Shown piece by piece: positions 1-64,000 of a DNA stretch of 64,000 bases; positions within the stretch are counted from its first letter, which is position 1; each line of letters begins with the position of its first letter. The notes below the pieces were generated by a model. It was not told the DNA's origin and ran no database searches. It saw only the letters and a program-made list of their open reading frames with translations. Source of the DNA: Kribbella albertanoniae (GTDB lineage Bacteria; Actinomycetota; Actinomycetes; Propionibacteriales; Kribbellaceae); the NCBI RefSeq assembly GCF_004348455.1, contig NZ_SMKA01000012.1, positions 1 to 64,000 of the forward strand, written 5' to 3'. The translations under genes were made by a program, and so were the position numbers.

Positions 1-917
1 CTGGTGACGAGGACATCGCCCTGGCTGATCTCCTGGCGTTCTTCCGGCACCCCGTGAAGGGATATTTCCGGGCGCTCGACCTGACGCTGCCGTGGGAGGT
101 CGAGGGCGTCTCGGACCAGATGCCGGTGGAGATCGACAACCTGCAGAAGTGGTCGGTCGGCGACCGGCTGCTCCGCGACATGCTGGCCGGAGTCCACCCG
201 AACGACGCGCTGCAAGCAGAGTGGCGACGAGGCACGCTGCCACCGGGACGACTCGGCTGGCGGACGGCGACCGACGTACGCGACGAAGCCAAAGAGGTCG
301 CGCTCAGTGCGTATCCGCACCGGCAGGTCAGATCCCGGGCCTGTGATCTGGACGTCGATCTCGGCGGCGGCCGACGGCTGACCGGCACCGTGCCGACTGT
401 GCATGGCCACCGGCTGGTCTCGGTCGGCTTCTCCCGACTTGACGCCAAGCAGTTGTTGTCCTGCTGGATTCAGCTGCTCGCTCTGTCGGCCAACGACGAC
501 GACCACAACTGGACGGCGCTGGCCATCGGCCGCGGCCGGAACACTCCGGCGAGCCGGCTCTTCGGCCCGGTCGGACCGGAAGCCCGCGGCTTGCTTGCCG
601 ACCTGGCCGCGATCTACGACGCCGGCCGGCGCGAGCCGCTTCCGCTTCCACTCAAGACTTCGTTCGCCTGGTACGAAGCACGCCGTACCGGAGACGATCC
701 GGCCACCGCGGCCGGCCGACGATGGAGCCCGGCCGCCTACGACGGCGAGAACGCCGATCCCGCGCACGTCCGCGTCTGGGGTCCCTACAGCCGGCTCGAC
801 GACCTCCTGGAACCGACCCGGCCTGGCGAGGACCGCCCGGGCGAGCGAACTCGGCTCGGCGCGTACGCCGCCCGGCTCTGGGAACCGATGCTTCGCTACG
901 AGCAAGGAGGGTCGTGA
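1..917 (+). CDS. recC: RecC, exodeoxyribonuclease V gamma subunit (3' part)
   Basis: This is the C-terminal ~305 residues of RecC, the subunit of the RecBCD helicase/nuclease that splits the duplex and recognises Chi-type sequences during double-strand break repair. The reading frame is already open at base 3, so the gene begins outside the window. The first residues visible (LADLLAFFRHPVKGYF) match the RecC block 'LxDLxxFFxHPVK' that precedes its C-terminal domain. The stop codon overlaps the recB start by one base (TGATG), and recD follows, so recC-recB-recD form one operon. The C-terminus is intact. I see nothing unusual in the part present. Confidence 0.9.
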   Translation, partial: GDEDIALADLLAFFRHPVKGYFRALDLTLPWEVEGVSDQMPVEIDNLQKWSVGDRLLRDMLAGVHPNDALQAEWRRGTLPPGRLGWRTATDVRDEAKEVALSAYPHRQVRSRACDLDVDLGGGRRLTGTVPTVHGHRLVSVGFSRLDAKQLLSCWIQLLALSANDDDHNWTALAIGRGRNTPASRLFGPVGPEARGLLADLAAIYDAGRREPLPLPLKTSFAWYEARRTGDDPATAAGRRWSPAAYDGENADPAHVRVWGPYSRLDDLLEPTRPGEDRPGERTRLGAYAARLWEPMLRYEQGGS

Positions 918-3900
918 TGAAACCGTTCGATCTTCTCGGTGACCTCCCGACCGGAACCGTCGTACTGGAGGCAAGTGCCGGCACGGGCAAGACCTATGCG
1001 CTGGCCGGACTGGTCACCCGGTTCGTGGCCGAGGGCCGCGCCAGGCTCGACGAGATGCTGCTGATCACCTTCGGCCGCGCGGCCAGCCAGGAGCTTCGCG
1101 AGCGCGTACGTACCCAGTTGCTCGACGCCGAAATCGCACTGACCGACCCGGCCCGCTGGGCTGCCGACGAGGGCCTTCTCGGTCACCTCGCCAAGGGCAG
1201 CGCCGAAGAGATCGCGGAGCGGCATCTGCGGCTTCGCGATGCGCTGGCCAACTTCGACGCCGCGACCATCGCAACCACGCATCAGTTCTGTCAGCTCGTG
1301 CTGCGATCGCTCGGCGTCGCAGGTGACACCGATGCGGGCGTCACGCTGGTCGACGACCTGGGAGACCTCGTCACCGAGGTGGTCGACGACCTCTACCTCA
1401 GCCTCTTCGGGAACCTCGCGGACCAGCCGCCCATCAACCGGGCCACCGCACTCGAGATTGCGCTGAAAGCAGTCGCCAACCCACACACCAAGCTGGTTCC
1501 GGACCAGTACGCCGTGGGTTCGCCGGAGGGCGTTCGGATCGAGTTCGCGCACGCCGTACTGGCTGAGATGGAGCGTCGCAAGCGCCGCCTCGGCATTCTC
1601 GGGTACGACGATCTGCTCACCAGGCTCGCGGCCGCCCTGGAGGATCCCGACGCGCCGGCCCGCAAGCAGATGCAACGTCGGTGGTCCGTCGTCATGGTCG
1701 ACGAGTTCCAGGACACCGACCCGGTGCAGTGGAAGGTGATCGACGCAGCCTTCAACGGGGCCAGCACCCTGGTGCTGATCGGTGACCCCAAGCAAGCCAT
1801 CTATGCGTTCCGTGGCGGCGATATCGCGACCTACCTCACCGCCGCGGCCACGGCCGGAGAGCGACGTACCCTCGATACGAACTGGCGCAGCGACCAGCCG
1901 CTGGTCGACTGCCTCCAAGTCGTCCTGGGCGGAGCCCAGCTCGGCCACAAGGACATCGTCGTACACCCGGTCGCCGCCCATCACCAGGGCAACAGGCTTG
2001 CTGGAGCACCGTCCGTCGCCCCCTTCCGGCTGCGGGTCGCACGCAGGGACCAGTTCGGCTCGGCCCGGCGAAAGAGCGTCCCGATCGACGAGCTCCGCGA
2101 CCACATCGCCCGCGATCTGACGGCCGACATCGGTCGGCTGCTGACCGCCGGCGCGACGTACGCAGATCAACCGGTCCGCGCTGGTGATGTCGCGGTCATC
2201 GTCGAGACGCACAAGGACGCGCGCGTCTGTAGGGAGGAATTGGCCCGAGCCGGGATCCCGGCCGTCTACTCCGGAGACCTCGACATCTTCTCGTCGCAGG
2301 CCGCCAAGGACTGGCTCTGTCTGCTCGAGGCGTTCGAGCAACCGCACCGCTCCGGCATGGTCCGCGCCGCGGCGACCACGATGTTCTTCGGCGAAACGGC
2401 GGCAAGCCTGCGGGCCGGTGGCGAGGAGCTCACCGACCGGACCGGGCAGACGCTGCGAGCCTGGGCCGACCGGCTGCGAATCAGTGGGGTCGCGGCCGTC
2501 TTCGAGGCCGCGCAGGCGCACGGGATGACCCAGCGCGTCCTCGGCTGGCGCGGTGGCGAGCGCGACATGACCGACCTGGCTCACCTGGCCGAACTGCTCC
2601 ACGAGACCGCTCATCGCGAGGGCTTCAGACTGCCCGCCCTGCTCGACTGGTTGCGTGCGGAGTGCACCGGCCACGGACGCACGGCCGAGCGAACTCGGCG
2701 ACTCGACAGCGACGCAGCCGCCGTACAGATCATGACTGTGTGGGTCAGCAAAGGCCTGCAGTATCCAGTCGTGTACCTGCCGTTCGGTTTCACCCGCCAT
2801 GTGGTCGAGGAGACCGAGCTCCTGGTCTTCCACAAGGACGGCGAACGGTGTCTCGACCTCGGCGGCAAGAGGCACCGCGGTCACCGCGCCAATCAGAAGC
2901 TCTGGCGGGTCGAGGAGGCCGGTGACGACATTCGCCTCACCTATGTCGCGTTGACCCGCGCCCAGTCACAGGTCGTGGCCTGGTGGGCGCCGTCCTGGGA
3001 TGAGATCAATGGCGGCATCTCGCGGCTGCTGCGCGGCCGGAAACAAGGCGAAGCGATCGTGCCCGACACTCTCGACAGGTCATCCTCCGACGACGAAGTG
3101 CTGACCTGGCTGCGGCGCTGGCAGCAGGCCGGTGGGCCAGTGATCGAGGATTCCGTCATCGCCGAGCACTCCGAGCCCGTCCCCGAGGCACTCCCCAGTG
3201 GGCTCGCGTCCGGAGCCTTCACCCGCGAAGTCGACCTCACCTGGCGCCGTACGTCGTACTCGGGGCTGATCCGTGCGGCCGACCAACAGGTCGGCGGTGT
3301 CGCCAGCGAACACGAAGAGAGTCAGCTGGAGGACGAGACCGTCGATCCGGTATCAGCAGCTGGGCTGGCGCCGATCGATGCGCTCCCGTCTCCAATGGAT
3401 GGACTCCCGGCGGGAGCCACGTTCGGGTCGCTCGTGCACGCTGTGCTCGAAGAAGCCGATCCGCAGGCGCCCGATCTGCAGGCCGAACTGACCGCGAAGG
3501 TCCGCGAGCAGTTGCGATTCTGGCGAGTCGACGTGACCGCCGAGGCGCTGGCCACCGCGCTGCTGCCGATGCACACGACACCCCTCGGTCCGCTGGTTCC
3601 CGGTCTGACTCTCGGCGAGTTGGGCCGCGCCGACCGGCTCCGCGAACTCGACTTCGAGATCCCGCTCGCCGGCGGCGACGAATCGGTTCCGGCCGATGTC
3701 CGGCTGGAGCAGTTGGCGCCATTGCTGCGCACCCACCTGCCGGCGGACGATCCGCTCCTCCCGTACGCCGATCGCCTCGAACAGCCACTGCTCGGTCGGC
3801 AGAGCCTGCGCGGCTACCTCACCGGCTCGATCGACGTCGTACTGCGGATTCCGCATGGCTCGGGGCACCGCTTCGTCGTCGTCGACTACAAGACCAACCG

Positions 3901-4213
3901 GCTCGGCGATCCCGAGCAGCCCGCGACCTCTTCGGAGTACCTTCCGGAGCAGTTGGGTGCCGCGATGCTGCACTCCGACTATCCATTGCAGGCGATGCTT
4001 TACTCGGTGGTTCTGCACAGGTACCTCCGATGGCGGTTGCCGGGCTACGACCCCGACGTACATCTCGGTGGAGTGATCTACCTCTACCTGCGCGGGATGT
4101 GCGGGCCGCAGACACCAGTCGTGGACGGCCATCCGGCCGGGGTGTTCAGCTGGCCGATGCCGACAGCACTCGTACTCGCCCTGTCCGAACTGCTCGACGG
4201 GAGCACACGATGA
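917..4213 (+). CDS. recB: RecB, exodeoxyribonuclease V beta subunit
   Basis: RecB is the 3'-5' helicase and nuclease subunit of RecBCD (UvrD/Rep-like SF1A). The protein is 1,098 residues. A Walker A motif (ASAGTGKT, K25) lies near the N-terminus and a Walker B/DEXQ box (VDEFQDTD) near residue 262. The C-terminal RecB-family nuclease motif DYKTNRLG sits near residue 990 and supplies the catalytic Asp and Lys. The ATG at 917 was chosen over upstream in-frame starts because it overlaps the recC stop by one base and follows a good AAGGAGG site at 904-910. The length is normal for actinobacterial RecB. The stop overlaps the recD start (ATGA), which implies translational coupling and equal subunit supply. 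Confidence 0.95.
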   Translation: MKPFDLLGDLPTGTVVLEASAGTGKTYALAGLVTRFVAEGRARLDEMLLITFGRAASQELRERVRTQLLDAEIALTDPARWAADEGLLGHLAKGSAEEIAERHLRLRDALANFDAATIATTHQFCQLVLRSLGVAGDTDAGVTLVDDLGDLVTEVVDDLYLSLFGNLADQPPINRATALEIALKAVANPHTKLVPDQYAVGSPEGVRIEFAHAVLAEMERRKRRLGILGYDDLLTRLAAALEDPDAPARKQMQRRWSVVMVDEFQDTDPVQWKVIDAAFNGASTLVLIGDPKQAIYAFRGGDIATYLTAAATAGERRTLDTNWRSDQPLVDCLQVVLGGAQLGHKDIVVHPVAAHHQGNRLAGAPSVAPFRLRVARRDQFGSARRKSVPIDELRDHIARDLTADIGRLLTAGATYADQPVRAGDVAVIVETHKDARVCREELARAGIPAVYSGDLDIFSSQAAKDWLCLLEAFEQPHRSGMVRAAATTMFFGETAASLRAGGEELTDRTGQTLRAWADRLRISGVAAVFEAAQAHGMTQRVLGWRGGERDMTDLAHLAELLHETAHREGFRLPALLDWLRAECTGHGRTAERTRRLDSDAAAVQIMTVWVSKGLQYPVVYLPFGFTRHVVEETELLVFHKDGERCLDLGGKRHRGHRANQKLWRVEEAGDDIRLTYVALTRAQSQVVAWWAPSWDEINGGISRLLRGRKQGEAIVPDTLDRSSSDDEVLTWLRRWQQAGGPVIEDSVIAEHSEPVPEALPSGLASGAFTREVDLTWRRTSYSGLIRAADQQVGGVASEHEESQLEDETVDPVSAAGLAPIDALPSPMDGLPAGATFGSLVHAVLEEADPQAPDLQAELTAKVREQLRFWRVDVTAEALATALLPMHTTPLGPLVPGLTLGELGRADRLRELDFEIPLAGGDESVPADVRLEQLAPLLRTHLPADDPLLPYADRLEQPLLGRQSLRGYLTGSIDVVLRIPHGSGHRFVVVDYKTNRLGDPEQPATSSEYLPEQLGAAMLHSDYPLQAMLYSVVLHRYLRWRLPGYDPDVHLGGVIYLYLRGMCGPQTPVVDGHPAGVFSWPMPTALVLALSELLDGSTR

Positions 4214-5973
4214 CCGCGACCGTTGACGAGTTCGACTCGACCCTCGCGCTTGCCGCGACCGGGATCCTGCGTGACTTCAACACAGCCGGCGTGATCGTGG
4301 CCGCCGACGTCCACGTAGCCTCCCGGCTCACCGCGATGCTTGCTGAAAGCAACGAATCCGTGGCGCTGGCCTGTGCTTTGGTAGCACGAGCCGTTCGAGC
4401 CGGATCCGTCTGCCTCGATCTCGCCGAGGTCCGTGCCGAGGTTGGTGACGATGGCACCGAGCTGGCCTGGCCTGCCCTGGACGAGTGGCTCGCGGCTGTG
4501 AAGGCGAGTCCGCTGCTCAGCGCCCCACACCCACTCCGCCTTGAGGGCACTCGCCTGTACTTCGATCGCTACTGGCGAGAGGAGGACGAGGTCGATCAGA
4601 ACCTTCGCCGCCGCGCCGGCCGACCCGCACCCACCATTGCCAGTGAAAAAGCTCTGACCGCCGGACTCGACCGCCTCTTCCCCGGTCCGGCATACATCGA
4701 ACAGCGGACAGCGGCCGAAACAGCTGCCCGGCAGTGGACGACGGTCCTGACGGGCGGCCCGGGCACCGGCAAGACCACCACGGTCGCGGGCCTACTGACC
4801 CTCCTCGCAGAGCAGGCCGAGCTGGCCGGGGATCGCCGCCCGCGAATAGCCCTCACCGCACCAACCGGTAAGGCAGCAGGCCGCCTCGAGGAGGCGGTTC
4901 GGCGCGAGATGACTGAGCGCCTCACTGCGGAGGACAGAGACAGACTCGGCGAATTTCAGGCCCGAACCCTGCACATGCTGCTCGGTCGGCGACCCGATTC
5001 GTCGACGCGGTTCCGCCACGACCGGGACAACCGTCTACCGCACGACATCGTCATCGTCGACGAGACCTCGATGGTCTCGCTGACGATGATGGCGCGACTC
5101 CTCGATGCGGTCCGGCCCGAGGCCCACCTGGTCCTGGTCGGCGACCCCGACCAACTGGCATCCATCGAAGCAGGCGCAGTACTCGCCGATCTCGTCGAGG
5201 GACTCGTCGCCGGCGGGCACATCGAAGCGGCCGAGCTTCGGACCTCACACCGGTTCGGAGGTGAGATCGGCAAGCTGGCGTTGGCCATTCGCGACGGCGA
5301 GCCAGAGGTCGTCCTCGACGTACTGCGTGAAGGCGGTGACCGAGTCCACTTCGTCGATGACGACGATCCTCTCGAAACTCTGCGTTCGGCGATACTCCCC
5401 GACGTACTGGCAATCAGGGCCGCCGCTGAGGCCGGCGACACAGACGCCGCGCTGGCAGCACTGGATCGCCATCGCCTTCTCTGCGCCCACCGCGAAGGCC
5501 CATGGGGAGTCAGCCACTGGAATCGGACCGTCGAGCGGTGGATCACCGAAGAAACCGAAGACCCGCTCTGGGACACCTGGTACGTCGGCCGGCCGGTACT
5601 GGTGACCGCCAACGACTACACCCTCGGCATCTATAACGGAGACGTCGGCGTGACGATCCGACGACCTGACGGCTCCCTCCGAGTCTGCATCGACAGCACC
5701 CGCGGCCGCCTCGACCTCGCCCCCACCAGGCTCGGCAACATCGAAACCCTCCACGCCATGACCATCCACAAAGCCCAAGGCAGCCAAGCCACCGAAGTTA
5801 CCGTCCTGATGCCGGGCGAAGAGTCCCGCCTCCTGACCCGAGAACTCTTCTACACAGCAGTCACCCGCGCCCAGGACCGAGTGCGAGTAGTCGGCACCGA
5901 GGCCGCGATCCGCTCAGCCCTCAGCCGCCGCGCCCTCCGCGCAACCGGCCTCCGCCAACGCCTGACCAACTGA
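4210..5973 (+). CDS. recD: RecD, exodeoxyribonuclease V alpha subunit
   Basis: RecD is the 5'-3' SF1B helicase of the RecBCD complex. The 587-residue product has Walker A (GGPGTGKTTT) near residue 182, Walker B (IVDETSMVS) near 285 and the C-terminal 2B/motif VI region (TIHKAQGSQ, then FYTAVTRAQDRV near 547). The start at 4210 overlaps the recB stop by four bases (ATGA). Longer in-frame extensions would run deep inside recB and have no support. All three subunits are intact where visible, so a functional RecBCD is expected. Only 14 bases separate its stop from the convergent rnhA stop, with no clear terminator between them. Confidence 0.95.
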   Translation: MTATVDEFDSTLALAATGILRDFNTAGVIVAADVHVASRLTAMLAESNESVALACALVARAVRAGSVCLDLAEVRAEVGDDGTELAWPALDEWLAAVKASPLLSAPHPLRLEGTRLYFDRYWREEDEVDQNLRRRAGRPAPTIASEKALTAGLDRLFPGPAYIEQRTAAETAARQWTTVLTGGPGTGKTTTVAGLLTLLAEQAELAGDRRPRIALTAPTGKAAGRLEEAVRREMTERLTAEDRDRLGEFQARTLHMLLGRRPDSSTRFRHDRDNRLPHDIVIVDETSMVSLTMMARLLDAVRPEAHLVLVGDPDQLASIEAGAVLADLVEGLVAGGHIEAAELRTSHRFGGEIGKLALAIRDGEPEVVLDVLREGGDRVHFVDDDDPLETLRSAILPDVLAIRAAAEAGDTDAALAALDRHRLLCAHREGPWGVSHWNRTVERWITEETEDPLWDTWYVGRPVLVTANDYTLGIYNGDVGVTIRRPDGSLRVCIDSTRGRLDLAPTRLGNIETLHAMTIHKAQGSQATEVTVLMPGEESRLLTRELFYTAVTRAQDRVRVVGTEAAIRSALSRRALRATGLRQRLTN

Positions 5974-5987
5974 TCCTGGTCCCGGGC

Positions 5988-6515
5988 CTAGTCGAAAAGA
6001 CTGGGTTCCGGGTCAGGCTGAACCGGAGCCGGCCGGAATCTCGCACCCGGTTGGACCACCGCGCTTCCGATCGCCTCCTCCAGCCCTTCGACCGCGAGCC
6101 GATCGGCGCGCTCGTTCTCCGGATGCCCGGCGTGCCCCTTCACCCAGAACCACTCGACGTCGTGTCGCGCGTTCGCCCGCTCCAGCCGCTGCCACAGATC
6201 GGCGTTCTTGACCGGCAACTTCGCCGACGTCCGCCACCCGTTCAGCTTCCACCTCGGCAGCCACTGGGTGATGCCGTTCCGCACGTACGTGCTGTCGGTA
6301 TGAACCTTCACCACTTCGCCATCCCGGGTCAGGCCCTCCAGCGCCATGATCGGAGCCATCAACTCCATCCGGTTGTTGGTGGTCTCCCCCGGCTCTCCGC
6401 CGTACAACTCCTTCTCGTGCTCCCCGTACCGCAGCACCACGCCCCACCCACCAGGCCCCGGATTGGGACTGCAGGCCCCGTCGGTGAAGATCTCAACAAG
6501 CCGCTTGTCAGTCAC
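5988..6515 (-). CDS. rnhA: Ribonuclease HI
   Basis: A cytoplasmic enzyme that degrades RNA in RNA-DNA hybrids (R-loops, lagging-strand primers). The 175-residue protein has all four metal-binding carboxylates: D12 (FTDGAC), E51 (NRMELM), D74 (VHTDSTYV) and D138 (NERADRL). The active-site loop [11 protein letters not shown] contains the conserved His (about H128/H131). The start is a GTG at 6515. The protein is about 20 residues longer than E. coli RNase HI because of a proline-rich C-terminal tail. It converges on recD with a 14-base gap, so readthrough from either side is possible. This is a standalone housekeeping gene. Confidence 0.95.
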
Positions 6516-6681
6516 CGCCGAACCCTATCGCCGGGGATCGAGGTAGTGCGTGCCGACCGGCACGCGCACGGCTGTTGTCGATACGCGCAGGATCGCGGGG
6601 GCGTTCGTGGACGCGACGGTGCCGGACCGTGTTCCTTGGCAGGGAGGACTCAGATCTTCCTTCGTCGCCGTGGAGGCCGTC

Positions 6682-9600
6682 ATGCCCACCCTGTCTCATC
6701 GATGTCGTGTTGCCGGAGCCGGTCGTTCGCGGCGCCGGTCTCGTTTGCCGAAGGTGGCGTGGGGCGTGGCGATGAGCTGTGTCCTCGCCTTCCTCGGAGG
6801 TTGCCTGGTCGTCGTCACGTCGACGCCGGCTGCTTCTGCGACGGTGTCGGACGAGGCCTCGACGGTGCTGGGCGAAGCACAGGCGCAGAATGTCGCCGCC
6901 AGAACAAGGCGCCAGGTCGAGGTCGGCACGCTGACCACCGAGACCGGGCAGGTGTTCGCCAATCCGGACGGTTCCTTCACCAGGCACGAGTCGGCGTTGC
7001 CGGTACGGGTCCACGGGTCGTCCGGATGGGTGCCGGTGAACATGACGTTGCGGGCCAGAGCCGACGGAACGGTAGCGCCGATCGCCGGCCCGCTCGATCT
7101 GGCGTTCTCCGGTGGCGGCGAGATGCCTCTCGTGCAGCTTCGCCAGGACGGCCGTGAGCTGGCTGTCGGCTGGCCGGGCAAACTGCCCCAGCCGGTGCTG
7201 TCCGGCGAGACCGCGACCTACCGGGAGGTCTTTCCCGGCGTCGACCTCGTCCTGACTGCCTCGACTGCTGGTCTGTCGCAGATCCTGGTCGTCAAGAACG
7301 CGGCAGCCGCGGCGAACCCGGCGCTCGGATCGCTGCCGTATCGCCTGACCACCAAGGGTTTGGTGGTTCGTTCCACGGCGGCGGGGCTGACTGCGACCGA
7401 TCCGGCCGGCGAAGTCGTGTTCAGTGGACCCGCGCCGTACATGTGGGATTCGTCCGGTCGCGGGTCCGCCGTACAGCCCGGTGGCCGGGTCACGGCGGTC
7501 GGCGCCCGGGTCGCCGGGGATCAGCTGTCGCTCGTGCCGGATCGGGCGTTGCTGAACGCCAAGACCACTCGGTTCCCGGTCTACATCGACCCGTCGTGGT
7601 CCGGCGTCAAGCAGGCCTGGACCCAAGTCTGGAGCAACTACCCGACCACGTCGTTCTACAACGGCGCGAACCTCGGAACGTCGGAGAAGGTCGCCCGGGT
7701 GGGCTATGACAGCACGGACAAGAAGCGCACCCGCTCGTTCTTCCAGTTCGACACCAGCGGCGTGAAGTACAAGCACATCCTCAAGGCCACGCTGCAGACA
7801 GCGTCGAACTGGTCGTGGTCGTGCACGGTGCGCGAGGTACAGGTGTGGGCGACCAACCCGATCTCCTCGGCCACCACCTGGAAGAACCAGCCGACCTGGG
7901 CGTACCAGATGGAGAAGAAGAGCTTCGCGAAGGGCTTCTCGTCGTCCAGTTGCCCGGCCGGCGGGGTCGAGTTCAACGTGACCAGCCAGATCACGAACGC
8001 CGCGGCCAACGGCTGGTCCAACGTCACGCAGGGACTTCGGACGTCGACGACGGCGGAGACCAACAACGATACGTACTCGTGGAAGAAGTTCGCCAACAAC
8101 CCGAGCATCACCATCGACTACAACACGATTCCCGACAGCCCGGCGAACCTCACCACCGAAGGCTCGGCCTCGTGTGTGACGGGTCCCGATCGGCTGGTCG
8201 TGTCCACGGTGACGCCGACGCTTCGAGCGACTCTCCACGACGTCGACAACTCGGTCCAGGCACACTTCGAGTGGTGGACGGCCGATGGCACGGCCCCGGC
8301 CGGGGAGTACGTCTCACCGGTCGTCGCGGGTGCGACGCCCACGGTCGTGGCGACCTCTGTTCCGTCAGGTGCCTTCGGCAACGGTGTGGTCGGCAAGTGG
8401 CGCGTGCGCGCCGAGGACGGCATCGACGTCAGCGCGTGGAGTCCGTGGTGTGAGTTCGCCGTGGATGACGCGGCGCCTGAGGCACCCACGGCAGTGTCGT
8501 CGGGGTTCCCGGACAACGGGTCCGGCGACGCGGTGATGGGGACGAGCCTGCCGGTCACGTTCGGCGCCAACGGCGAGTCCGACGTGGTCAAGTACGAGTA
8601 CACCTTGAACGGTACGTCGACCGCGCTGAACCTGACGGCGACGCCGTCGCAGCCGGGTGCCGAGGCGGCGATCTCCGTCGTACCGGATCGGTACGTGAAC
8701 TGGCTGCACGTCCGCTCGGTCGATGCCGGGGGCAACCGCTCCGCGGTGGTGACGGCGGTGTTCTACGCCGCACCGGCACCGGGGCCGGTCGCGGACTGGG
8801 GGCTGGACGAGACCGGTGACGGCACGGTGGCGGTCGACTCCGCGCCTGGCCGGCACAGCGCCACCCTGGCCGGCGGCGCGTCCTGGGGTGACGGCCGGCA
8901 AGGCGGTGCCCTGACGCTCAACGGCACGACGGGGTACGCCGCGACGACCGCATCGGTGGTCAACACATCGAACTCGTTGTCCGTGTCGGGCTGGGTGCGG
9001 CTGACCGACATCTCGCACAACGCGGTGGTGGCCACCCAGGTCGGGAGCCAGGCCGGCGCCTTCACGTTGTCCTACTCGAGCTCCTCTCGGCGGTGGATCT
9101 TCCAACGCACCTCGGCCGACGTCGCCTCGCCGACGTACACCAAGGCGATCTCCACGACGGTGCCCGCGGCGGACGGCAGGTGGGTGCACCTGACCGGTGT
9201 GTACGACGCACCGAGCGCCCAGATCCGGCTTTACGTCAACGGTGTTCTCGAGGCGACCACGGCGTACACCACGCCGTGGAGCGCGGCCGGCTCGTTCCAG
9301 ATCGGGCGGTCGAAGGTCAACGGCGTCTACGGCGAGTACTGGCCGGGTGACCTTGACCAGCTGCAGGTGCACAACCGGGTGTTGCTGCCGGGCGAGATCC
9401 AGCAGGTGGCCCGGCGCGACGGTCATTGGCTGATGGACGAGAGCTCCGGAACGACGGCCGGCGACACCGCCGGGGCGCATCCGGCGAGCTGGTCGGCCAG
9501 CGGCGCGTCACGCGTGGCCGGCAAGACCGGCAACGCGGTGCAACTGAACGGCACCACCGGTGTGCTGACGGCCTCGGGGCCGGCGGTCCGCACCGACGGC

Positions 9601-10071
9601 AGCTTCACGGTGGCCGCCTGGGTGAAGCCGTCCGCGGTCGGCAAGAACGAAGTCGTGATCAGCCAGGACGGCTCGCAGGTCAGCGGTTTCCGCCTGGGAT
9701 ACGTCTGGGACGACCTGTACGGCGGCTATCGCTGGTCGGTGGCGATGCCGGTCGCGGACTCAGTGTCTGCGGAGGTACACACGGCGGTCGGCCCGTTCGA
9801 CGAGCCAGTTGCCGGTCAGTGGACGCACGTCGCGGGAGTGTACGACGCGAAGGACCAGACGCTGCGGCTGTACGTCGGCGGCCAGTTCGTGGCCGAGACC
9901 TATCACCGCAGTGCGTGGAACGCGGCCGGCGCGGCACGCTTCGGAGCGGGCTGGACGTCGGCGGCCGGCCTCCGTGACTTCTTCACCGGCGCCATAGACG
10001 ACGTACAGATGCATTCCGGTGTGCTCACGGATCAGCAGATCGCCGACCTCTACTTGCCTTCCCAACTGTGA
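6682..10071 (+). CDS. Secreted DNRLRE/LamG-domain protein preceding an Rhs protein
   Basis: A 1,129-residue exported protein. The ATG at 6682 has a nearby GGAGG-like site (about 6671). It opens a basic n-region, a hydrophobic core and a likely cleavage after ...TPAASA near residue 56. Residues about 310-475 resemble the DNRLRE domain of WapA-like wall proteins (paired Trp/Tyr strands, 'SFFQFDTSGV', 'SATTWKNQPTW'). A fibronectin-like stretch follows, then two LamG/concanavalin-like jelly-roll domains from about 700 and 914 (VADWGLDE..., HWLMDESSG...; both with LNGTTGY/V and ...RLYVNG/GG). No enzyme signature is seen. It lies 52 bases upstream of the Rhs gene in the same direction. It probably acts at the cell surface with that protein, for example in wall or glycan attachment; this is inference. 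Confidence 0.8.
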   Translation: MPTLSHRCRVAGAGRSRRRSRLPKVAWGVAMSCVLAFLGGCLVVVTSTPAASATVSDEASTVLGEAQAQNVAARTRRQVEVGTLTTETGQVFANPDGSFTRHESALPVRVHGSSGWVPVNMTLRARADGTVAPIAGPLDLAFSGGGEMPLVQLRQDGRELAVGWPGKLPQPVLSGETATYREVFPGVDLVLTASTAGLSQILVVKNAAAAANPALGSLPYRLTTKGLVVRSTAAGLTATDPAGEVVFSGPAPYMWDSSGRGSAVQPGGRVTAVGARVAGDQLSLVPDRALLNAKTTRFPVYIDPSWSGVKQAWTQVWSNYPTTSFYNGANLGTSEKVARVGYDSTDKKRTRSFFQFDTSGVKYKHILKATLQTASNWSWSCTVREVQVWATNPISSATTWKNQPTWAYQMEKKSFAKGFSSSSCPAGGVEFNVTSQITNAAANGWSNVTQGLRTSTTAETNNDTYSWKKFANNPSITIDYNTIPDSPANLTTEGSASCVTGPDRLVVSTVTPTLRATLHDVDNSVQAHFEWWTADGTAPAGEYVSPVVAGATPTVVATSVPSGAFGNGVVGKWRVRAEDGIDVSAWSPWCEFAVDDAAPEAPTAVSSGFPDNGSGDAVMGTSLPVTFGANGESDVVKYEYTLNGTSTALNLTATPSQPGAEAAISVVPDRYVNWLHVRSVDAGGNRSAVVTAVFYAAPAPGPVADWGLDETGDGTVAVDSAPGRHSATLAGGASWGDGRQGGALTLNGTTGYAATTASVVNTSNSLSVSGWVRLTDISHNAVVATQVGSQAGAFTLSYSSSSRRWIFQRTSADVASPTYTKAISTTVPAADGRWVHLTGVYDAPSAQIRLYVNGVLEATTAYTTPWSAAGSFQIGRSKVNGVYGEYWPGDLDQLQVHNRVLLPGEIQQVARRDGHWLMDESSGTTAGDTAGAHPASWSASGASRVAGKTGNAVQLNGTTGVLTASGPAVRTDGSFTVAAWVKPSAVGKNEVVISQDGSQVSGFRLGYVWDDLYGGYRWSVAMPVADSVSAEVHTAVGPFDEPVAGQWTHVAGVYDAKDQTLRLYVGGQFVAETYHRSAWNAAGAARFGAGWTSAAGLRDFFTGAIDDVQMHSGVLTDQQIADLYLPSQL

Positions 10072-10123
10072 CCCACCCGCTCGTGGACACAGTTCCGCCC
10101 CGTTTGATGAGAGGAGTGGCGCC

Positions 10124-13100
10124 ATGCTGGTGCCGTTCACCGGAATAGTCACGGCCGTCGCGCTCGCGGCCAGCAGTCTGGTCGCCGTGCCCGCCGCGCA
10201 GGCCGACGTCGGTACGTCGGATGCGTGGCGGCCCGCGGCGCAGAACGAGCGGTCCGTGCCTGGGCACGATTCCGCGCCGAGGTCGCGTCCGGCCGATCCG
10301 AAGGCAGCGTCCGTGCTGCGTCAACCTCCACAGGTGAGTCGACCGGAGGCGGGTACGGCGGAGGTCTCGCTCCCCGCCGACGGCACCATTACACAGGCTG
10401 GCCAGTTGCCGGTTCGGGTCAGCGCGGGGCGGGTCCAGGGCACTGCGTCGACGCGTGTGAACCGGGTACGCGTTCAGGTTCACGACCGTTCGGCTGCCGA
10501 GAAGGTGGGCGCTTCGGGGATGCTGTTCACCGTCGGTCGCACCGATTCGGTGGCGAGCAGTGGCCAGGTGAAGGTCGAGGTGGACTACTCGGCGTTCCGT
10601 TCGGCGTACGGCGGTGACTGGGCAAGCCGGCTGCGACTGGTGCGGCTGCCGGCGTGTGCGCTGACCACACCGGACAAGGCCGGGTGCTCCGACGGGCAGG
10701 TGCTGACGTCCAGCGCCACCGGCGACAACCGGATCGCTACCGAGGTCGCCGCGTCGAGTCAGGAGACGGTGCTGGCGTTGTCGTCGGCACCGGCGGGCAG
10801 CGCGGGCAGCTACAAGCCGACCGCGTTGTCGGCCTCGGCGTCGTGGAACGCGGGCGGCTCGTCAGGTGCGTTCACGTGGGGTTATCCGATGGACAGCCCG
10901 GAGAGTCTGGGCGGCCCGGAACCAGATCTGGATCTGGGCTATTCGTCGGGTGACATCGACGGCCGGGTGGCGTCGACGAACAACCAGTCGTCGTGGGTCG
11001 GTGAGGGCTGGGGCCTGGACGAGGGATTCGTCGAGCGCCGGTACACGTCGTGCGCCGATGAGGTGACGACGACGCCGAAGCCCTATGACCTCTGCTGGGA
11101 GACCGACAACGCCTACCTGGTGCTGGGCGGGACCGCGTCCGAACTGGTCCGTGACGACGCCACCGGTACCTGGAAACTGCGGGACGACGACGGTTCGCGA
11201 CTGGAACGGTTGACCGGTGGAGTGAACGGCGACAACGACGGCGAGCACTGGCGGCTGACGTCGCGCGACGGCACGCAGTACTACTTCGGGTTGAACCGGC
11301 TGCCGGGGTGGGCCACGGGTAACGAGGTGACCGGTTCGGTCTGGACGGCGCCGGTGTTCGGCAACGACGCGGCCGAGCCGTGCCACGGGGCGTCGTTCGC
11401 GGCGTCGTACTGCACGCAGGCGTGGCGCTGGAACCTGGACTACGTGGTCGACCCGAACGGCAACGCCATGTCGTACTTCTACGGCAGCGAGACGAACTAC
11501 TACGGCCGCAACCTGACCGCGACCGCCGGCACCCAGTACGTGCGCGGCGGCTATCTGAAGCGGGTCGACTACGGCCAGCGGTCCACGTCGATGTATTCAG
11601 CGGCGGCTCCGATGCGGGTGTCGTTCACGGTGGACGAACGCTGCGCGGCGGGTGCGACCTGCGGCACCGGCGACATCACGTCCGCCACTGCCGCGAACTG
11701 GCCGGACGTGCCGTACGACCAGAACTGTTCGGCGGGTGCGAAGTGCACGGGGTTGTATTCGCCGACGTTCTGGACGCGCAAGCGGCTGACAGCGGTGACG
11801 ACCCAGCTGTGGGTGTCCGGGACGACCTACCGGGATGCGATGTCGTGGGCGTTGGGCTATGAGTTCCGTGACCCTGGTGACGGATCATCGCCGGCGTTGT
11901 GGCTGGCGTCGATCACCGCGACCGGCAAGGTCGGCGGGACCGCGTCGCTTCCTTCGGTGTCGTTCCAGGGCGTGCAACTGGCCAACCGGGTGGACGCCGC
12001 GGAAGGGATTCCGCCGATGTCCAAGTGGCGGTTGACCGACGTGTACGACGAGGCCGGTGGGCACGTCCACGTGAACTACTCGGCGGCGGAGTGTACGGCG
12101 GGTTCGTTGCCGGTGCCGAGCCAGAACACCAAGCGGTGTTTCCCGCAGTACTGGCAGGCCGACGGGTCAACGTCGTTGACGCTGGACTGGTTCCACAAAT
12201 ACGTGCCGGTCACAGTGCTGGAGGACGACCAGGCCGGTGTGGCCGGGACCGAGCGCACCGACTACGAGTACGTCGGCGGCGGCGCATGGCACTACGACGA
12301 CAACGAACTGACCCCCGTGAAGTACCGCACGTGGGGACAGTGGCGCGGCTACGGCCGGGTCCGGGAGCTCCACGGCAACCCCGGCGAGACCCGCTCCCAG
12401 GAAGAAAGCCTGTACCTGCGCGGCATGGACGGCGACAAGCTCCCGAACGGCGGCACCCGCTCGATGACCGTCACCGACTCCCTCGGCGGCACGGTCACCG
12501 ATCACCCCGCGCTGGCCGGGTTCAAACGCGAGTCCCTCACCTTCACCGAGGCGGGTGGCAGCGTGCTGGAGGGTGTGATCACCGACCCGTTGATCTCCTC
12601 CCCCACCGCCACCCAGGTCACCCGCAACGGCACGATCAAGGCCTACCGGGTCCATGAGGCCGCCGAACGGTCCCGCGAGGCGCTGTCGTCCGGTGGATGG
12701 CGCCACACCGAGACCCGCACCAGCTACGACTCCTACGGGCTCGAAATCGAGGAGAACGACCTCGGCGACACCGCCAAGACCGGCGACGAGCAATGCACCC
12801 GCACCACGTACGCCCGCAACCTCTCGTCGTGGCTGATCGATTTCGAGGCCCGCGAGCAGACCGTGTCCGTGGCCTGCACCGCGACACCGTCGTACCCGGC
12901 GGACGCGGTGTCCGACGACCTGACCTACTACGACGGATCCACCACACTGGGGGCGGCGCCGACCAAGGGCGACGAGACCCTCACCAAGGAACTCGCCTCC
13001 TACTCGGGCACCACACCGGTCTACACCCAGGAGGGGCGCACGACCTACGACTCGTACGGCCGGCCGATCGAGACCTACGACCAGCTGGACCGCAAGTCGT

Positions 13101-16100
13101 CGGCCGTCTATGCCCCGGCCAGTGGCGCGGCCGTCACCACTGTCACCGCGACCAACCCGGCGGGGCATGTGACCACGACGACCGTCGAGCCCGCGTTCGG
13201 TGAATCGCTGGCCGAGGTCGACCTGAACGGGCGCCGTACCGACACGGCACGGGACCCGCTCGGCCGGATCACCGCGGTGTGGCTGCCGGACCGGTCCAAG
13301 GCGGCCGGAAAGACCCCGAACCTCAAGTATTCCTACCTGATCCGCCAGGACGCGCCGTCGGTGATCACCACCGAGGAGGTCCGCGACGACGGCACGTACG
13401 AGGCCAGCTACGACCTGTACGACGGGCAGTTGCGCGAACGGCAGACCCAGGACCCCGCGGCTGACGGCGGCCGGATCGTGACCGACACGTTCTACGACTC
13501 ACGCGGCCTGGAGGTGAAGGCCAACGGCGCGTACTGGAACAACGGCACCGCCGGTACGACGTTGCTGACCGGGGTGAGCGACGCGTCCCTGCCCGGTCAG
13601 GACCTGACCATCTACGACGGCGCCGAACGCGAAACCGTGGAGATCTTCCGCTCGCACGGGTTCGAGAAATGGCGCACCACTACCACGTACGGCGGCGACC
13701 GCATCAGCGTGGACCCGCCGGACGGCGAGACCGCCACCACGTCCATCACCGATGCCGACGACGCGGAGGTGGAGCTGCGGCAGTACACCAGCGGCTCGCC
13801 GACCGGTTCCTACGACGCGACCACCTACGCCTACAACAAGCGCGGCGACATGGTCACCACGACCGACCCGGCGGGCAACACCTGGGACACCACCTACGAT
13901 CTGCGCGGCCGAGTCACCCAACGCGAGGACCCTGACACCGGGACGAGCAAGTTCACCTACGACGACGCCGGTCAGGTGCTCACCAGCACCGACGCACGCG
14001 GCGCCACTCTCGCCTACACCTACGACGCCATGGGCCGCCGTACCGGCATGTATGACGGATCCACCTCCGGCACCAAACGCGCCCAGTGGACCTACGACAC
14101 ACTCGTCTCGGGCACCAGCGTCAAGGGCACGCTCGCGAGCTCGACCCGCTTCGTCAACGGCAACGCCTACACCAAGTCGGTCGACGCCTACGACATCCGG
14201 TACCGGCCGCTGACCAAGACCACCACGATTCCCACCTCCGAGGGCGCGTTGGCCGGGTCGTACAAGACCAACACCGGCTACACCGCTACCGGGCTGCCGT
14301 CGCTGGTGTCCTATCCGGCAGCGGGTGGGCTCGAGGCGGAGACACTGCGGTACGGCTATGACGCTGCCGGCCGGTTGCAGACCGCGAACAGCGGTCTCGG
14401 CACGATGCTCACCGCGGCGACCTACACCCCGTACGACGAAGTCGCCCAGTCGACCCTGTCCGCCGCGGCCGGCAAGCAGCTCGTCCACTCCGCGTTCTAC
14501 GACGACGCGACCCGGAAGCTGGACCGAGTGCTGGTCGACCGCTCCAGTGCCCCCGAACACCTGGCGGACGTGAAGTACACCTACGACGCGGCCGGCAACA
14601 TCACCAAGATCGCCGACACACCTCAGGGCGGTACGAGTGATGTCCAGTGCTTCAGCTACGACCACCTGCGCCGGCTCACCGAGGCATGGACCCCGGCTGC
14701 CGACTGTGCCACTCAGCCCGGCGCCGGCGCACTGGCCGGATCCGCGCCGTACTGGCAGGGCTGGACCTACGACAAGACCGGCAACCGGCTCACCGAGACC
14801 AACCATGACCCGGTCACCGGCGCCGCCACCACCTCCAACTACACCTACCCAGCCGCCGGAGGAACCCGTCCGCACGCACTGGACAGCGTCGCCACCGGCA
14901 CCAGGACGGACACCTTCACCTACGACGCCGTGGGCAACACCACCGCCCGCAACGTCGCCGGGAAGGCTCAGACTCTGAGCTGGGACGCCGAAGGCAATCT
15001 GGCCACCCTCACCGAGAACGGCAAGGCCACCAGCTACCTGTACGACGCCGACGGCGAGCGGCTCATCGCCCGCGACACCGACGGCAGCACCCTCTATCTC
15101 GACAACTCCGAACTCCACCTCAGCCCCACCAGCACGGTGACAGCCACCCGCTACTACGACCTCGGCACCGCCGGCGCCGTACGGAACGAATCGGGTCTCA
15201 ACTTCACCGTCGCCGACCATCACGGCACCAACACTCTGACGGTCAACGCCACCGACCTCACCCAGGAGCAGCGCCGCTTCACCCCCTTCGGCGTTGCCCG
15301 CGGCCCCCAACCCACGACCTGGCCCGACAAACACGGCTTCGTCGACGGCGTCGACGACCCCACCGGACTCACTCACCTCGGCGCTCGCGAATACGACTCC
15401 GCCCGCGGACGCTTCATCTCCACCGACCCCGTCGCCGACTTCGACAACCCGCAACAGCTCAACGGCTACGCGTACGCCGACAACACCCCGATCACGGCCA
15501 GCGACGCCGACGGCGAATGGCGCGTACTGCCCGGCGGCCACTACTGCGACGGCTGCGGCGGCTACAACAAGGCTCCCAAGAAAAAGAAGAAGGCGCACAA
15601 GAAGGCTGTCAAGAAGGCCAAGCACTACTGCGACGGCTGCGACTACCAGCGCTACCTCGTGAAGAAGAAGAAGCAGGAGAAGATCGCGGCGGCCAAGCGG
15701 GCGGCCAAGAAGGCCGCTGCCAAGAAGGCGCGGGAGAAGGCGGCCAAGCTCAAGAAGAAGGCGGCCAAGAAAGCCGCCGCGAAGGCGAAGAAGAAGGCAC
15801 AGCAAAAGGCGAAGGACCGGGCCAAGAAGAAAAAGAAGGCCTCCATCCTCGGCGGCGAGGACTACGCGCTGGTGAAGGTCGCCGCCACCGGCTACGCGAT
15901 CTGCCGGTTCATCAGGGGCACCCCGGCCAACACCTGCGCCGTCCTCGGCTCGGCCCTCGCGAAGGGCAAGGACGACGGCGGCGGGTGGTACTACGCCAAG
16001 TGGTACGTCGTCGCCCGGGGCAGCTGGACCCTCTACCGGGTCGGCGAGATCTGGAAGAAGGGCGGCGTCACGCCGAGGGGGCAACTCGGCAAGGTCAAGG

Positions 16101-16273
16101 GCGAGTTCAAGGCCGATGGAAGGGCAACCAGACGAGGCGTCGGCCTGTGGATGCTCTACGAGATGCTCGGCGGCGACACCCGCTCTCCAAGTCGCAACAA
16201 CAAGCCCAAGCAGAAGACGAAGTGCGTGGTCTCGTGGAAGGTCTGGGGAAAGAACGTCTTCAGTATCTGCTGA
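10124..16273 (+). CDS. Secreted Rhs/YD-repeat protein with lysine-rich stalk and unknown C-terminal tip
   Basis: A 2,049-residue polymorphic-toxin-like protein. The start at 10124 follows a GAGGAG site and encodes a signal peptide (cleavage likely after PAAQA). A long beta-rich shell region with many YD repeats (YDxxGxxxxxxD/N) covers roughly residues 900-1700. The Rhs core ends with GLTHLGAREYDSARGRFISTDP and NGYAYADNTP near 1750-1790. After DADGEW the sequence becomes variable. Two HYCDGC motifs flank short lysine clusters, then come about 90 residues made mostly of Lys and Ala (about 1818-1906), and finally a ~140-residue Cys-, Trp- and Lys-containing tip ending ...FSIC. In Rhs/WapA families the post-core segment is the delivered toxin. 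The tip here matches no toxin family I recognise, and no small immunity gene follows. Confidence 0.85.
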   Translation: MLVPFTGIVTAVALAASSLVAVPAAQADVGTSDAWRPAAQNERSVPGHDSAPRSRPADPKAASVLRQPPQVSRPEAGTAEVSLPADGTITQAGQLPVRVSAGRVQGTASTRVNRVRVQVHDRSAAEKVGASGMLFTVGRTDSVASSGQVKVEVDYSAFRSAYGGDWASRLRLVRLPACALTTPDKAGCSDGQVLTSSATGDNRIATEVAASSQETVLALSSAPAGSAGSYKPTALSASASWNAGGSSGAFTWGYPMDSPESLGGPEPDLDLGYSSGDIDGRVASTNNQSSWVGEGWGLDEGFVERRYTSCADEVTTTPKPYDLCWETDNAYLVLGGTASELVRDDATGTWKLRDDDGSRLERLTGGVNGDNDGEHWRLTSRDGTQYYFGLNRLPGWATGNEVTGSVWTAPVFGNDAAEPCHGASFAASYCTQAWRWNLDYVVDPNGNAMSYFYGSETNYYGRNLTATAGTQYVRGGYLKRVDYGQRSTSMYSAAAPMRVSFTVDERCAAGATCGTGDITSATAANWPDVPYDQNCSAGAKCTGLYSPTFWTRKRLTAVTTQLWVSGTTYRDAMSWALGYEFRDPGDGSSPALWLASITATGKVGGTASLPSVSFQGVQLANRVDAAEGIPPMSKWRLTDVYDEAGGHVHVNYSAAECTAGSLPVPSQNTKRCFPQYWQADGSTSLTLDWFHKYVPVTVLEDDQAGVAGTERTDYEYVGGGAWHYDDNELTPVKYRTWGQWRGYGRVRELHGNPGETRSQEESLYLRGMDGDKLPNGGTRSMTVTDSLGGTVTDHPALAGFKRESLTFTEAGGSVLEGVITDPLISSPTATQVTRNGTIKAYRVHEAAERSREALSSGGWRHTETRTSYDSYGLEIEENDLGDTAKTGDEQCTRTTYARNLSSWLIDFEAREQTVSVACTATPSYPADAVSDDLTYYDGSTTLGAAPTKGDETLTKELASYSGTTPVYTQEGRTTYDSYGRPIETYDQLDRKSSAVYAPASGAAVTTVTATNPAGHVTTTTVEPAFGESLAEVDLNGRRTDTARDPLGRITAVWLPDRSKAAGKTPNLKYSYLIRQDAPSVITTEEVRDDGTYEASYDLYDGQLRERQTQDPAADGGRIVTDTFYDSRGLEVKANGAYWNNGTAGTTLLTGVSDASLPGQDLTIYDGAERETVEIFRSHGFEKWRTTTTYGGDRISVDPPDGETATTSITDADDAEVELRQYTSGSPTGSYDATTYAYNKRGDMVTTTDPAGNTWDTTYDLRGRVTQREDPDTGTSKFTYDDAGQVLTSTDARGATLAYTYDAMGRRTGMYDGSTSGTKRAQWTYDTLVSGTSVKGTLASSTRFVNGNAYTKSVDAYDIRYRPLTKTTTIPTSEGALAGSYKTNTGYTATGLPSLVSYPAAGGLEAETLRYGYDAAGRLQTANSGLGTMLTAATYTPYDEVAQSTLSAAAGKQLVHSAFYDDATRKLDRVLVDRSSAPEHLADVKYTYDAAGNITKIADTPQGGTSDVQCFSYDHLRRLTEAWTPAADCATQPGAGALAGSAPYWQGWTYDKTGNRLTETNHDPVTGAATTSNYTYPAAGGTRPHALDSVATGTRTDTFTYDAVGNTTARNVAGKAQTLSWDAEGNLATLTENGKATSYLYDADGERLIARDTDGSTLYLDNSELHLSPTSTVTATRYYDLGTAGAVRNESGLNFTVADHHGTNTLTVNATDLTQEQRRFTPFGVARGPQPTTWPDKHGFVDGVDDPTGLTHLGAREYDSARGRFISTDPVADFDNPQQLNGYAYADNTPITASDADGEWRVLPGGHYCDGCGGYNKAPKKKKKAHKKAVKKAKHYCDGCDYQRYLVKKKKQEKIAAAKRAAKKAAAKKAREKAAKLKKKAAKKAAAKAKKKAQQKAKDRAKKKKKASILGGEDYALVKVAATGYAICRFIRGTPANTCAVLGSALAKGKDDGGGWYYAKWYVVARGSWTLYRVGEIWKKGGVTPRGQLGKVKGEFKADGRATRRGVGLWMLYEMLGGDTRSPSRNNKPKQKTKCVVSWKVWGKNVFSIC

Positions 16274-16298
16274 CCGTCTGAGCTGAACGCGTTCGCGG

Positions 16299-16345
16299 CG
16301 GCACCGTCGTGGCCGGAGGAGATCTCTTCGACCGCGGCGGTGCCG
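16299..16345. terminator. Imperfect inverted repeat after the Rhs gene
   Basis: The arms CGGCACCG (16299-16306) and CGGTGCCG (16338-16345) can pair 26 bases after the Rhs stop. They could pair further if mismatches are allowed. The loop is 31 bases and there is no T-tract, so this is at best a weak factor-assisted terminator. The rest of the 224-base gap before the AraC gene holds no convincing gene. Confidence 0.25.
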
Positions 16346-16497
16346 ACGTGTCCGGTGCCGGGACTTAAGGCACGGTAAGGATGCGGCGGTGGGGGTTGTG
16401 GGACCGGCCGGATGCGAAAGAATCCTTCATAGGAGACTCGTAAGCCGTAAGAAGTGACCGCCCCCGGCTCTTCGCGCCCGACCAAGATGAGGCCACC

Positions 16498-17532
16498 ATG
16501 ACCACCGCGCCCCCGGTTTCGTCCTATTCGATCGCCTCGTGGACGACGGACGACGTCAGACCACCCGAACGTGTCGAGTACTGGATGAGCGTCGTCAGCG
16601 CGGCAACCCGTTACCGGGTGGATCCGACCTGTTCGCCGGGGACCTTCCGGGGCCGGCTGCTTCGCATCGGCACGGCTGCCTACACGCTCGGCCGGGCGTC
16701 GGCCGACTGTGCGCAGGGACATCGAACCGCTGCCATGGCATCCGAGGAGCCGCACGGCAACCGCACGCTGATGGTGACGATCCGCGGTGAACTGCTGGTC
16801 AGCCAGGATGATCAGCAGTTTCGGATCGGCCCAGGTGGGGCGTTCCTGGCGTCGTCGAATTCGCGCTTCGAAGCGAAGCTCGACCACGCCGACATCGCGC
16901 TGCTGACGATTCCCGGGGCGGAGATGGACAGCCGCCTGCGCCCCCGGACGCGCCGATCGGCATCCCGGATTCTCGACACCGACCGCGGCCTGGGCCGGGT
17001 CCTCGTGGGCATACTGGGTGAACTGTTCGCTCAGCGGGCACACCTGTCGGCCGCCGAATTCGATGCGGTCTGCGATCGGCTGGTCGATCTGCTGTGCATG
17101 CTCGCCGCCGGTGACGACCGACCGGAAACCGAGGGTGGCCTGGGCGAGGTCGAAGCGATGGTCAGACGGTATCTGCGAGAGCACGCCACCGATCCAGGGT
17201 TGACCGGCGCCACGGTGGCACGTGCCCTGGGCTGGTCACTGCGGCAGGTTCAGCTGGCCCTGCAGCAGGCAGGCACGACGCCCCGCGAACTGATCCGGGA
17301 GGAACGACTCGCACTTGTCCACGAACGCCTGCGCAGCCCTGTTCACATCGTCATCGGCGAGCTCGCCCAAATCTGCGGCTTCTCCTCCAACAGCGCACTG
17401 AGCACCGCATTCCGTCAGCGCTACGGCATGAGCCCCCGCGAGTTCAGAGCGCAATATCTACTGGACGCAGACGACACAACCGTGGGGGCCGTCCGGGTCC
17501 ACAGCCACGCGCGGGTTGTCAGCGAGACCTAG
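16498..17532 (+). CDS. AraC-family transcriptional regulator
   Basis: A 344-residue DNA-binding regulator. Residues about 10-190 resemble the AraC-type ligand/dimerisation domain that begins 'ERVEYWMSVVSAAT' (AraC-binding-like, cupin-type). Residues about 235-335 form the double helix-turn-helix: GATVARALGWSLRQVQLALQQAGTTPRELIREERL, then IGELAQICGFSSNSALSTAFRQRYGMSPREFR. The ATG at 16498 follows an ATGAGG element. It lies 97 bases upstream of, and codirectional with, the alpha-galactosidase gene, so sugar-responsive control of that gene is plausible but not shown. The effector is unknown. Confidence 0.85.
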   Translation: MTTAPPVSSYSIASWTTDDVRPPERVEYWMSVVSAATRYRVDPTCSPGTFRGRLLRIGTAAYTLGRASADCAQGHRTAAMASEEPHGNRTLMVTIRGELLVSQDDQQFRIGPGGAFLASSNSRFEAKLDHADIALLTIPGAEMDSRLRPRTRRSASRILDTDRGLGRVLVGILGELFAQRAHLSAAEFDAVCDRLVDLLCMLAAGDDRPETEGGLGEVEAMVRRYLREHATDPGLTGATVARALGWSLRQVQLALQQAGTTPRELIREERLALVHERLRSPVHIVIGELAQICGFSSNSALSTAFRQRYGMSPREFRAQYLLDADDTTVGAVRVHSHARVVSET

Positions 17533-17629
17533 CCACGCAGCACGGTGGAGTGCAGACTTTCTGAACGTCGTGAATTAATTATCGGCGCTGTCCGGCCCAG
17601 CTCTGGACCAACAGAAAGGTCACCCTGCC

Positions 17630-20464
17630 ATGGCCATCTTTCCTGGACACAGACGCTTACGTGTGTCGGTGGCGACGCTGGTGGTTGCCACGCTCATCCC
17701 CCTAGGCCTGTCCTCGACCTCGGTCGCTGCACCGGCCCGTACGGCGGCCGCCGCAAACGTCACGCTTGTGCAGCCGCTGACCGGACCCGCCGGTGAGGCC
17801 GCGCGAACGCCGTACATGGGTTGGAGCAGTTACAGCATGCAGGTCTACTCCCCCAACGGCGGAACGTGGATCAACGCCGCACAGCTCAAGGCACAGTCCG
17901 ATGCGATGCACCAGAAGCTGCAGCCGTACGGGTACAAGTACATCAACATCGACGCCGGCTGGAACGACGGTGTCGATGCCTACGGCCGCCCGAAGCCCAG
18001 CACGGCACTGTTTCCGAACGGGTTCCAGGAAGTTATCGACCACATCCACGCCAACGGCCAGAAGGTCGGGATCTACAGCATCCCCGGCATCTCGCCCGCC
18101 CTGCGACAGGCCAATCTCCCGGTCTTCGGGCATCCGGAGTGCCGGACTGGTGACCTCGCACTCCAGCCGCTGCAACAGGCTGACTACTGGGGCTTCGGCC
18201 ACCGCATCGACATGGCCAAACCCTGCGCACAGGCCTATCTCAACTCGATCGCCGATCTGTACGCCGAGTGGGGCATCGACTTCCTCAAGTTCGACAGCGT
18301 CACCCCCGGCTCCGGTCACAACGACCTCTCGATGGACGCACGCGCCGAGGTGGCCGGCTGGTCGCAGGCGCTGACCCCGCACGGGATCTGGTTCGAACTC
18401 TCGTGGGCGCTCGATATCAACTACGCCGACTACTGGAAGCAGTACGCGAACGGCTGGCGGATCGACTGGGACGTCGAGTGCTACTGCCCCGGGCAAGCCC
18501 TCACCGCCTGGCCGAACATCAGCAGGCTGTTCCCCAAACTCGCCGACTGGTGGCGACATGCCGGCCCCGGCGGCTGGAACGACCTCGACTCACTGAACGT
18601 GGGCAACGGCGCGATGGACGGCCTCACCCAGGACGAACGGCGGACGGCTGCGACGCTGTGGGCTGTGTCGGCGGCACCGTTCTACCTCGGCAACGACCTC
18701 ACGCAACTCGATCAGTTCGGCCTGAGCCTGCTGACGAACACCGAAGTGATCGCGGTCAACCAGGCCGGCCGCCCAGCCCAGCCGGTGTCTACCGCGACCG
18801 ACCAGCAGGTCTGGTACTCCCTGAACGCAGACAGCAGCTACACCGTTGCCCTGTTCAACCTCGGCGGTTCACCGTCCACGGTCACCGCGAACTGGTCCGA
18901 CCTCGGTCTGGCCGGCGGAGCGCAGGTGCGTGATCTGTGGGCCAAACAGGACCTCGGCAGCTTCGCGTCAGGGTTCACGGCGACCGCAGTGCCTGCGCAC
19001 GGCGTACGGCTGCTGAAGGTGACGCCGCAGGCAGGCTCAACGATCAGCGTGAACGACGACGACCAGCGTGTCGAGTACGCCGGAACCTGGCAGCGCAACG
19101 GTGGCCGTGAGGTCACGACGATCACAGACTCGCTGGCTGTGACGACCGTGGACACCACGGCAGGCGGTACGGCACCCGCGGCCGGCGTCCGCACCACCGA
19201 GGTGAACAACGACAACCCGGCGATCAACTACACGGGCACGTGGAGCCGTAGCTGGAGCCGCGGACTCGGTGACTACCAGGACGACGTCCAGTACGCGGAG
19301 ACGAACGGCGACGCATTTTCGTACACCTTCACCGGGACCGGCGTCGACTACGTGACCGAGAAGCACGCGTCGCAAGGTGACGTGGACATCTACGTCGACG
19401 GTGTCTTCAAGCAGACCGTCAGCACGTACCAAGCGAGCGGCCGTGGCGCGCAGCAGGTCGTCTACAGCATCTCCGGTCTCACCAACGGGATCCACACGAT
19501 CCGGGGCGTGAAGAAGTCGGGTCAGTTCATACTGCTCGACAAGTTCAACATCCGCACGCCGGGCGGTGTGCGGACCGTCTCACTCAACAACAACGACGCG
19601 CAGATTACCTACACCGGGTCGTGGGGCAACAGCACCGGCCGCGGCTTCGGGGACTACCGCGACGACGTCCAGTACGCCGAAGCGAACGATGACGCATTCA
19701 GCTCGACCTTTGCCGGAACGGGCGTCGACTACGTCACCGAAACGCATCCATCACAAGGCGAGGTCGATATCTACATCGACGGCACCTTCAAACAGACCGT
19801 CAACACCAGCCAGGCCAGCGGCCGTGGAGTCCAGCAGGTCGTCTACAGCATCTCCGGGCTGGCGAACGGAACACACACGATCCGCGGAGTGAAGAAGTCC
19901 GGCCAGTTCATACTGGTCGACCGACTCGACATACGACAGCCGAGTCTTCTCACGCCGGACACCGCGGTCTTCGACAAGAAGGCATCCGCTCAGGCGGACG
20001 TCGTCGTACAGCTCGGCCGACCTGCAAGCGACCTGACCTCCATCCAGCGAGGCGGCACGACGCTGGTCAACGGCACCGACTACACCACATCCGGTGCGGT
20101 GGTCACGATCAAGAAGAGCTATCTCGCGGCACAGCCGATCGGCTACAGCAGCCTGGCCTTCACCTTCAGGAGCGACTACCGCGACGACATCCACGCGGCG
20201 ACCGCGAACGGCGCGTCCTTCGAGTTCGCCTTCAAGGGCACGAGCGTCACCTGGCTCACGGCCGTAGCCCCCGACCAAGGCGAAGCTGACGTGTACGTCG
20301 ACAACGTCCTCATCCAACGAGTGAACCTGCAAAGCTCGACCCGCGGCACCCTGCAAAGCGTGTTCACCCGATCCGCCCTCAGCAACACCGACCACGTACT
20401 GCGGATCGTGAAGGTCTCCGGAACCGTCCTTCGCAACGACATGATCCGGTACACGATCAGCTGA
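17630..20464 (+). CDS. Secreted GH27 alpha-galactosidase-like glycosidase with X2 and repeated accessory domains
   Basis: A 944-residue exported glycoside hydrolase with a signal peptide ending near residue 34 (SVAAPA). The GH27 (beta/alpha)8 domain covers about 58-400 (TPYMGWSSYSM; INIDAGW; GIDFLKFDSV with likely nucleophile D222; WRIDWDVE with likely acid/base D279 or D281). A C-terminal antiparallel beta domain follows. Two 127-residue repeats (about 520-773) look like galactose-binding-type modules (GVDYVTE, EVDIYIDG). Next come an Ig-like X2-type module (PDTAVFDKKASAQADVVV) and a third, shorter relative of the repeats. The substrate is probably alpha-galactosides or beta-L-arabinopyranosides; GH27 contains both. 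Codon 10 is TTA, which is rare in DNA this GC-rich. An AT-rich stretch with AATTAATT at 17573-17580 lies upstream. Confidence 0.85.
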   Translation: MAIFPGHRRLRVSVATLVVATLIPLGLSSTSVAAPARTAAAANVTLVQPLTGPAGEAARTPYMGWSSYSMQVYSPNGGTWINAAQLKAQSDAMHQKLQPYGYKYINIDAGWNDGVDAYGRPKPSTALFPNGFQEVIDHIHANGQKVGIYSIPGISPALRQANLPVFGHPECRTGDLALQPLQQADYWGFGHRIDMAKPCAQAYLNSIADLYAEWGIDFLKFDSVTPGSGHNDLSMDARAEVAGWSQALTPHGIWFELSWALDINYADYWKQYANGWRIDWDVECYCPGQALTAWPNISRLFPKLADWWRHAGPGGWNDLDSLNVGNGAMDGLTQDERRTAATLWAVSAAPFYLGNDLTQLDQFGLSLLTNTEVIAVNQAGRPAQPVSTATDQQVWYSLNADSSYTVALFNLGGSPSTVTANWSDLGLAGGAQVRDLWAKQDLGSFASGFTATAVPAHGVRLLKVTPQAGSTISVNDDDQRVEYAGTWQRNGGREVTTITDSLAVTTVDTTAGGTAPAAGVRTTEVNNDNPAINYTGTWSRSWSRGLGDYQDDVQYAETNGDAFSYTFTGTGVDYVTEKHASQGDVDIYVDGVFKQTVSTYQASGRGAQQVVYSISGLTNGIHTIRGVKKSGQFILLDKFNIRTPGGVRTVSLNNNDAQITYTGSWGNSTGRGFGDYRDDVQYAEANDDAFSSTFAGTGVDYVTETHPSQGEVDIYIDGTFKQTVNTSQASGRGVQQVVYSISGLANGTHTIRGVKKSGQFILVDRLDIRQPSLLTPDTAVFDKKASAQADVVVQLGRPASDLTSIQRGGTTLVNGTDYTTSGAVVTIKKSYLAAQPIGYSSLAFTFRSDYRDDIHAATANGASFEFAFKGTSVTWLTAVAPDQGEADVYVDNVLIQRVNLQSSTRGTLQSVFTRSALSNTDHVLRIVKVSGTVLRNDMIRYTIS
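19187..19948 (+). repeat. Two tandem 381-bp repeats inside the GH27 gene
   Basis: Units start at the codons for VRTTEVNNDN (19187) and VRTVSLNNND (19568) and are exactly 381 bases (127 codons) apart. They share long stretches such as DDVQYAE, FKQTV, QASGRG, QQVVYSISGL and IRGVKKSGQFIL. The high DNA identity in places indicates a fairly recent duplication or conversion of a carbohydrate-binding-like module. A third, more diverged copy follows the X2-like domain. Confidence 0.85.
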
Positions 20465-21227
20465 GTTCTGAGCGGGTGAGGCGGAGGAAGGCTTTGAGAC
20501 CGGCGATGACTTCCTGGTTGTCGGTGAGGCGAGTCAAGGAGTGCTCGAACTGGCGGGCGTGGGAGTCGACCTTGGCGTGCAAGGCTCTGTCCCGGGCGAC
20601 GGCGTGAGCTTCGGCGGTGGCGAGACCTTGCTTCAGGTGAGACAGGCGGGCGTCCTGATCGCTCGATTCGTCCTTCAAGGTCTTGAGGTCGGCCTTCATG
20701 GTGTCCAGGCGGCGAAGGGTTTCGATCAGGTCGTCCCGGGGGTGCTTGACGTCTTGCAGCATGGTTGTCATTCGGTCGCGCAGGTAGCTGAAGTAGGCGC
20801 CGGCCGGGCGGAACAATGTGCTGACCAGGTAGAGGCCGGCCAGGTAGTAGCCGATCGCGCCGCCGGACAGATAGGTGACCAGGGCAACGAGTGCCGCAGA
20901 CACCAGATGCGAGCCGACCGCGAACCAGCGCATGCGCGAGGCGATGCGTCGAGCCTCCGGCTCGCGCTCGGCCGGTACGTCGATGCCGCGGTCACGGCTC
21001 GTCCGGATCTCGTGAATCAGCGCATGCGCCTGGAAGTACAGGTTCCACGGCACAGTCAGCAGCAGAATCAGCCAGAGCAGGCACAGAACACCCAGGAACA
21101 GCAACAGGATCTCCTGCAGCGGTACGTCGGCAATCGCAACCAGCACGATCGCAACGATGGTGACGACCACAGCCCCGCAGAACACCCAGATCTTCGACAT
21201 ACCCGGCAGACTGCCCGACGCCGCCAC
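20457..21227 (-). CDS. Four-helix membrane protein with C-terminal coiled coil, unknown function
   Basis: I do not recognise this 256-residue protein. It has two hydrophobic helices near the N-terminus (about 12-33 and 38-60), a basic loop (EIRTSRDRGIDVPAEREPEARR), a second pair of helices (about 103-145), then about 110 residues of charged heptad-like sequence predicted to form a coiled coil (DDLIETLRRLDTMKADLKTLKDESSDQDARL...). The listed start is a GTG at 21227. An ATG at 21200 (MSKIWVF) is an equally good choice and places the first helix closer to the N-terminus. The stop overlaps the GH27 stop by eight bases in convergent orientation. It lies divergent from the GntR gene. Confidence 0.7.
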   Translation of the reverse strand: MAASGSLPGMSKIWVFCGAVVVTIVAIVLVAIADVPLQEILLLFLGVLCLLWLILLLTVPWNLYFQAHALIHEIRTSRDRGIDVPAEREPEARRIASRMRWFAVGSHLVSAALVALVTYLSGGAIGYYLAGLYLVSTLFRPAGAYFSYLRDRMTTMLQDVKHPRDDLIETLRRLDTMKADLKTLKDESSDQDARLSHLKQGLATAEAHAVARDRALHAKVDSHARQFEHSLTRLTDNQEVIAGLKAFLRLTRSELS

Positions 21228-21327
21228 CCCCGGAATCGGTACAACTACTCAGCCAAGAGCCGGACCCTGGCTGCTCCGGTTCTGCGGCGGCAACCTGGGC
21301 GAAACATCGGCGGTTTATGGTCGGTGG

Positions 21328-22032
21328 ATGCGTCGTCGGTCGCCCTTTGCCTCCCGGTTGGTGCGGACCGGTGACGCGAGCGGGACACCGGCCCTGGAAA
21401 GTGACCTGCGGGATGCCATTCTGACCGGCGACCAGCAACCCGGCACTCCGATTCCGATCGACGAGGTCGCGGCCTTCTTCGGGGTCAGTCCCATCCCGGT
21501 TCGCGAAGCGCTCAAGACCCTACTGGCCGAAGGACTCGTCGAGCATCGGCCGCATATCGGCTACAGCGTGGCCAAGCTGACCTTCGGCGAGTTCAGAGAG
21601 TTGTACGACGTACGCCAGGCGCTCGAGTCGGCCGCTCTGCGGGCGGCGGCCGGTGCTGCCGACGCAGGACACGTGCAGGAGGTCCGGGCGGTCCACGCGC
21701 AACTCGGGGTCGCCATCGAGCGCGGCGACGACCGTGCGTACGACGCGGCGGCGCGCCGGTTCCATCTCGCGCTGATCGCGGCGTCGGGGATGCAGCGACT
21801 CGTGAAGATGTACGAATCTGCGTGGAACATCACTGAGCCGGCCCGGCCGATGTCGCGGGTACCCGACCACGACCGGGCGGCGTTGCATGCCGATCACGAG
21901 CGGATGGTGGCAGCGTTCGTGGCCCGCGACGCGGCCACGTTGATCGCCGAGTCGGACGGGCACTACGCCCGGCTCCGGACGGCGATCGGCCGGTTCGCGG
22001 ACGATCCCGAATGCTTCGCCGACCACGCGTGA
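21328..22032 (+). CDS. GntR/FadR-family transcriptional regulator
   Basis: A 234-residue regulator. The winged helix-turn-helix (about residues 12-75) contains LESDLRDAILTGDQQPGTPI and VSPIPVREALKTLLAEGLVEHRPHIGYSV. The all-alpha FCD effector domain follows (FRELYDVRQALESAALR... HADHERMVAAFVARDAATL). The ATG at 21328 was preferred because the family motif begins about 20 residues later and upstream in-frame sequence lies inside the divergent gene's leader. It directly precedes, on the same strand, an NCS1 permease and a hydantoin/Asp-Glu racemase, so it probably controls uptake and use of a hydantoin, allantoin or related compound. That role is inferred from position. Confidence 0.85.
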   Translation: MRRRSPFASRLVRTGDASGTPALESDLRDAILTGDQQPGTPIPIDEVAAFFGVSPIPVREALKTLLAEGLVEHRPHIGYSVAKLTFGEFRELYDVRQALESAALRAAAGAADAGHVQEVRAVHAQLGVAIERGDDRAYDAAARRFHLALIAASGMQRLVKMYESAWNITEPARPMSRVPDHDRAALHADHERMVAAFVARDAATLIAESDGHYARLRTAIGRFADDPECFADHA

Positions 22033-22050
22033 CCGATCGGGCCGCGTGTC

Positions 22051-22110
22051 TTTCAGCGGCTGCGTATATTTCAACGGAAATCCTGGGTTTACCGGCGAGG
22101 TCCGTCGCCG
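22051..22110. promoter_or_regulatory. Candidate GntR operator region upstream of the permease
   Basis: In the 153-base gap before the permease there are near-direct repeats TTTCAGCGG (22051) and TTTCAACGG (22069), an inverted repeat ATTTC-N4-GAAAT (22068-22081), and CGGCGA-N6-TCGCCG (22093-22110). Any of these could bind the adjacent GntR protein. The assignment rests only on symmetry and position. Confidence 0.35.
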
Positions 22111-22185
22111 AAACGAGTTCTCCTTAGCGTCGCTGCACTGGCCGCGTGACCTCCGCAAGCGCGGCCCGGCCCCGAGGAGCTCCTG

Positions 22186-23673
22186 ATGACCGACCTGACC
22201 GAGATCGCCCCTCGGACCAGCTACGACCCTCGGCTCACCAACGAGGACCTGGCCCCGCTGCAGAAACAGTCCTGGAGCGCGTACAACATCTTCGCGTTCT
22301 GGATGTCCGACGTACACAGTGTCGGTGGCTATCTGACCGCGGGCAGTCTGTTCGCGCTCGGACTGACCAGCTGGCAGGTGTTCGTCTGCCTGATCGCCGG
22401 CATCTGCATCGTGCAGTTCTTCTGCAACCTGGTGGCCAAGCCGAGCCAGCTCGCCGGTGTCCCCTACCCCGTGATCAGCAGGGTCTCCTTCGGCGTCCGC
22501 GGAGCCAACATCGCCGCCATCATCCGCGGCCTGATCGCAGTCGCCTGGTACGGCGTCCAGACGTTCCTGGCCGCCGCCGCGCTCAACATCGTGTTCCTCA
22601 AGTTCTGGCCCGGCCTGGCTCCCTGGGCCGACGTCACACAGCACGGCTTCCTCGGCCTGTCGGTCCTCGGCTATGCCGGCTTCGCCATTCTCTGGGTGGC
22701 TCAGGCCGCGCTGTTCTGGCGCGGCATGGAGACGATCCGCAAGTTCATCGACCTGGCCGGTCCGGCGGTCTACGTCACGATGATGCTGCTGTGCGGATAT
22801 CTGCTGGTCAAGGCCGACTTCAGCATCGACCTCAACCTGTCCGACCACCGGCTGTCGGGCTGGGCCACGGTCGGGACGATGCTCGGCGCGATCGCGCTCG
22901 TGGTCTCCTACTTCTCCGGACCGATGCTGAACTTCGGTGACTTCTCCCGCTACGGCAAGAGCTTCGCGGCAGTGAAGAAGGGCAACCTGTGGGGGCTGCC
23001 GCTCAACTTCATCTTCTTCTCCCTGCTGACGGTCGTCACCGCGGCCGCCACCGTCCCGGTCTACGGACAGTTGATCACCGATCCGATCCAGACAGTCGAG
23101 CGGATCGGCAGCACGTTCGCGATCGTGCTCGGCGCCGCCACCTTCGTCACCGCGACCGTGGGCATCAACATCGTGGCGAACTTCATCTCGCCCGCGTTCG
23201 ACTTCTCCAACGTCAGTCCGCAGCGGATCAGCTGGCGGATGGGCGGCATGATCGCGGCGGTCGGTTCGGTGCTCCTGACGCCGTGGAACTGGTACAACAA
23301 CGACACCGCCATCCACTACACGCTGGGCATCCTCGGCGCCTTGATCGGCCCGCTGTTCGGGATCCTGATCGCCGACTTCTACCTGATCCGCAAGCAGAAA
23401 CTGGTCGTGGACGACATGTTCACGATGGACGAGGACGGCGAGTACTACTACTCGAAGGGCTACAACCCCAGCGCCGTCAAGGCTGTCATCGCGGCAGGTC
23501 TGTTGTCCGTCGCCTCGGTCCTGGTCCCCCGCTGGATCGACGCCGGGTTGTGGATCAGCGACTACAGCTGGTTCATCGGATGCGGCGCCGGCTTCGCGGC
23601 CTACTCGGTCCTGGCGAAACGGGCCAACGTGGCCGGCTCCGGCCGGGCCGGCGTTCCGCAGCAGGTCGCATGA
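22186..23673 (+). CDS. NCS1-family nucleobase/allantoin/hydantoin permease
   Basis: A 495-residue, about 12-helix inner-membrane symporter of the nucleobase:cation symporter-1 family. Typical features are the N-terminal 'NEDLAPLQKQSWSAYNIFAFWMSDVHSVGGY' helix 1 with the substrate-site Trp/Asn-rich pattern, 'GVPYPVISRVSFGVRGANI', 'VSYFSGPMLNFGDFSRYG' and 'NFISPAFDFSN'. The start at 22186 follows a strong GAGGAG site. It overlaps the racemase gene by four bases (ATGA). The racemase partner suggests transport of hydantoins or allantoin rather than cytosine or uracil; this is inference. Confidence 0.9.
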   Translation: MTDLTEIAPRTSYDPRLTNEDLAPLQKQSWSAYNIFAFWMSDVHSVGGYLTAGSLFALGLTSWQVFVCLIAGICIVQFFCNLVAKPSQLAGVPYPVISRVSFGVRGANIAAIIRGLIAVAWYGVQTFLAAAALNIVFLKFWPGLAPWADVTQHGFLGLSVLGYAGFAILWVAQAALFWRGMETIRKFIDLAGPAVYVTMMLLCGYLLVKADFSIDLNLSDHRLSGWATVGTMLGAIALVVSYFSGPMLNFGDFSRYGKSFAAVKKGNLWGLPLNFIFFSLLTVVTAAATVPVYGQLITDPIQTVERIGSTFAIVLGAATFVTATVGINIVANFISPAFDFSNVSPQRISWRMGGMIAAVGSVLLTPWNWYNNDTAIHYTLGILGALIGPLFGILIADFYLIRKQKLVVDDMFTMDEDGEYYYSKGYNPSAVKAVIAAGLLSVASVLVPRWIDAGLWISDYSWFIGCGAGFAAYSVLAKRANVAGSGRAGVPQQVA

Positions 23674-24392
23674 CCCTGCGGATCAAGGTCATCAACCCGA
23701 ACACCACCGCCTCGATGACCGCCAAGATCGGCGCGTGTGCCCGGGCCGCCGCGGGCCAGGACGTCACCGTTGACGCGACGAATCCGCCGTACGGGCCGGT
23801 CGTGATCGAGAGCCACGCCGACGCCGCGCTCGCCGTACCAGGAATCCTCGAGGAGATCACTGCCGGAGAGGCGGCGGGCTACGACGGCTACGTCATCGCC
23901 TGCTTCGGTGACCCCGGCCTGAAGGCCGCCCGGGAACTCGCCCGCGGTCCCGTCGTCGGCATCGCCGAGGCAGCCATGCGGACGGCGGCCTATCTCGGGC
24001 GAGGCTTCAGCATCGTGACGACCTTGTCCCGCACCGTCGGCCAGGCCCGCGATCTCGCTGCCGAGTACGGCGTCGCCACGCACTGTCTCGGCATCCACGC
24101 CTGCGAGATCCCGGTTCTGGACCTCGAGACCGATCCGAAGGCCAGAGCAGTCATCCTCGGTGCCTGCGAGGACGCACTCGCCAGCGACGGCTCCGACGCC
24201 ATCGTGCTGGGCTGCGCAGGGATGGCCGACCTCTGCCACGACCTGTCGGCCGAGCTAGGAGTCAGCGTCGTCGACGGCGTCGCTGCGGCGACCGCTGTGG
24301 TCGAAGGCCTGCTCCGGATGCGGCTCGCAACCGGCAAACTCGGCGAATACGCGCTGCCACCGGTCAGAGCAATCAGCGCGTCGGCTTCCTGA
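23670..24392 (+). CDS. Hydantoin/Asp-Glu racemase family protein
   Basis: A 240-residue cytoplasmic racemase that inverts a stereocentre by two-base (two-thiol) chemistry. The catalytic cysteines are C78 (VIACFGDPG) and C182 (VLGCAGM), which is the spacing of hydantoin racemase HyuA. The N-terminus IKVINPNTT is also typical. Translation is coupled to the upstream permease through ATGA. Together with the GntR regulator it forms a small uptake-and-racemisation unit. The hydantoinase and carbamoylase that would complete the pathway are not in this window. Allantoin racemase is the main alternative. Confidence 0.85.
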   Translation: MTLRIKVINPNTTASMTAKIGACARAAAGQDVTVDATNPPYGPVVIESHADAALAVPGILEEITAGEAAGYDGYVIACFGDPGLKAARELARGPVVGIAEAAMRTAAYLGRGFSIVTTLSRTVGQARDLAAEYGVATHCLGIHACEIPVLDLETDPKARAVILGACEDALASDGSDAIVLGCAGMADLCHDLSAELGVSVVDGVAAATAVVEGLLRMRLATGKLGEYALPPVRAISASAS

Positions 24393-24458
24393 GATCACCC
24401 AACCTGCATGGCAGAGTGGTCGGACCGAGTCACAATGCAGGTCCCGGGAGGTACTTGA

Positions 24459-25826
24459 GTGCACACGGCCGCCATCATGCGTCGGTTCGGGCCTGATCCC
24501 GACAACTGGGTACGCCCTACGTCCGCCGATCACGATGTGGTCGTGGTCGGTGCGGGACAGGCCGGACTCGGCATCGGATTCGCACTGCGCCGGGCCGGGA
24601 TCGGCCGTTCTACTGTCATCGACGCAGCGGCACCTGGCGAGACAGGCAGCTGGACGACCACCGCACGGATGCACACGCTGCGCACACCGAAGATCTGGCC
24701 ACAGCCGGAGTACGGATATTCCGAACTGAGCTTCCGGGCCTGGTATGAACGCCTCCACGGCCAGGCCGCCTACGACCTCGTCGAGAACATCCCACGGACC
24801 GTCTGGGCGCAGTACGTCGCCTGGTTCGGACGCACCGTCGAGGTTCCCGTTCGCCACCACACCCGATTGGTGGGCGTCGCCCCAGCGTCCGACCACCTAG
24901 TCCTCCGGCTTGCGGTGACCGGTACCGACGGCCAGGCAGAGGATCGGGTCGAGACGACTCGACGACTGGTACTGGCCACGGGCGTCGAGGGCACCGGAGG
25001 CCCCGCGCTGCCGCCGTACTTCCGCGCACTTCCCGCGCACCTGGCCGCCCACACCGGCGATCGCATCGACTTCACCCAGTTCAGAGGCGGGAACGTCGCC
25101 GTACTGGGAGCTGGTTCCTCCGCTCTGGACGCCGCGGCCGTGGCGCTGGAAGCCGGCGCCCAACAGGTCCATGTTTTCACCCGCCGATCCGAACTCATCG
25201 TTCACGGACCAAGCCGCAATATCGGGCGCAACATCGGCGCCAAGGAGAACTTTCACCGGCGCGACGACGCCGATCGATGGAGAGCCCAAGTCCTGGCAGC
25301 CCGCGCCGGACGAAGTTGCACGCAGGAGTCCTTGGCGCGAGCCATGGCCTTTCCCGGGTTCCGGATCCATCTGTCGGCGCCGTGGCGGCACGCGCGAGCC
25401 GACGGCGGCAAGGTCCGGGTCGACGCGGCCGACGGCTCACACGTCTTCGACTTCGTCGTTGCCGGGACGGGCTATCAGTACGATCCACGAACCCGGCCCG
25501 AACTGGCCGAGATCGCCCCGCACATCGCCTTGTGGGGAGACCGGTACAAACCGCCGGCCGAGCTCGCCCATGAGGGTCTGGCCTGCGTTCCCTACCTCGG
25601 CCCTGGCTATGAGCTCGTCGGAAAGGAGCCGGGCAGCTTCGTCGGACGCATTCATGCCTTCTCCGCGGCAGCCGGTCTCAGCTTCGGAATTCCCGCGGGA
25701 GACGCCCAGAGCCTGGCGACCGGGATCCCTCGACTGGTCGACGCGCTGGGTCGAGAACTGTTCTTCGAGGACCAGCGCCATCTGGAGCCGGTGAGGGCTC
25801 CAGATGGCGTGACTCTCAGCCCTTGA
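24459..25826 (+). CDS. FAD/NAD(P)-dependent flavoprotein monooxygenase
   Basis: A 455-residue soluble flavoprotein. Two Rossmann motifs are seen: GAGQAG for FAD at residues 31-36 (VVVVGAGQAGLGIG) and GAGSSA for NAD(P)H near 213 (VAVLGAGSSALDAA). Between them are the aromatic 'GSWTTTARMHTLRTPK' and 'WPQPEYGYSELSFRAWYERLHG' segments. The layout resembles flavin-containing/Baeyer-Villiger monooxygenases and the lysine/ornithine N-hydroxylase superfamily. The substrate is unknown. The start is a GTG at 24459 preceded by GGGAGGT. The 3' end contains a 14-bp inverted repeat and overlaps the convergent carboxypeptidase stop by 11 bases. Confidence 0.8.
   Translation: MHTAAIMRRFGPDPDNWVRPTSADHDVVVVGAGQAGLGIGFALRRAGIGRSTVIDAAAPGETGSWTTTARMHTLRTPKIWPQPEYGYSELSFRAWYERLHGQAAYDLVENIPRTVWAQYVAWFGRTVEVPVRHHTRLVGVAPASDHLVLRLAVTGTDGQAEDRVETTRRLVLATGVEGTGGPALPPYFRALPAHLAAHTGDRIDFTQFRGGNVAVLGAGSSALDAAAVALEAGAQQVHVFTRRSELIVHGPSRNIGRNIGAKENFHRRDDADRWRAQVLAARAGRSCTQESLARAMAFPGFRIHLSAPWRHARADGGKVRVDAADGSHVFDFVVAGTGYQYDPRTRPELAEIAPHIALWGDRYKPPAELAHEGLACVPYLGPGYELVGKEPGSFVGRIHAFSAAAGLSFGIPAGDAQSLATGIPRLVDALGRELFFEDQRHLEPVRAPDGVTLSP
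25776..25809 (-). terminator. Perfect 14-bp hairpin at the overlap of two convergent genes
   Basis: The arms CGCCATCTGGAGCC (25776-25789) and GGCTCCAGATGGCG (25796-25809) are perfectly complementary around a six-base loop. A G-T pair can add one more step. On the minus strand it starts six bases after the carboxypeptidase stop, the usual position of a terminator. On the plus strand it lies inside the last codons of the monooxygenase. No T-run follows on either strand. Confidence 0.6.
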
Positions 25827-27897
25827 AGCGGAGGCAGGGGTCGCCGACCCAGACCGTCTTACCGCGGTCGACGGTGACGTCACGGGTACCGAGGAGCTTG
25901 CCGCCCTTGGTGTAGCAGCTCAGCTTCCAGCTCTCCTTGACACCCGTGTACGACGCGGGCGTGGGCGGAGCGAACTCGACCGAGCCGGTCCAGTCGGCCG
26001 TCTCGCCGCCGTCGAAGTTCTCCACCTGGACCGTGTACTGGCCGGGTACCGGGTCGAGCAGAACAGCGACCTCCGGGTCGGCCAGCGACGCCGCCTGCGC
26101 GACCCGCTTGCCGTCCGGCCCGTAGATGTAGACGTCCCAGTCGACGTCCGGTTTGTTCCAGCCGATCTTGATCGAGGCCTTGCCGTTGTCGGCCTCCGGC
26201 GGCGCCTTGATCGTGAACGTCGCCGTCTCGGCCTGGCCCTTGACCGGAATCCCGGCCGGGTTGGTCAACGTGACCGAGGGCTGGGTCGGTGCGACCGGGT
26301 CGCGGCCCCAACGGCCGGCGACGTACGGGCGGGTCGACGGGTTGACCGACCACCTGAACGGGCCGAGGCCGGTGGTCAGCGTCGACTCGAGCTTGTCGGT
26401 GTAGATGATCGGATCCTTCGCCGTACCGTCCGGCTGGACCACCGGCGAGGTCGGCGTCTGGAACGTCTTCGCGATCTTCAGCGTCCGGCCCGGTGCGGTC
26501 GCGCCGAGGAGGGTCGAGTGCAGCTTGGCGTTCCCGGCGGCCTCGCTCATCGTCATGAGGGCCTCGCGGTTACCGCCCGCACCAGGCGCCGGTGCCGGCG
26601 TCTGGCCGAGGTAGTGCGCGATGACCCCGTCGGCGTACGGCGGATGGAACGACGAGCCGATCTCGAACGTGAACCCGAGGCCACCGGTTGCCCAGTAGCT
26701 CCAGTCCTCGGTCGAACCAGTGGTGTCGTACAACTGGTAGCTCGGCTGGTTGGTGTAGCCGTTGTCCGACGCCAGCGATGCTCCCAGAGCCTTGTAGACC
26801 GGCTCGTCCGGGGGCGCGCCCACGGCCATGACGCCCGGCGGACGCAGGATCAGGTTCCCGAAGGTGTGCAGCGTGACCAGGCCGGTCACCTGGCGGTTGG
26901 AGACAACCCAGCGGACGTTCTGCACCTCGGGCAGGATGGACGGCCCGTCACCGCGGTAGGTCTCACTGCGGTAGTTGGTGCTTGCGCCCGGTCCACCCCA
27001 GAAGCCCGGGTAGTTCCGGTTGGGGTCGGTACCACGCTGCACGCCCTGCGGGTTGTTGCCGCAGTCGCCGCCGAGCTCCTCGGGCAGCGTCTTGGCCGTC
27101 GCCTCACACGACTTACGCTTCATCTCGTAATCGAACTTGCTGAAGTCACCCTTGGGCGCGGCCTCGCGTGAGGTGTTGTAGCCGTCGGCGTTGATGATCG
27201 GTACGACGATGGTGCGCGTCTTCTGCACGATCGACGTGATCCGCTTGTTCTTGCCGTAGTTCTTGGTGAGATCGAAGGCGTACTCGATCGCGGTCTCCGC
27301 CGACGGCCACTCGCGTGCGTGGTGCGCGCCCATCAGGAAGAAGACGGGTTTGCCGTCGGTCACGTTCTGCGGGTTGGTGGTGATCTCGACACCCCGGACC
27401 GTGCGGCCCTCGCCGGTCTTGTAGGGCAGCGTGATCGGCTTGACCAGCTTCGGGTACTTCTTGGCCAGCAGCGTCAGATCCGCCTCGTAGTCGGCCAGCC
27501 GACGGTACGTGTCGCGCCCGCTGGGCAGCGGCGAGACAGTGGTCCTGGCCGCATACGCGGCGTCCTTGGCCCGGTCGAGACGGTTCTGCTCCTCGACGTC
27601 GGCAACCTTGACGGTCCACTCATAGCCGGCGGACTTCAGCAGGTTCCGCTCGCGGGCATCCCCGGCGAACACCGTGACGGAGTCCGCGTCGGCCTGCTCG
27701 GTGACGTCGAAACCGAGTTTGAGCAGCTTCTCCTTATCGGCGCGGGTCGGCGTACTCACGTCGAGCAGTTGCGATCTGTTGTCCGGTGGCGGATCAGCCT
27801 GGGCCGGGGCGGGCAGCCCCGACAACCCGGCGACGACCGCGGCGACGGCGACCGCGCAACCCACCACGGCTGAGCCACGGCGCATGGTCCAGTTCAT
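25816..27897 (-). CDS. Secreted M14 zinc carboxypeptidase
   Basis: A 693-residue exported metallopeptidase with a signal peptide (cleavage near PAQA, about residue 34) and a propeptide-like region to about 125. The M14 domain has the zinc motif H193-x-x-E196 (GAHHAREWPSAE), a third-ligand His in VTLHTFGNLILRPPG, and the catalytic Glu in FTFEIGSSFHPPY. The C-terminal ~200 residues form beta domains (PVKGQAETATFTIKAPPEADNGKASIKIGW..., a PPC-like bacterial pre-peptidase module). The ATG at 27897 is chosen because it begins the signal peptide; in-frame sequence upstream is low-complexity and overlaps the divergent regulator region. The protein likely removes C-terminal residues from extracellular peptides. 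Confidence 0.9.
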   Translation of the reverse strand: MNWTMRRGSAVVGCAVAVAAVVAGLSGLPAPAQADPPPDNRSQLLDVSTPTRADKEKLLKLGFDVTEQADADSVTVFAGDARERNLLKSAGYEWTVKVADVEEQNRLDRAKDAAYAARTTVSPLPSGRDTYRRLADYEADLTLLAKKYPKLVKPITLPYKTGEGRTVRGVEITTNPQNVTDGKPVFFLMGAHHAREWPSAETAIEYAFDLTKNYGKNKRITSIVQKTRTIVVPIINADGYNTSREAAPKGDFSKFDYEMKRKSCEATAKTLPEELGGDCGNNPQGVQRGTDPNRNYPGFWGGPGASTNYRSETYRGDGPSILPEVQNVRWVVSNRQVTGLVTLHTFGNLILRPPGVMAVGAPPDEPVYKALGASLASDNGYTNQPSYQLYDTTGSTEDWSYWATGGLGFTFEIGSSFHPPYADGVIAHYLGQTPAPAPGAGGNREALMTMSEAAGNAKLHSTLLGATAPGRTLKIAKTFQTPTSPVVQPDGTAKDPIIYTDKLESTLTTGLGPFRWSVNPSTRPYVAGRWGRDPVAPTQPSVTLTNPAGIPVKGQAETATFTIKAPPEADNGKASIKIGWNKPDVDWDVYIYGPDGKRVAQAASLADPEVAVLLDPVPGQYTVQVENFDGGETADWTGSVEFAPPTPASYTGVKESWKLSCYTKGGKLLGTRDVTVDRGKTVWVGDPCLRFKG

Positions 27898-28056
27898 TTC
27901 GGGCGTACCCCCACTCTGTCGCACCGCGGGCGGCAGGCTGCCTGTCAGGCGGCGCGGTGCGACTCGTCCGCACATGCTCACCCGGGACGGAGCCGAAGTC
28001 GAGCGGATTCGCCAGATCTGCGGCTTCTTCTGGGGTGGTGAAGACCTGGTTGAGCC

Positions 28057-29031
28057 GTGAGAATCAGGCCCGTGATCCGGATCCATTTCACCGCGGCAGA
28101 CGTTGGGCGTGTGACGTTCCTCCCCGAGCCCGAACCGCTTCGGCAGACGGCGCTGGCGGCTCGCGCGCTCGGTCCTGGTCAGACATCCTCCACGGCTCGG
28201 CGGTGGCGGCGGGCGGCCGGGAGCCGGGTCCGGCCGGCAATGACCCCGCTGTTCAAGCTGATCTCGCCGACCGGGCAGTTTCCGGGCTTCCTCACACCGC
28301 CTGTGGACAGAGCCGGGCTGGAGCCGGCGATCGAGTGTCTGCTGGAGACACCGGCAGACTTGATTCGCGCCGAGCTCGAACCACACCTGCCGGCTGAGAT
28401 TCATCCCTACATGCGAGCGCTGCTGCGTGGCCGGGCCGATGCGCGTCGAGCGCTGGGCGGCGCCGTACGCGAGTTCCACCGGCTCGTACTTGGACCGTCT
28501 GCGATCGACCTTGGGCGCATTCACGCGGCCGATCTGGCCATCCGCTCGCGGACGGTCCTGACCGCCGGTAGCGAAGAGCTTCTGGCGACTCTGCACCCGA
28601 AGGTCAGCTGGCAGGACGGCATCCTCAGTTTCTCGATGCCGTTCGAGCATGACGTGAAGTTGGCCGGCCGCGGCCTGCGGCTCTGTCCGTCGCCTTTCGT
28701 CTCGGAGTGCCTGATCTTCGATGAGCCCGGAGTCGTTCCGCTGCTCGTCTACCCAGCTGTCGCCCTGCCCGTGGTGGATCCGGCCGAACGAGACTCGGCC
28801 GATGCCCTGGCCGAGCTCCTTGGGCGCACCCGCGCTGCCGTCCTGCGAACCCTCGCCGCCCCCGCCGGCACCAGCCAGTTGGCCCGTCGGCTCAACATTT
28901 CCAACGCCTCAGCCTCCGAGCACGCTCGCGTCCTCAGGACCGCCGGCCTACTGACCACCGACCGATCTCGTGGCACTGCGCACCACTCGCTCACCCCTGT
29001 GGCCATCCAGCTGCTCAGCATGGACGGCTAA
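28057..29031 (+). CDS. ArsR-like winged-helix transcriptional regulator
   Basis: A protein of about 324 residues whose C-terminal ~75 residues form an ArsR-type winged helix (ADALAELLGRTRAAVLRTLAAPAGTSQLARRLNISNASASEHARVLRTAGLLTTDR). The N-terminal ~230 residues are the uncharacterised ligand-binding region common in actinobacterial ArsR-like regulators (FPGFLTPP, LGRIHAADLAIRS, FSMPFEHDVKLAGRGLRLCPSPF). No metal-binding cysteine pair of classic ArsR is visible. The start is uncertain: GTG at 28057 or GTG at 28072. It is divergent from the M14 gene across 160 bases and could control it. The stop overlaps the next convergent gene by four bases. Confidence 0.75.
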   Translation: MRIRPVIRIHFTAADVGRVTFLPEPEPLRQTALAARALGPGQTSSTARRWRRAAGSRVRPAMTPLFKLISPTGQFPGFLTPPVDRAGLEPAIECLLETPADLIRAELEPHLPAEIHPYMRALLRGRADARRALGGAVREFHRLVLGPSAIDLGRIHAADLAIRSRTVLTAGSEELLATLHPKVSWQDGILSFSMPFEHDVKLAGRGLRLCPSPFVSECLIFDEPGVVPLLVYPAVALPVVDPAERDSADALAELLGRTRAAVLRTLAAPAGTSQLARRLNISNASASEHARVLRTAGLLTTDRSRGTAHHSLTPVAIQLLSMDG

Positions 29032-29954
29032 CGCAGATCTGGTACGACGGAAACCGTGTACGGCGGGGTGCCCGGGGCTCGGTCGAGCTGGCTGTTCACC
29101 CACAGCAGGCGGCCGCGATCTCGCGCGATCGTGGTCGGGGTTGCTCCGGCCTCGCCCGGTGCCGAATCAGCGAGGATCGTGGCCTTGGACCACGTGCGGT
29201 CGAGCCGGGCCAGTCGGGTGACATATCGGCCGTTGCCCGCGTTGTGAACGACGTACAGACGATGTCCCTCGAGCAGGTATCCGTCGCCCGAGAGAATCCC
29301 GTCGGCCTCGACCGGCCGTACCGCGCGCGACGCGATGTCGACGCGATAGGTGAGGTCCTGACCTTGTTCGCCGACGAGCAAGGTCCGGCCGTCGGGAGTG
29401 CCGACGATGCCGTTCAGGAAGTACGGCTTCGGACTGATCCGGTCACGCGTGATCCAGGGCTTGAGCTCCCCCAGCCCGTGCCGAGTCAGGGAAGCGCGCC
29501 AGATCTGGTTGTGCGCGGAATCGGTGACGTAGACGGCGTCCTCGGTGAACGCGAAGTCGTTCAGGAACGAGCCTTCCGCTGCCGGACGTGACGCCAGCAA
29601 TCGGCCACGAGCGTCGTACTGGAAGAGCCGTCCGGTGCTCGCGCCGGCGACGAGGATCCGGCCCCAGCGATCCACATGTACGCCGGTCGCCCGGGTGCGG
29701 CCGTCGGACCCGGCCGGCAGAAACAGCTGGAGCCGGGCGCTCCGCACGGATCCCCGATAGACCGCGCCCGTCCCGACACTCGTGACGTAGATGGTGCCGT
29801 CCCGCGTGACCTCGATCCCCTCGGGCGTATCCCCCGGCGTGTCCGAAACGACGTACGTCGAGGGCCGGTGCGGCTCGTTCCAGGGTCGCGCGGCCGCCGT
29901 CGTGGAGGTCGTCAACGTGATCACCAGAACTGCAAGAACGATGAGTCTTTTCAT
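29028..29954 (-). CDS. Secreted SMP-30/NHL-type beta-propeller protein
   Basis: A 308-residue exported protein. The ATG at 29954 starts a typical signal peptide (MKRLIVLAVLVITLTTSTTAAA), and a longer upstream start would put a charged tail before it. The mature part has propeller-like repeats (GTIYVTSVGTGAVYR, GRILVAGASTGRLFQYDARG, DAVYVTDSAHNQIWRASL, GRTLLVGEQGQDLTYRVD). They resemble gluconolactonase/strictosidine-synthase-like propellers. No catalytic residue can be assigned with certainty. Its stop overlaps that of the ArsR-like gene (CTAA). A broken gene lies just upstream on the same strand. Confidence 0.7.
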   Translation of the reverse strand: MKRLIVLAVLVITLTTSTTAAARPWNEPHRPSTYVVSDTPGDTPEGIEVTRDGTIYVTSVGTGAVYRGSVRSARLQLFLPAGSDGRTRATGVHVDRWGRILVAGASTGRLFQYDARGRLLASRPAAEGSFLNDFAFTEDAVYVTDSAHNQIWRASLTRHGLGELKPWITRDRISPKPYFLNGIVGTPDGRTLLVGEQGQDLTYRVDIASRAVRPVEADGILSGDGYLLEGHRLYVVHNAGNGRYVTRLARLDRTWSKATILADSAPGEAGATPTTIARDRGRLLWVNSQLDRAPGTPPYTVSVVPDLR

Positions 29955-30020
29955 CCGCCCAGCCTCGATTCCCCCTCGGCGCCCGACCACCGCTTTCGGC
30001 CCAGCCCGAAGGGAAACGAA

Positions 30021-30770
30021 TTACGTGGTCACAAGGGTTGTCTCGTTGGGGGCGTGCACGACAGTCGCCACACCAGACGTCGCTGGTGCACAGAGGCCCG
30101 TTGGTCGTGGAGTCCTCGCTGCCGCCGGACGAACTGCAGACGGTCACTTTGTGGTCGCTGATGAGATCGAACTGCGCGACCCCGGACGCGATCGTGAACG
30201 TCTTGTCAATGGGTGTCCAGTTGTCACCCGGGTCGTCCAGCCGCTTGGACGTCAGCGCGCTGGTGTCGAACGTCCGGGTCCAGGACGGCATCGGCTCACT
30301 GACAGCAAGGTAGGAGCCGTAGTCGACGAACCAGGTGTTCGACGACGCCGGTGAACCGGTCGGGTCAGGACGCCGGCCAGCCGCGTAGAGCTTGCAACTG
30401 ACATTGCCGGAGCTCTGCGAAATGAAGACGAAGCGCGGGGTCAGAGTGATGGTCTGCCCACGCTGGACGTTCATGTTCGCACCGACCTGCTGGCTACCGG
30501 TTCCTGCACAGATGATCGAAGCCTGTGCCATCAGGAGCGGGTCGGAGGTGCCGGTGCCCTGCTTGGCGAGCACGTTGGACGTGATGTAGCGACGCTCACC
30601 TGCGCTCGCCCAGAAGTTCGCCTCGAAAACCTGGACGAGGCGGCTCTCGTCGTACGCCGGAACGGTTCGGGTTCCCTCGCTGCCGATGGTTTCGATCTTC
30701 TGGTCGGTCGGCGGGGTCGCGGTGGCCGGGCCGGCCCGGTTGCCGTCACCAGGAGGTTCAGTCGTCTCAT
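30021..30770 (-). pseudogene. Frameshifted remnant of a small secreted protein
   Basis: The middle of this segment (about 30745-30090, minus strand) reads as a convincing secreted beta-rich protein (QKIETIGSEGTRTVPAYDESRLVQ, ASIICAGTGSQQVGANMNVQ, PRFVFISQSSGNVSCKLYA). That frame has no start codon between its upstream stop and the conserved part. At its 3' end it runs on without a stop through the body of the next gene. A signal-like start (MRRLNLLVTAT, ATG at 30770) and a natural-looking end (VATVVHAPNETTLVTT, TAA at 30021-30023) both lie in a second frame, and they share that frame. Two opposite indels, real or from sequencing, would join them. The family is not recognised. Confidence 0.5.
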
Positions 30771-30886
30771 ACCCGGATCGGGATGACTGTTCTCGTTTTC
30801 AGGTATCGATGAGGACGACGACGACGGGTTCGACCGATGCTGAGTTCCACGGAGTTTCCGTCCAGGGAGAGGAGCGAAGGGGAACC

Positions 30887-32170
30887 GTGGGTGATCAAGA
30901 GAACCGCGACTGGATCGCGCCGAGGCCTCACGGTCGGCGGCGTTTCCTGAAACTGGCTGGTGCGGGGATCCCTGCCGTGGCGGGCGTCTCGGGTGCACCG
31001 ATGGCCCAGGGGGCCACTCAGCCCCGGACGAGACCGTCGGGTGACGTGCGACGGGTGGTCGTTTTTCATCTGGACTCGCTCCACCATGAGGCCCCCGAGC
31101 GGCTCGGTCTGGTGAACTTCCAGCGAATCGCCGAGCGGGGCACCCGAGTGGACAAGGCGCTCACCATCGCTCCGTGGCATCCCACCGTCAGCGGCTTCTG
31201 GCCGCTGTCCACAACGTCGTTCCCGAACCCCACCACGTTCGCGGGATCCGTGTTTCTGCGGCCATGGCAGAAACAGCGTTACCTCCAGCACAGCTTCGCG
31301 GGCTACACGGCGCATATCGCCAACAGTCAGGCGTACCGTTCGCTCAATCCTGGCTTCGATTTCACCCGGCTCGACGACGAGGACAGCGATGAGGACAACG
31401 TCCGGCTGGGACTGCGTCAGCTGAGCGAACACCGGCACCTGACCTTCATGCGGCTACTGCTGCAGGACACCAACGCCGTGAGCCAGCAGGTCGCCAACGC
31501 GCCGGCAGGGGAACCCTGGGCCCGCGACATCTACGGCAAGGGCTCGCCCTATCCGCAGGTGGTGCGCAGAGCGGACGCGTTGCTGGGAACGTTCCTCGAC
31601 GGACTGCGGCGAATGGGCATCGCGGACGACACCCTGCTAGTCGTGCTCGCCGACGGGCAGTCGCGCTACGGCTGGCATCCGGTGCAGGCGGAGGACTCCT
31701 GGCGTCTTCCGCTCGTTTTCGCCGGGCCGGGTGTCGCGAGAGGGCGAGTCGTCGACTACGCCGAGAACATCGACATCGCCCCCACGATCGCCGCTCTGGC
31801 CGGGGTTCCCGCGCCGAACGAGAACGGGGGATCCGGCCGGGTACTCGACGAGGTACGCACGGCGAACGTCTCGAGGCCCGACGTGCCGCGCCGCATCGAG
31901 CGGATCAACCGGCAGATCGTGGAGTACCTCCGCCTGGAAGGGTGGATGCGGGTCCACGCCCGGTCATACCCGTACGTCGATGCGCGGCTGATGGCCGCGC
32001 ACAACGGCCTGCTGACCGAGGCGCAGTTCTGGAGTCTCGACCGGATCGACGAGTGGCCCCAGGCCGGGTCGCTGGACCGGATGCTCCAGGACAACCAACA
32101 CGCTCTCGCCTTCCTGCACGAGGCGCTCCGGGAATCCGGCGCACCCCCGCTGCCTGCCGCTCAGGGCTAG
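30887..32170 (+). CDS. Tat-exported alkaline-phosphatase-superfamily (sulfatase-like) protein
   Basis: A 427-residue protein with a twin-arginine signal (RRRFLKLAGAG at residues 17-27). It is exported folded, probably with bound metal. The mature part begins with VVVFHLDSLHHEAPERLGLVNFQRIAERG, the first metal-site strand of the sulfatase/phosphodiesterase fold, followed by APWHPTVSGFWPLS. Later VLADGQSRYGWHPV and ENIDIAPTIAALAGV match the second metal-site and C-terminal motifs. The Cys/Ser-x-Pro-x-Arg formylglycine motif of true sulfatases is absent, so phosphatase, phosphodiesterase or inactive forms are possible. The start is a GTG at 30887 with a GAAGGGG site five bases upstream. It converges on the LysR gene with a three-base gap. 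Confidence 0.7.
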   Translation: MGDQENRDWIAPRPHGRRRFLKLAGAGIPAVAGVSGAPMAQGATQPRTRPSGDVRRVVVFHLDSLHHEAPERLGLVNFQRIAERGTRVDKALTIAPWHPTVSGFWPLSTTSFPNPTTFAGSVFLRPWQKQRYLQHSFAGYTAHIANSQAYRSLNPGFDFTRLDDEDSDEDNVRLGLRQLSEHRHLTFMRLLLQDTNAVSQQVANAPAGEPWARDIYGKGSPYPQVVRRADALLGTFLDGLRRMGIADDTLLVVLADGQSRYGWHPVQAEDSWRLPLVFAGPGVARGRVVDYAENIDIAPTIAALAGVPAPNENGGSGRVLDEVRTANVSRPDVPRRIERINRQIVEYLRLEGWMRVHARSYPYVDARLMAAHNGLLTEAQFWSLDRIDEWPQAGSLDRMLQDNQHALAFLHEALRESGAPPLPAAQG

Positions 32171-32173
32171 GGA

Positions 32174-33070
32174 TCAGCGCACGCCGGTGACATCGCGGGC
32201 CATCGCGACGAAGTTCGCGACGACCGGCGACAGGCGGGTCTTCGGCGCCGCCAAGGCCAGCTCAACCAGCGTCGTAGCTGGGCTCAGCTTGACGAAGACG
32301 GTCCCGAAGCCGGTGAGGGCCGCAACGGAACCCGGCACGATGCTGACCCCACAACCCGCGGCGACCAGCCCCACGATGGTCTGCATCTGCACCGCCTCTT
32401 GCACCACCGCGGGCTCGAAGCCGGCTGCGCGGCACAGCGCGGAGACACGATCGTGGAGTCCCGGGCCGAGGTGCCGCGGAAACAGTACGAAAGACTCACC
32501 GGCCAGCAGCTTCACGGGTATCCGCTCCCGGGCCGCCAACCGGTGTCCCTTGGGCAAAGCGACGACCAACGGCTCCCGCGAGATCGGTATGACGTCGAGC
32601 TCGGCGTCGGCGGGCGCGGGCAACGGCGGACGCACGAAGCCCACGTCCAGAGTGCGGTTCCGCAGACGCTCCAGCTGGCCTGCCGTCGGCAGTTCGGCGA
32701 ATCGCACGGTGACATCCGGATACCGGGCCCGGTAAGGGCCCAGCACGGCCGGGAGTGGGTGCAGCGCGGCGGACCCGACCATTCCGACGACGAGTTCGCC
32801 GATGTCGCCGCGTCCCGCCGACCGCGCGCGTGTGCACGCGGAATCCACCAGGGACAGCGACTCGCGAGCGTCGGCCACGAACACCTCGCCGGCAGCTGTG
32901 AGCCGCACGTGACGGGTGTCACGCTCGAACAGCACGACGCCGAGCTCGGTCTCCAACGCCTTGACGGCCTGGCTCAACGGCGGCTGCGCGATGCCGAGCT
33001 CCACCGCCGCACGACCGAAATGCAGATGGTCGGCGACGGCGACAGCAGCGCGCAGATGCCTCAGCTCCAC
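32174..33070 (-). CDS. LysR-family transcriptional regulator
   Basis: A 298-residue regulator. The N-terminal winged helix (ELRHLRAAVAVADHLHFGRAAVELGIAQPPLSQAVKALETELGVVLFERDTRHVRLTAAG) is a textbook LysR DNA-binding domain of the 'Q/PPLSQ' subgroup. It is followed by a two-lobed periplasmic-binding-like effector domain (VGFVRPPLPAP, LVVALPKGHRL, GLVAAGCGVSIVPGSV). The GTG at 33070 (VELRHL) is favoured over an upstream start at 33103 because LysR proteins begin right at this motif. Such regulators usually control an adjacent divergent gene. None faces it here, as the only upstream material is a gene fragment, so its target is unclear. Confidence 0.85.
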   Translation of the reverse strand: MELRHLRAAVAVADHLHFGRAAVELGIAQPPLSQAVKALETELGVVLFERDTRHVRLTAAGEVFVADARESLSLVDSACTRARSAGRGDIGELVVGMVGSAALHPLPAVLGPYRARYPDVTVRFAELPTAGQLERLRNRTLDVGFVRPPLPAPADAELDVIPISREPLVVALPKGHRLAARERIPVKLLAGESFVLFPRHLGPGLHDRVSALCRAAGFEPAVVQEAVQMQTIVGLVAAGCGVSIVPGSVAALTGFGTVFVKLSPATTLVELALAAPKTRLSPVVANFVAMARDVTGVR

Positions 33071-33117
33071 ACCGCGAGAATACAAGCCGGCTATGACCGG
33101 CACTTCGCCGCTGACGC

Positions 33118-33276
33118 CTAGGTGGTCACGTGGGCCACGCCTGGTCTGCCGTTCTCGACGTGGATGCTGGCCTGGGTCTTCACCGGGGCGCCGGGGGCGT
33201 TGACGAACGGGACGACGCGGTAGTCGGTGCGCATCTCGTCGCGGCCGAGGTGGCAGACCTGGTAGCCGCGCTGGGC
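33118..33276 (-). pseudogene. Orphan C-terminal gene fragment
   Basis: About 50 codons on the minus strand (RGYQVCHLGRDEMRTDYR, VVPFVNAPGAPVKTQASIHV, ending PGVAHVTT and TAG at 33118) read like genuine protein, with GC-rich third positions. Upstream the same frame turns into noise inside the histidine-kinase gene, so no full gene exists. It overlaps the last ~30 codons of the kinase in another frame. The likely origin is a deletion that fused the end of a lost gene to the end of the kinase gene. The family is not recognised. Confidence 0.45.
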
Positions 33277-34790
33277 GTTGTGGGGCCTGTGCCTGGCTGG
33301 GCCTCGTGGGGAGCCATGGGGCAGAGTGGGAGGGTGGCGAGGACTCGGCCGCCCGTGGGGGTGTGGCCTGCGGTGCAGTGGCCGCCTATTTCGGCGGCTC
33401 GCTCGGTCATTGACAGGAGGCCGACGCCGGGCAGCCACTCGGCCGGCTCGCCGTTGTCGGTCACTTCGATGGACAACTCATCGCCTATCGCCAGATGTAC
33501 CTCGATCAGGTTCGCGCCCGAGTGCTTCACGGCGTTGTTCAGCGCCTCCACCACGATCCGGTACGCCGCGACCTCTACCGCCGCCGGGAGGTCAGCCCAG
33601 CCCACGCTCGTCTCCACCCGGACCGTGACGGGCTCTCCACCGGCACGATGCGCGAACCGACCGGCAACGGCCCGTACGGCGTCTCCCAGGCCGAGCTCGT
33701 CCAGGGCGGGCGGCCGCAGGCCCTCCACGGCGGCCCGGATCTCCGTGATGGCCAGGCCGATGTCACCCCGGAGTCTGCCGAGCATCTCGGCCTGCCGCCC
33801 GTCGCTCGAGTGGTTGCGCAGCGCGTCGGTTGTGTAGGCCATGCCGGTCAGCCTCGGCCCGAGGTTGTCGTGCAGGTCTCGGCGGAGGCGGCGGCGTTCT
33901 TCCTCGCGGGCCGCCACGATCCGCTCCCGCGAGGCCTGTAGCTCCTCGGAGGCCAGCGTGGCCCGGACCGCTACCCCGAGCGGCACTTCCAGCATCGACA
34001 GCAGCCGGCGCCTCCTGCGGCCAAGCCGCCCAGTGGTGACGAACTGGACCGCTCCGAGCTCAACGACCTCCAACTGCCCGGTCGCAGAGCCCGAGACGGC
34101 CAGATCCCGCCCTTCCATCCGCAGCGCCACGAACGGCAGCTGGAGTGCGTCCCGAACAGCCCTGACCAGTACGTCGAGCGATCCCTGCTCCAGGTCCAAG
34201 GCCGGGACCTTGACCCTGAAGGCCCGATCAAGCAGTGGTTGGAACAGCCAATGCGCCGGAATCACCAGCAGCGCGACCACACTGGGCACCGCAGACAGGA
34301 CCACTCCCGCACACAGGTAGAACGTTGCCTGAGACGCAACCACCCGTACGTCGACAAGGCGGTACCGGAGCAACGCCAGCGCCACGGCAGGCGGTACTGC
34401 CAGCCACGCGGACAACCCGAGCAGCACCAGCGGGACAGCCAGCACGGCGGCTAGGTACAGCCATAGGATCTGTCGGCGGACTACCTCGTCTCCGCAGCGG
34501 TATCGCGTCACAAGCGCAGCCACGGCGGCTAGTACCGCTAGTAGCGACGTCAACCCGGGATCGGCGTACAGGAGGCTTGCCAGCAGGACCGCAGCTGCCG
34601 CTGTTGGGACGCGGAGCGATCTGGTGGTCGGGAAGACCAAGAGGGCAGCGGCGAGCACGGCGTTGGTGGCCGAGGGCAACAGAATTGCTGTCAGAGCCGC
34701 GGACAGGAACAGCCAGCCCAGGGGGTTGCGCGGGCGCCGAACGGCGAGGGTGCCGCCGCACAGCAGCAGGCAGACCCCCAGCGAGATCAT
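33180..34790 (-). CDS. NarL-type sensor histidine kinase
   Basis: A 536-residue membrane sensor kinase partnered with the response regulator that precedes it. Several hydrophobic helices (about residues 1-170, including RRPRNPLGWLFLSAAL) form a membrane sensor. The HisKA_3 phospho-acceptor motif EEERRRLRRDLHDNLGPRL has its His near residue 307, and the HATPase domain follows (VVEALNNAVKHSGANLIEV, IEVTDNGEP). The natural C-terminus should be near GGRVLATLPL. The last ~45 residues are Ser/Thr/Ala-rich and overlap an unrelated gene fragment, so the true 3' end was probably lost. The start ATG at 34790 overlaps the regulator stop (ATGA). The N-terminal sensor looks shorter than usual for this family. 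Confidence 0.85.
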   Translation of the reverse strand: MISLGVCLLLCGGTLAVRRPRNPLGWLFLSAALTAILLPSATNAVLAAALLVFPTTRSLRVPTAAAAVLLASLLYADPGLTSLLAVLAAVAALVTRYRCGDEVVRRQILWLYLAAVLAVPLVLLGLSAWLAVPPAVALALLRYRLVDVRVVASQATFYLCAGVVLSAVPSVVALLVIPAHWLFQPLLDRAFRVKVPALDLEQGSLDVLVRAVRDALQLPFVALRMEGRDLAVSGSATGQLEVVELGAVQFVTTGRLGRRRRRLLSMLEVPLGVAVRATLASEELQASRERIVAAREEERRRLRRDLHDNLGPRLTGMAYTTDALRNHSSDGRQAEMLGRLRGDIGLAITEIRAAVEGLRPPALDELGLGDAVRAVAGRFAHRAGGEPVTVRVETSVGWADLPAAVEVAAYRIVVEALNNAVKHSGANLIEVHLAIGDELSIEVTDNGEPAEWLPGVGLLSMTERAAEIGGHCTAGHTPTGGRVLATLPLCPMAPHEAQPGTGPTTPSAATRSATSAATRCAPTTASSRSSTPPAPR

Positions 34791-35437
34791 CTGAGCGGAC
34801 CTGCCGCACGCCCCAGTCCAACGGCCCGGGCACACTCGATCGCCGCGGCCCGGTCAGCGATCCGCAGCTTCGCGAAGATGTTGGAGATGTTGTTGCTGAC
34901 GGTCTTCGGCGCCAGGTGTAGCTGCCGGGCGATCTGGATATTGCTCAGGCCGGCGGCGATGAGATCGAGTACGTCGCGTTCGCGGCCGGTCAGATCGGGA
35001 AACGCCTCGGCCGGTGGTGGGCCGGCCAGCAGCTCCATCACCTTGCCCGCCACCCGCCGGCCGAAGAAGGCCGCTCCGGTCGCGACGCCGTGAACCGCCT
35101 GGATGATGTCCTCCTGCGGCCCGCCCTTCAGCAGGTAACCGCGGGCGCCGGCCCGGACCGCGGCGAGCACCGAGTCGTCCTCCTCGAACATCGACAGCAC
35201 CACGACCGCGATGGCCGGATCGGCCGCGACGATCTCCTGAGTGGCGGAGATACCGTTCAGCCCGGGCATCTGGAGGTCCATCAGGACCACGTCGGGGCGG
35301 TACCGCAGCGCCTTCTGCACGGCCTCGTCACCGGTGGCGGCCTCGGCCACGATGTCCATCCCGCCGACCGACAGCAGCAGATCGCGCAGGCCGTTGCGGA
35401 CGATCGGGTGATCGTCGGCGATGACCAGCCTGGTCAA
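34787..35437 (-). CDS. NarL/LuxR-type response regulator
   Basis: A 216-residue two-component regulator. The receiver domain starts immediately (RLVIADDHPIVRNGLRDLL) with acidic D8/D9, phospho-acceptor D54 (VVLMDLQMPG) and the Lys of YLLKGG. The LuxR helix-turn-helix occupies about 145-205 (LTGRERDVLDLIAAGLSNIQIARQLHLAPKTVSNNISNIFAKL). No ATG or GTG fits. The start is a TTG at 35437 that overlaps the upstream SnoaL-like stop as TTGA. It is followed by its kinase with an ATGA overlap. Its position just downstream of the lanthipeptide transporter genes suggests it may control that locus; this is inferred. Confidence 0.85.
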   Translation of the reverse strand: MTRLVIADDHPIVRNGLRDLLLSVGGMDIVAEAATGDEAVQKALRYRPDVVLMDLQMPGLNGISATQEIVAADPAIAVVVLSMFEEDDSVLAAVRAGARGYLLKGGPQEDIIQAVHGVATGAAFFGRRVAGKVMELLAGPPPAEAFPDLTGRERDVLDLIAAGLSNIQIARQLHLAPKTVSNNISNIFAKLRIADRAAAIECARAVGLGRAAGPLR

Positions 35438-35808
35438 GACGCCGCAGCGAGCCGGTCGAACGGCCCGTCGGTGCCGCCGACGCACTGCCGGGAGGCGATC
35501 CGGCCGTCGCGGCCCTCGTAGATGTGCATCTGCTCGACGGCCAGCCGGCGGCCCCCGGTGATGCCGCTGAGCCGGACCCGCAGCGCCACCGTGGTGCCTT
35601 CGGCCACCAGGCCGAGCACGTCCCAGCGGAATTCGGCGACGTCCCGCCGAACCAGCGCGAGCCGCGCCGCGAACCGATCCGGCCCACAGCACCGCCCCGC
35701 GTCGGCGAAGTCAGGCGTCAGGACCGCCTCGATCCCGCGCCGATCACCGGCATTACAGGCCGCACAAAGCCTCAGAACAAGTTCCTTGTACCCCGCCGTG
35801 ACCGTCAT
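35434..35808 (-). CDS. SnoaL-like (NTF2-fold) protein
   Basis: A 124-residue small alpha+beta barrel protein. Recognisable family features are KELVLRLCAACNAGDRRGIEAVLTPDFAD, FAARLALVRRDVAEFRWDVLGLVAEGTTVALRVRLSG and the C-terminal MHIYEGRDGRIASR. SnoaL-like proteins include polyketide cyclases, but most genomic copies are small-molecule binders or isomerases of unknown substrate. The ATG at 35808 has a GGAAG-type site upstream. Translation is coupled to the response regulator through TTGA, so the three genes (SnoaL-like, regulator, kinase) form one unit and this protein may act as a ligand-sensing accessory. That role is inference. Confidence 0.75.
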   Translation of the reverse strand: MTVTAGYKELVLRLCAACNAGDRRGIEAVLTPDFADAGRCCGPDRFAARLALVRRDVAEFRWDVLGLVAEGTTVALRVRLSGITGGRRLAVEQMHIYEGRDGRIASRQCVGGTDGPFDRLAAAS

Positions 35809-35876
35809 CTTTAGATCTTCCGTCCACTGCCCTGCCCCGATGAGGTCCGATCGGGCACCACCGGAGGAAGCGACAG

Positions 35877-37508
35877 TCACCCCGTTGGACCACCCACCAC
35901 CAGGACCCGCTGGGCCCGGGCCGCTGAAGCAGCCCGATGGGCGACCACCACAAGCGTGCTGCCGCTGGCCGCGAAGGCCTGTTCGGCCCTGGCCTCGGCG
36001 GCCGGATCGAGGTGGCAGGTCGCCTCGTCGAGCAGCACCACCAGCGCCTGCACCAGGTACACCCGGGCCAGCGCGATGAGCTGGGCCTCCCCCGCCGACA
36101 GGCCGTCGCCGTGGGGTGCGAGGAGACCCGCGTAACCGCCCAGGCGCCGTACGACGGGTTCGAGCGCCAGGGCCGTGACCGCCCGGTCGAGGTCCCGATC
36201 GGTGGCGCACGGCGCGAGGTAGGCGAGGTTCTCCCGCAGAGTGCCCGCGAAGAGGTAGGCCTGCTGCGGTACGAGCACGACCTGCCGGTGGAGTTCCACC
36301 GGATCGATCGAAGCCAACGGCACCCCGCCGATCAGGATGTCCCCGGCCTGTGGGCTGATCAGGCCACCGATCAGGTTGACCAGGGTCGACTTGCCCGCTC
36401 CGGACGGCCCGACGACGGCCACATGCTCACCGGCTGAGATATCGAAGTCCAGGTCGTCGACGGTCGGGGTGCTCAGCCGCCCGTAGCCGAAGGAGAGCCC
36501 GCGCAGCCGGACACTGCCATCCGCGGGCCTGCGCCGATCCCCCGCTCGTAGCTCTGGGCCCCGTGGCGCGCAGCTCCTGGCCAGGTGGCCGGCAGTCACG
36601 GTCAGCTGCAGCAGCCACGACCCGGTCATCTGCGCGAGCGACTGCAGCGCAGGCTGCAAGGTGCTGACGAGGTAGACGAAGGCACCGGTGACTTCACCGG
36701 TCGTGGCACGTCCGGCGAGCAGCCACGGAGCCGCTGCCAGCACGGCGACGATCGGAAGATAGCCGCCCGCGGTGATCACCAGGGTCCGCAGCGCGCCCGA
36801 CCGGCCAAGACGTCTCAGCTGGACGGCGTGGCCGTCGACGGCGATACCGGTCCTCGCTTTGGCCTCGGCCTCCGCTCCGGCCGCGGTCACCTCGCGAAGG
36901 CCGTCGAGCAGCCTGCCGCTGGTCCCCGCGAGGACCTCCCCGGCGCCGATCGCCGACCGCTGGCGAGCCGCCGTCCGGGGGAAGAGTGCACAGTAGGCGG
37001 CGACCGTCAGCACCAGCGGTACGGCGACCACCACCAGGATGTCGAGGTCAACTCCGGCGAGACCGATCAGTGCCGCGATCAGTGACAACGCGGCCGGGCG
37101 GAGATTGCGCAGGACCGTCGCCGTCAGCGTCCGGACCGTCTCGACCTGGTCGACGACGCGGTTCACGGCAACCGAGTCCGACTGATGTGCCGGCTGATCG
37201 ACCCGGGAGAGGTGACTCCGCACCACCAACCGGGTCAGGTCGTCTCGCAGCGGCTCGACGAGATCTGCCAGCGGACCGTAGGTCTGCCGCGTCGCGAGCA
37301 CGCCGGCAAGCTGTGCCAAGGCGTACAGACCGAGCCAAGCCAGGCCAGTCACCGGCCGCCCGGCCAGGAAGCCCCGGTCGAGCGCTTGCGCAACCAACAG
37401 ACCGGCAGTCAGCGCAGGCACCGCCTCAACCAACGACCAAACAGCCAGTACGGCGACTGCACTCGGCCGGTCGTGCAGGGATCCGCCCAGCAGCCGCAGG
37501 CCGCTCAT
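35877..37508 (-). CDS. ABC half-exporter (canonical ATPase site) of the lanthipeptide locus
   Basis: A 543-residue transmembrane-plus-ATPase protein. Six membrane helices (about 1-300) precede an ATPase domain with Walker A GPSGAGKST (near residue 365), Q-loop VPQQAYLF, a slightly altered signature LSAGEAQ, Walker B VVLLDEAT with the catalytic Glu, and H-loop VVAHR. It overlaps the preceding half-transporter by four bases (ATGA), so the two almost certainly form a heterodimeric exporter. The partner has a degenerate catalytic site. From the neighbours the likely cargo is the modified lanthipeptide or its leader-bearing form. A weak 6-bp stem lies in the 68-base gap after it, before the SnoaL-like gene. 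Confidence 0.85.
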   Translation of the reverse strand: MSGLRLLGGSLHDRPSAVAVLAVWSLVEAVPALTAGLLVAQALDRGFLAGRPVTGLAWLGLYALAQLAGVLATRQTYGPLADLVEPLRDDLTRLVVRSHLSRVDQPAHQSDSVAVNRVVDQVETVRTLTATVLRNLRPAALSLIAALIGLAGVDLDILVVVAVPLVLTVAAYCALFPRTAARQRSAIGAGEVLAGTSGRLLDGLREVTAAGAEAEAKARTGIAVDGHAVQLRRLGRSGALRTLVITAGGYLPIVAVLAAAPWLLAGRATTGEVTGAFVYLVSTLQPALQSLAQMTGSWLLQLTVTAGHLARSCAPRGPELRAGDRRRPADGSVRLRGLSFGYGRLSTPTVDDLDFDISAGEHVAVVGPSGAGKSTLVNLIGGLISPQAGDILIGGVPLASIDPVELHRQVVLVPQQAYLFAGTLRENLAYLAPCATDRDLDRAVTALALEPVVRRLGGYAGLLAPHGDGLSAGEAQLIALARVYLVQALVVLLDEATCHLDPAAEARAEQAFAASGSTLVVVAHRAASAARAQRVLVVGGPTG

Positions 37509-39223
37509 GACGTCGCCTGCGGGTCCGGTTGGAAGAGGGCCCGGTACCGGCGGTCGGTCAGCAATTGCTGGTGTGGGGCGAGCCCTTGGAGCCGTCCGGC
37601 GGAGATCCAGGCAACAAGATCCGCAGAGGCGGCAGTGTCCTCGCGGTGTGCCACCACCACGGTTGTGCGGCCCAACTGGATCCTGGCCAGTGCAGCGACG
37701 ATCAAGGCCTCGGTCGCGCTGTCCAGACCGGCCATGGCGTCGTCGAGCACGACCACCCGTGCGTTCCGGGCAACCAGGGCGGCCAGGCCAATCCGCTGGA
37801 CCTCCCCTCCTGACAGCGGCACATCCGCGATCCGCGTGTCGTATCCCTCAGGCAAGCGCCGGACGAAAGCGTCCGCTTGGGCAACCCGGGCCGCTTGCTC
37901 CACCTCTGCGCGCGTCACCCCCGGCAGGCCGAAGGCAATGGTGTCGTGCACGGTCTCGCCGAGCAGGGCGGGCTTCTCGAAGGCGTAGGCGACCTCACGG
38001 GCCAAGTCGTGCCGGGGCAGCTCCCGTAGCGGCAAATCGTCCAATAGGACTTCTCCTTCGTCCGGTACGGCCAGACCGCCGATCAGCCAGGCAAGCGTGG
38101 TCTTGCCCGCGCCGGACGGGCCGACGACCGCAAGCGTCGTACCGGCAGGGATGACGAGGTTGATGTCGTCCAGGACCGTCCCTAATCGCACGCCTCGGAG
38201 TTCCACCCGGCCGTCGGCCACGCCCAGACGCCGTACAGGCTTCGGTCTGGATGACAAGGCCAGGACGTCGGCGAGACGGGCCGCACTGGCGCGGGCAGAG
38301 CCGACAGTAGCCAGCAGACCCACCTGCGACAGGACGCCGAGCGCCAGCGGCGTGTAGGCGACCGTAGCCAGCAACTGGCCCGGCGTTATCCGGCCGGAGG
38401 ACACACCCACTCCGGCAACGGCCAGCACTGCTACCTGGATCAGCCGAACCAGGAGTGCCACCTGCCAGCCCGCACGCCCCTGCGCCGACCACCAAGCCCG
38501 GCCTGTCGAATCGAGCTCCGCCAACGGGCGAAGTACCCGCTCGGCCTCGCGATCCGCCGTGCCACTGGCTTGGATCGTGCGGATCCCGGCCAGTGCGTCG
38601 AGCAGCAGGCCGGCGATCAGGCTCTGGGCGTTGCGATAGCGGGCGGTCAAGACCGTGGTGCCGGCCAGAAAGGTCCGCGCCGCCAGCGCAACTGTGGGAA
38701 CCCCGACGCCGAAGATCAGCACCAGCCGCCAGTCGATCAGCGCGAGCGCGACGACGGCGGCGACCCCGACCAGACCGTCGGTGACTCCGGACCAAACAGT
38801 CGGGAGCAGACGGCCGACCGCCGTACAGTCCGTGGTCAGCCGACTGACCAGGTCCGCGCTCGGAGGCAGCTCCCGCGCCTGCACGCCGAGGTCGACCGCT
38901 TGCCCGAACAAGCGGTGCCGCAGCTCGGCCGTGACCTGGGTGTACCAGTTGTTGCCGAGCAGGAGCACGCCGATCAGCAGGCCGATGTCCAGGGCGATCG
39001 CGGCGAGCAACCAGAGCCAGGAACCGGTCCGCTCCCGGAGGATGTCGTCGACGGCCGTCGCCAGGATCGCCGGTACGGCGAACGAGGCCGCGCCGCCGAG
39101 CAAGGTGACCGTAGCCGTCGCCACCGCGCGGGCCGGGCTCTGCCGGAAGGTTGCCAGCAGCAACCGATCGCCTGCGATCAACACCAGCCTCCAGCCGCGG
39201 TGACGGGTGGGGGCTGCCGGCAA
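37505..39223 (-). CDS. ABC half-exporter (degenerate ATPase site) of the lanthipeptide locus
   Basis: A 572-residue six-helix-plus-ATPase half-transporter. Walker A is GPSGAGKTT. The Q-loop position reads YAFEKPALLGE (Glu instead of Gln). The signature is a good LSGGEVQR. Walker B reads VVVLDDAMAGLD, where Asp replaces the catalytic Glu. Heterodimeric exporters commonly have one such non-catalytic site, and the partner encoded immediately downstream is canonical. The start is uncertain: TTG at 39223 is in frame with a purine-rich site that is rather close, and a GTG (VLIAGDRLL) lies about 13 codons in. It begins 24 bases after the second precursor gene, so precursors and exporter are probably cotranscribed. 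Confidence 0.85.
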   Translation of the reverse strand: MPAAPTRHRGWRLVLIAGDRLLLATFRQSPARAVATATVTLLGGAASFAVPAILATAVDDILRERTGSWLWLLAAIALDIGLLIGVLLLGNNWYTQVTAELRHRLFGQAVDLGVQARELPPSADLVSRLTTDCTAVGRLLPTVWSGVTDGLVGVAAVVALALIDWRLVLIFGVGVPTVALAARTFLAGTTVLTARYRNAQSLIAGLLLDALAGIRTIQASGTADREAERVLRPLAELDSTGRAWWSAQGRAGWQVALLVRLIQVAVLAVAGVGVSSGRITPGQLLATVAYTPLALGVLSQVGLLATVGSARASAARLADVLALSSRPKPVRRLGVADGRVELRGVRLGTVLDDINLVIPAGTTLAVVGPSGAGKTTLAWLIGGLAVPDEGEVLLDDLPLRELPRHDLAREVAYAFEKPALLGETVHDTIAFGLPGVTRAEVEQAARVAQADAFVRRLPEGYDTRIADVPLSGGEVQRIGLAALVARNARVVVLDDAMAGLDSATEALIVAALARIQLGRTTVVVAHREDTAASADLVAWISAGRLQGLAPHQQLLTDRRYRALFQPDPQATS

Positions 39224-39247
39224 CCCCCACCCATCAGTTCGTTCGAC

Positions 39248-39406
39248 CTAGTTGTCGGTGATCCTGCTGCAGCAGCACGTCGGCCCGTCGATGCTGCAGC
39301 GCATCGCACCGGCGCCGAGCATGGCCGTACCATCGGCGGCCGGGGCCACCTCGGGCAGCTTCTGCAGGGCGGAGATGTCGAGGGTGAGGTTCAGTGTGTT
39401 GTTCAT
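39248..39406 (-). CDS. Lanthipeptide precursor peptide 1 (52 aa)
   Basis: A small gene read directly from the sequence. The leader contains LNLTLDISALQKLPEVAP and the core GTAMLGAGAMRCSIDG is followed by PTCCCSRITDN. The leader motif L-x-x-LPE is like those of class III/IV lanthipeptide precursors. The core has four Cys (C37, C44-C46) and Ser/Thr partners (T27, S38, T43, S47, T50) for (methyl)lanthionine or labionin rings. The ATG at 39406 is preceded by GAGAAAGG. It lies 12 bases after precursor 2, with which it shares leader and C-terminal motifs, and downstream of the synthetase and protease genes on the same strand. The product structure is unknown. Confidence 0.8.
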   Translation of the reverse strand: MNNTLNLTLDISALQKLPEVAPAADGTAMLGAGAMRCSIDGPTCCCSRITDN

Positions 39407-39418
39407 GGCTAGCCTTTC

Positions 39419-39595
39419 TCAGTTGTCAGTAACGCGAGTACAACAGCAGGTCGGACGTTCCGGCGTTCCCCAGCAGGTGTTCCGCCACTGCCCCGGCCCC
39501 AGCGCAGTGCCCTCAGGCACCGGCGTGACCTCGGGCAAACGGTTCAGCTGCTGGATGTCGGCACTCAGCCGTAGTCCCGGCACGATCGTGGTCAT
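39419..39595 (-). CDS. Lanthipeptide precursor peptide 2 (58 aa)
   Basis: The second precursor. The leader reads MTTIVPGLRLSADIQQLNRL then PEVTPVPEGTALG. The core is GPGQWRNTCWGTPER followed by PTCCCTRVTDN. Conserved with precursor 1 are the LQ/LN-x-LPEV-x-P motif, GTA, one Cys upstream, and PTCCC(S/T)R(I/V)TDN. The cysteines are C41 and C50-C52. The ATG at 39595 has a strong AAAGGAGGGG site. Its first 83 bases overlap, in another frame, the end of the oligopeptidase gene. The two different cores with one shared C-terminal motif suggest two related products, possibly acting together as two-component lanthipeptides do; that is speculative. Confidence 0.85.
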   Translation of the reverse strand: MTTIVPGLRLSADIQQLNRLPEVTPVPEGTALGPGQWRNTCWGTPERPTCCCTRVTDN

Positions 39596-41363
39596 CCGGG
39601 ACCCCCTCCTTTCTTGGTCGGGTTCCACCGCGCGGGTTCGCGCGGGAGTCGACGGGCCCGGCCAGGAACCGCAGTACGGCTCCGGCCGTCGGGCCGAACG
39701 GGTCGGCGAGCAGGTCGTGATCGCCACCCGGAACTTCGAGGAAGTACGGCTCGGGGCCGGAGGCTCGCAGCGTCCGGACCAGTTCCGTGGACTGTGAAAG
39801 CGGGATCATCGGGTCCCGCTGCCCGTGCGCCACCAGCAGGCGGGCCTCGATACCGGCCGCGAACCGGAGCACGTCGCGGGGTCCGAGGTCGTCGGTCACA
39901 ACGGTCCGTCCGTCGAGCTGGTCGATCAGGTCGCGGACACCGCGCCCGGCATCGACGTACAGGCGCTGCGGCGACAGGAACGGAGCCACTGCGGCACAAC
40001 GCGCCCACCGGCCAGGGGCGACACCGGCGGCCAGCAGTGCGAGGTACGCGCCATAGCTCTCGCCGAGCAGGCTCAGCTGGTTGGGGATGCCATTGGCGAT
40101 CGCCAACAGGTCAGCCAGGTCTGGCCCGCCCCAGGCGCCACGGATCGCCTCCGCATGGCTCCGGCCGTACCCGACACTGCCGCGCTGGTTCGGCGCCACT
40201 ACTGCGATCCCGGCTTCGGCCAGCCGCGCCAGGAACGGGTTGAACCCGTACCGCCAAGCAGACAAGGGGCCACCGTGCACGGCCAGTACGACGTGCTCGC
40301 AGTCCCGCCAGCGCGGGCCGCCGTACACGACCGCCTCCACGGGGCCGGTCGCACCTTCGAGCGTCTCGATGCGTGCCTGCGGGCCGGTCCCGGTAGCCAG
40401 GTTGATGGTCGCCAGGGAGGTCACAGTCGGCTCGACCGTGACGGGATGCGGCGGCAGCACCGGCGTGGACAGGACGAGCGTGAGGCCGTCCGTGCACCAG
40501 CGGGCCGCGTGTACCCGGCCCGGTGGGGTCGTGACCTCGACGGTCCGGTCGTCGTCCGTACTGAAGTTGCTCAACCGGGAGCGGACGCCGACGGTCCGGT
40601 GCATCAGGATCTGTCGGCCGTCAGGGCTGCACGCCAGCGGCTCAGCAGGCTCGCCAGACAGGTTGAGCGCCTCGGGAAAGGCCAGCGGTCCGGGTTCGTC
40701 GAGCCGCTTCCAGCCGATCCGGCGCACTCCGGTGACATTGGTGCCGACAACCACCAGGCTGTTCTTCGGGCTGGTGGCCAGGATGCTGTCGTAGCTGTCC
40801 GGCCCTGTGTTGAGCAGGGTTGACCAGCTGCCGTCACCCAGGTCGATCAAGACGAGCTCGGTGGGACCAGTGGCGACTTCACTGCGCTCGGCGATCAGGA
40901 GCTGCCCCGACGCGTCCATCCGGTGGCAAGTGGCCAGTACTCCTGGCACGCGGGCCAGCAACTCGGTCAGCGCGGGGCGCTCGTCAGTCAGTCTCCAGAC
41001 CTCCGTGTGGCCCTGGTCATGGATCAGTGCAAGGCCGCCGGTTCCAGTGGCTGTCCGGGGCCCCGCGATCAGGCGTAGTCCGGACAAAGCACTTCCGGAC
41101 TCCGTCAAGCGAGCCGAAACGACAGAGTGGTCGAACAGCCAGACAGCCGGGTCGGCCGCGGCGCTGTCGAAGACCATCGTCCGGCCGTCGTCCAACGCCA
41201 GCATCTGCGCATGCCCGACCGGTCCGAGGTCCCGATCCGCGCGCCACCCGCCGCCACTCGACCGGACCCAGGTCTCCAGGTGTTCGCCGGTACCAGCCTC
41301 GCTGCGCAGAGAGACGCCGTACCGGCCGTTCGGTGACAGGCGGAAGTCCGCACGGCTGATCAT
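39513..41363 (-). CDS. S9 prolyl-oligopeptidase-type peptidase of the lanthipeptide locus
   Basis: A 616-residue alpha/beta-hydrolase peptidase with an N-terminal beta-propeller (about 1-330) and a catalytic domain. The triad is S436 (LGESYGAYL), D517 (HGQRDPMIPL) and H549 (GGDHDLL) in the normal S9 order, with oxyanion region LAVHGGP. The ATG at 41363 overlaps the synthetase stop (ATGA). A prolyl oligopeptidase, FlaP, is known to act in leader removal of the class III lanthipeptide flavipeptin in Kribbella flavida, and both precursors here have Pro residues right after LPEV. The protein domain should end near residue 575. The last ~40 residues are low-complexity because the gene runs into the precursor gene. 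No signal peptide, so it acts in the cytoplasm. Confidence 0.85.
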   Translation of the reverse strand: MISRADFRLSPNGRYGVSLRSEAGTGEHLETWVRSSGGGWRADRDLGPVGHAQMLALDDGRTMVFDSAAADPAVWLFDHSVVSARLTESGSALSGLRLIAGPRTATGTGGLALIHDQGHTEVWRLTDERPALTELLARVPGVLATCHRMDASGQLLIAERSEVATGPTELVLIDLGDGSWSTLLNTGPDSYDSILATSPKNSLVVVGTNVTGVRRIGWKRLDEPGPLAFPEALNLSGEPAEPLACSPDGRQILMHRTVGVRSRLSNFSTDDDRTVEVTTPPGRVHAARWCTDGLTLVLSTPVLPPHPVTVEPTVTSLATINLATGTGPQARIETLEGATGPVEAVVYGGPRWRDCEHVVLAVHGGPLSAWRYGFNPFLARLAEAGIAVVAPNQRGSVGYGRSHAEAIRGAWGGPDLADLLAIANGIPNQLSLLGESYGAYLALLAAGVAPGRWARCAAVAPFLSPQRLYVDAGRGVRDLIDQLDGRTVVTDDLGPRDVLRFAAGIEARLLVAHGQRDPMIPLSQSTELVRTLRASGPEPYFLEVPGGDHDLLADPFGPTAGAVLRFLAGPVDSRANPRGGTRPRKEGVPDDHDRAGTTAECRHPAAEPFARGHAGA

Positions 41364-43957
41364 GACTCCGCCATCCAGCGCCGCGGGCCACCATGCTGAA
41401 GGCGGAGCAGGAAGGCCACCCAGCCGGACACCCCTACCGCGTAGTCGGCGCCGAAGCCGCGCATCGATTCGTCGGGAGCCAGCAGTTGCCCGTCCACCGA
41501 GGCGGCGCGGGCAGCGATCGCCTCGGCCAGCCCCTCGGCGCGGAACCGGTGCAACTCTTTCCCGGTCGCCTCCGCCAGGTCGAGCAGGAACTCGCCGGTA
41601 CCGGCCAACCCGTGGCAGACGCTGGTGCCGGCGAGCCACCTGCGTCTCCAGACGGCCTCGGCAGCGCCTTCAGCCAGTTCGAGCGTGCGCGGGTCGCCGG
41701 TCGTCCGCCAGAGCCGCACCAGAAAGGTCCCGATGCCGGCGGACCCGCTGCACCAGTAATCGAGCGGACGGGAGTCGTTGGGGCCAGAGGTCCACAAGGT
41801 GCCCTCGTCGCTCTCGAGCGCCTCCTGGTCGAACAACCGGCCCGCTTCAACCGCCAGGTCGATCCACTCGGGCTCGTCCAGACGAGTACCGGCAGCAAGC
41901 AGGTACGACGCGATACCCGCCGTACCGTGCGCGAATCCGTAGTCGGTGAGGCCGGCCAGCTTCGAGTCGAACGTGTCCGGGACCGGCCACAGCAACCGGC
42001 CGGCCTGCCGCTCGGCACGATCGGCCAGGACCTCTGCGTACTTGCGGGCGCGGGCGGCAAGGGCCGGATCGTGGGTGTGGTTCCAGAGCTCGAGAGTCGC
42101 GAATCCGGCGCCGGCCAGACCGTGGGTGACGTCTGGGTTCGGCCACTCCAGCGGCAGCCGTCCGAGCTGGGTCATCGCGTACGCCGACAGGTCGTCGTCA
42201 GCCAGCAGGCGTGCTGCCTCATGCAGCGCGACGATCGTGCCGGCCCGGCCGAAGTACAAGCCCGGCAACAGCTCGGGGCTGGGCCCGAGGCGCTCCCGGA
42301 TCCATCCCGCGGCGGCCTGCACGCCGTCGACCGCCGCCGCGTCCTCACGAAGCTCGGCCACCCACGTCAGCACGGCCATCGGCCCAGCGGCCCCGTGGTA
42401 GATGTTGCAGGGATCGCCCGAGTCGCCGTACACGCTTGGCGGCCAGAGTCGTTCGCCGGTGTTCGGGTCCAGCTTGGCGAGCAGATGGCTGACGCCGTTG
42501 TCCAGCAACCCACCCGGCCCGTACGACGCCGAGGTGTTCGCACTCGCCGCAGGAACGTGGTTGCCGGCCAGGAAGGCCCGGGCTTTCTCGAGGCCCCAAC
42601 GGTCTGCGGGATCCGGTCTGCGGAGACCCAGGATGAGCGGCAGCGCCTCGGCCGTTCGATCATCGGTCTCGGCGATCAGCGTGAGCCACGCCTCCAGCCG
42701 CTTGGCCTCCTGCGCAGGGTCGGTCCCGGGCGGAACCGCCTCGGTCAGGATCGGGTCCGCCCCCGTGCAGAGCAGGAAGAGCAGCCCGCCAAGGGCGTGG
42801 TGATCCGCAGCCGGGGTCGCCTCGTCGCGTCGCGAGATCTCGGGAGCGCCGTACCCGGGTGTCACGGCTGCCACCGACTTCGTCCCCGCCAGCGCGGCGT
42901 ACTCCAGGTCGATGATCGCGAGCGTGCCGTCCTCGCGAACCATCACGTTCAGCGGTGACAGGTCGCGCAGCACCACACCCTGGGCATGGACGGCTGCCAC
43001 CAGATCGATCAACCGGCCGGCCGTCTCGCGCCAGGGCAACGCCACCGGCTGTTCGGCCCGCCAGGCCCGCAAGGTCTTGCCGTCGATCCGTTCCTGCACG
43101 AGGAAGAGGTCGCCGTCCTGGTCGAACAAGGCGATCCGCCGAGGTGCCGGACTCTGCTCGCCCAGCTGGTCGAGCATCTCCGCCTCGTTCCGCAGCGCCG
43201 CCTGCAGGTCCCAGCCGTCCGGTCCGTCGCCGACCCCGGCCCGGGCCTGTTTGACGATCACCTCGTCACCGGTGACCTGGTCGATCGCCTCGAAGACGCC
43301 GCCCTTGTTGGCATGCCGGATCGCCCGCCGGACCACGAACCGGCCGGCCAGCAACACCCCGTCCACCTCTTCGGCCACGACCGGCTGCTCGTCGGGAAAC
43401 GGCAGCGGTGCCCACTCCGGTGGGTTGAACCAGGCATCCCGGCGGTCCTCGACCTTGCTGCCGTCCGGCGCCGTGATCACCTCGAGCAGATGACCGTCGT
43501 TGCCGAGTCGCTGCTCGCCGATGAAGGCGCCGTACCGGTAGTGCACCAGGCTGCCGGGCCGGTACGGCCGGTCGGACAGGATCGTCGGGCCGGGCAGGCC
43601 GTCGGTGGCTTGGTGCAGCTCCGCGGCGAGGCAGCGGAACTGGTCGTCGTCGACCGGGTAGATCGTGACGAACTTGCCGGCGCCACCCCGCGGGTAGTGG
43701 CCGCCGTTCAGCTCACGGACGTGCTCGGGCGAACCGGCGAACTTGAAGACGCAGCCGGCCGGGACGAGCACGTCGAGGACCCTGGTCAGCACCTCCGGCG
43801 CGGAGGCGACGGTGGCCGACACGTGCAGCTTCCAGCCCTGCGCTCGGGTCTCGACCCCGTCCGGACGCACCGTGCACCAGAAATCGGTCTCCCGGACGGA
43901 CCAGCCCGGCACGTTCGTCAGACGGGCTTCGGTGATGTCGACGAGAGGTGACGGCAT
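41360..43957 (-). CDS. Trifunctional lanthipeptide synthetase (lyase-kinase-cyclase; zinc-site LanL-like)
   Basis: An 865-residue enzyme that phosphorylates Ser/Thr of the precursor, eliminates phosphate and cyclises Cys onto the dehydro residues. Order: N-terminal lyase-like region (about 1-200), Ser/Thr kinase domain (about 205-465; K236, catalytic loop LRDLSPLN with D332/N337, D350 in IIDLEY), and LanC-like cyclase (about 485-865). The cyclase keeps the zinc ligands C736 (YWCSG) and C781-H782 (VCHG), 45 residues apart as in NisC (46), and the active-site His in FAHGTAG (H677). Class III LanKC enzymes lack these ligands and class IV LanL enzymes keep them. The ATG at 43957 begins the conserved N-terminus but has a weak ribosome site. 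It is the first gene of the lanthipeptide operon. Confidence 0.9.
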   Translation of the reverse strand: MPSPLVDITEARLTNVPGWSVRETDFWCTVRPDGVETRAQGWKLHVSATVASAPEVLTRVLDVLVPAGCVFKFAGSPEHVRELNGGHYPRGGAGKFVTIYPVDDDQFRCLAAELHQATDGLPGPTILSDRPYRPGSLVHYRYGAFIGEQRLGNDGHLLEVITAPDGSKVEDRRDAWFNPPEWAPLPFPDEQPVVAEEVDGVLLAGRFVVRRAIRHANKGGVFEAIDQVTGDEVIVKQARAGVGDGPDGWDLQAALRNEAEMLDQLGEQSPAPRRIALFDQDGDLFLVQERIDGKTLRAWRAEQPVALPWRETAGRLIDLVAAVHAQGVVLRDLSPLNVMVREDGTLAIIDLEYAALAGTKSVAAVTPGYGAPEISRRDEATPAADHHALGGLLFLLCTGADPILTEAVPPGTDPAQEAKRLEAWLTLIAETDDRTAEALPLILGLRRPDPADRWGLEKARAFLAGNHVPAASANTSASYGPGGLLDNGVSHLLAKLDPNTGERLWPPSVYGDSGDPCNIYHGAAGPMAVLTWVAELREDAAAVDGVQAAAGWIRERLGPSPELLPGLYFGRAGTIVALHEAARLLADDDLSAYAMTQLGRLPLEWPNPDVTHGLAGAGFATLELWNHTHDPALAARARKYAEVLADRAERQAGRLLWPVPDTFDSKLAGLTDYGFAHGTAGIASYLLAAGTRLDEPEWIDLAVEAGRLFDQEALESDEGTLWTSGPNDSRPLDYWCSGSAGIGTFLVRLWRTTGDPRTLELAEGAAEAVWRRRWLAGTSVCHGLAGTGEFLLDLAEATGKELHRFRAEGLAEAIAARAASVDGQLLAPDESMRGFGADYAVGVSGWVAFLLRLQHGGPRRWMAES

Positions 43958-44028
43958 GCCGATAGCTAACGCCGGAGGGCTTCCCGGACGACAGGGAGTA
44001 GTGCCCCCAGGAAGCCGGGAAACAGCGC

Positions 44029-44053
44029 ATCCACGGACAAGTTGTCCGTGGAT
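44029..44053. promoter_or_regulatory. 25-bp perfect palindromic operator between divergent genes
   Basis: The arms ATCCACGGACAA (44029-44040) and TTGTCCGTGGAT (44042-44053) are perfect inverted copies around one central G. The site lies in the 190-base gap between the lanthipeptide synthetase (starts 43957, minus) and the quinone-oxidoreductase-like gene (starts 44148, plus), 72 and 95 bases from their starts. It is well placed for a dimeric repressor or activator of either or both. The TTGTCC in its right half could serve as a -35 element for the plus-strand gene. The cognate regulator is unknown. Confidence 0.65.
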
Positions 44054-44147
44054 AGATGTGGCCTTCCTGCGATTTTCGGTGCGGGTGATGCTTTGACAGG
44101 TCACGCCTCCAAGGCGATGCATCAACCAAACGAAAGCGGTGGTTCGC

Positions 44148-45092
44148 ATGAAGGCAGTACGTTTCCACGAGTACGGCGACCCGAGCGTTCTGCACGTCGA
44201 AGAGGTGGATCGGCCCGTTCCCGGCGCCGGACAGATCCGGATCCGGGTGGCCGCGACGTCGTTCAATGGTGTCGAAGGCAACATTCGCGCGGGGTTCATG
44301 CAAGGACCCATCCCGGTGAAGCTTCCGCATACTCCGGGCATCGACGTGGCCGGCACGGTCGACGCGTTGGGTGCGGGCGTCGATGGCTTCGAGGTCGGCG
44401 CCGAAGTGATCGGCTTCCTGCCGATGGCAGAACCCGGTGCAGCTGCGGAGTACGCCCTTGCGCCGGCCGAAATCCTGACGCGAGCGCCGAAGAGCATTCC
44501 ACTGCCCGATGCCGCGGCCCTGCCGCTGGTAGGCCTGACTGCCTGGCAGGCCCTTTTCGACCACGCCAAACTCACGAGCGGGCAGCGCGTGCTGATCAAC
44601 GGCGCGGGCGGCGGCGTCGGCGGTTACGCCGTCCAACTGGCCAAGCGCGCCGACGCCCACGTGATCGCGGTGGTCGGTCCCCGGAGCAGTGAACAGGCCA
44701 AGGCAGACGGCGCCGACGAGATCATCGACTTCACCACGACCGAGCTGATGGACGCCGTAGCCGAACCGGTCGACGTCGTACTCAACCTCGCACCGGTCGA
44801 ACCGGCACAGCTGGCCGCGCTGGTCACTCTGATCCGCCCAGGCGGCGTACTGGTCAACACGACGGTCTGGATGCCTGCGCCCTCGGACGAGCAGCGGGAT
44901 GTGCGGGGCATCGACCTGTTCGTCAACAGCAACGCCGACCAACTGGCAGAACTCGTCGGGCTGGTCGACTCCGGCGAGCTCAACGTCGCCGTCGCGCAGC
45001 GGGTGCCGCTGGCCGAGTTGCTGACCGTCCATGCGCAGGCCGCCGCAGGCACGCTGCCCGGCAAGGTCATCATCGTCGCACCCTCCGCCTGA
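44148..45092 (+). CDS. MDR-superfamily quinone oxidoreductase-like protein
   Basis: A 314-residue NADP(H)-dependent, zinc-free medium-chain dehydrogenase/reductase. Family features are MKAVRFHEYGDPSVLHVEE at the start, HTPGIDVAGTVDALGAGV, LPLVGLTAWQALFDHAKLTSGQRVLINGAGGGVGGYAVQLAK (nucleotide motif near residue 150) and the substrate-side C-terminus VPLAELLTVHAQAAAGTLPGKVII. The ATG at 44148 is preferred to an in-frame start nine bases earlier because the family begins at MKAV. It likely reduces quinones or enones in detoxification. It is divergent from the lanthipeptide operon across a palindromic operator. An oxidase-gene remnant follows 15 bases downstream. Confidence 0.85.
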   Translation: MKAVRFHEYGDPSVLHVEEVDRPVPGAGQIRIRVAATSFNGVEGNIRAGFMQGPIPVKLPHTPGIDVAGTVDALGAGVDGFEVGAEVIGFLPMAEPGAAAEYALAPAEILTRAPKSIPLPDAAALPLVGLTAWQALFDHAKLTSGQRVLINGAGGGVGGYAVQLAKRADAHVIAVVGPRSSEQAKADGADEIIDFTTTELMDAVAEPVDVVLNLAPVEPAQLAALVTLIRPGGVLVNTTVWMPAPSDEQRDVRGIDLFVNSNADQLAELVGLVDSGELNVAVAQRVPLAELLTVHAQAAAGTLPGKVIIVAPSA

Positions 45093-45107
45093 CCGCGAGG
45101 AGCTCTC

Positions 45108-45287
45108 ATGAACGACTACTCCGCTTTCGCCGTACCCGGCACCACGGAGTACGACAAGGCGTGTGCGGTCCAGAAGCCGCAACAGACGCATGCCGACGAG
45201 ACCCAGGTCCGGGTGGATCGCGTACGGCGTGCCGTCGACCCGACCGGTCTGTTCGCCGGCGATACCCCGCGCGGTGACAAAGCCTGA
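45108..45287 (+). pseudogene. Internally deleted FAD-linked (berberine-bridge-like) oxidase remnant
   Basis: A 59-codon open frame with its own GAGGAG site and ATG. The first ~25 residues (MNDYSAFAVPGTTEYDKACA) resemble the start of FAD-linked oxidases ('PGDxxYDxAR'). The last ~25 (RVDRVRRAVDPTGLFAGDTP) resemble their C-terminal BBE domain ('RLRxVKxxYDPxGLF'). About 400 central residues, including the flavin-attachment site, are missing. This looks like an in-frame internal deletion rather than a functional small gene. A genuine 59-residue protein cannot be excluded. Confidence 0.5.
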
Positions 45288-45312
45288 GGATGCTGGAAAT
45301 CTTTTCGATCCA

Positions 45313-45352
45313 TTGACCTTCGGTGAAGAATGATGGAAATTGCTTCCATCAT
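45313..45352 (+). promoter_or_regulatory. Promoter and autoregulatory operator of the RpiR-family gene
   Basis: A perfect inverted repeat, ATGATGGAA-N5-TTCCATCAT (45330-45352), covers the candidate start codons of the RpiR-family gene. TTGACC (45313-45318) is a good -35 element. A 17-base spacer leads to GAAATT inside the palindrome as a weak -10. Binding would block transcription directly, consistent with autoregulation, and the start point would fall near 45348. Confidence 0.55.
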
Positions 45353-46238
45353 GGTTGCCCCCGGACTCCTTCAGCGGTTGCGCGCCGGCCAGTTGGCCGG
45401 CGCGCTGGATCAGATCTCTGCCTACCTGCTGGCCGAACCGGCCGAGGCGATGCACTTGACGATCAGCGAGCTCGCCGAACGCACCGGCACGTCCGCCGGC
45501 ACCGTGACCAGGTTCTGCCATCACCTGGGCCTGCCAGGGTTCGCCGGTCTCAAGGTTGCGCTTGCCGAGGAGGTCGGCCGCGCCGCGCCGAGCCGCTGGA
45601 ACACCGATATCGGCCGCGCGATCCAGCCCAGCGACGACCTCGACCAGGTGCTCAAGGTGATCGTCGCCGCCAACACCCGGGCCATCTGTGACACCGCCGA
45701 CCAGCTGGACCTCGCCGAGATCGACCGGGTCGCTCGCGCGCTCACCGACGCCCGCAACATCTACCTGTTCGGTGTCGGAACCAGCGCCATTTCCGCGGAC
45801 GAGCTGCGGATCCGGCTGCAGCGCATCGGGTTCTCCTGCTGGCTGTGCCCCGACGTCCACAACGCACTGATCTCCATTGCACTGGCCGACGAGCGCGACA
45901 TCGTCTTCGGGATCTCGCACTCCGGCCAGATCACCGAGACGATCGACCTCCTGCAAGCCGCTGCCGCCCGCGGCGTCCGGACCGTCGCCGTCACCAACGA
46001 CCAGGCCTCGACCCTGGCCGCGGCAGCCGAGCTCGTGCTCACCACGGCACGAACCGGTACGGCGCACGCCGACGCCCTGGCAGATCGCCATTCACAGCTA
46101 CTCGTCCTCGACGTCCTCTACACGCGGGTCGCCCAGCTCAACCACGATCGCACCGTGGCCGCGCTCGAGATCACCGCCGCAATGATCGATCCGCGCCGGA
46201 TACCGAGGCCCGCCCGGCGCCGTACCCCGCCCAGCTGA
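45330..46238 (+). CDS. RpiR/MurR-family transcriptional regulator (HTH + SIS)
   Basis: A regulator of about 302 residues. The N-terminal HTH_6 domain is clear (MHLTISELAERTGTSAGTVTRFCHHLGLPGFAGLKVALAEE). The C-terminal SIS sugar-phosphate-binding domain follows (NIYLFGVGTSAISADELRIRLQRIGF, DIVFGISHSGQITETIDLLQAAAARGVRTVAVTNDQASTLA). Three starts are possible: ATG 45330, ATG 45333 or ATG 45351. The family usually begins close to LLQRLR, which favours 45351, possibly on a leaderless transcript, because the palindromic operator covers 45330-45352. It sits ten bases before a secreted glycoside-hydrolase-like gene that it probably controls in response to a sugar phosphate. Confidence 0.85.
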   Translation: MMEIASIMVAPGLLQRLRAGQLAGALDQISAYLLAEPAEAMHLTISELAERTGTSAGTVTRFCHHLGLPGFAGLKVALAEEVGRAAPSRWNTDIGRAIQPSDDLDQVLKVIVAANTRAICDTADQLDLAEIDRVARALTDARNIYLFGVGTSAISADELRIRLQRIGFSCWLCPDVHNALISIALADERDIVFGISHSGQITETIDLLQAAAARGVRTVAVTNDQASTLAAAAELVLTTARTGTAHADALADRHSQLLVLDVLYTRVAQLNHDRTVAALEITAAMIDPRRIPRPARRRTPPS

Positions 46239-46248
46239 AGGAGTCACC

Positions 46249-47478
46249 ATGACCCCGTCCCGCCGTACCGTCCTCGGCAGCATCGCTGCCCTCGGCACAG
46301 CGCTCGCGATCCCCACCACGGCACACGCTGGTTCAGGCCCCGCCAGTCGATGCACCCGACGCGCGACCGAGGCGTCGGTCGCGGACGCCTTCGCCTTCCT
46401 GGCCCAGAAAATCGACCAGTACGGCGCCGGCACCACCCTGCGCGTCCCGCAGAGCTACACCGGTGGCTACTTCGCCGGGATCAACTTCGTCTCCTCATTC
46501 CTGTACGACGACGCGCCGACCATCATCGCTCTCATCCAGGACGGGTCGCCCGCTCAGATGGCGCGCGCGAGGATGCTCGGCGACGTGATGCTCTATCTCC
46601 AGGCGAACGACCCGATCGGCGACGGCCGCACCAGAGCGTCGTACCAGCCGAACCCGCTGATCACCCCCGACGGCAGCCCGTACATCGGCTCCCCCGCGGC
46701 GTACAGCGGAAACCAGGCGTGGGTCGGGATGGCGCTGTGCCACCTCTACAAGTCGACCGGCCTCAACAAGTACCTGACCGGCGCTCTCACCGCGGCCAAC
46801 TGGATCCAGTCCAAGACCTGGTCGGGCGCCGGCATCCCCGGCTACACCGGCGGCCGGAACGCTGACGATCAGCCGATGACCTTCAAGGCCACCGAGCACA
46901 ACATCGACATCGGCGCATTCTTTGCGATGCTCCACCAGCAGACCGGCAACCAGGTCTGGCTGACCCGATCCCAGCAGGCGTTCAGCTTTGTCCAGGCGAT
47001 GTGGGACAACCCCGGACGGATGATCTGGACCGGTACCAACCCCGACGGCGTGACCATCAACCGCACCCCGATCCCGGCCGACGTACAGACCTGGGCTTAC
47101 CTCGCCACCAAGGACGCCCGCTACAGCCAGGCCGTCGACTGGACGATCGCCAACCTCACCGCGTCCGACAACGGTTTCACCGGGATCAGCTTCAGCAACA
47201 CCGACACCAGCAAGGTCTGGTTCGAGGGCACCGCCCACCTTGTTGCCGCACTCAACCTGCGACAGGCCAGTGGCGACAGCGCACGCATCGCCAGTTACCT
47301 GGCCAGCCTGCGCGATGCCCAGCTGCGCGCGCCCAACAACGACGGCAAGGGCATCGTCGCCGCATCCAGCGACGGCCTCGACACCGGCTTCGGAGACCTG
47401 TACTACGCCTCCCTGCACACCGGCGCCACCGCCTGGTACCTGCTCGCCGCGACCGTCGCCAACCCGTTCAGGCTGTAA
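46249..47478 (+). CDS. Tat-secreted six-hairpin glycosidase-like protein
   Basis: A 409-residue exported protein with a twin-arginine signal (SRRTVLGSIAALGTALAIPTTAHA, R5-R6). The mature protein is helix-rich with repeated Trp/Tyr/Gly turns (YSGNQAWVGMALCHLYKSTG, TFKATEHNIDIGAFFAMLHQQTGN, WFEGTAHLVAALNLRQASGD, SDGLDTGFGDLYYASLHTGATAWYLLAA). That is the pattern of (alpha/alpha)6 six-hairpin glycosidases or lyases. Candidate acidic catalytic residues sit in KATEHNID and WFEGT but cannot be assigned. The substrate is unknown. It follows the RpiR regulator by ten bases and is likely cotranscribed with it. Confidence 0.7.
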   Translation: MTPSRRTVLGSIAALGTALAIPTTAHAGSGPASRCTRRATEASVADAFAFLAQKIDQYGAGTTLRVPQSYTGGYFAGINFVSSFLYDDAPTIIALIQDGSPAQMARARMLGDVMLYLQANDPIGDGRTRASYQPNPLITPDGSPYIGSPAAYSGNQAWVGMALCHLYKSTGLNKYLTGALTAANWIQSKTWSGAGIPGYTGGRNADDQPMTFKATEHNIDIGAFFAMLHQQTGNQVWLTRSQQAFSFVQAMWDNPGRMIWTGTNPDGVTINRTPIPADVQTWAYLATKDARYSQAVDWTIANLTASDNGFTGISFSNTDTSKVWFEGTAHLVAALNLRQASGDSARIASYLASLRDAQLRAPNNDGKGIVAASSDGLDTGFGDLYYASLHTGATAWYLLAATVANPFRL

Positions 47479-47566
47479 CAGCCGGCTCTCCGGTACTCTG
47501 ACCGAACCTACTCAACCGGACGAAATCCTCCGCTACTGTCCGGACGAGCGCAGGAGGTTGGACATC

Positions 47567-48430
47567 ATGGACCGGGAGTTGCTGGCGGACTTTCTCCGCG
47601 CGCGTCGTACGGCGCTGCAACCTGAGGATGTCGGGCTTCCGCGCGGAGCCCGGCGCCGGACGGGTGGTCTGCGTCGCGAAGAGGTCGCCGCGCTGGCCGG
47701 GATGTCGGCCGACTACTACAGCCGGATGGAACAGCAGCGTGGCCCGGTGCCCTCGGAGCAGATGCTGGCCGCGCTGGCCCGAGCACTGCGGCTGACCATG
47801 AGCGAACGCGACCATCTGTTCGGACTGGGCGGCCATCCGGCACCGCGGCGGGTGCTGCGCGATGACCACATCAGCCCGACCATGATGCGCATCATGGACC
47901 GCCTGTCCGACACACCCGCGCTCGTGATGTCCCGATTCGGCGAGACACTGCTGCAGACCCGCCCGGCCGTCGCGTTGCTGGGTGACTACACCAGGTTCAG
48001 CGGGATGTCGCGCTACCTGGTGTATCGGTGGTTCACCGACCCAGCTGCCCGCGAACTGTATGCGCCAGAAGATCACGCACTGCGTGGACGGGTCTTCACT
48101 GTCGACATCCGGGCCGCCTACACCGCCGACCCCCATGGCAGAGCAGGCGAGATCGTCGCCGCACTCCTGGACGTCAGCCCCGAGTTTGCCGAGGTCTGGA
48201 GCAGGCACGAGATCGATGTCACCCATCACCACGACCTCAAGCGCTATCGCCATCCCGAACTGGGCGAGCTGGAGCTCTACTGCCAGCCGCTACTGGACGC
48301 CGACCAGGCTCAAGAACTGCTGGTCTTCACCGCCACCCCCGGCTCCCCGAGCGAGGCGAAGCTCAAGCTGCTCACCACCATGGAGGGACGCGACGACCAG
48401 TCACCGGCGACGTCTCCAGAGCACGTTTGA
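47567..48430 (+). CDS. XRE-family regulator with MmyB-like ligand-binding domain
   Basis: A 287-residue regulator. The N-terminal HTH (FLRARRTALQPEDVGLPRGARRRTGGLRREEVAALAGMSADYYSRMEQQRGPVPSEQMLAALARALRL) is the standard actinobacterial form. It is followed by the MmyB-like domain (about 100-270; LLGDYTRFSGMSRYLVYRWFTDPAARELY, HEIDVTHHHDLKRYRHPELGELELYCQPL, LLVFTATPGSPSEAKLKLL). Members of this group usually control an adjacent oxidoreductase or exporter gene, sometimes with bound fatty acid. The ATG at 47567 has an AGGAGG site. The TetR gene follows ten bases later on the same strand. Confidence 0.9.
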   Translation: MDRELLADFLRARRTALQPEDVGLPRGARRRTGGLRREEVAALAGMSADYYSRMEQQRGPVPSEQMLAALARALRLTMSERDHLFGLGGHPAPRRVLRDDHISPTMMRIMDRLSDTPALVMSRFGETLLQTRPAVALLGDYTRFSGMSRYLVYRWFTDPAARELYAPEDHALRGRVFTVDIRAAYTADPHGRAGEIVAALLDVSPEFAEVWSRHEIDVTHHHDLKRYRHPELGELELYCQPLLDADQAQELLVFTATPGSPSEAKLKLLTTMEGRDDQSPATSPEHV

Positions 48431-48439
48431 TCCACGCTG

Positions 48440-49012
48440 ATGACCACACCGCGACCCCGCAAGCTGCGCAAGGACGCCGCTGAGAACGCCGAGCGGCTCA
48501 TCGCAGCGGCGGTCCGCGTGGGGCTGGCCGAGGGCAAGTTCGTGCCGATGGAACAGATTGCCGCTGAGGCAGGAGTCGGCGTCGGGACGCTGTACCGCCG
48601 CTACCCCAATCGGCAGGCGCTGCTCGAGGCGATGGCCGTTCGCGCCTACCGCCTGATCCTGGCGGAGGCGAAGGACGCGCTGAGCTCCGGCAGCACCGGT
48701 CACGACGCGATCAGCCGCTTCCTGCATCGCACGTTCGATCGTCGCGACGAGTTGGTGCTGCCGCTGCACGGAGCGCCGATGAGCCAAGGCACCGAGTCGG
48801 CCGAGCTACGAGCGGAGATGCACCGGACGATGACTGCCATCCTCGAGCGCGGACATCGCGACGGTTCGGTCCGTGCGGACGTCGATGCGGGCACCGTGGT
48901 GCGTTTCGGTGCGATGCTCGCCCAACCGATGTCGAACGTGGCCGACTGGCCGCGTGCGGCCGCCGAGCAGCGCGCAGTATTCCTCCGCGGCATCGCACCC
49001 ACCGACGGCTAG
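48440..49012 (+). CDS. TetR-family transcriptional regulator
   Basis: A 190-residue repressor-type regulator. The N-terminal HTH (AENAERLIAAAVRVGLAEGKFVPMEQIAAEAGVGVGTLYRRYPNRQALLEAM) is typical TetR. The C-terminal helices form the ligand domain (FDRRDELVLPLHGAPM..., AAEQRAVFLRGI). It lies ten bases after the XRE gene and 406 bases upstream of an MMPL exporter whose promoter carries a TetR-sized inverted repeat. The most likely target is that exporter, induced by the exported compound; this is inference. Confidence 0.85.
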   Translation: MTTPRPRKLRKDAAENAERLIAAAVRVGLAEGKFVPMEQIAAEAGVGVGTLYRRYPNRQALLEAMAVRAYRLILAEAKDALSSGSTGHDAISRFLHRTFDRRDELVLPLHGAPMSQGTESAELRAEMHRTMTAILERGHRDGSVRADVDAGTVVRFGAMLAQPMSNVADWPRAAAEQRAVFLRGIAPTDG

Positions 49013-49418
49013 TTCGGCCGTGCCCGAAGCCCCCGCTCGGCAAGCCGCCGGAACCCTTTGCGATCTGGTGATAACCACTCCCGCTGACCCGGCCGGCTGC
49101 AACACTCGGCCCGGAAGGGAACTCGTCGGGGGTCTCCTGGCAGCAATAGGCCGACCCGCGAATAAATGAGAGTTTTTCGATTTCCGGTGCGCTCTCATCC
49201 GCCTGAGGAGTCCGCCTGCGCGGACGCCCGAAGGCATTGCCGACGGTCATTTCCAGCGTTTCGGCGATGGTCATGTAATGACAACAGTCGAAGCTGGTGC
49301 TGCTTTTGGATTTCACTTGGAACGGGGTTTGTGACGCACTAGTGTAAAGGCCAGTTACATCTCATCTGGGGCGGCGCTCGCGGCGGTCACACCGACGTGG
49401 GCAAGGGGAGGCTGGGTC
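49013..49418. other. 406-base intergenic region before the MMPL exporter
   Basis: I see no credible gene here on either strand. It contains a 6-bp stem hairpin GTCCGC-CTGC-GCGGAC (49210-49225), an inverted repeat GTCAT-GTA-ATGAC (49270-49282) and the promoter/operator described separately. It is noticeably more AT-rich than its surroundings in 49155-49190 and 49260-49365, as expected for regulatory DNA. Confidence 0.6.
49317..49359 (+). promoter_or_regulatory. Promoter with overlapping TetR-like operator for the MMPL gene
   Basis: TTGGAA (49317-49322) and TAGTGT (49340-49345) are separated by 17 bases and fit a housekeeping-sigma promoter. The inverted repeat TGTAA-N7-TTACA (49343-49359) overlaps the -10 and the start point, the classic place for a repressor. 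The upstream TetR gene is the obvious candidate. The exporter start codon is 60 bases further on. Confidence 0.5.
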
Positions 49419-51614
49419 ATGTTCACATTCTTGGGGCGGGCGACCACTCGACGGCGTTGGGCGGTGCTCGCTGGAGCCCTGATCCTGGTGCTCGTCGGTA
49501 TCGTCTGGGGAACGGGCGTCTTCGGCTCGCTCAGTGGTGAGGCCGGCTTCGACGATCCGGACAGCGAGTCCGTCCGGGCGAGAACCACCATCGAAGGTGC
49601 GGTCGGCCGGACAGCGGTCGACGTTCTCGCACTCTACCGCAGCGACGACGCCAAGGTGGACGATCCGGCGTACAAGTCGGCTGTCACCACCGTGGCCGAC
49701 AACCTGGCGGCGTCCGGCGCCGTCACCGCGGTGCGGTCCTACTACTCAACCGGTTCGCCGGCGTTCGTCTCGGCCGACCGCGCCGCCACCTACGTCGCGA
49801 TCCAGTTGAAGGGCGGCGACGCCGCCACCCGCGCGGACTCGTACGACGAGGTGTCCGGCCTGCTGGAGGCTCGCGGGCTGGACGTCGAGCTCGGCGGCCC
49901 GGTGCCGATGGGCCAGGAGATCAACGGCCAGATCAAGGGCGACATCGCCCGGGCCGAACTGCTGGCGATGCCGATCCTGCTGCTGCTCATGGTGATCATC
50001 TTCCGCAGCGCGGTCGCGGCGCTGCTGCCGCTGGCCGTCGGCGCCCTGTGCATCATGGGGTCGTTCGTGGCGCTGCGGCTGGTCACCATGATCACCGACG
50101 TCTCGGTGTTCTCCATCAACCTCGTCACGATGCTCGGGCTCGGCCTGGCGATCGACTACGCGCTGTTCATCGTCAGCAGGTTCCGCGAGGAGCTGCCGAC
50201 CAGCGCCACCCCGACCGAGGCGGTGATCCGGACCATGCGTACGGCCGGCCGCACCGTCGCCTTCTCGGGCCTCACGCTGGCGGTGTCGCTGCTGAGCCTG
50301 CTGTTCTTCCCGCAGATCTTCCTGCGCTCGATGGGCATCGGCGGTGTGGCGACCGTGTTGTTCGCGCTGCTCGGCGCCTTGGTGGTCCTGCCGGCGCTGC
50401 TGGTCGTGATCGGCCACCGGATCGACTCCTGGCGCCTGCCGTCACCCCGGAAGGCGGCCGCCGCCGATGGCGAGCGCTGGTACCGGATCGCCCACGCCGT
50501 GATGCGCCGGCGAGGCGTGGTGACCATCGGCGTCGTCGGTGTGCTGCTCGCGCTCGGCCTGCCGTTCCTGCGCGTCGATTGGGGCACGGCTGACGCCAGG
50601 GTGCTCCCCGAGGGCACCGAGGCCCGCGTGGTGGCCGAGGCGCTCGGCAAGGATTTCCCGACCGATCCCAGCGCGGCCATCACCGTCGCGGTGACACTGG
50701 CCGACCCGGTGGAGAGCCAAGCAGGCAAGGCGGCCCTGGGTGAATTCAGCGATGCCCTGGCGGCAGTTCCGGGTGTCGACGGCGTCGACCCGGTCGGCGC
50801 AGGCGGCGACACGGCCGCCCTGAGCATCCGGTATGCGGCCGAACCCCAGTCCGGCGAGGGCATGGAGTTGCTCACCGCGCTCCGCGCGCTGCCGCCGCCG
50901 GCCGGTGGCGAGGCGCTGTTCACCGGTGGCCCCGCCGCGCTCACGGACCTGCTCGACAGTGTCGGCGCGCGGCTGCCCTGGATGGGCCTGTTCGTCGGCC
51001 TGGTCTCGATCGTGCTGCTCTTCCTCGCCTTCGGGTCGCTGGTCCTGCCGATCAAGTCGATCGTGATGAACCTGCTCTCGCTGTCGGCGGCCTTCGGCGC
51101 GATCGTGCTGATCTTCCAGGACGGTCATCTGTCCGGACCGCTCGGCTTCACCCCGACCGGCCTGGTCGACGCGACGATGCCGGTGCTGATGATCGCGATC
51201 GCCTTCGGCCTGGCGATGGACTACGAGGTGTTCCTGGTCTCGAGGATCAGGGAGCAGTGGGACCGCACCGGCGATCACGTCGAGTCGATCGCCACCGGCG
51301 TCCAGAAGACCGCGAAGATCATCACCGCGGCGGCGCTGTTGCTGGTGGTCGTCGTGGGCGCGTTCGCGACCTCGGGGGTCACCTTCATCAAGATGGTCGG
51401 GGTCGGCCTCGTCGTCGCGATCGTCGTGGACGCGACGATCGTGCGGGCACTGCTGGTGCCGGCGACGATGCGGATCCTGGGACCCCGATGCTGGTGGGCA
51501 CCGGCGCCGATGCGGCGCTGGTGGGACCGGCACGGGTTCCGCGAGGACGAGCCGGCCGAGGCCGCGCCCGACGCCGCGCCGCGTCCGGCCGAGGTGGTGA
51601 CCGGCACCACATGA
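49419..51614 (+). CDS. MMPL-family RND exporter
   Basis: A 731-residue, 12-helix membrane exporter of the MmpL/HpnN type, driven by the proton gradient. It has two extracytoplasmic domains (about 35-180 and 385-540). The duplicated proton-relay helices contain GLGLAIDYALFIVSRFREEL and IAFGLAMDYEVFLVSRIREQW (Asp-Tyr pairs). Related proteins export lipids, polyketides or drugs. The ATG at 49419 follows GGGGAGG. Its neighbours are the TetR gene upstream and, downstream, an ECF sigma factor and the polyketide/fatty-acid operon, so export of a hydrophobic product of that operon is possible but unproved. Confidence 0.9.
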   Translation: MFTFLGRATTRRRWAVLAGALILVLVGIVWGTGVFGSLSGEAGFDDPDSESVRARTTIEGAVGRTAVDVLALYRSDDAKVDDPAYKSAVTTVADNLAASGAVTAVRSYYSTGSPAFVSADRAATYVAIQLKGGDAATRADSYDEVSGLLEARGLDVELGGPVPMGQEINGQIKGDIARAELLAMPILLLLMVIIFRSAVAALLPLAVGALCIMGSFVALRLVTMITDVSVFSINLVTMLGLGLAIDYALFIVSRFREELPTSATPTEAVIRTMRTAGRTVAFSGLTLAVSLLSLLFFPQIFLRSMGIGGVATVLFALLGALVVLPALLVVIGHRIDSWRLPSPRKAAAADGERWYRIAHAVMRRRGVVTIGVVGVLLALGLPFLRVDWGTADARVLPEGTEARVVAEALGKDFPTDPSAAITVAVTLADPVESQAGKAALGEFSDALAAVPGVDGVDPVGAGGDTAALSIRYAAEPQSGEGMELLTALRALPPPAGGEALFTGGPAALTDLLDSVGARLPWMGLFVGLVSIVLLFLAFGSLVLPIKSIVMNLLSLSAAFGAIVLIFQDGHLSGPLGFTPTGLVDATMPVLMIAIAFGLAMDYEVFLVSRIREQWDRTGDHVESIATGVQKTAKIITAAALLLVVVVGAFATSGVTFIKMVGVGLVVAIVVDATIVRALLVPATMRILGPRCWWAPAPMRRWWDRHGFREDEPAEAAPDAAPRPAEVVTGTT

Positions 51615-51722
51615 CCGTACTTGCGTCCCGCGTGGGGCGGGGATCGATGACGATCCGGGCGGCGGGGGCGCCGCCGGTCGTCAGCCGATCTCGGGGAACA
51701 GCGGAGATGTTCTGGGGGGACA

Positions 51723-52271
51723 GTGGAAAGGTACTCGACGACGACTGATCTGGTGACGGCCTGCCTCAACGACGACGAGCAGGCCTGGCACCATCTCGTG
51801 ATCAGATACGCGCCGCTGGTGTGGTCGATCGCCCGGGCGCACCGCCTGAGCGCGGCCGACAGCGAAGACGTCAGCCAGGCGACCTGGATGCGGCTGTGGC
51901 GGAACCTGCCCGGTCTGCGCGATCCCGCCCGGCTGACCGAGTGGCTGTCGGTGATCGCCAAGCGCGAGTCGCTGCGGCACTTGAACGCTGCCTCCCGCCA
52001 CGCCCTGGCCTGGAGCCCCGACGCACTGGTCCGAATTCCGGATGAGGCCGAGTCGGTCGAGGGCCACGTGCTGGCCGAGCATCGCGACGACCAGCTCTCC
52101 AGGGCGCTGCTCGCGCTCCCGCCACGCTGCCAGCACATGCTTTCGCTGTTCGTGGAGAACCGCACGTACGAGCAGGTCGCCACGGATCTGGAGGTCTCGG
52201 CGAGTTCGGTCGGGCCGTTGCGGAACCGGTGCATCGCCCACCTGCGGGCACTGCTGGACGAGACCGACTGA
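51723..52271 (+). CDS. ECF-subfamily RNA polymerase sigma factor
   Basis: A 182-residue sigma-70-like factor. Region 2 (about 15-85) reads DEQAWHHLVIRYAPLVWSIARAHRLSAADSEDVSQATWMRLW. Region 4 (about 120-175) reads LSRALLALPPRCQHMLSLFVENRTYEQVATDLEVSASSVGPLRNRCIAHLRALL. No linker extension and no obvious anti-sigma gene follows; the only neighbour is a small acidic protein on the other strand. The start is a GTG at 51723 right after GGGGGGA. It could direct transcription of the MMPL gene or the downstream biosynthetic operon; this is position-based inference. Confidence 0.9.
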   Translation: MERYSTTTDLVTACLNDDEQAWHHLVIRYAPLVWSIARAHRLSAADSEDVSQATWMRLWRNLPGLRDPARLTEWLSVIAKRESLRHLNAASRHALAWSPDALVRIPDEAESVEGHVLAEHRDDQLSRALLALPPRCQHMLSLFVENRTYEQVATDLEVSASSVGPLRNRCIAHLRALLDETD

Positions 52272-52318
52272 GCGGATCAGCCGGCTGAGCGGATCAGCCG
52301 ACTGAGTTGATTAGCCGG
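52268..52318. repeat. Three tandem 17-bp units between convergent genes
   Basis: Units CTGAGCGGATCAGCCGG (52268), CTGAGCGGATCAGCCGA (52285) and CTGAGTTGATTAGCCGG (52302) follow head to tail over the sigma-factor stop codon and the last codons of the small acidic gene. Each unit boundary creates a short stem. Confidence 0.75.
52282..52300. terminator. Short hairpin from the tandem repeats
   Basis: CGGCTGA (52282-52288) and TCAGCCG (52294-52300) are perfect 7-bp complements with a five-base loop, 11 bases after the sigma-factor stop and ahead of the convergent gene's stop. There is no T-tract. It may act as a weak bidirectional terminator. Confidence 0.4.
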
Positions 52319-52460
52319 GATGGCGGGCGTCGTCGGCCCGTTCGATCACCTGGGGCGGCACGCGGCCGAGCAGATCACGCAGCTCGTCGATGAGGTCGTC
52401 GCCCGCGGGCGCCGGGTCCTGGTGTTCCGGATGTTCCACGGGTACTGCGGAGTCGTCCAT
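52311..52460 (-). CDS. Small acidic protein of unknown function
   Basis: A 49-residue protein, strongly acidic and Pro-rich at the N-terminus (MDDSAVPVEHPEHQDPAPAG). A predicted amphipathic helix (DDLIDELRDLLGRVPPQVIERADDARHPG) follows. The ATG at 52460 has a clear GAGGAGG site, which is the main support for its being real. It converges on the ECF sigma gene and is divergent from the polyketide operon across 340 bases. It might bind the sigma factor or a regulator, but nothing in the sequence proves this. Confidence 0.55.
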   Translation of the reverse strand: MDDSAVPVEHPEHQDPAPAGDDLIDELRDLLGRVPPQVIERADDARHPG

Positions 52461-52654
52461 GGTGGCGCCTCCTCGCGGTAGGTCCGCCGGCCGGGGCCGG
52501 GCAGAGGAAATGGTGCGCGGGCGAGGTCGACGACGTCGCCCGGTCGCGCCCGCGGCGGGGGCGCCGGGCACTGCTTCGAACGGTACACCGCAGGGGCTGG
52601 ATGCGCTGTGAATGGGTTCGTATCCGTCACTGTCGTATTACCGAGAGTAAACGA

Positions 52655-52688
52655 ATTCTCGCGAGAATGGCGTGTGATCGAGGTCACA
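52655..52688. promoter_or_regulatory. Adjacent CRP-type site and 14-bp palindrome upstream of the polyketide operon
   Basis: ATTCTCGCGAGAAT (52655-52668) is a perfect 14-bp palindrome. Four bases later, TGTGA-TCGAGG-TCACA (52673-52688) matches the CRP/GlxR consensus TGTGA-N6-TCACA exactly. They lie 113-146 bases before the ACP start in the 340-base divergent gap. That gap otherwise contains no convincing gene; it also has a direct repeat CGGTCAA at 52758 and 52768. Confidence 0.6.
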
Positions 52689-52800
52689 TAAATTCTGCGT
52701 CCAGCAGCGTCCGAGCGGAAGACCTGGGCAGGTCATTACCGGCATACCGCGCCAGTGCGGTCAATGACGGTCAATTCGGAATACCGAGCCCGGAGGAATT

Positions 52801-53211
52801 ATGACGGTGGCAAAGGACGAGGTTTTCGACGCGGTGCGCGCGGCGCTGGTCGATGCGCTGGGGGTCGAGGACGAAGACGTGGTGGCTGAGGCGACATTGC
52901 TCGGCGATCTCGAGGCGGAGTCGATCGATCTGCTGGACATTCTCTTCCGCCTGGAGCGCTCGCTGGGCGTCAAGGTGAGTGCCGCCGATCTCGGCGAGCA
53001 CGTGCAGGGCGGGATCTCCGAGGAGGACTTCGGGACGGCCGAAGGCGTCGTGTCCGATGTGGGCCTGGCGCAGCTGGCCAAGGTGATGCCGCAGATCGAC
53101 GTCGAGGCGTTGCGCGGCAAACTGCCGGCTGAGGGCGTGATGGGACTGTTCACCGTCGACAACCTCGTCGACCTGGTGCTGGCCCGGGTGACGTCGCCGG
53201 CCGTGGTCTGA
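52801..53211 (+). CDS. Acyl carrier protein of the polyketide/fatty-acid cluster
   Basis: A 136-residue carrier protein. The phosphopantetheine attachment Ser is S41 in DLEAESIDLLDI, preceded by the usual helix (DAVRAALVDALGVEDEDVV). It is longer than common ACPs (about 80-90) and has an extra C-terminal helical part (GLAQLAKVMPQIDVEALRGKLPAEGVMGLFTVDNLVDLVLARV). A GGAGGAATT ribosome site precedes ATG 52801. It is the first gene of the operon, and the holo-ACP synthase begins one base after its stop, so activation of this ACP is built into the cluster. The growing chain is carried on it. Confidence 0.9.
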   Translation: MTVAKDEVFDAVRAALVDALGVEDEDVVAEATLLGDLEAESIDLLDILFRLERSLGVKVSAADLGEHVQGGISEEDFGTAEGVVSDVGLAQLAKVMPQIDVEALRGKLPAEGVMGLFTVDNLVDLVLARVTSPAVV

Positions 53212-53212
53212 G

Positions 53213-53614
53213 ATGGAGATCCGGGTCGGTGTGGATCTCGTCCATGTGCCGCGGCTGCGCCGGCTGCTCGCGGAGCAGCCGGCCATCGGCGGCGAGCTGT
53301 TCACGCCCGGCGAGCTGCGTGCCTGTGCCGACCGCCGGAACACAGTCAGCCGGCTGTCCGCCCGGTTCGCCGCGAAGGAAGCGGTGCTGAAGGCGCTGGG
53401 CACCGGCCTCGGGCCGCGGATGCGATGGCTCGACGTCGAGATCGCCAACGAGCCGTGGGGCCGGCCAGTGGTGCGGCTGCACGGCGCGGCGGCCGCGGCC
53501 GGCGCGCGCCTCGGAGCCCGCTCGGTGGACGTGTCGCTGTCGCACACCGGCGACTTCGCACTCGCCCACGCCGTCGTCGTCACGTCCGGCGGCGACGACG
53601 AAGAGGAGGAATGA
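53213..53614 (+). CDS. acpS: Holo-ACP synthase (AcpS-type phosphopantetheinyl transferase)
   Basis: A 133-residue enzyme that moves 4'-phosphopantetheine from CoA onto the ACP Ser. Motifs: VGVDLVHVPRL (Mg-binding Asp at residue 8), RFAAKEAVLKALG (second Mg ligand Glu and CoA-binding Lys) and the C-terminal VSLSHTGDFALAHAVV. An acidic DDEEEE tail is unusual but short. It starts one base after the ACP stop and overlaps the next gene by four bases (ATGA). Since the chromosome should have its own AcpS elsewhere, this is probably a cluster-dedicated copy. Confidence 0.9.
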   Translation: MEIRVGVDLVHVPRLRRLLAEQPAIGGELFTPGELRACADRRNTVSRLSARFAAKEAVLKALGTGLGPRMRWLDVEIANEPWGRPVVRLHGAAAAAGARLGARSVDVSLSHTGDFALAHAVVVTSGGDDEEEE

Positions 53615-54063
53615 TCGTGCTCTTTCACCTGACCGACCGGATCACCGGCTACGAGCCGGGCCGGTCGATCCGGGCGCGGAAGGTGACCTCGCGTTCCGAG
53701 CCGTACTGGCGGGAGACGCCGGACGGCCCGGTGATGCCGGCGCCACTGATCCTGGAGACCCTGTGCCAGGCCGGCGCTTGGCTGGTCATGCTCGACACCG
53801 ACGTACGCCGTCGTGCCGCCCTGCTCTCGGTGTCGGACGCGCGCTTCCTCGGCACCGTCCGGCCCGGCGACGTCCTGGACGTGATCGCGGGGGTCGAGTC
53901 CGTGTCCGAGGAGCGGGCCGTCATGTCCGGGGTGGTCGAGGTCGCGGGCCGCACGGTCCTCGAGGCGACCGACGTCATGTGCGCACTGATCGACAGTGCG
54001 GAGCTGGATGATCCGGCGACGACACGCCGCCAGCTCGCCGCGCTGCGGGAGGCCGGCCGATGA
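53611..54063 (+). CDS. Hotdog-fold dehydratase-like subunit lacking the catalytic His
   Basis: A 150-residue FabA/FabZ-like hotdog protein (SRSEPYWRETPDGPVMPAPLILETLCQAGAWLV; later LGTVRPGDVLDVIAGVESVSEERAVMSGVVEVAGR). In FabZ the catalytic His lies 14 residues before the catalytic Glu (H49/E63 in Pseudomonas). Here the His position is E35 and the Glu is kept (E49). It therefore cannot form a normal FabZ site alone. A second hotdog gene at 55352 has the reciprocal pattern, so the two probably form a heterodimer acting as the cluster's 3-hydroxyacyl-ACP dehydratase. Overlaps on both sides are ATGA. Confidence 0.8.
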   Translation: MIVLFHLTDRITGYEPGRSIRARKVTSRSEPYWRETPDGPVMPAPLILETLCQAGAWLVMLDTDVRRRAALLSVSDARFLGTVRPGDVLDVIAGVESVSEERAVMSGVVEVAGRTVLEATDVMCALIDSAELDDPATTRRQLAALREAGR

Positions 54064-55355
54064 GCCGCGACGAACGGCGGCGCGTCGTGGTCACCGGCAT
54101 CGGTGCCGTGACACCGCTGGCCAACGACGCCGCCGGCACCTGGAAGGCTCTCGCCGACGGCCGCAGTGGGGTGCGGACGATCAGTACCTTCGACGCATCG
54201 ACGTTCCCGGTGCGGATCGCCGGCCAGGTCACCGACTTCGACGTGACGACCGCCGTACCTGAACGCCGGCACCGCCGCTACCTGTCCCGTGGTGCCGGGT
54301 ACGGCGTGGCCGCGGCGGTCGAGGCGCTCGCCCAGGCCGGGTCGCTGGCCGGCACCGATCCGTACCGTCGCGGAGTCTCCGTCGGCGGCACCGTTGGCCG
54401 GGTCGAGCTGCAGCAACTGGCCGACATGTCCTGGCTGCTCGAATCGACCGGGCACAGCCAGATCTTCCGGCAGTCCCCCGCCGAGGTCCTCGAGCGCGAC
54501 CAGAACGTCGGGCCGGCCGTGATGGCGGAGATCGGAGACTGCCGCGGTCCGTTCGTCTCCGTCAGTACGGCGTGCGCGGGCGCGGCACACGCGATCGGCG
54601 AGGCATACCTGCGGATCCAGGACGGCGACGCCGACATGATGCTTGCCGGCGGGTACGACGCCCTGACCACCTGGATGGACGTTCTCGGGTTCGCCCTGCT
54701 CGGTGCGCTGACCGAGGACTCACCGGACGAGCCTGAGCGGGCGTGCAAGCCGTTCGACGTGCGCAGGAACGGATTCGTGCTCGGCGAGGGCGCGGTCATC
54801 GCCGTCCTCGAGGAACGCGAACACGCCCTCGCTCGCGGCGCCACCGTGCTCGGCGAGATCGCCGGCTACGCCTCCAGCCTGAACGCGTACCGGATCACCG
54901 ACTCGCCGCCCGGCGGCGGTGGCGCGATCACCGCGATGCGCGATGCGCTGGCCGATGCGGACCTGCGCCCGGACGAGATCGACTATGTCGTTGCCCATGG
55001 CACCGGCACGCCCGGCAACGACGCCAGCGAGACGGTCGCGATCACGGAGGTGTTCGGCGACTCGGCATCCCAGGTGTCGGTCAGCTCCCCGAAGTCGATG
55101 GCCGGACACCTCACGTCGGCGGCGGCCGGCCTCAACCTGATCGCCGCGCTCGGTGCCATCGGTGAGCAGTTGGTTCCGCCGACGATCAATCTCGACCGCC
55201 CCGACCCGGCACTGACCCTCGACTACGTGCCCAATGTCGCGCGCGCCAGGCAGGTCCGCGCCGTACTGGTCAACGCCTTCGCGTTCGGCGGCACCAACGC
55301 GTGCTTCGTGGTCACCGGACCGGGACCGCGATCAGGACAGGAGATCCCCCGATGA
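54060..55355 (+). CDS. Beta-ketoacyl-ACP synthase (FabF-like) with intact triad
   Basis: A 431-residue condensing enzyme. The Cys-His-His triad is intact: C172 (VSTACAG), H313 (VAHGTGTPGND) and H350 (SMAGHLTSA), with the C-terminal GGTNACFVV loop. It performs decarboxylative elongation with malonyl-ACP. It overlaps the genes on both sides by four bases. With the Cys-less ketosynthase at 55792 it may form a KS-chain-length-factor pair. The cluster also encodes a separate fused KS protein, so at least two condensing activities are present. Confidence 0.9.
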   Translation: MSRDERRRVVVTGIGAVTPLANDAAGTWKALADGRSGVRTISTFDASTFPVRIAGQVTDFDVTTAVPERRHRRYLSRGAGYGVAAAVEALAQAGSLAGTDPYRRGVSVGGTVGRVELQQLADMSWLLESTGHSQIFRQSPAEVLERDQNVGPAVMAEIGDCRGPFVSVSTACAGAAHAIGEAYLRIQDGDADMMLAGGYDALTTWMDVLGFALLGALTEDSPDEPERACKPFDVRRNGFVLGEGAVIAVLEEREHALARGATVLGEIAGYASSLNAYRITDSPPGGGGAITAMRDALADADLRPDEIDYVVAHGTGTPGNDASETVAITEVFGDSASQVSVSSPKSMAGHLTSAAAGLNLIAALGAIGEQLVPPTINLDRPDPALTLDYVPNVARARQVRAVLVNAFAFGGTNACFVVTGPGPRSGQEIPR

Positions 55356-55795
55356 CCACACCGCTGCTCGACGAGCCCCGGGTCATGGACCTGGCGGTGG
55401 CCGCCACCGCCAGTGGTCTGGACACCGTGGTGTCCTTGCGGCCAGGCGTCGCCGCCGTTGCCACCAAGAACTTTCCGGCGACGACGGCCATCTTCGCGAC
55501 CCACTTCCCCCGTTTCCCGGTTGTTCCCGGCGTGCTCCTCCTCGACGATCTGGCCCGGCTGGCCGCACTGGTCCTGGCCGGCGACGGCGGACCGGACCGA
55601 TGGCGGCTCGCCGCCGTGACCCGGATCCGGTTCCGCCACTTCGTCCGGCCCGGCGACGTGGCCGAACTGAGTGTCGAGGTTCGCTCCGACGGTGACGGGT
55701 CGACCTTGCGCGGTGAGGTCCGCGTGGATGGCAAGCCGGTCACCACGGTCGGCTCGCTGGTCATGCGGGACACGACCTCGGGAGCCGTGGCGTGA
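55352..55795 (+). CDS. Hotdog-fold dehydratase subunit with catalytic His and Asp in place of Glu
   Basis: A 147-residue FabZ-like protein. The catalytic loop ATHFPRFPVVPGVLLLDDLARLA has the catalytic His (H51). The residue 14 positions later, Glu in FabZ, is Asp (D65). The first hotdog gene has the opposite change. The rest (RIRFRHFVRPGDVAELSVEVRSDG, GEVRVDGKPVTTVGSLVM) follows the fold. Together they suggest a heteromeric dehydratase. It starts at ATG 55352 inside the KS stop (ATGA) and ends in a GTGA overlap with the next KS-like gene. Confidence 0.8.
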   Translation: MTTPLLDEPRVMDLAVAATASGLDTVVSLRPGVAAVATKNFPATTAIFATHFPRFPVVPGVLLLDDLARLAALVLAGDGGPDRWRLAAVTRIRFRHFVRPGDVAELSVEVRSDGDGSTLRGEVRVDGKPVTTVGSLVMRDTTSGAVA

Positions 55796-57081
55796 GCGGG
55801 ATCAACGGCCGGCGCGTCGCCGTGACCGGTATCGGCCTGCTGACGGCGCTAGGCACCGGACACGCCGACACGTGGTCCGGACTCATGCGCGGCCGGACAG
55901 CGATCGGCCCGCTCCAGGGCTTCGACGCCACCACACTTCGGACCCGGATCGGGGCTGAACTCACCGGCTTCGACCCATCGCGATTCGCCTCGCGCCGCAC
56001 CTTGCGCAGCGCCACCCGGGAGGACGAACTGGCGTTGGCCGGCCTCTCGCTCGCGGTCGACGACAGCGGCGCGGACCTGACCGCGCTGAACCCGGAGCGG
56101 CTGTCGGTGTTTCTGGGCGGCAACAAGGAGATCTCCCGCCCCCAGCACCTGATCGACGGTGCGCTGTCGGTGCGCGAACCGGACGGCTCGGCCCGCGAGA
56201 GCGTGCTGGGCGAGCGGATGGGGTCCAGCTTCTACCCGCTGTTCTACGTCGAGGGCCTGCAGGCCGCGTCGCTCTTCTATGCGTCGCAGCGCTATCAGGC
56301 GAAGGGTGCGAACGCCTATTTCCACGGCACCGCCGACGCGGGCGCCACCGCCATCGGGCGGGCCTATCGCTCGGTGCTCCGCGGGGAGTCCGATGTAGCG
56401 CTGGCCGGTGGGTTCGACACCGGAGTCTCCTTCTGGGCCATGTCCAAGATGGACGGCCTCGGTGTCCTCACCGACCGCAACGAGTTGGGCTCCGGCGCGT
56501 TCCGCCCGTACGACCGGGAGCGATCGGGCTCCGTGCTCGGTGAAGGTGCCGCCGTACTGGTCCTGGAGGAGTTCGAGGCGGCATCCGCGCGTGGCGCTCG
56601 GGTGTACGCCGAGATCGGCGGCATGGGATCGGCCTTCGACATCGGAGGGCTGGTAACGCCGGAACCCAGCGGCGCCGCACTGACGGCTGCCATCGCGGCT
56701 GCCGGGCGGGAGGCCGGCTGGACGTCCGACGGCCCGGACTACGTGGCCACCCATGGGTGTGCCACCCGACTGGGTGACGCGAGCGAGGCAACGGGTCTAC
56801 GGTCGGCGCTCGGCGCTGCGGCGGACCGTGTGATGGCCAGCAGCGTGAAGCCGGCGGTCGGCCACATGGTGGCCGCGGCGGGCGCGCTGAATATCGCCGT
56901 GGCGGCGCTGACAGTGCACCACGGCAGCGTCCCGCCCACCCTCAACCTGACCGACCCCGACCCGGACTGCGCCCTGGACTGGGTCCCGAACGAGGGCCGG
57001 CAACTGCCGGTGCGGTCGGCACTCGCGCTGGCGCGCGGCCTCGAGGGACAGAACGTCGCGGTCGCGCTGCGGGCGGCCTGA
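55792..57081 (+). CDS. Ketosynthase-like protein with Asp in place of the active-site Cys
   Basis: A 429-residue KAS-fold protein. The nucleophile position reads GTADAGAT (D182) instead of TACAG, while both His residues are kept: H321 (VATHGCATRLGD) and H358 (AVGHMVAA). The Cys loss is typical of chain-length factors and of decarboxylating or structural KS paralogues. Chain-length factors usually carry Gln there, so Asp is unusual. It probably pairs with the KS at 54060. The start is GTG at 55792 overlapping the preceding stop (GTGA). The normal chain-length-factor size supports a full-length protein. Confidence 0.85.
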   Translation: MSGINGRRVAVTGIGLLTALGTGHADTWSGLMRGRTAIGPLQGFDATTLRTRIGAELTGFDPSRFASRRTLRSATREDELALAGLSLAVDDSGADLTALNPERLSVFLGGNKEISRPQHLIDGALSVREPDGSARESVLGERMGSSFYPLFYVEGLQAASLFYASQRYQAKGANAYFHGTADAGATAIGRAYRSVLRGESDVALAGGFDTGVSFWAMSKMDGLGVLTDRNELGSGAFRPYDRERSGSVLGEGAAVLVLEEFEAASARGARVYAEIGGMGSAFDIGGLVTPEPSGAALTAAIAAAGREAGWTSDGPDYVATHGCATRLGDASEATGLRSALGAAADRVMASSVKPAVGHMVAAAGALNIAVAALTVHHGSVPPTLNLTDPDPDCALDWVPNEGRQLPVRSALALARGLEGQNVAVALRAA

Positions 57082-57115
57082 TGCAGCCATGGACGTGTAT
57101 GGACAGGAGCGAACG

Positions 57116-59467
57116 ATGAGCCAGGAGAACGGATCGACCGTCCGTGTGGCGGTACGTGCTGTCGGAGCGGTGACGGCGCTCGGCGACGACGCCGACGCGC
57201 TCTGGACCGGTGCGCGGAGCGGCCGGGTGGGGATCCGGCCTGTCCAGCGCGTGGACCTGACCGGCGTACGGACGAAGTTGGGCGGTGAGGTCGACGCGCC
57301 GCTCGAGTCGCCCCACCACTTCCCACAACCCGGCGGGTACCGCGATCGCGTTGTGGAACTGGCGTTGCGGGCCGCCGACGAGGCCGTGGCCGCTGCCGGC
57401 CCCGCGATCAGGCGGGCCGGTGCCGACCGTTGCGGCGTGGTCTACGGCACCTGCAACGCAGGCCTGCTCTCCGGCCGCGAGTGGCTGGCCGCGGTGGACC
57501 GTGGCGAACGGCCGGCACCAGCCCTGGCGCCGATGTCGACGCCGCAGGCCGCAGCGGAGGCGTTGGCCGGAGCCTTCGGTTTCGGTGGCCCTGTCGTCTC
57601 GGTCAACACGGCGTGCGCATCGGGCGCCAACGCCATCGGCTGGGCCGCCGATCTGATCAGGTCCGGCCAGGCCGACCTCGTCCTGGCCGGCGGCGCGGAC
57701 GCCTTGTCGGACGTGCTCTTCGCCGGCTTCCACTCGTTGGAGGCGCTGTCGGCGGAGCCCGCCCGGCCGTATTCCCAGGGGCGGAGCGGCTTGTCGCTGG
57801 GCGAAGGCGCCGCGTTCCTGGTCCTGGTCCGCGAGGACCTCGCCGACCAGGACGACGTACTGGCCTGGCTTGGCGGCTACGGGTTGTCGGGCGACGGCTA
57901 CCATCCGACGGCGCCGCGTCCCGACGGCTCCGGCGCAGCCCAGGCGATGGCGACGGCACTGCGGACCGCGGGCGTGGCGGCAGCTGAGGTCGGCTACGTC
58001 AACGGGCACGGAACCGGCACGGACAAGAACGACCCGGCCGAGACGCTCGCCATTCGCACCGCCCTCGGTCCGGCTGCCGCCGACGTACTGGTCAGCAGCA
58101 CCAAGTCGGTGATCGGGCATCTGCTCGGCGCGGCCGGCGCGGCCGAGGCCGTCGTTACCGTGCGGGCGCTGGAGCAGCAGACGGCGCCGCCGACCGCCTC
58201 GTACCTCGGGCCTGACCCGGCTTGCGACCTGGACTACGTCCCGCTGGACGCCCGGCCGCTCGACACCAGGGTCGCCATGTCCAACAACTTCGCGTTCGGT
58301 GGTTCCAACGCAAGCCTGGTGCTGCTGCGCTCCGACGACGAGCGCCGTCCGCCCGTGCCGACCCTCGACGACGTGGTGGTCACGGGGCAGGCGCTGCTGG
58401 GGCCGTTCGGTGACAGTGTCGCGGCGGCCCTGGCGGCCCTGGACGCAGGGATTCCCATCCCCGCCGATCCGCAGGGCCGGGCTGCGACCATGACGGTCGA
58501 CCCGGAGCCCTATCTGAGCCGCAAGGCCCGCCGCCGGATGGACCGGATGACGGTCACGGCCGTCGTGACCGCGGCGAAGGCGCTGGCCGAGGCCGGTTAC
58601 GAAGACGCCACCGAGCGCGCCGGAATCGGTGTCATCCTCGGCACCTCGGCCGGGCCGGTCGAGTCGATGGCCCGGTTCACCCGGGGCGTCCTGGCCGACG
58701 GTGCGTCCGGTGCCGATCCGGCCGTCTTCCCCAGCACGGTCTACAACCAGGCGGCCGGGCAGGTGGCGCAGCAGCTCGGTCTGTACGGTCCGACCTCCAC
58801 GGTCTCGGCCGGGCACGCGTCGGGTGCCGCAGCCCTGGCCTACGGCTACGAGCTGGTCCGCACCGGCCGGGCCGACACGATCGTCTGCCTGGCCGTCGAC
58901 CTGATCGACGACCTCGTGGTCCGTGCCTACCGGGACCTCGGTGTGTTGTCGCTGACACCTGGGGACCGCCGGTTCGCGATCACCGACACCTCTGTCGCGA
59001 TCATTCTCGAACGACGGGAGACGGCCCGGCGACGTGGCCGCCGACCGCTGGCCGAGCTGGCCGGCTACGGCTCGGCGAGCCGGGTCCGGGCGGGCGGTGT
59101 GTCCTGGGACCTCGACGGCGACGCCAGTGCGCGGGCAATCACCCAGGCACTGCGCGATGCCGGTACGGCGCCCGCCGACATCACCCGGCTGTGGCCTGCC
59201 GCAGCGGGGTTGGAGCCCGCCGACCGCGGCGAGCGGGCCGGCCTCGGCCGGGTGTTCGGCGGCGAACTGCCGGCGCTACGGACACCGAAGGTCATCCTCG
59301 GCGAGCCGGTCGGCCCCGGCGGCGCACTGTCCGCCGCTCTCGCCGTTGCGGAGCTGGCCGGTGATCCGTCTGGCGGGGCCGCACTGGTCCACGCCACGTC
59401 CCTGGGCGGCACCGCGATGTCGCTCGTGTTCCGTCCATGCCCCGGTGACAACCAGGAAGGTGTCTGA
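57116..59467 (+). CDS. Fused ketosynthase plus chain-length-factor-like protein
   Basis: A 783-residue tandem condensing protein. Residues about 5-405 form a complete KS with C167 (VNTACASG), H298 (VNGHGTGTDKND) and H335 (VIGHLLGAAG), ending in FGGSNASLVLL. Residues about 415-783 form a second, shorter KS-fold half (VVVTGQALLGPFGDSVAAAL...; DRMTVTAVVTAAKALAEAGYE). In that half the Cys position is H567 (VSAGHASGAA) and neither His motif is present, so it looks like a chain-length factor. Type II systems normally encode these as two proteins. The ATG at 57116 with CAGGAGC upstream is preferred to ATG 57089. The stop overlaps the ketoreductase start by one base (TGATG). Confidence 0.9.
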   Translation: MSQENGSTVRVAVRAVGAVTALGDDADALWTGARSGRVGIRPVQRVDLTGVRTKLGGEVDAPLESPHHFPQPGGYRDRVVELALRAADEAVAAAGPAIRRAGADRCGVVYGTCNAGLLSGREWLAAVDRGERPAPALAPMSTPQAAAEALAGAFGFGGPVVSVNTACASGANAIGWAADLIRSGQADLVLAGGADALSDVLFAGFHSLEALSAEPARPYSQGRSGLSLGEGAAFLVLVREDLADQDDVLAWLGGYGLSGDGYHPTAPRPDGSGAAQAMATALRTAGVAAAEVGYVNGHGTGTDKNDPAETLAIRTALGPAAADVLVSSTKSVIGHLLGAAGAAEAVVTVRALEQQTAPPTASYLGPDPACDLDYVPLDARPLDTRVAMSNNFAFGGSNASLVLLRSDDERRPPVPTLDDVVVTGQALLGPFGDSVAAALAALDAGIPIPADPQGRAATMTVDPEPYLSRKARRRMDRMTVTAVVTAAKALAEAGYEDATERAGIGVILGTSAGPVESMARFTRGVLADGASGADPAVFPSTVYNQAAGQVAQQLGLYGPTSTVSAGHASGAAALAYGYELVRTGRADTIVCLAVDLIDDLVVRAYRDLGVLSLTPGDRRFAITDTSVAIILERRETARRRGRRPLAELAGYGSASRVRAGGVSWDLDGDASARAITQALRDAGTAPADITRLWPAAAGLEPADRGERAGLGRVFGGELPALRTPKVILGEPVGPGGALSAALAVAELAGDPSGGAALVHATSLGGTAMSLVFRPCPGDNQEGV

Positions 59468-60240
59468 TGAAACTCGACGATCGGGTGGCGGTCGTCACCG
59501 GCGCCTCGCGCGGCATCGGCCGTGCCACGGCGCTGGCGCTGGCCGCCGACGGAGCGCAGGTCGCAGTCAACTACCGCACCGGCAAGGACGAAGCGCTCGA
59601 GGTGGTGGCGCGCATCGAGGCGGCCGGCGGGCGGGCGGCGGCCTTCCAGGCCGACGTCTCCGACCACGAACAAGCCACCGCGCTGATGGCGGAGGTGCTC
59701 GAGACCTTCGGCGACCTGCACATCCTGGTCAACAACGCCGGAGTGTCGAAGGACAGCCTGATCTACCACATGGCTCCGGAGGACTGGCTCGACGTCATGA
59801 AGGTGAACTTCGGCGGCGTCTTCAACTGCACGAAGGCTGTGCTCGACCACTTCATGAAGACGCGCGACGGTGTCATCGTCAACGTCTCGTCGGTGATGGG
59901 TGAGCGCGGCTGGACCGGCGAGTCGAACTACGCCGCGTCCAAGGGTGCGGTCGACGCGTTCACCCGGAGCGCCGCGATCGAACTGGCCCGGTTCAGCATC
60001 CGGGTCAACGCGGTCCTGCCGGGGTTCGCGCCCACCGATCTGGTGGCCGCGCTCTCGTCCGGCGAGGTGGCCAAGAACCTCAAGCGACAGATCCCGATGC
60101 GCGACTTCGCGACCGTGGAGCAGGTGGCGTCCGCCATCCGCTTCCTCTCCGGTCCGGAGTCGGAGTACATGACCGGGGTGCTGCTGAACATCGACGGTGG
60201 CGGTATGGCCGGCCTCGGGCTCGGGCGGCCGAAGTGGTGA
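59467..60240 (+). CDS. 3-oxoacyl-ACP reductase (FabG-like ketoreductase)
   Basis: A 257-residue short-chain dehydrogenase that reduces the beta-keto group of the ACP-bound chain with NADPH. Cofactor motif TGASRGIG (11-18), NNAG motif (ILVNNAGVSKDS) and catalytic S142/Y155/K159 (NVSS..., NYAASK) are all present, as is the C-terminal MTGVLLNIDGGG. Length and sequence are those of a normal FabG. Its presence together with two dehydratases means the polyketide is reduced to an alkene at each round; no enoyl reductase gene is seen in the window, which favours a polyene product. Confidence 0.95.
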   Translation: MKLDDRVAVVTGASRGIGRATALALAADGAQVAVNYRTGKDEALEVVARIEAAGGRAAAFQADVSDHEQATALMAEVLETFGDLHILVNNAGVSKDSLIYHMAPEDWLDVMKVNFGGVFNCTKAVLDHFMKTRDGVIVNVSSVMGERGWTGESNYAASKGAVDAFTRSAAIELARFSIRVNAVLPGFAPTDLVAALSSGEVAKNLKRQIPMRDFATVEQVASAIRFLSGPESEYMTGVLLNIDGGGMAGLGLGRPKW

Positions 60241-61337
60241 CCGCGATCAGGGCCGTCGTCACCGGGACCGGCAGCTACCTGCCGGGCGAGCCGATCGGGA
60301 ACGACGTCATCGAGCGGCTCGTCGGGCCGCTGCCACCGGAGGTGGCCGAGGACATCGCCATCTCCGCGCGGCACTGGATCATCGACCCGGAGACCGGCAG
60401 CCACCAGGACCGGAACTCCGGGCTGGCGGCCGCGGCGGGCCGGGCCGCGCTCGTCGATGCCGGCGTCGACCCGGCCGACGTCGACCTGCTGGTCCTGGCG
60501 ACCGCGACGCCGGAGTACCTGCTCCCGCCGACCGTCAACCTCGTCCAGGACGAGCTCGGTATCGGTACCTGTGCCACCTACGAGCTGCGCTCCGGCGGCG
60601 CGGGCACGGTGCAGGCCCTCGAACTGGTACGGCTGCTGCTCGAGACCGGGAAGCACCGAACCGCGCTGGTGATCGGGAGCGAGACGACCTCGCCGGCACT
60701 GGCACCGATCTTCCTAGGTGTTCCGCCGGGCAAGGTCCGCATCCGTGACCGCATCCCGGTGTACATGTTCGGCGACGGCGCCGGTGCCGTCGTGGTGCGC
60801 GCCGAGGCCGGCGCAGCCGGCGGCCTGGTCGGTGGCGCGACCGGTGCCATCGGGCCGGGCCGTCCGCCGGGCATCCAGGTGATCGGCGGCGGCACGCATG
60901 CGCCGATCCACGAGCAGCTGACGGCCAAGCGGTTGGTCAGCCTGAAGGTCGACGTCGTCGCCGCCGGGCACTTCGCACCCGCGCTGGTGGCCGACGCCAT
61001 CGGCGAGACGCTGGCGGCCAGTGGCGTCGGGCCCGAAGAGGTCGACGTCTGCGTCGTACCGGAGGGCACGTCCGGCTGGATGCGCGAGGCCATGGCCGAG
61101 GGCGCGGTCGAGCGTGACGAGTGGACCAAGATCACCGGCGAGTTCGTCGACAGCCTCGCGCGCCGTGGCGCCCTCGGTTGCGCCGGGCCGCTGGTGTGTC
61201 TCGACGACGCCGCCCGCGCCGGGCAGCTGCAGCCCGGGCAGCGGGTCCTGCTGGTCGGCATCGAGAGCAGCAAATGGGTGCATGCCGGCGTGCTCATCGA
61301 CTGGCAGCACCCGACATCGACGGAGGAACTGACATGA
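60237..61337 (+). CDS. KAS III-like protein lacking the catalytic residues
   Basis: A 366-residue thiolase-fold protein of the FabH group (VVTGTGSYLPGEPIGNDVIERLVG; DVDLLVLATATPEYLLPPTVNLVQDELG; YMFGDGAGAVVV). At the FabH nucleophile position (AACAGF) it reads SGGAGT, with Gly121 in place of Cys. The VPHQAN motif with the catalytic His reads VPEGTS. It therefore cannot prime a chain by the standard FabH mechanism. It may be a structural partner, an acyl-transfer or editing protein, or an inactive relic. The start is GTG 60237, overlapping the ketoreductase stop (GTGA); GTG 60234 is an alternative. Confidence 0.85.
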   Translation: MTAIRAVVTGTGSYLPGEPIGNDVIERLVGPLPPEVAEDIAISARHWIIDPETGSHQDRNSGLAAAAGRAALVDAGVDPADVDLLVLATATPEYLLPPTVNLVQDELGIGTCATYELRSGGAGTVQALELVRLLLETGKHRTALVIGSETTSPALAPIFLGVPPGKVRIRDRIPVYMFGDGAGAVVVRAEAGAAGGLVGGATGAIGPGRPPGIQVIGGGTHAPIHEQLTAKRLVSLKVDVVAAGHFAPALVADAIGETLAASGVGPEEVDVCVVPEGTSGWMREAMAEGAVERDEWTKITGEFVDSLARRGALGCAGPLVCLDDAARAGQLQPGQRVLLVGIESSKWVHAGVLIDWQHPTSTEELT

Positions 61338-62911
61338 ACCGGACGCACGACTACGACGTGATCGTCGTCGGCAGCGGCCTCGGCGGGCTGTCGGCCGCGG
61401 CCCTGCTGGCGCACAGCGGGGAACACGTCCTCGTCTGCGAGCAGAGCGAGGGTATCGGCGGCGTGGCGCACGCCTTCGTCCGCGGCGACTACGTCTTCGA
61501 CCCGGCTGTGCACGGCACCAGCGCGGGCGAGATCGTCTGGAACTTCCTGGAGTATCTCGGCGTCGACGCTGACGTCCCGTACGTGGAATCGCCGCACGTG
61601 TACGGCGCGGTCTTCCCGGACGGGCTGAACCTCGTGGCACCCACCGGCTGGGAGCCGTTCACCGAGGCCAACGCGGCGCTGCTCTCCCCCGGTGAGGCGG
61701 CCGAGCTGCGTGGATTCCTCGACGTGTGCCGTACGACGCTCGACGAGATGGCGTGGCTGCCGTACCGGATCGACCCCCGTGAACTCGCGGACCTGATGGC
61801 GGCGCGGCCGATGTTCTCCCGCTACCGCATGGCCACCGTCGGCGACGTCTTCGCCGACCACGTGCCGAGTCCGCGGGTCCGGGCGCTGGCCGGCGCCGCC
61901 TGGCCGTTCATCGGCTCGCCGCCGTCCCGGCTGTCCTTCCTCAACTTCATCCAGATGCTCGACACCCATCTGGAGGGACCGCGCTATCCGCTCGGCTCGT
62001 ACCAGCGCATGGTCGACGCGTTCGCGTCCGTCGTCCGGACCAGCGGTGGCACGATCCTGGCCGGGACTCCGGTGGCGGCGATCACGACCGAGGACGGCCG
62101 GGCCACCGGCATCCGGACCGAGGCCGGCGCCGAGATCACCGCACGGGTCGTCATCTCCAACGCCGACGTCCGGCACACCATGCACGACCTCGTCGGCGAC
62201 GGCAACGTCCCGGACCCCTACCTCAAGCGGCTGAACCGGATGAAGCCGTCGCTCTCGGTGCTCACGGTCTTCGCGGCCACCGACATCGACCTGGCCGAAC
62301 TCGGCATCGCGCACGAGACGTTCGTGCACCCGCACATCGACCACGACGACAACTGGCACGACGTGCTGGCCGGCCGCCCGGCCTCGGCGTGGATGTCGAA
62401 CACGACGCTGCTGGACCCGAGCCTGGCCCCGGCCGGGGAGCACCTGGCGATCCTCAACGTGATGGCGCCGTGGCGGCTGGACCGGCCGTGGAGCGAGCTC
62501 AAGGAGGAGGCCGGCGACGCGCTGGTCCGGTTGTTCGACGCCGTCATCCCGGAGTTCTCCGGCCGACTGACCTATCGCGAGGTCGGCACACCCGAGACGA
62601 TGCACCGCTTCACCCGGGCCTACCAGGGCGCGACGTACGGCTGGGAGAACACGCCGAACCAGTTCGCCAACAAGCGGCTGGCGCAGACGACCCCGATCGA
62701 CGGTCTCTACCTGTCGGGTCACTGGACCGAGTCCGGTTGCTCGTCCTTCCGGGCGGTGTCGTCCGGCTTCACCGTCTCCAAACTGGTCCTCGCCGAGCTG
62801 GGCAACGAGGTCGGTACGACGTTGCCGCGCTCGTTCCGGGATCGCACCGGCCCGGTCCGGCCGTATCCGCGCGCCACGTCCGTCGCTCAGCCGCAGGGAG
62901 CAAGACCATGA
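61334..62911 (+). CDS. Phytoene-desaturase/carotenoid-isomerase-like flavoprotein
   Basis: A 525-residue FAD protein of the amine-oxidase/CrtI-type superfamily. The N-terminal dinucleotide motif is GSGLGG ([21 protein letters not shown]), followed by [24 protein letters not shown], and the C-terminal FAD motif is [26 protein letters not shown]. Such enzymes desaturate or isomerise conjugated chains. In cinnamoyl-lipid type II polyketide clusters a phytoene-dehydrogenase-like enzyme is associated with converting a polyene to a benzene ring. Position in this operon (ATGA overlaps on both sides) suggests it acts on the polyketide chain. The exact reaction is inferred. Confidence 0.85.
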
Positions 62912-64000
62912 CCGAGATGACCACCAGTCGTACTGACGACGACGAGGCCTGGACGAGGTGCCCGAACTGCTCGTCGTACCTCTATGTCAAACGGCTCGAC
63001 CGGTATGCCAAGGTCTGCCCGGACTGCCGGCATCACCTGCGGCTGTCGCTGGACGAGCGGCTGGACCTGCTGCTGGACCGGAACTCGTTCCACCCGCTCG
63101 GCGAGGTCCCGGCCCCGGGCGACCCGCTCGGCTTCACCGACTCCAAGCCGTACCCCCAGCGGCTGGCCGCGGCGCAGCGTAAGACCGGCAGGCCGGACGC
63201 CATCGCGGCCGGTACGGCGACCATCGGGGGCAGCCCGATCGTGGTGGCGGCGCTGGACTTCGCGTTCATGGGCGGCAGCGTGGGCACCGTGGTCGGCGAC
63301 GTCCTCGTCGATGCGGCCCGGCGGGCCGGTGCCACCAGCACGCCGTTGCTGATCATCTCCGCGTCCGGCGGCGCGCGCATGCAGGAGGGTTGCCTGTCGT
63401 TGATGCAGCTGGCCCGGACCGCGCAGGAGATTGCCCGGCTCCGCGAGGCCGGCGTACTGGTGATCAACCTCAACACCCACCCGACCTTCGGCGGGGCGAC
63501 CGCGTCCTTCTCCTCGCTCGGCGACGTGATCCTCGTCGAACCGGGCAGCCTGGTCGGCTTCGCCGGCCCACAGGTGATCCGGCAGACGATCCGCGAGGAA
63601 CTGCCGCCGGGATTCCAGACTGCCGAGTTCCTGTTCGAGCGCGGCCTGGTCGACCTGGTGGTTCCTCGCGAGAGCGTGCGGGAGAGCCTGGCCGGTCTGC
63701 TGCGTCTGCATCGCCTTGCCGAGTCACCGGCTCCCCCGCCGGCCCGGCACGACGAGCCGAGGCGCCGGCAGCCCGGGCCGTCGGCCGATCCGTGGGAGGT
63801 CGTGGGCCGGGCGCGAAACATCGACCGGCCGACCACGCTCGACTACATCCATCGGCTCAGCGACGAGTTCGTGGAGCTGCACGGCGACCGGGTGTCCGGT
63901 GACGACCCGGCCATCGTCGGCGGTGTCGCCAGGATGGCCGGTCGCAGCGTTGTCGTGATCGGCCACCAGAAGGGGCACGACACCGCCGAGATGGTACGGC
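62908..64000 (+). CDS. Fused acetyl-CoA carboxylase carboxyltransferase AccD-AccA (5' part)
   Basis: The frame is open to the window end (364 codons seen). Residues 1-270 are AccD: the zinc ribbon C18-x2-C21-x15-C37-x2-C40 ([17 protein letters not shown], then VCPDC), then SGGARMQEG and [14 protein letters not shown] Pro/Arg-rich linker follows (about 272-292), and then the start of AccA ([33 protein letters not shown]). It transfers carboxyl from biotin to acetyl-CoA to make malonyl-CoA, the extender unit of the cluster. The two subunits are separate proteins in most bacteria. The ATG at 62908 overlaps the preceding stop (ATGA). Biotin carboxylase and carrier genes should lie beyond the edge or elsewhere. 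Confidence 0.9.

Follow-up and report, generated by a model that had tools for sequence, protein, structure and literature searches.

A probable class IV lanthipeptide operon of Kribbella albertanoniae with two paralogous precursors that share a triple-cysteine end

Introduction

In the actinomycete Kribbella albertanoniae, two small tandem genes encode peptides that end in nearly the same way, around three consecutive cysteines. They lie in the window analysed here, which is a stretch of 64,000 nucleotides at the start of contig NZ_SMKA01000012.1 (assembly GCF_004348455.1), and they raise the questions of whether they are lanthipeptide precursors, which enzyme would modify them, and what rings such a core could form. 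With a candidate leader protease of its own, the locus appears as a compact class IV operon, and the three adjacent cysteines of the core make it a test case for the control of ring choice by a LanL. By the count given in PMC9576775, two class IV lanthipeptides had been characterised before that 2022 paper, which adds two of its own.

Results and Discussion

Two paralogous precursor genes

An earlier note on this DNA, made from the sequence, had proposed two tandem precursor genes of 52 and 58 codons with ribosome sites. Both are present on the minus strand as intact genes, 12 nt apart, each with a ribosome site of the AAAGG or GGAGG type on its 5' side:

39419-39595, minus strand: precursor peptide 2, 58 aa, MTTIVPGLRLSADIQQLNRLPEVTPVPEGTALGPGQWRNTCWGTPERPTCCCTRVTDN (genome search, alignment, codon comparison)
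39248-39406, minus strand: precursor peptide 1, 52 aa, MNNTLNLTLDISALQKLPEVAPAADGTAMLGAGAMRCSIDGPTCCCSRITDN (genome search, alignment, codon comparison, leader profile)

The peptides are 55% identical in a pairwise alignment, and the leader block, the GTA and the C-terminus PTCCC(S/T)R(I/V)TDN that the note had read as shared are invariant in it (DI..L..LPEV.P, GTA.LG.G and PTCCC.R.TDN, among other columns). When one peptide is used as the query against the whole 9.7-Mb genome, the other is found at E = 6e-9 and no third copy at E <= 0.001, which argues against a chance pair. The short motif TGYTGYTGYNNNMGNNNNACN is no evidence by itself, because its reversed control is commoner in the genome (58 occurrences against 38).

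Comparison of the two genes over 51 aligned codons gives 11 identical, 17 synonymous and 23 replaced codons; the same residue stands at 28 positions, 17 of which use different codons, and the nucleotide differences at codon positions 1, 2 and 3 number 17, 17 and 32. The third-position GC of the two genes is 0.92 and 0.75. Since 17 of the 28 shared residues are differently coded and the differences follow this 17/17/32 pattern, the pair are paralogues in which the protein sequence has been preserved and the DNA has not. That the frames are there by chance, or have decayed and code for nothing, is barely credible: this would fit with the lack of a convincing peptide relative outside the own genome, but the ribosome sites and the place between the S9 and ABC genes, as in LanL relatives (see below), speak against it, and the codon-level preservation rules it out.

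Organisation of the operon

The presence of a synthetase, a protease and an exporter near the peptides, also claimed earlier, is confirmed, since the minus strand carries in one operon lanL, an S9 peptidase gene, precursor 2, precursor 1, a hairpin and two ABC exporter genes:

41360-43957, minus strand: LanL, class IV lanthionine synthetase, 865 aa from the predicted start ATG at 43957 (NCBIfam, Pfam, residue alignment)
39513-41363, minus strand: S9-family serine peptidase of the prolyl-oligopeptidase type, 616 aa (PF00326, 2.5e-19)
39201-39236, minus strand: strong RNA hairpin with two 18-nt arms, 89% complementary
37505-39223, minus strand: ABC exporter 1, permease and ATPase (ABC_membrane and ABC_tran), start codon uncertain
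35877-37508, minus strand: ABC exporter 2, ATPase domain ABC_tran by Pfam, permease part by full-length NCBIfam resemblance

The ATG of the S9 gene overlaps the lanL stop, and the two exporter genes overlap by four bases. The NCBIfam matches of ABC exporter 2 are of the CydD/MsbA type and stay below their cut-offs. The S9 frame extends 83 nt into precursor gene 2 (39513-39595) in another frame, and translational coupling is possible there. Around the hairpin, the folding energy of the 61-nt stretch 39190-39250 is -37.2 kcal/mol (z -3.85), which none of 200 shuffles equals, and Rfam gives no match in the 35-45 kb part of the window. The hairpin is probably an attenuator or an mRNA stabiliser; as a partial terminator or stabiliser it may raise the dose of precursor over exporter.

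A class IV synthetase

The note had left the synthetase as LanKC or LanL, of which the second stands and the first does not. The protein passes the class IV model NF038150 with 1014.3 bits (cut-off 650), whereas with 467.3 bits it does not reach the cut-off of 575 for the class III model NF038151. It contains the Pfam domains RamC_N (PF25816), Pkinase (PF00069) and LANC_like (PF05147), which correspond to lyase, kinase and cyclase. In an alignment of 81 LanLs, the residues C736, C781 and H782, which we take from family knowledge to be the zinc ligands, are kept in all 80 relatives; those that we assign in the same way to the lyase (K43 and H45) are kept in 79 of 80 with one gap, and those of the kinase in 80 of 80 (K236, D332, N337) or 79 of 80 (D350). 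A lyase combined with a Cys-Cys-His set is named "Type IV, L-CCH" in PMC11251773. The low NF038151 score and the retained Cys/Cys/His ligands rule out a class III cluster, and the cluster is, in all likelihood, a class IV lanthipeptide operon whose LanL processes both precursors.

A second LanL is encoded in the same genome (contig C11, locus L035) and could also act on the two peptides. At 9636-9746 of that locus lies a different short precursor candidate, MQISIELLQRLPELKPEAQAGKFPCVHPSTTCWWSY.

Recurrence of the gene order among LanL relatives

An alignment of five LanLs was scanned against 84,980 species genomes, and the best 80 of 196 relatives (loci L070-L149), which are 40-47% identical to the LanL of this locus, were compared. 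This LanL is isolated, with at most 48% identity among the relatives seen. By tblastn at E <= 1e-8, 36 of the 80 loci have an S9 homologue directly after LanL, with a query that included 92 residues before the S9 start, which overlap lanL in another frame; the other 44 have no S9 match at this threshold, and five of the 80 have less than 3 kb of sequence downstream of LanL. Homologues of exporters 1 and 2 occur in 47 and 54 of the 80 loci, respectively. In the loci with S9, this gene is mostly followed, ahead of the ABC genes, by small peptides rich in Cys, whose leaders (for example MELDINALDMLPA and FETDLAALQELPE) resemble those of the present pair.

Precursors were called, in the main list on the LanL strand, and a credible one was found in 64 of the 80 loci and none in 16 (L071, L073, L074, L081, L083, L085, L095, L098, L100, L103, L104, L107, L109, L112, L129 and L144). 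CC is common among the called precursors and CCC is absent from all of them (64 of 80 loci; 0 of the 63 candidates in the main list). The clusters of the order LanL-S9-LanA-ABC-ABC within L077-L149, from Streptosporangiaceae, Actinomadura and Kitasatospora, thus resemble the present one in gene order, in leader type and in the small Cys-rich peptides between the S9 and ABC genes, but their cores differ, none of those called has CCC, and their LanLs are at most 48% identical. Because the gene order recurs while no called precursor carries CCC, the biosynthetic system is a known one and the core is an orphan.

In a tree calculated by a quick method without bootstrap, the branch that leads to this LanL is long (0.95). 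Its nearest LanLs by tree path are two of Planobispora, which lack S9, and this join may be false according to a warning of the program. The smallest well-supported set (SH-aLRT 97) consists of this LanL, six Kitasatospora loci with S9 and the two Planobispora loci without it. Within the genus, one of 38 genomes has LanL matches at E <= 1e-100, namely the own genome, with two. Another genome of the genus (G033) has a protein that scores 577 bits on the class IV model, under the cut-off of 650, and is 33% identical to this LanL.

The two peptides might also be active only in combination, as a two-component system, instead of being two variants of one product, a reading that we consider quite unlikely, in part since we know of no two-component lanthipeptide of class IV. 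It would explain why one operon holds two paralogues with a common end and differing middles, and two-component lanthipeptides do occur in class II (PMC7268733). Several LanL loci (L077, L089 and L093), however, carry three or four similar tandem precursors, which looks like product diversification.

These three loci (12.6-13.4 kb) are class IV loci of Streptosporangiaceae, whose precursors have common leaders of the MEIDVKALDMLPAAEESSLWPC type and differing cores, and they resemble a small natural library. At L138, in Streptomyces lycii, the genes 6357-6509 and 6558-6710 encode the same peptide, which begins with MTLDLEALQELRATEESGGLADCCPLPDW, and a third precursor differs.

The leader is common with LanL precursors, the core is not

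The leaders were compared by means of a profile built from 24 LanL precursors and trimmed to 34 residues, a test that is biased towards L..LP because 16 of the 24 had been found with an L..LP filter (eight were found by eye). Peptide 1 scores 22.3 bits on this profile, and the best of its 1996 scored shuffles 10.9. Peptide 2 scores 0.5 bits, which is within the range of its 1990 shuffles (best 12.9), and its identification as a precursor therefore rests on homology to peptide 1.

The reverse test, which leans less, used a profile of peptides 1 and 2 alone against 21,408 frames of 88 LanL loci. Frames with independently called LanL precursors take eight of the 14 best ranks (1, 2, 4, 5, 7, 9, 13 and 14), from the loci L097, L037, L142, L036, L088, L035, L072 and L076, the last two of which are near copies; rank 1 (E = 0.0022) is the only one under the inclusion threshold, and the other seven have E values of 0.024 to 0.8. 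With a profile of the core only, none of the 13 listed frames from the 88 loci holds a called precursor. As the whole-peptide profile finds precursors and the core profile finds none, the leader is common with LanL precursors and the core is not.

VenA-like precursors among the LanL loci (e.g., L132) have an L.ALPE leader like that of the present peptides. The peptides do not qualify for the VenA family itself, since on the model NF038147 peptide 1 reaches 10.5 bits (residues 9-37) of the 35 required and peptide 2 gives no match.

Possible ring patterns of the core

On the C-terminal side of Pro22, peptide 1 contains five Ser/Thr and four Cys; in peptide 2, six Ser/Thr and four Cys follow Pro25. 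Four hydroxy residues are common to both (those of GTA, PT, CCC-S/T and T-DN), which equals the number of cysteines. For venezuelin, rings between Cys34 and Dhb39 and between Cys45 and Dha49, each from a Cys to a later residue, were implied by tandem MS of a mutant, as described in PMC2843593. The C-x-x-x-T ends CSRIT and CTRVT have the same spacing as the proposed Cys45-Dha49 ring and could, by analogy, be closed from Cys to the later Thr. The earlier statement that this end would force an unusual ring topology goes too far, because rings from Cys to a downstream Thr/Ser, of which CCC(S/T)RxT would need the Cys-before-Thr kind, have a proposed precedent in venezuelin (PMC2843593), and because the cysteines may also form disulfides or stay as free thiols.

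The contiguous CCC may be fully cyclised onto Thr/Ser on both sides, which would give stacked rings with neighbouring thioethers and a new type of class IV core, although we regard this as doubtful and propose it tentatively. We know of no description of such a stacked-ring CCC topology, which, with all three cysteines cyclised, would to our knowledge be a new one.

It is unlikely, on the other hand, that the adjacent cysteines are not cyclised, or not all of them, and instead remain as thiols or form disulfides and bind a metal such as copper or zinc, in a product that is a metal-binding peptide with some lanthionine bridges or one that needs free thiols. Such a role would suit the fact that no other preserved stretch of the two cores is as long as PTCCC, with the fourth Cys and some Ser/Thr changing place, and the expectation that a neighbouring Thr and Cys, as at the Thr directly before CCC, should not be able to form an ordinary ring together. 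Against it, the hydroxy residues that flank CCC are preserved together with the cysteines, the Pfam-tested neighbours (some of which have no match) include no recognised metal transporter or metalloregulator, and in venezuelin the great majority of thiols is consumed, according to PMC2843593.

Search for relatives of the triple-cysteine core

By protein search, relatives of the peptides at E <= 0.001 were found in none of 96 other genomes, that is, only in the own genome among the 97 of the set. A scan of the genome contig collection with patterns for the leader, not for the PTCCC end, gave 131 candidate stretches and no relative, and tblastn gave no peptide match on plasmids. In a sample of the order, with scoring limited to 16 candidates per genome, 23 of 391 genomes match at E <= 0.01; one of them is the own genome, and the remaining 22 lie at 18.4-22.4 bits. 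In the family of genome G376, with a limit of 21 scored candidates per genome, 15 of 297 genomes reach 19.3-23.7 bits. When 19 loci from these matches (L150-L168) were realigned, three (L152, L165 and L167) had CCC in the aligned part. The most query-like, L167 of genome G805 with CCCYSRVLD, was rejected: its frame continues past the motif and lies across other ORFs, and it is on contig C9, whereas the two good LanLs of that genome are on C13 and C23. All 19 realigned loci are taken as chance matches. In a sample of the class searched with a two-row profile (16 candidates scored per genome), two of 394 genomes match, the own one and one whose match, of 21.5 bits, falls in a frame of 466 aa.

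On both strands of all loci of at least 5 kb, seven small ORFs combine a ribosome site with CCC among their last 25 residues, and none of the seven has the leader. The best match of the core profile, in L081 (E = 0.04), was discarded since it lies inside an ABC gene in another frame.

The suggestion of a new family, to be recognised from CCC-containing small ORFs near LanL genes and from their co-occurrence with synthetase and protease in other actinomycetes, is thus not borne out: the peptides are found once, in their own genome, with 0 of 96 genomes and 0 of 131 stretches yielding a relative, and so a new, widespread family is not supported. The converse case, in which related genomes keep the locus and lack the peptides, is not what was found either; because a close LanL is lacking from the other 37 genomes of the genus as well, the absence of the peptides there does not refute the proposal. 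The note's remark that the triple-Cys end has no described lanthipeptide counterpart agrees with our survey, in which none was found in a limited open-licence literature that leaves aside the supplementary precursor lists of PMC7268733.

Proposed pathway and comparison with known systems

From the genes, their homology, the conserved residues and the operon order, we infer a pathway whose chemistry, cleavage site, ring pattern and any activity of the product are set out here conditionally, with the LanL mechanism taken from the VenL work (PMC2843593). LanL would recognise the L..LPE leader of either precursor; its kinase domain would phosphorylate Ser/Thr in the C-terminal part of the peptide, its lyase domain would eliminate the phosphate to give Dha/Dhb, and its zinc-bearing cyclase domain would add Cys thiols to these, forming up to four (methyl)lanthionines. 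The S9 protease would then cleave on the C-terminal side of a leader proline, for which LPEV(A/T)P, common to both leaders in the alignment, is the likeliest site; it perhaps prefers the modified peptide, like FlaP. For a cut after LPEV(A/T)P, the calculated [M+H]+ of peptide 1 is 2961.245 without modification and 2889.203 after four dehydrations, and that of peptide 2 is 3605.614 and 3533.572, values that trimming of the N-terminus would lower. Aminopeptidases may trim the resulting end, and the ABC pair would export the product.

The S9 peptidase is probably the leader protease. Its translation contains GESYG, GQRDP and GGDHD, which we read as the catalytic triad, and its best PDB matches are S9 enzymes of the acylaminoacyl-peptidase type. 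A prolyl oligopeptidase domain encoded in the cluster (PF00326) is also a feature of flavipeptin (FlaA/FlaP), where the clustered FlaP, a leader peptidase, cuts after Pro (PMC10885120); flavipeptin belongs to class III and the present system to class IV, and the two enzymes are likened here by domain type, not by sequence comparison. PMC10885120 reports that other products of classes III and IV depend on proteases whose genes lie elsewhere. SflA (Ren et al. 2020, cited in PMC10885120), like the product proposed here, is of class IV, but depends for its processing on an AplP-like metalloprotease whose gene lies outside the cluster, not on a clustered S9 enzyme.

A close parallel to the proposed chemistry is venezuelin (PMC2843593), which is made by a class IV LanL with lyase, kinase and zinc cyclase and has four Cys, four dehydrated Ser/Thr and a ring of Cys-x-x-x-Ser spacing, similar to C-x-x-x-T in the present peptides. 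In contrast, its core is unrelated, its cluster as described in PMC2843593 has no protease gene where an S9 gene is present here, and it derives from a single VenA instead of two precursors. LanIV of Streptomyces sp. DvalAA-43 is likewise of class IV (PMC9576775). The LanL locus of that strain in our set (L082), which may not be the refactored one, has the precursor MMEHDIDALQVLPEDVRTEDARGEEHAAALITACRWHTSGC with two separate Cys and no CCC.

Other features of the neighbourhood

Beyond the exporters, the minus strand encodes a histidine kinase (HisKA_3) and a LuxR-type response regulator (33180-35692), a possible regulator of the operon, and a SnoaL-like gene (ORF 35434-36210, minus strand) lies between the exporters and this pair. 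On the other side, a perfect, operator-like palindrome, ATCCACGGACAA-G-TTGTCCGTGGAT, is found at 44029-44053, between lanL and a divergent zinc-type dehydrogenase gene (44139-45092, plus strand), and occurs once in the window with up to three mismatches allowed. A TetR gene is located at 48440-49012 on the plus strand.
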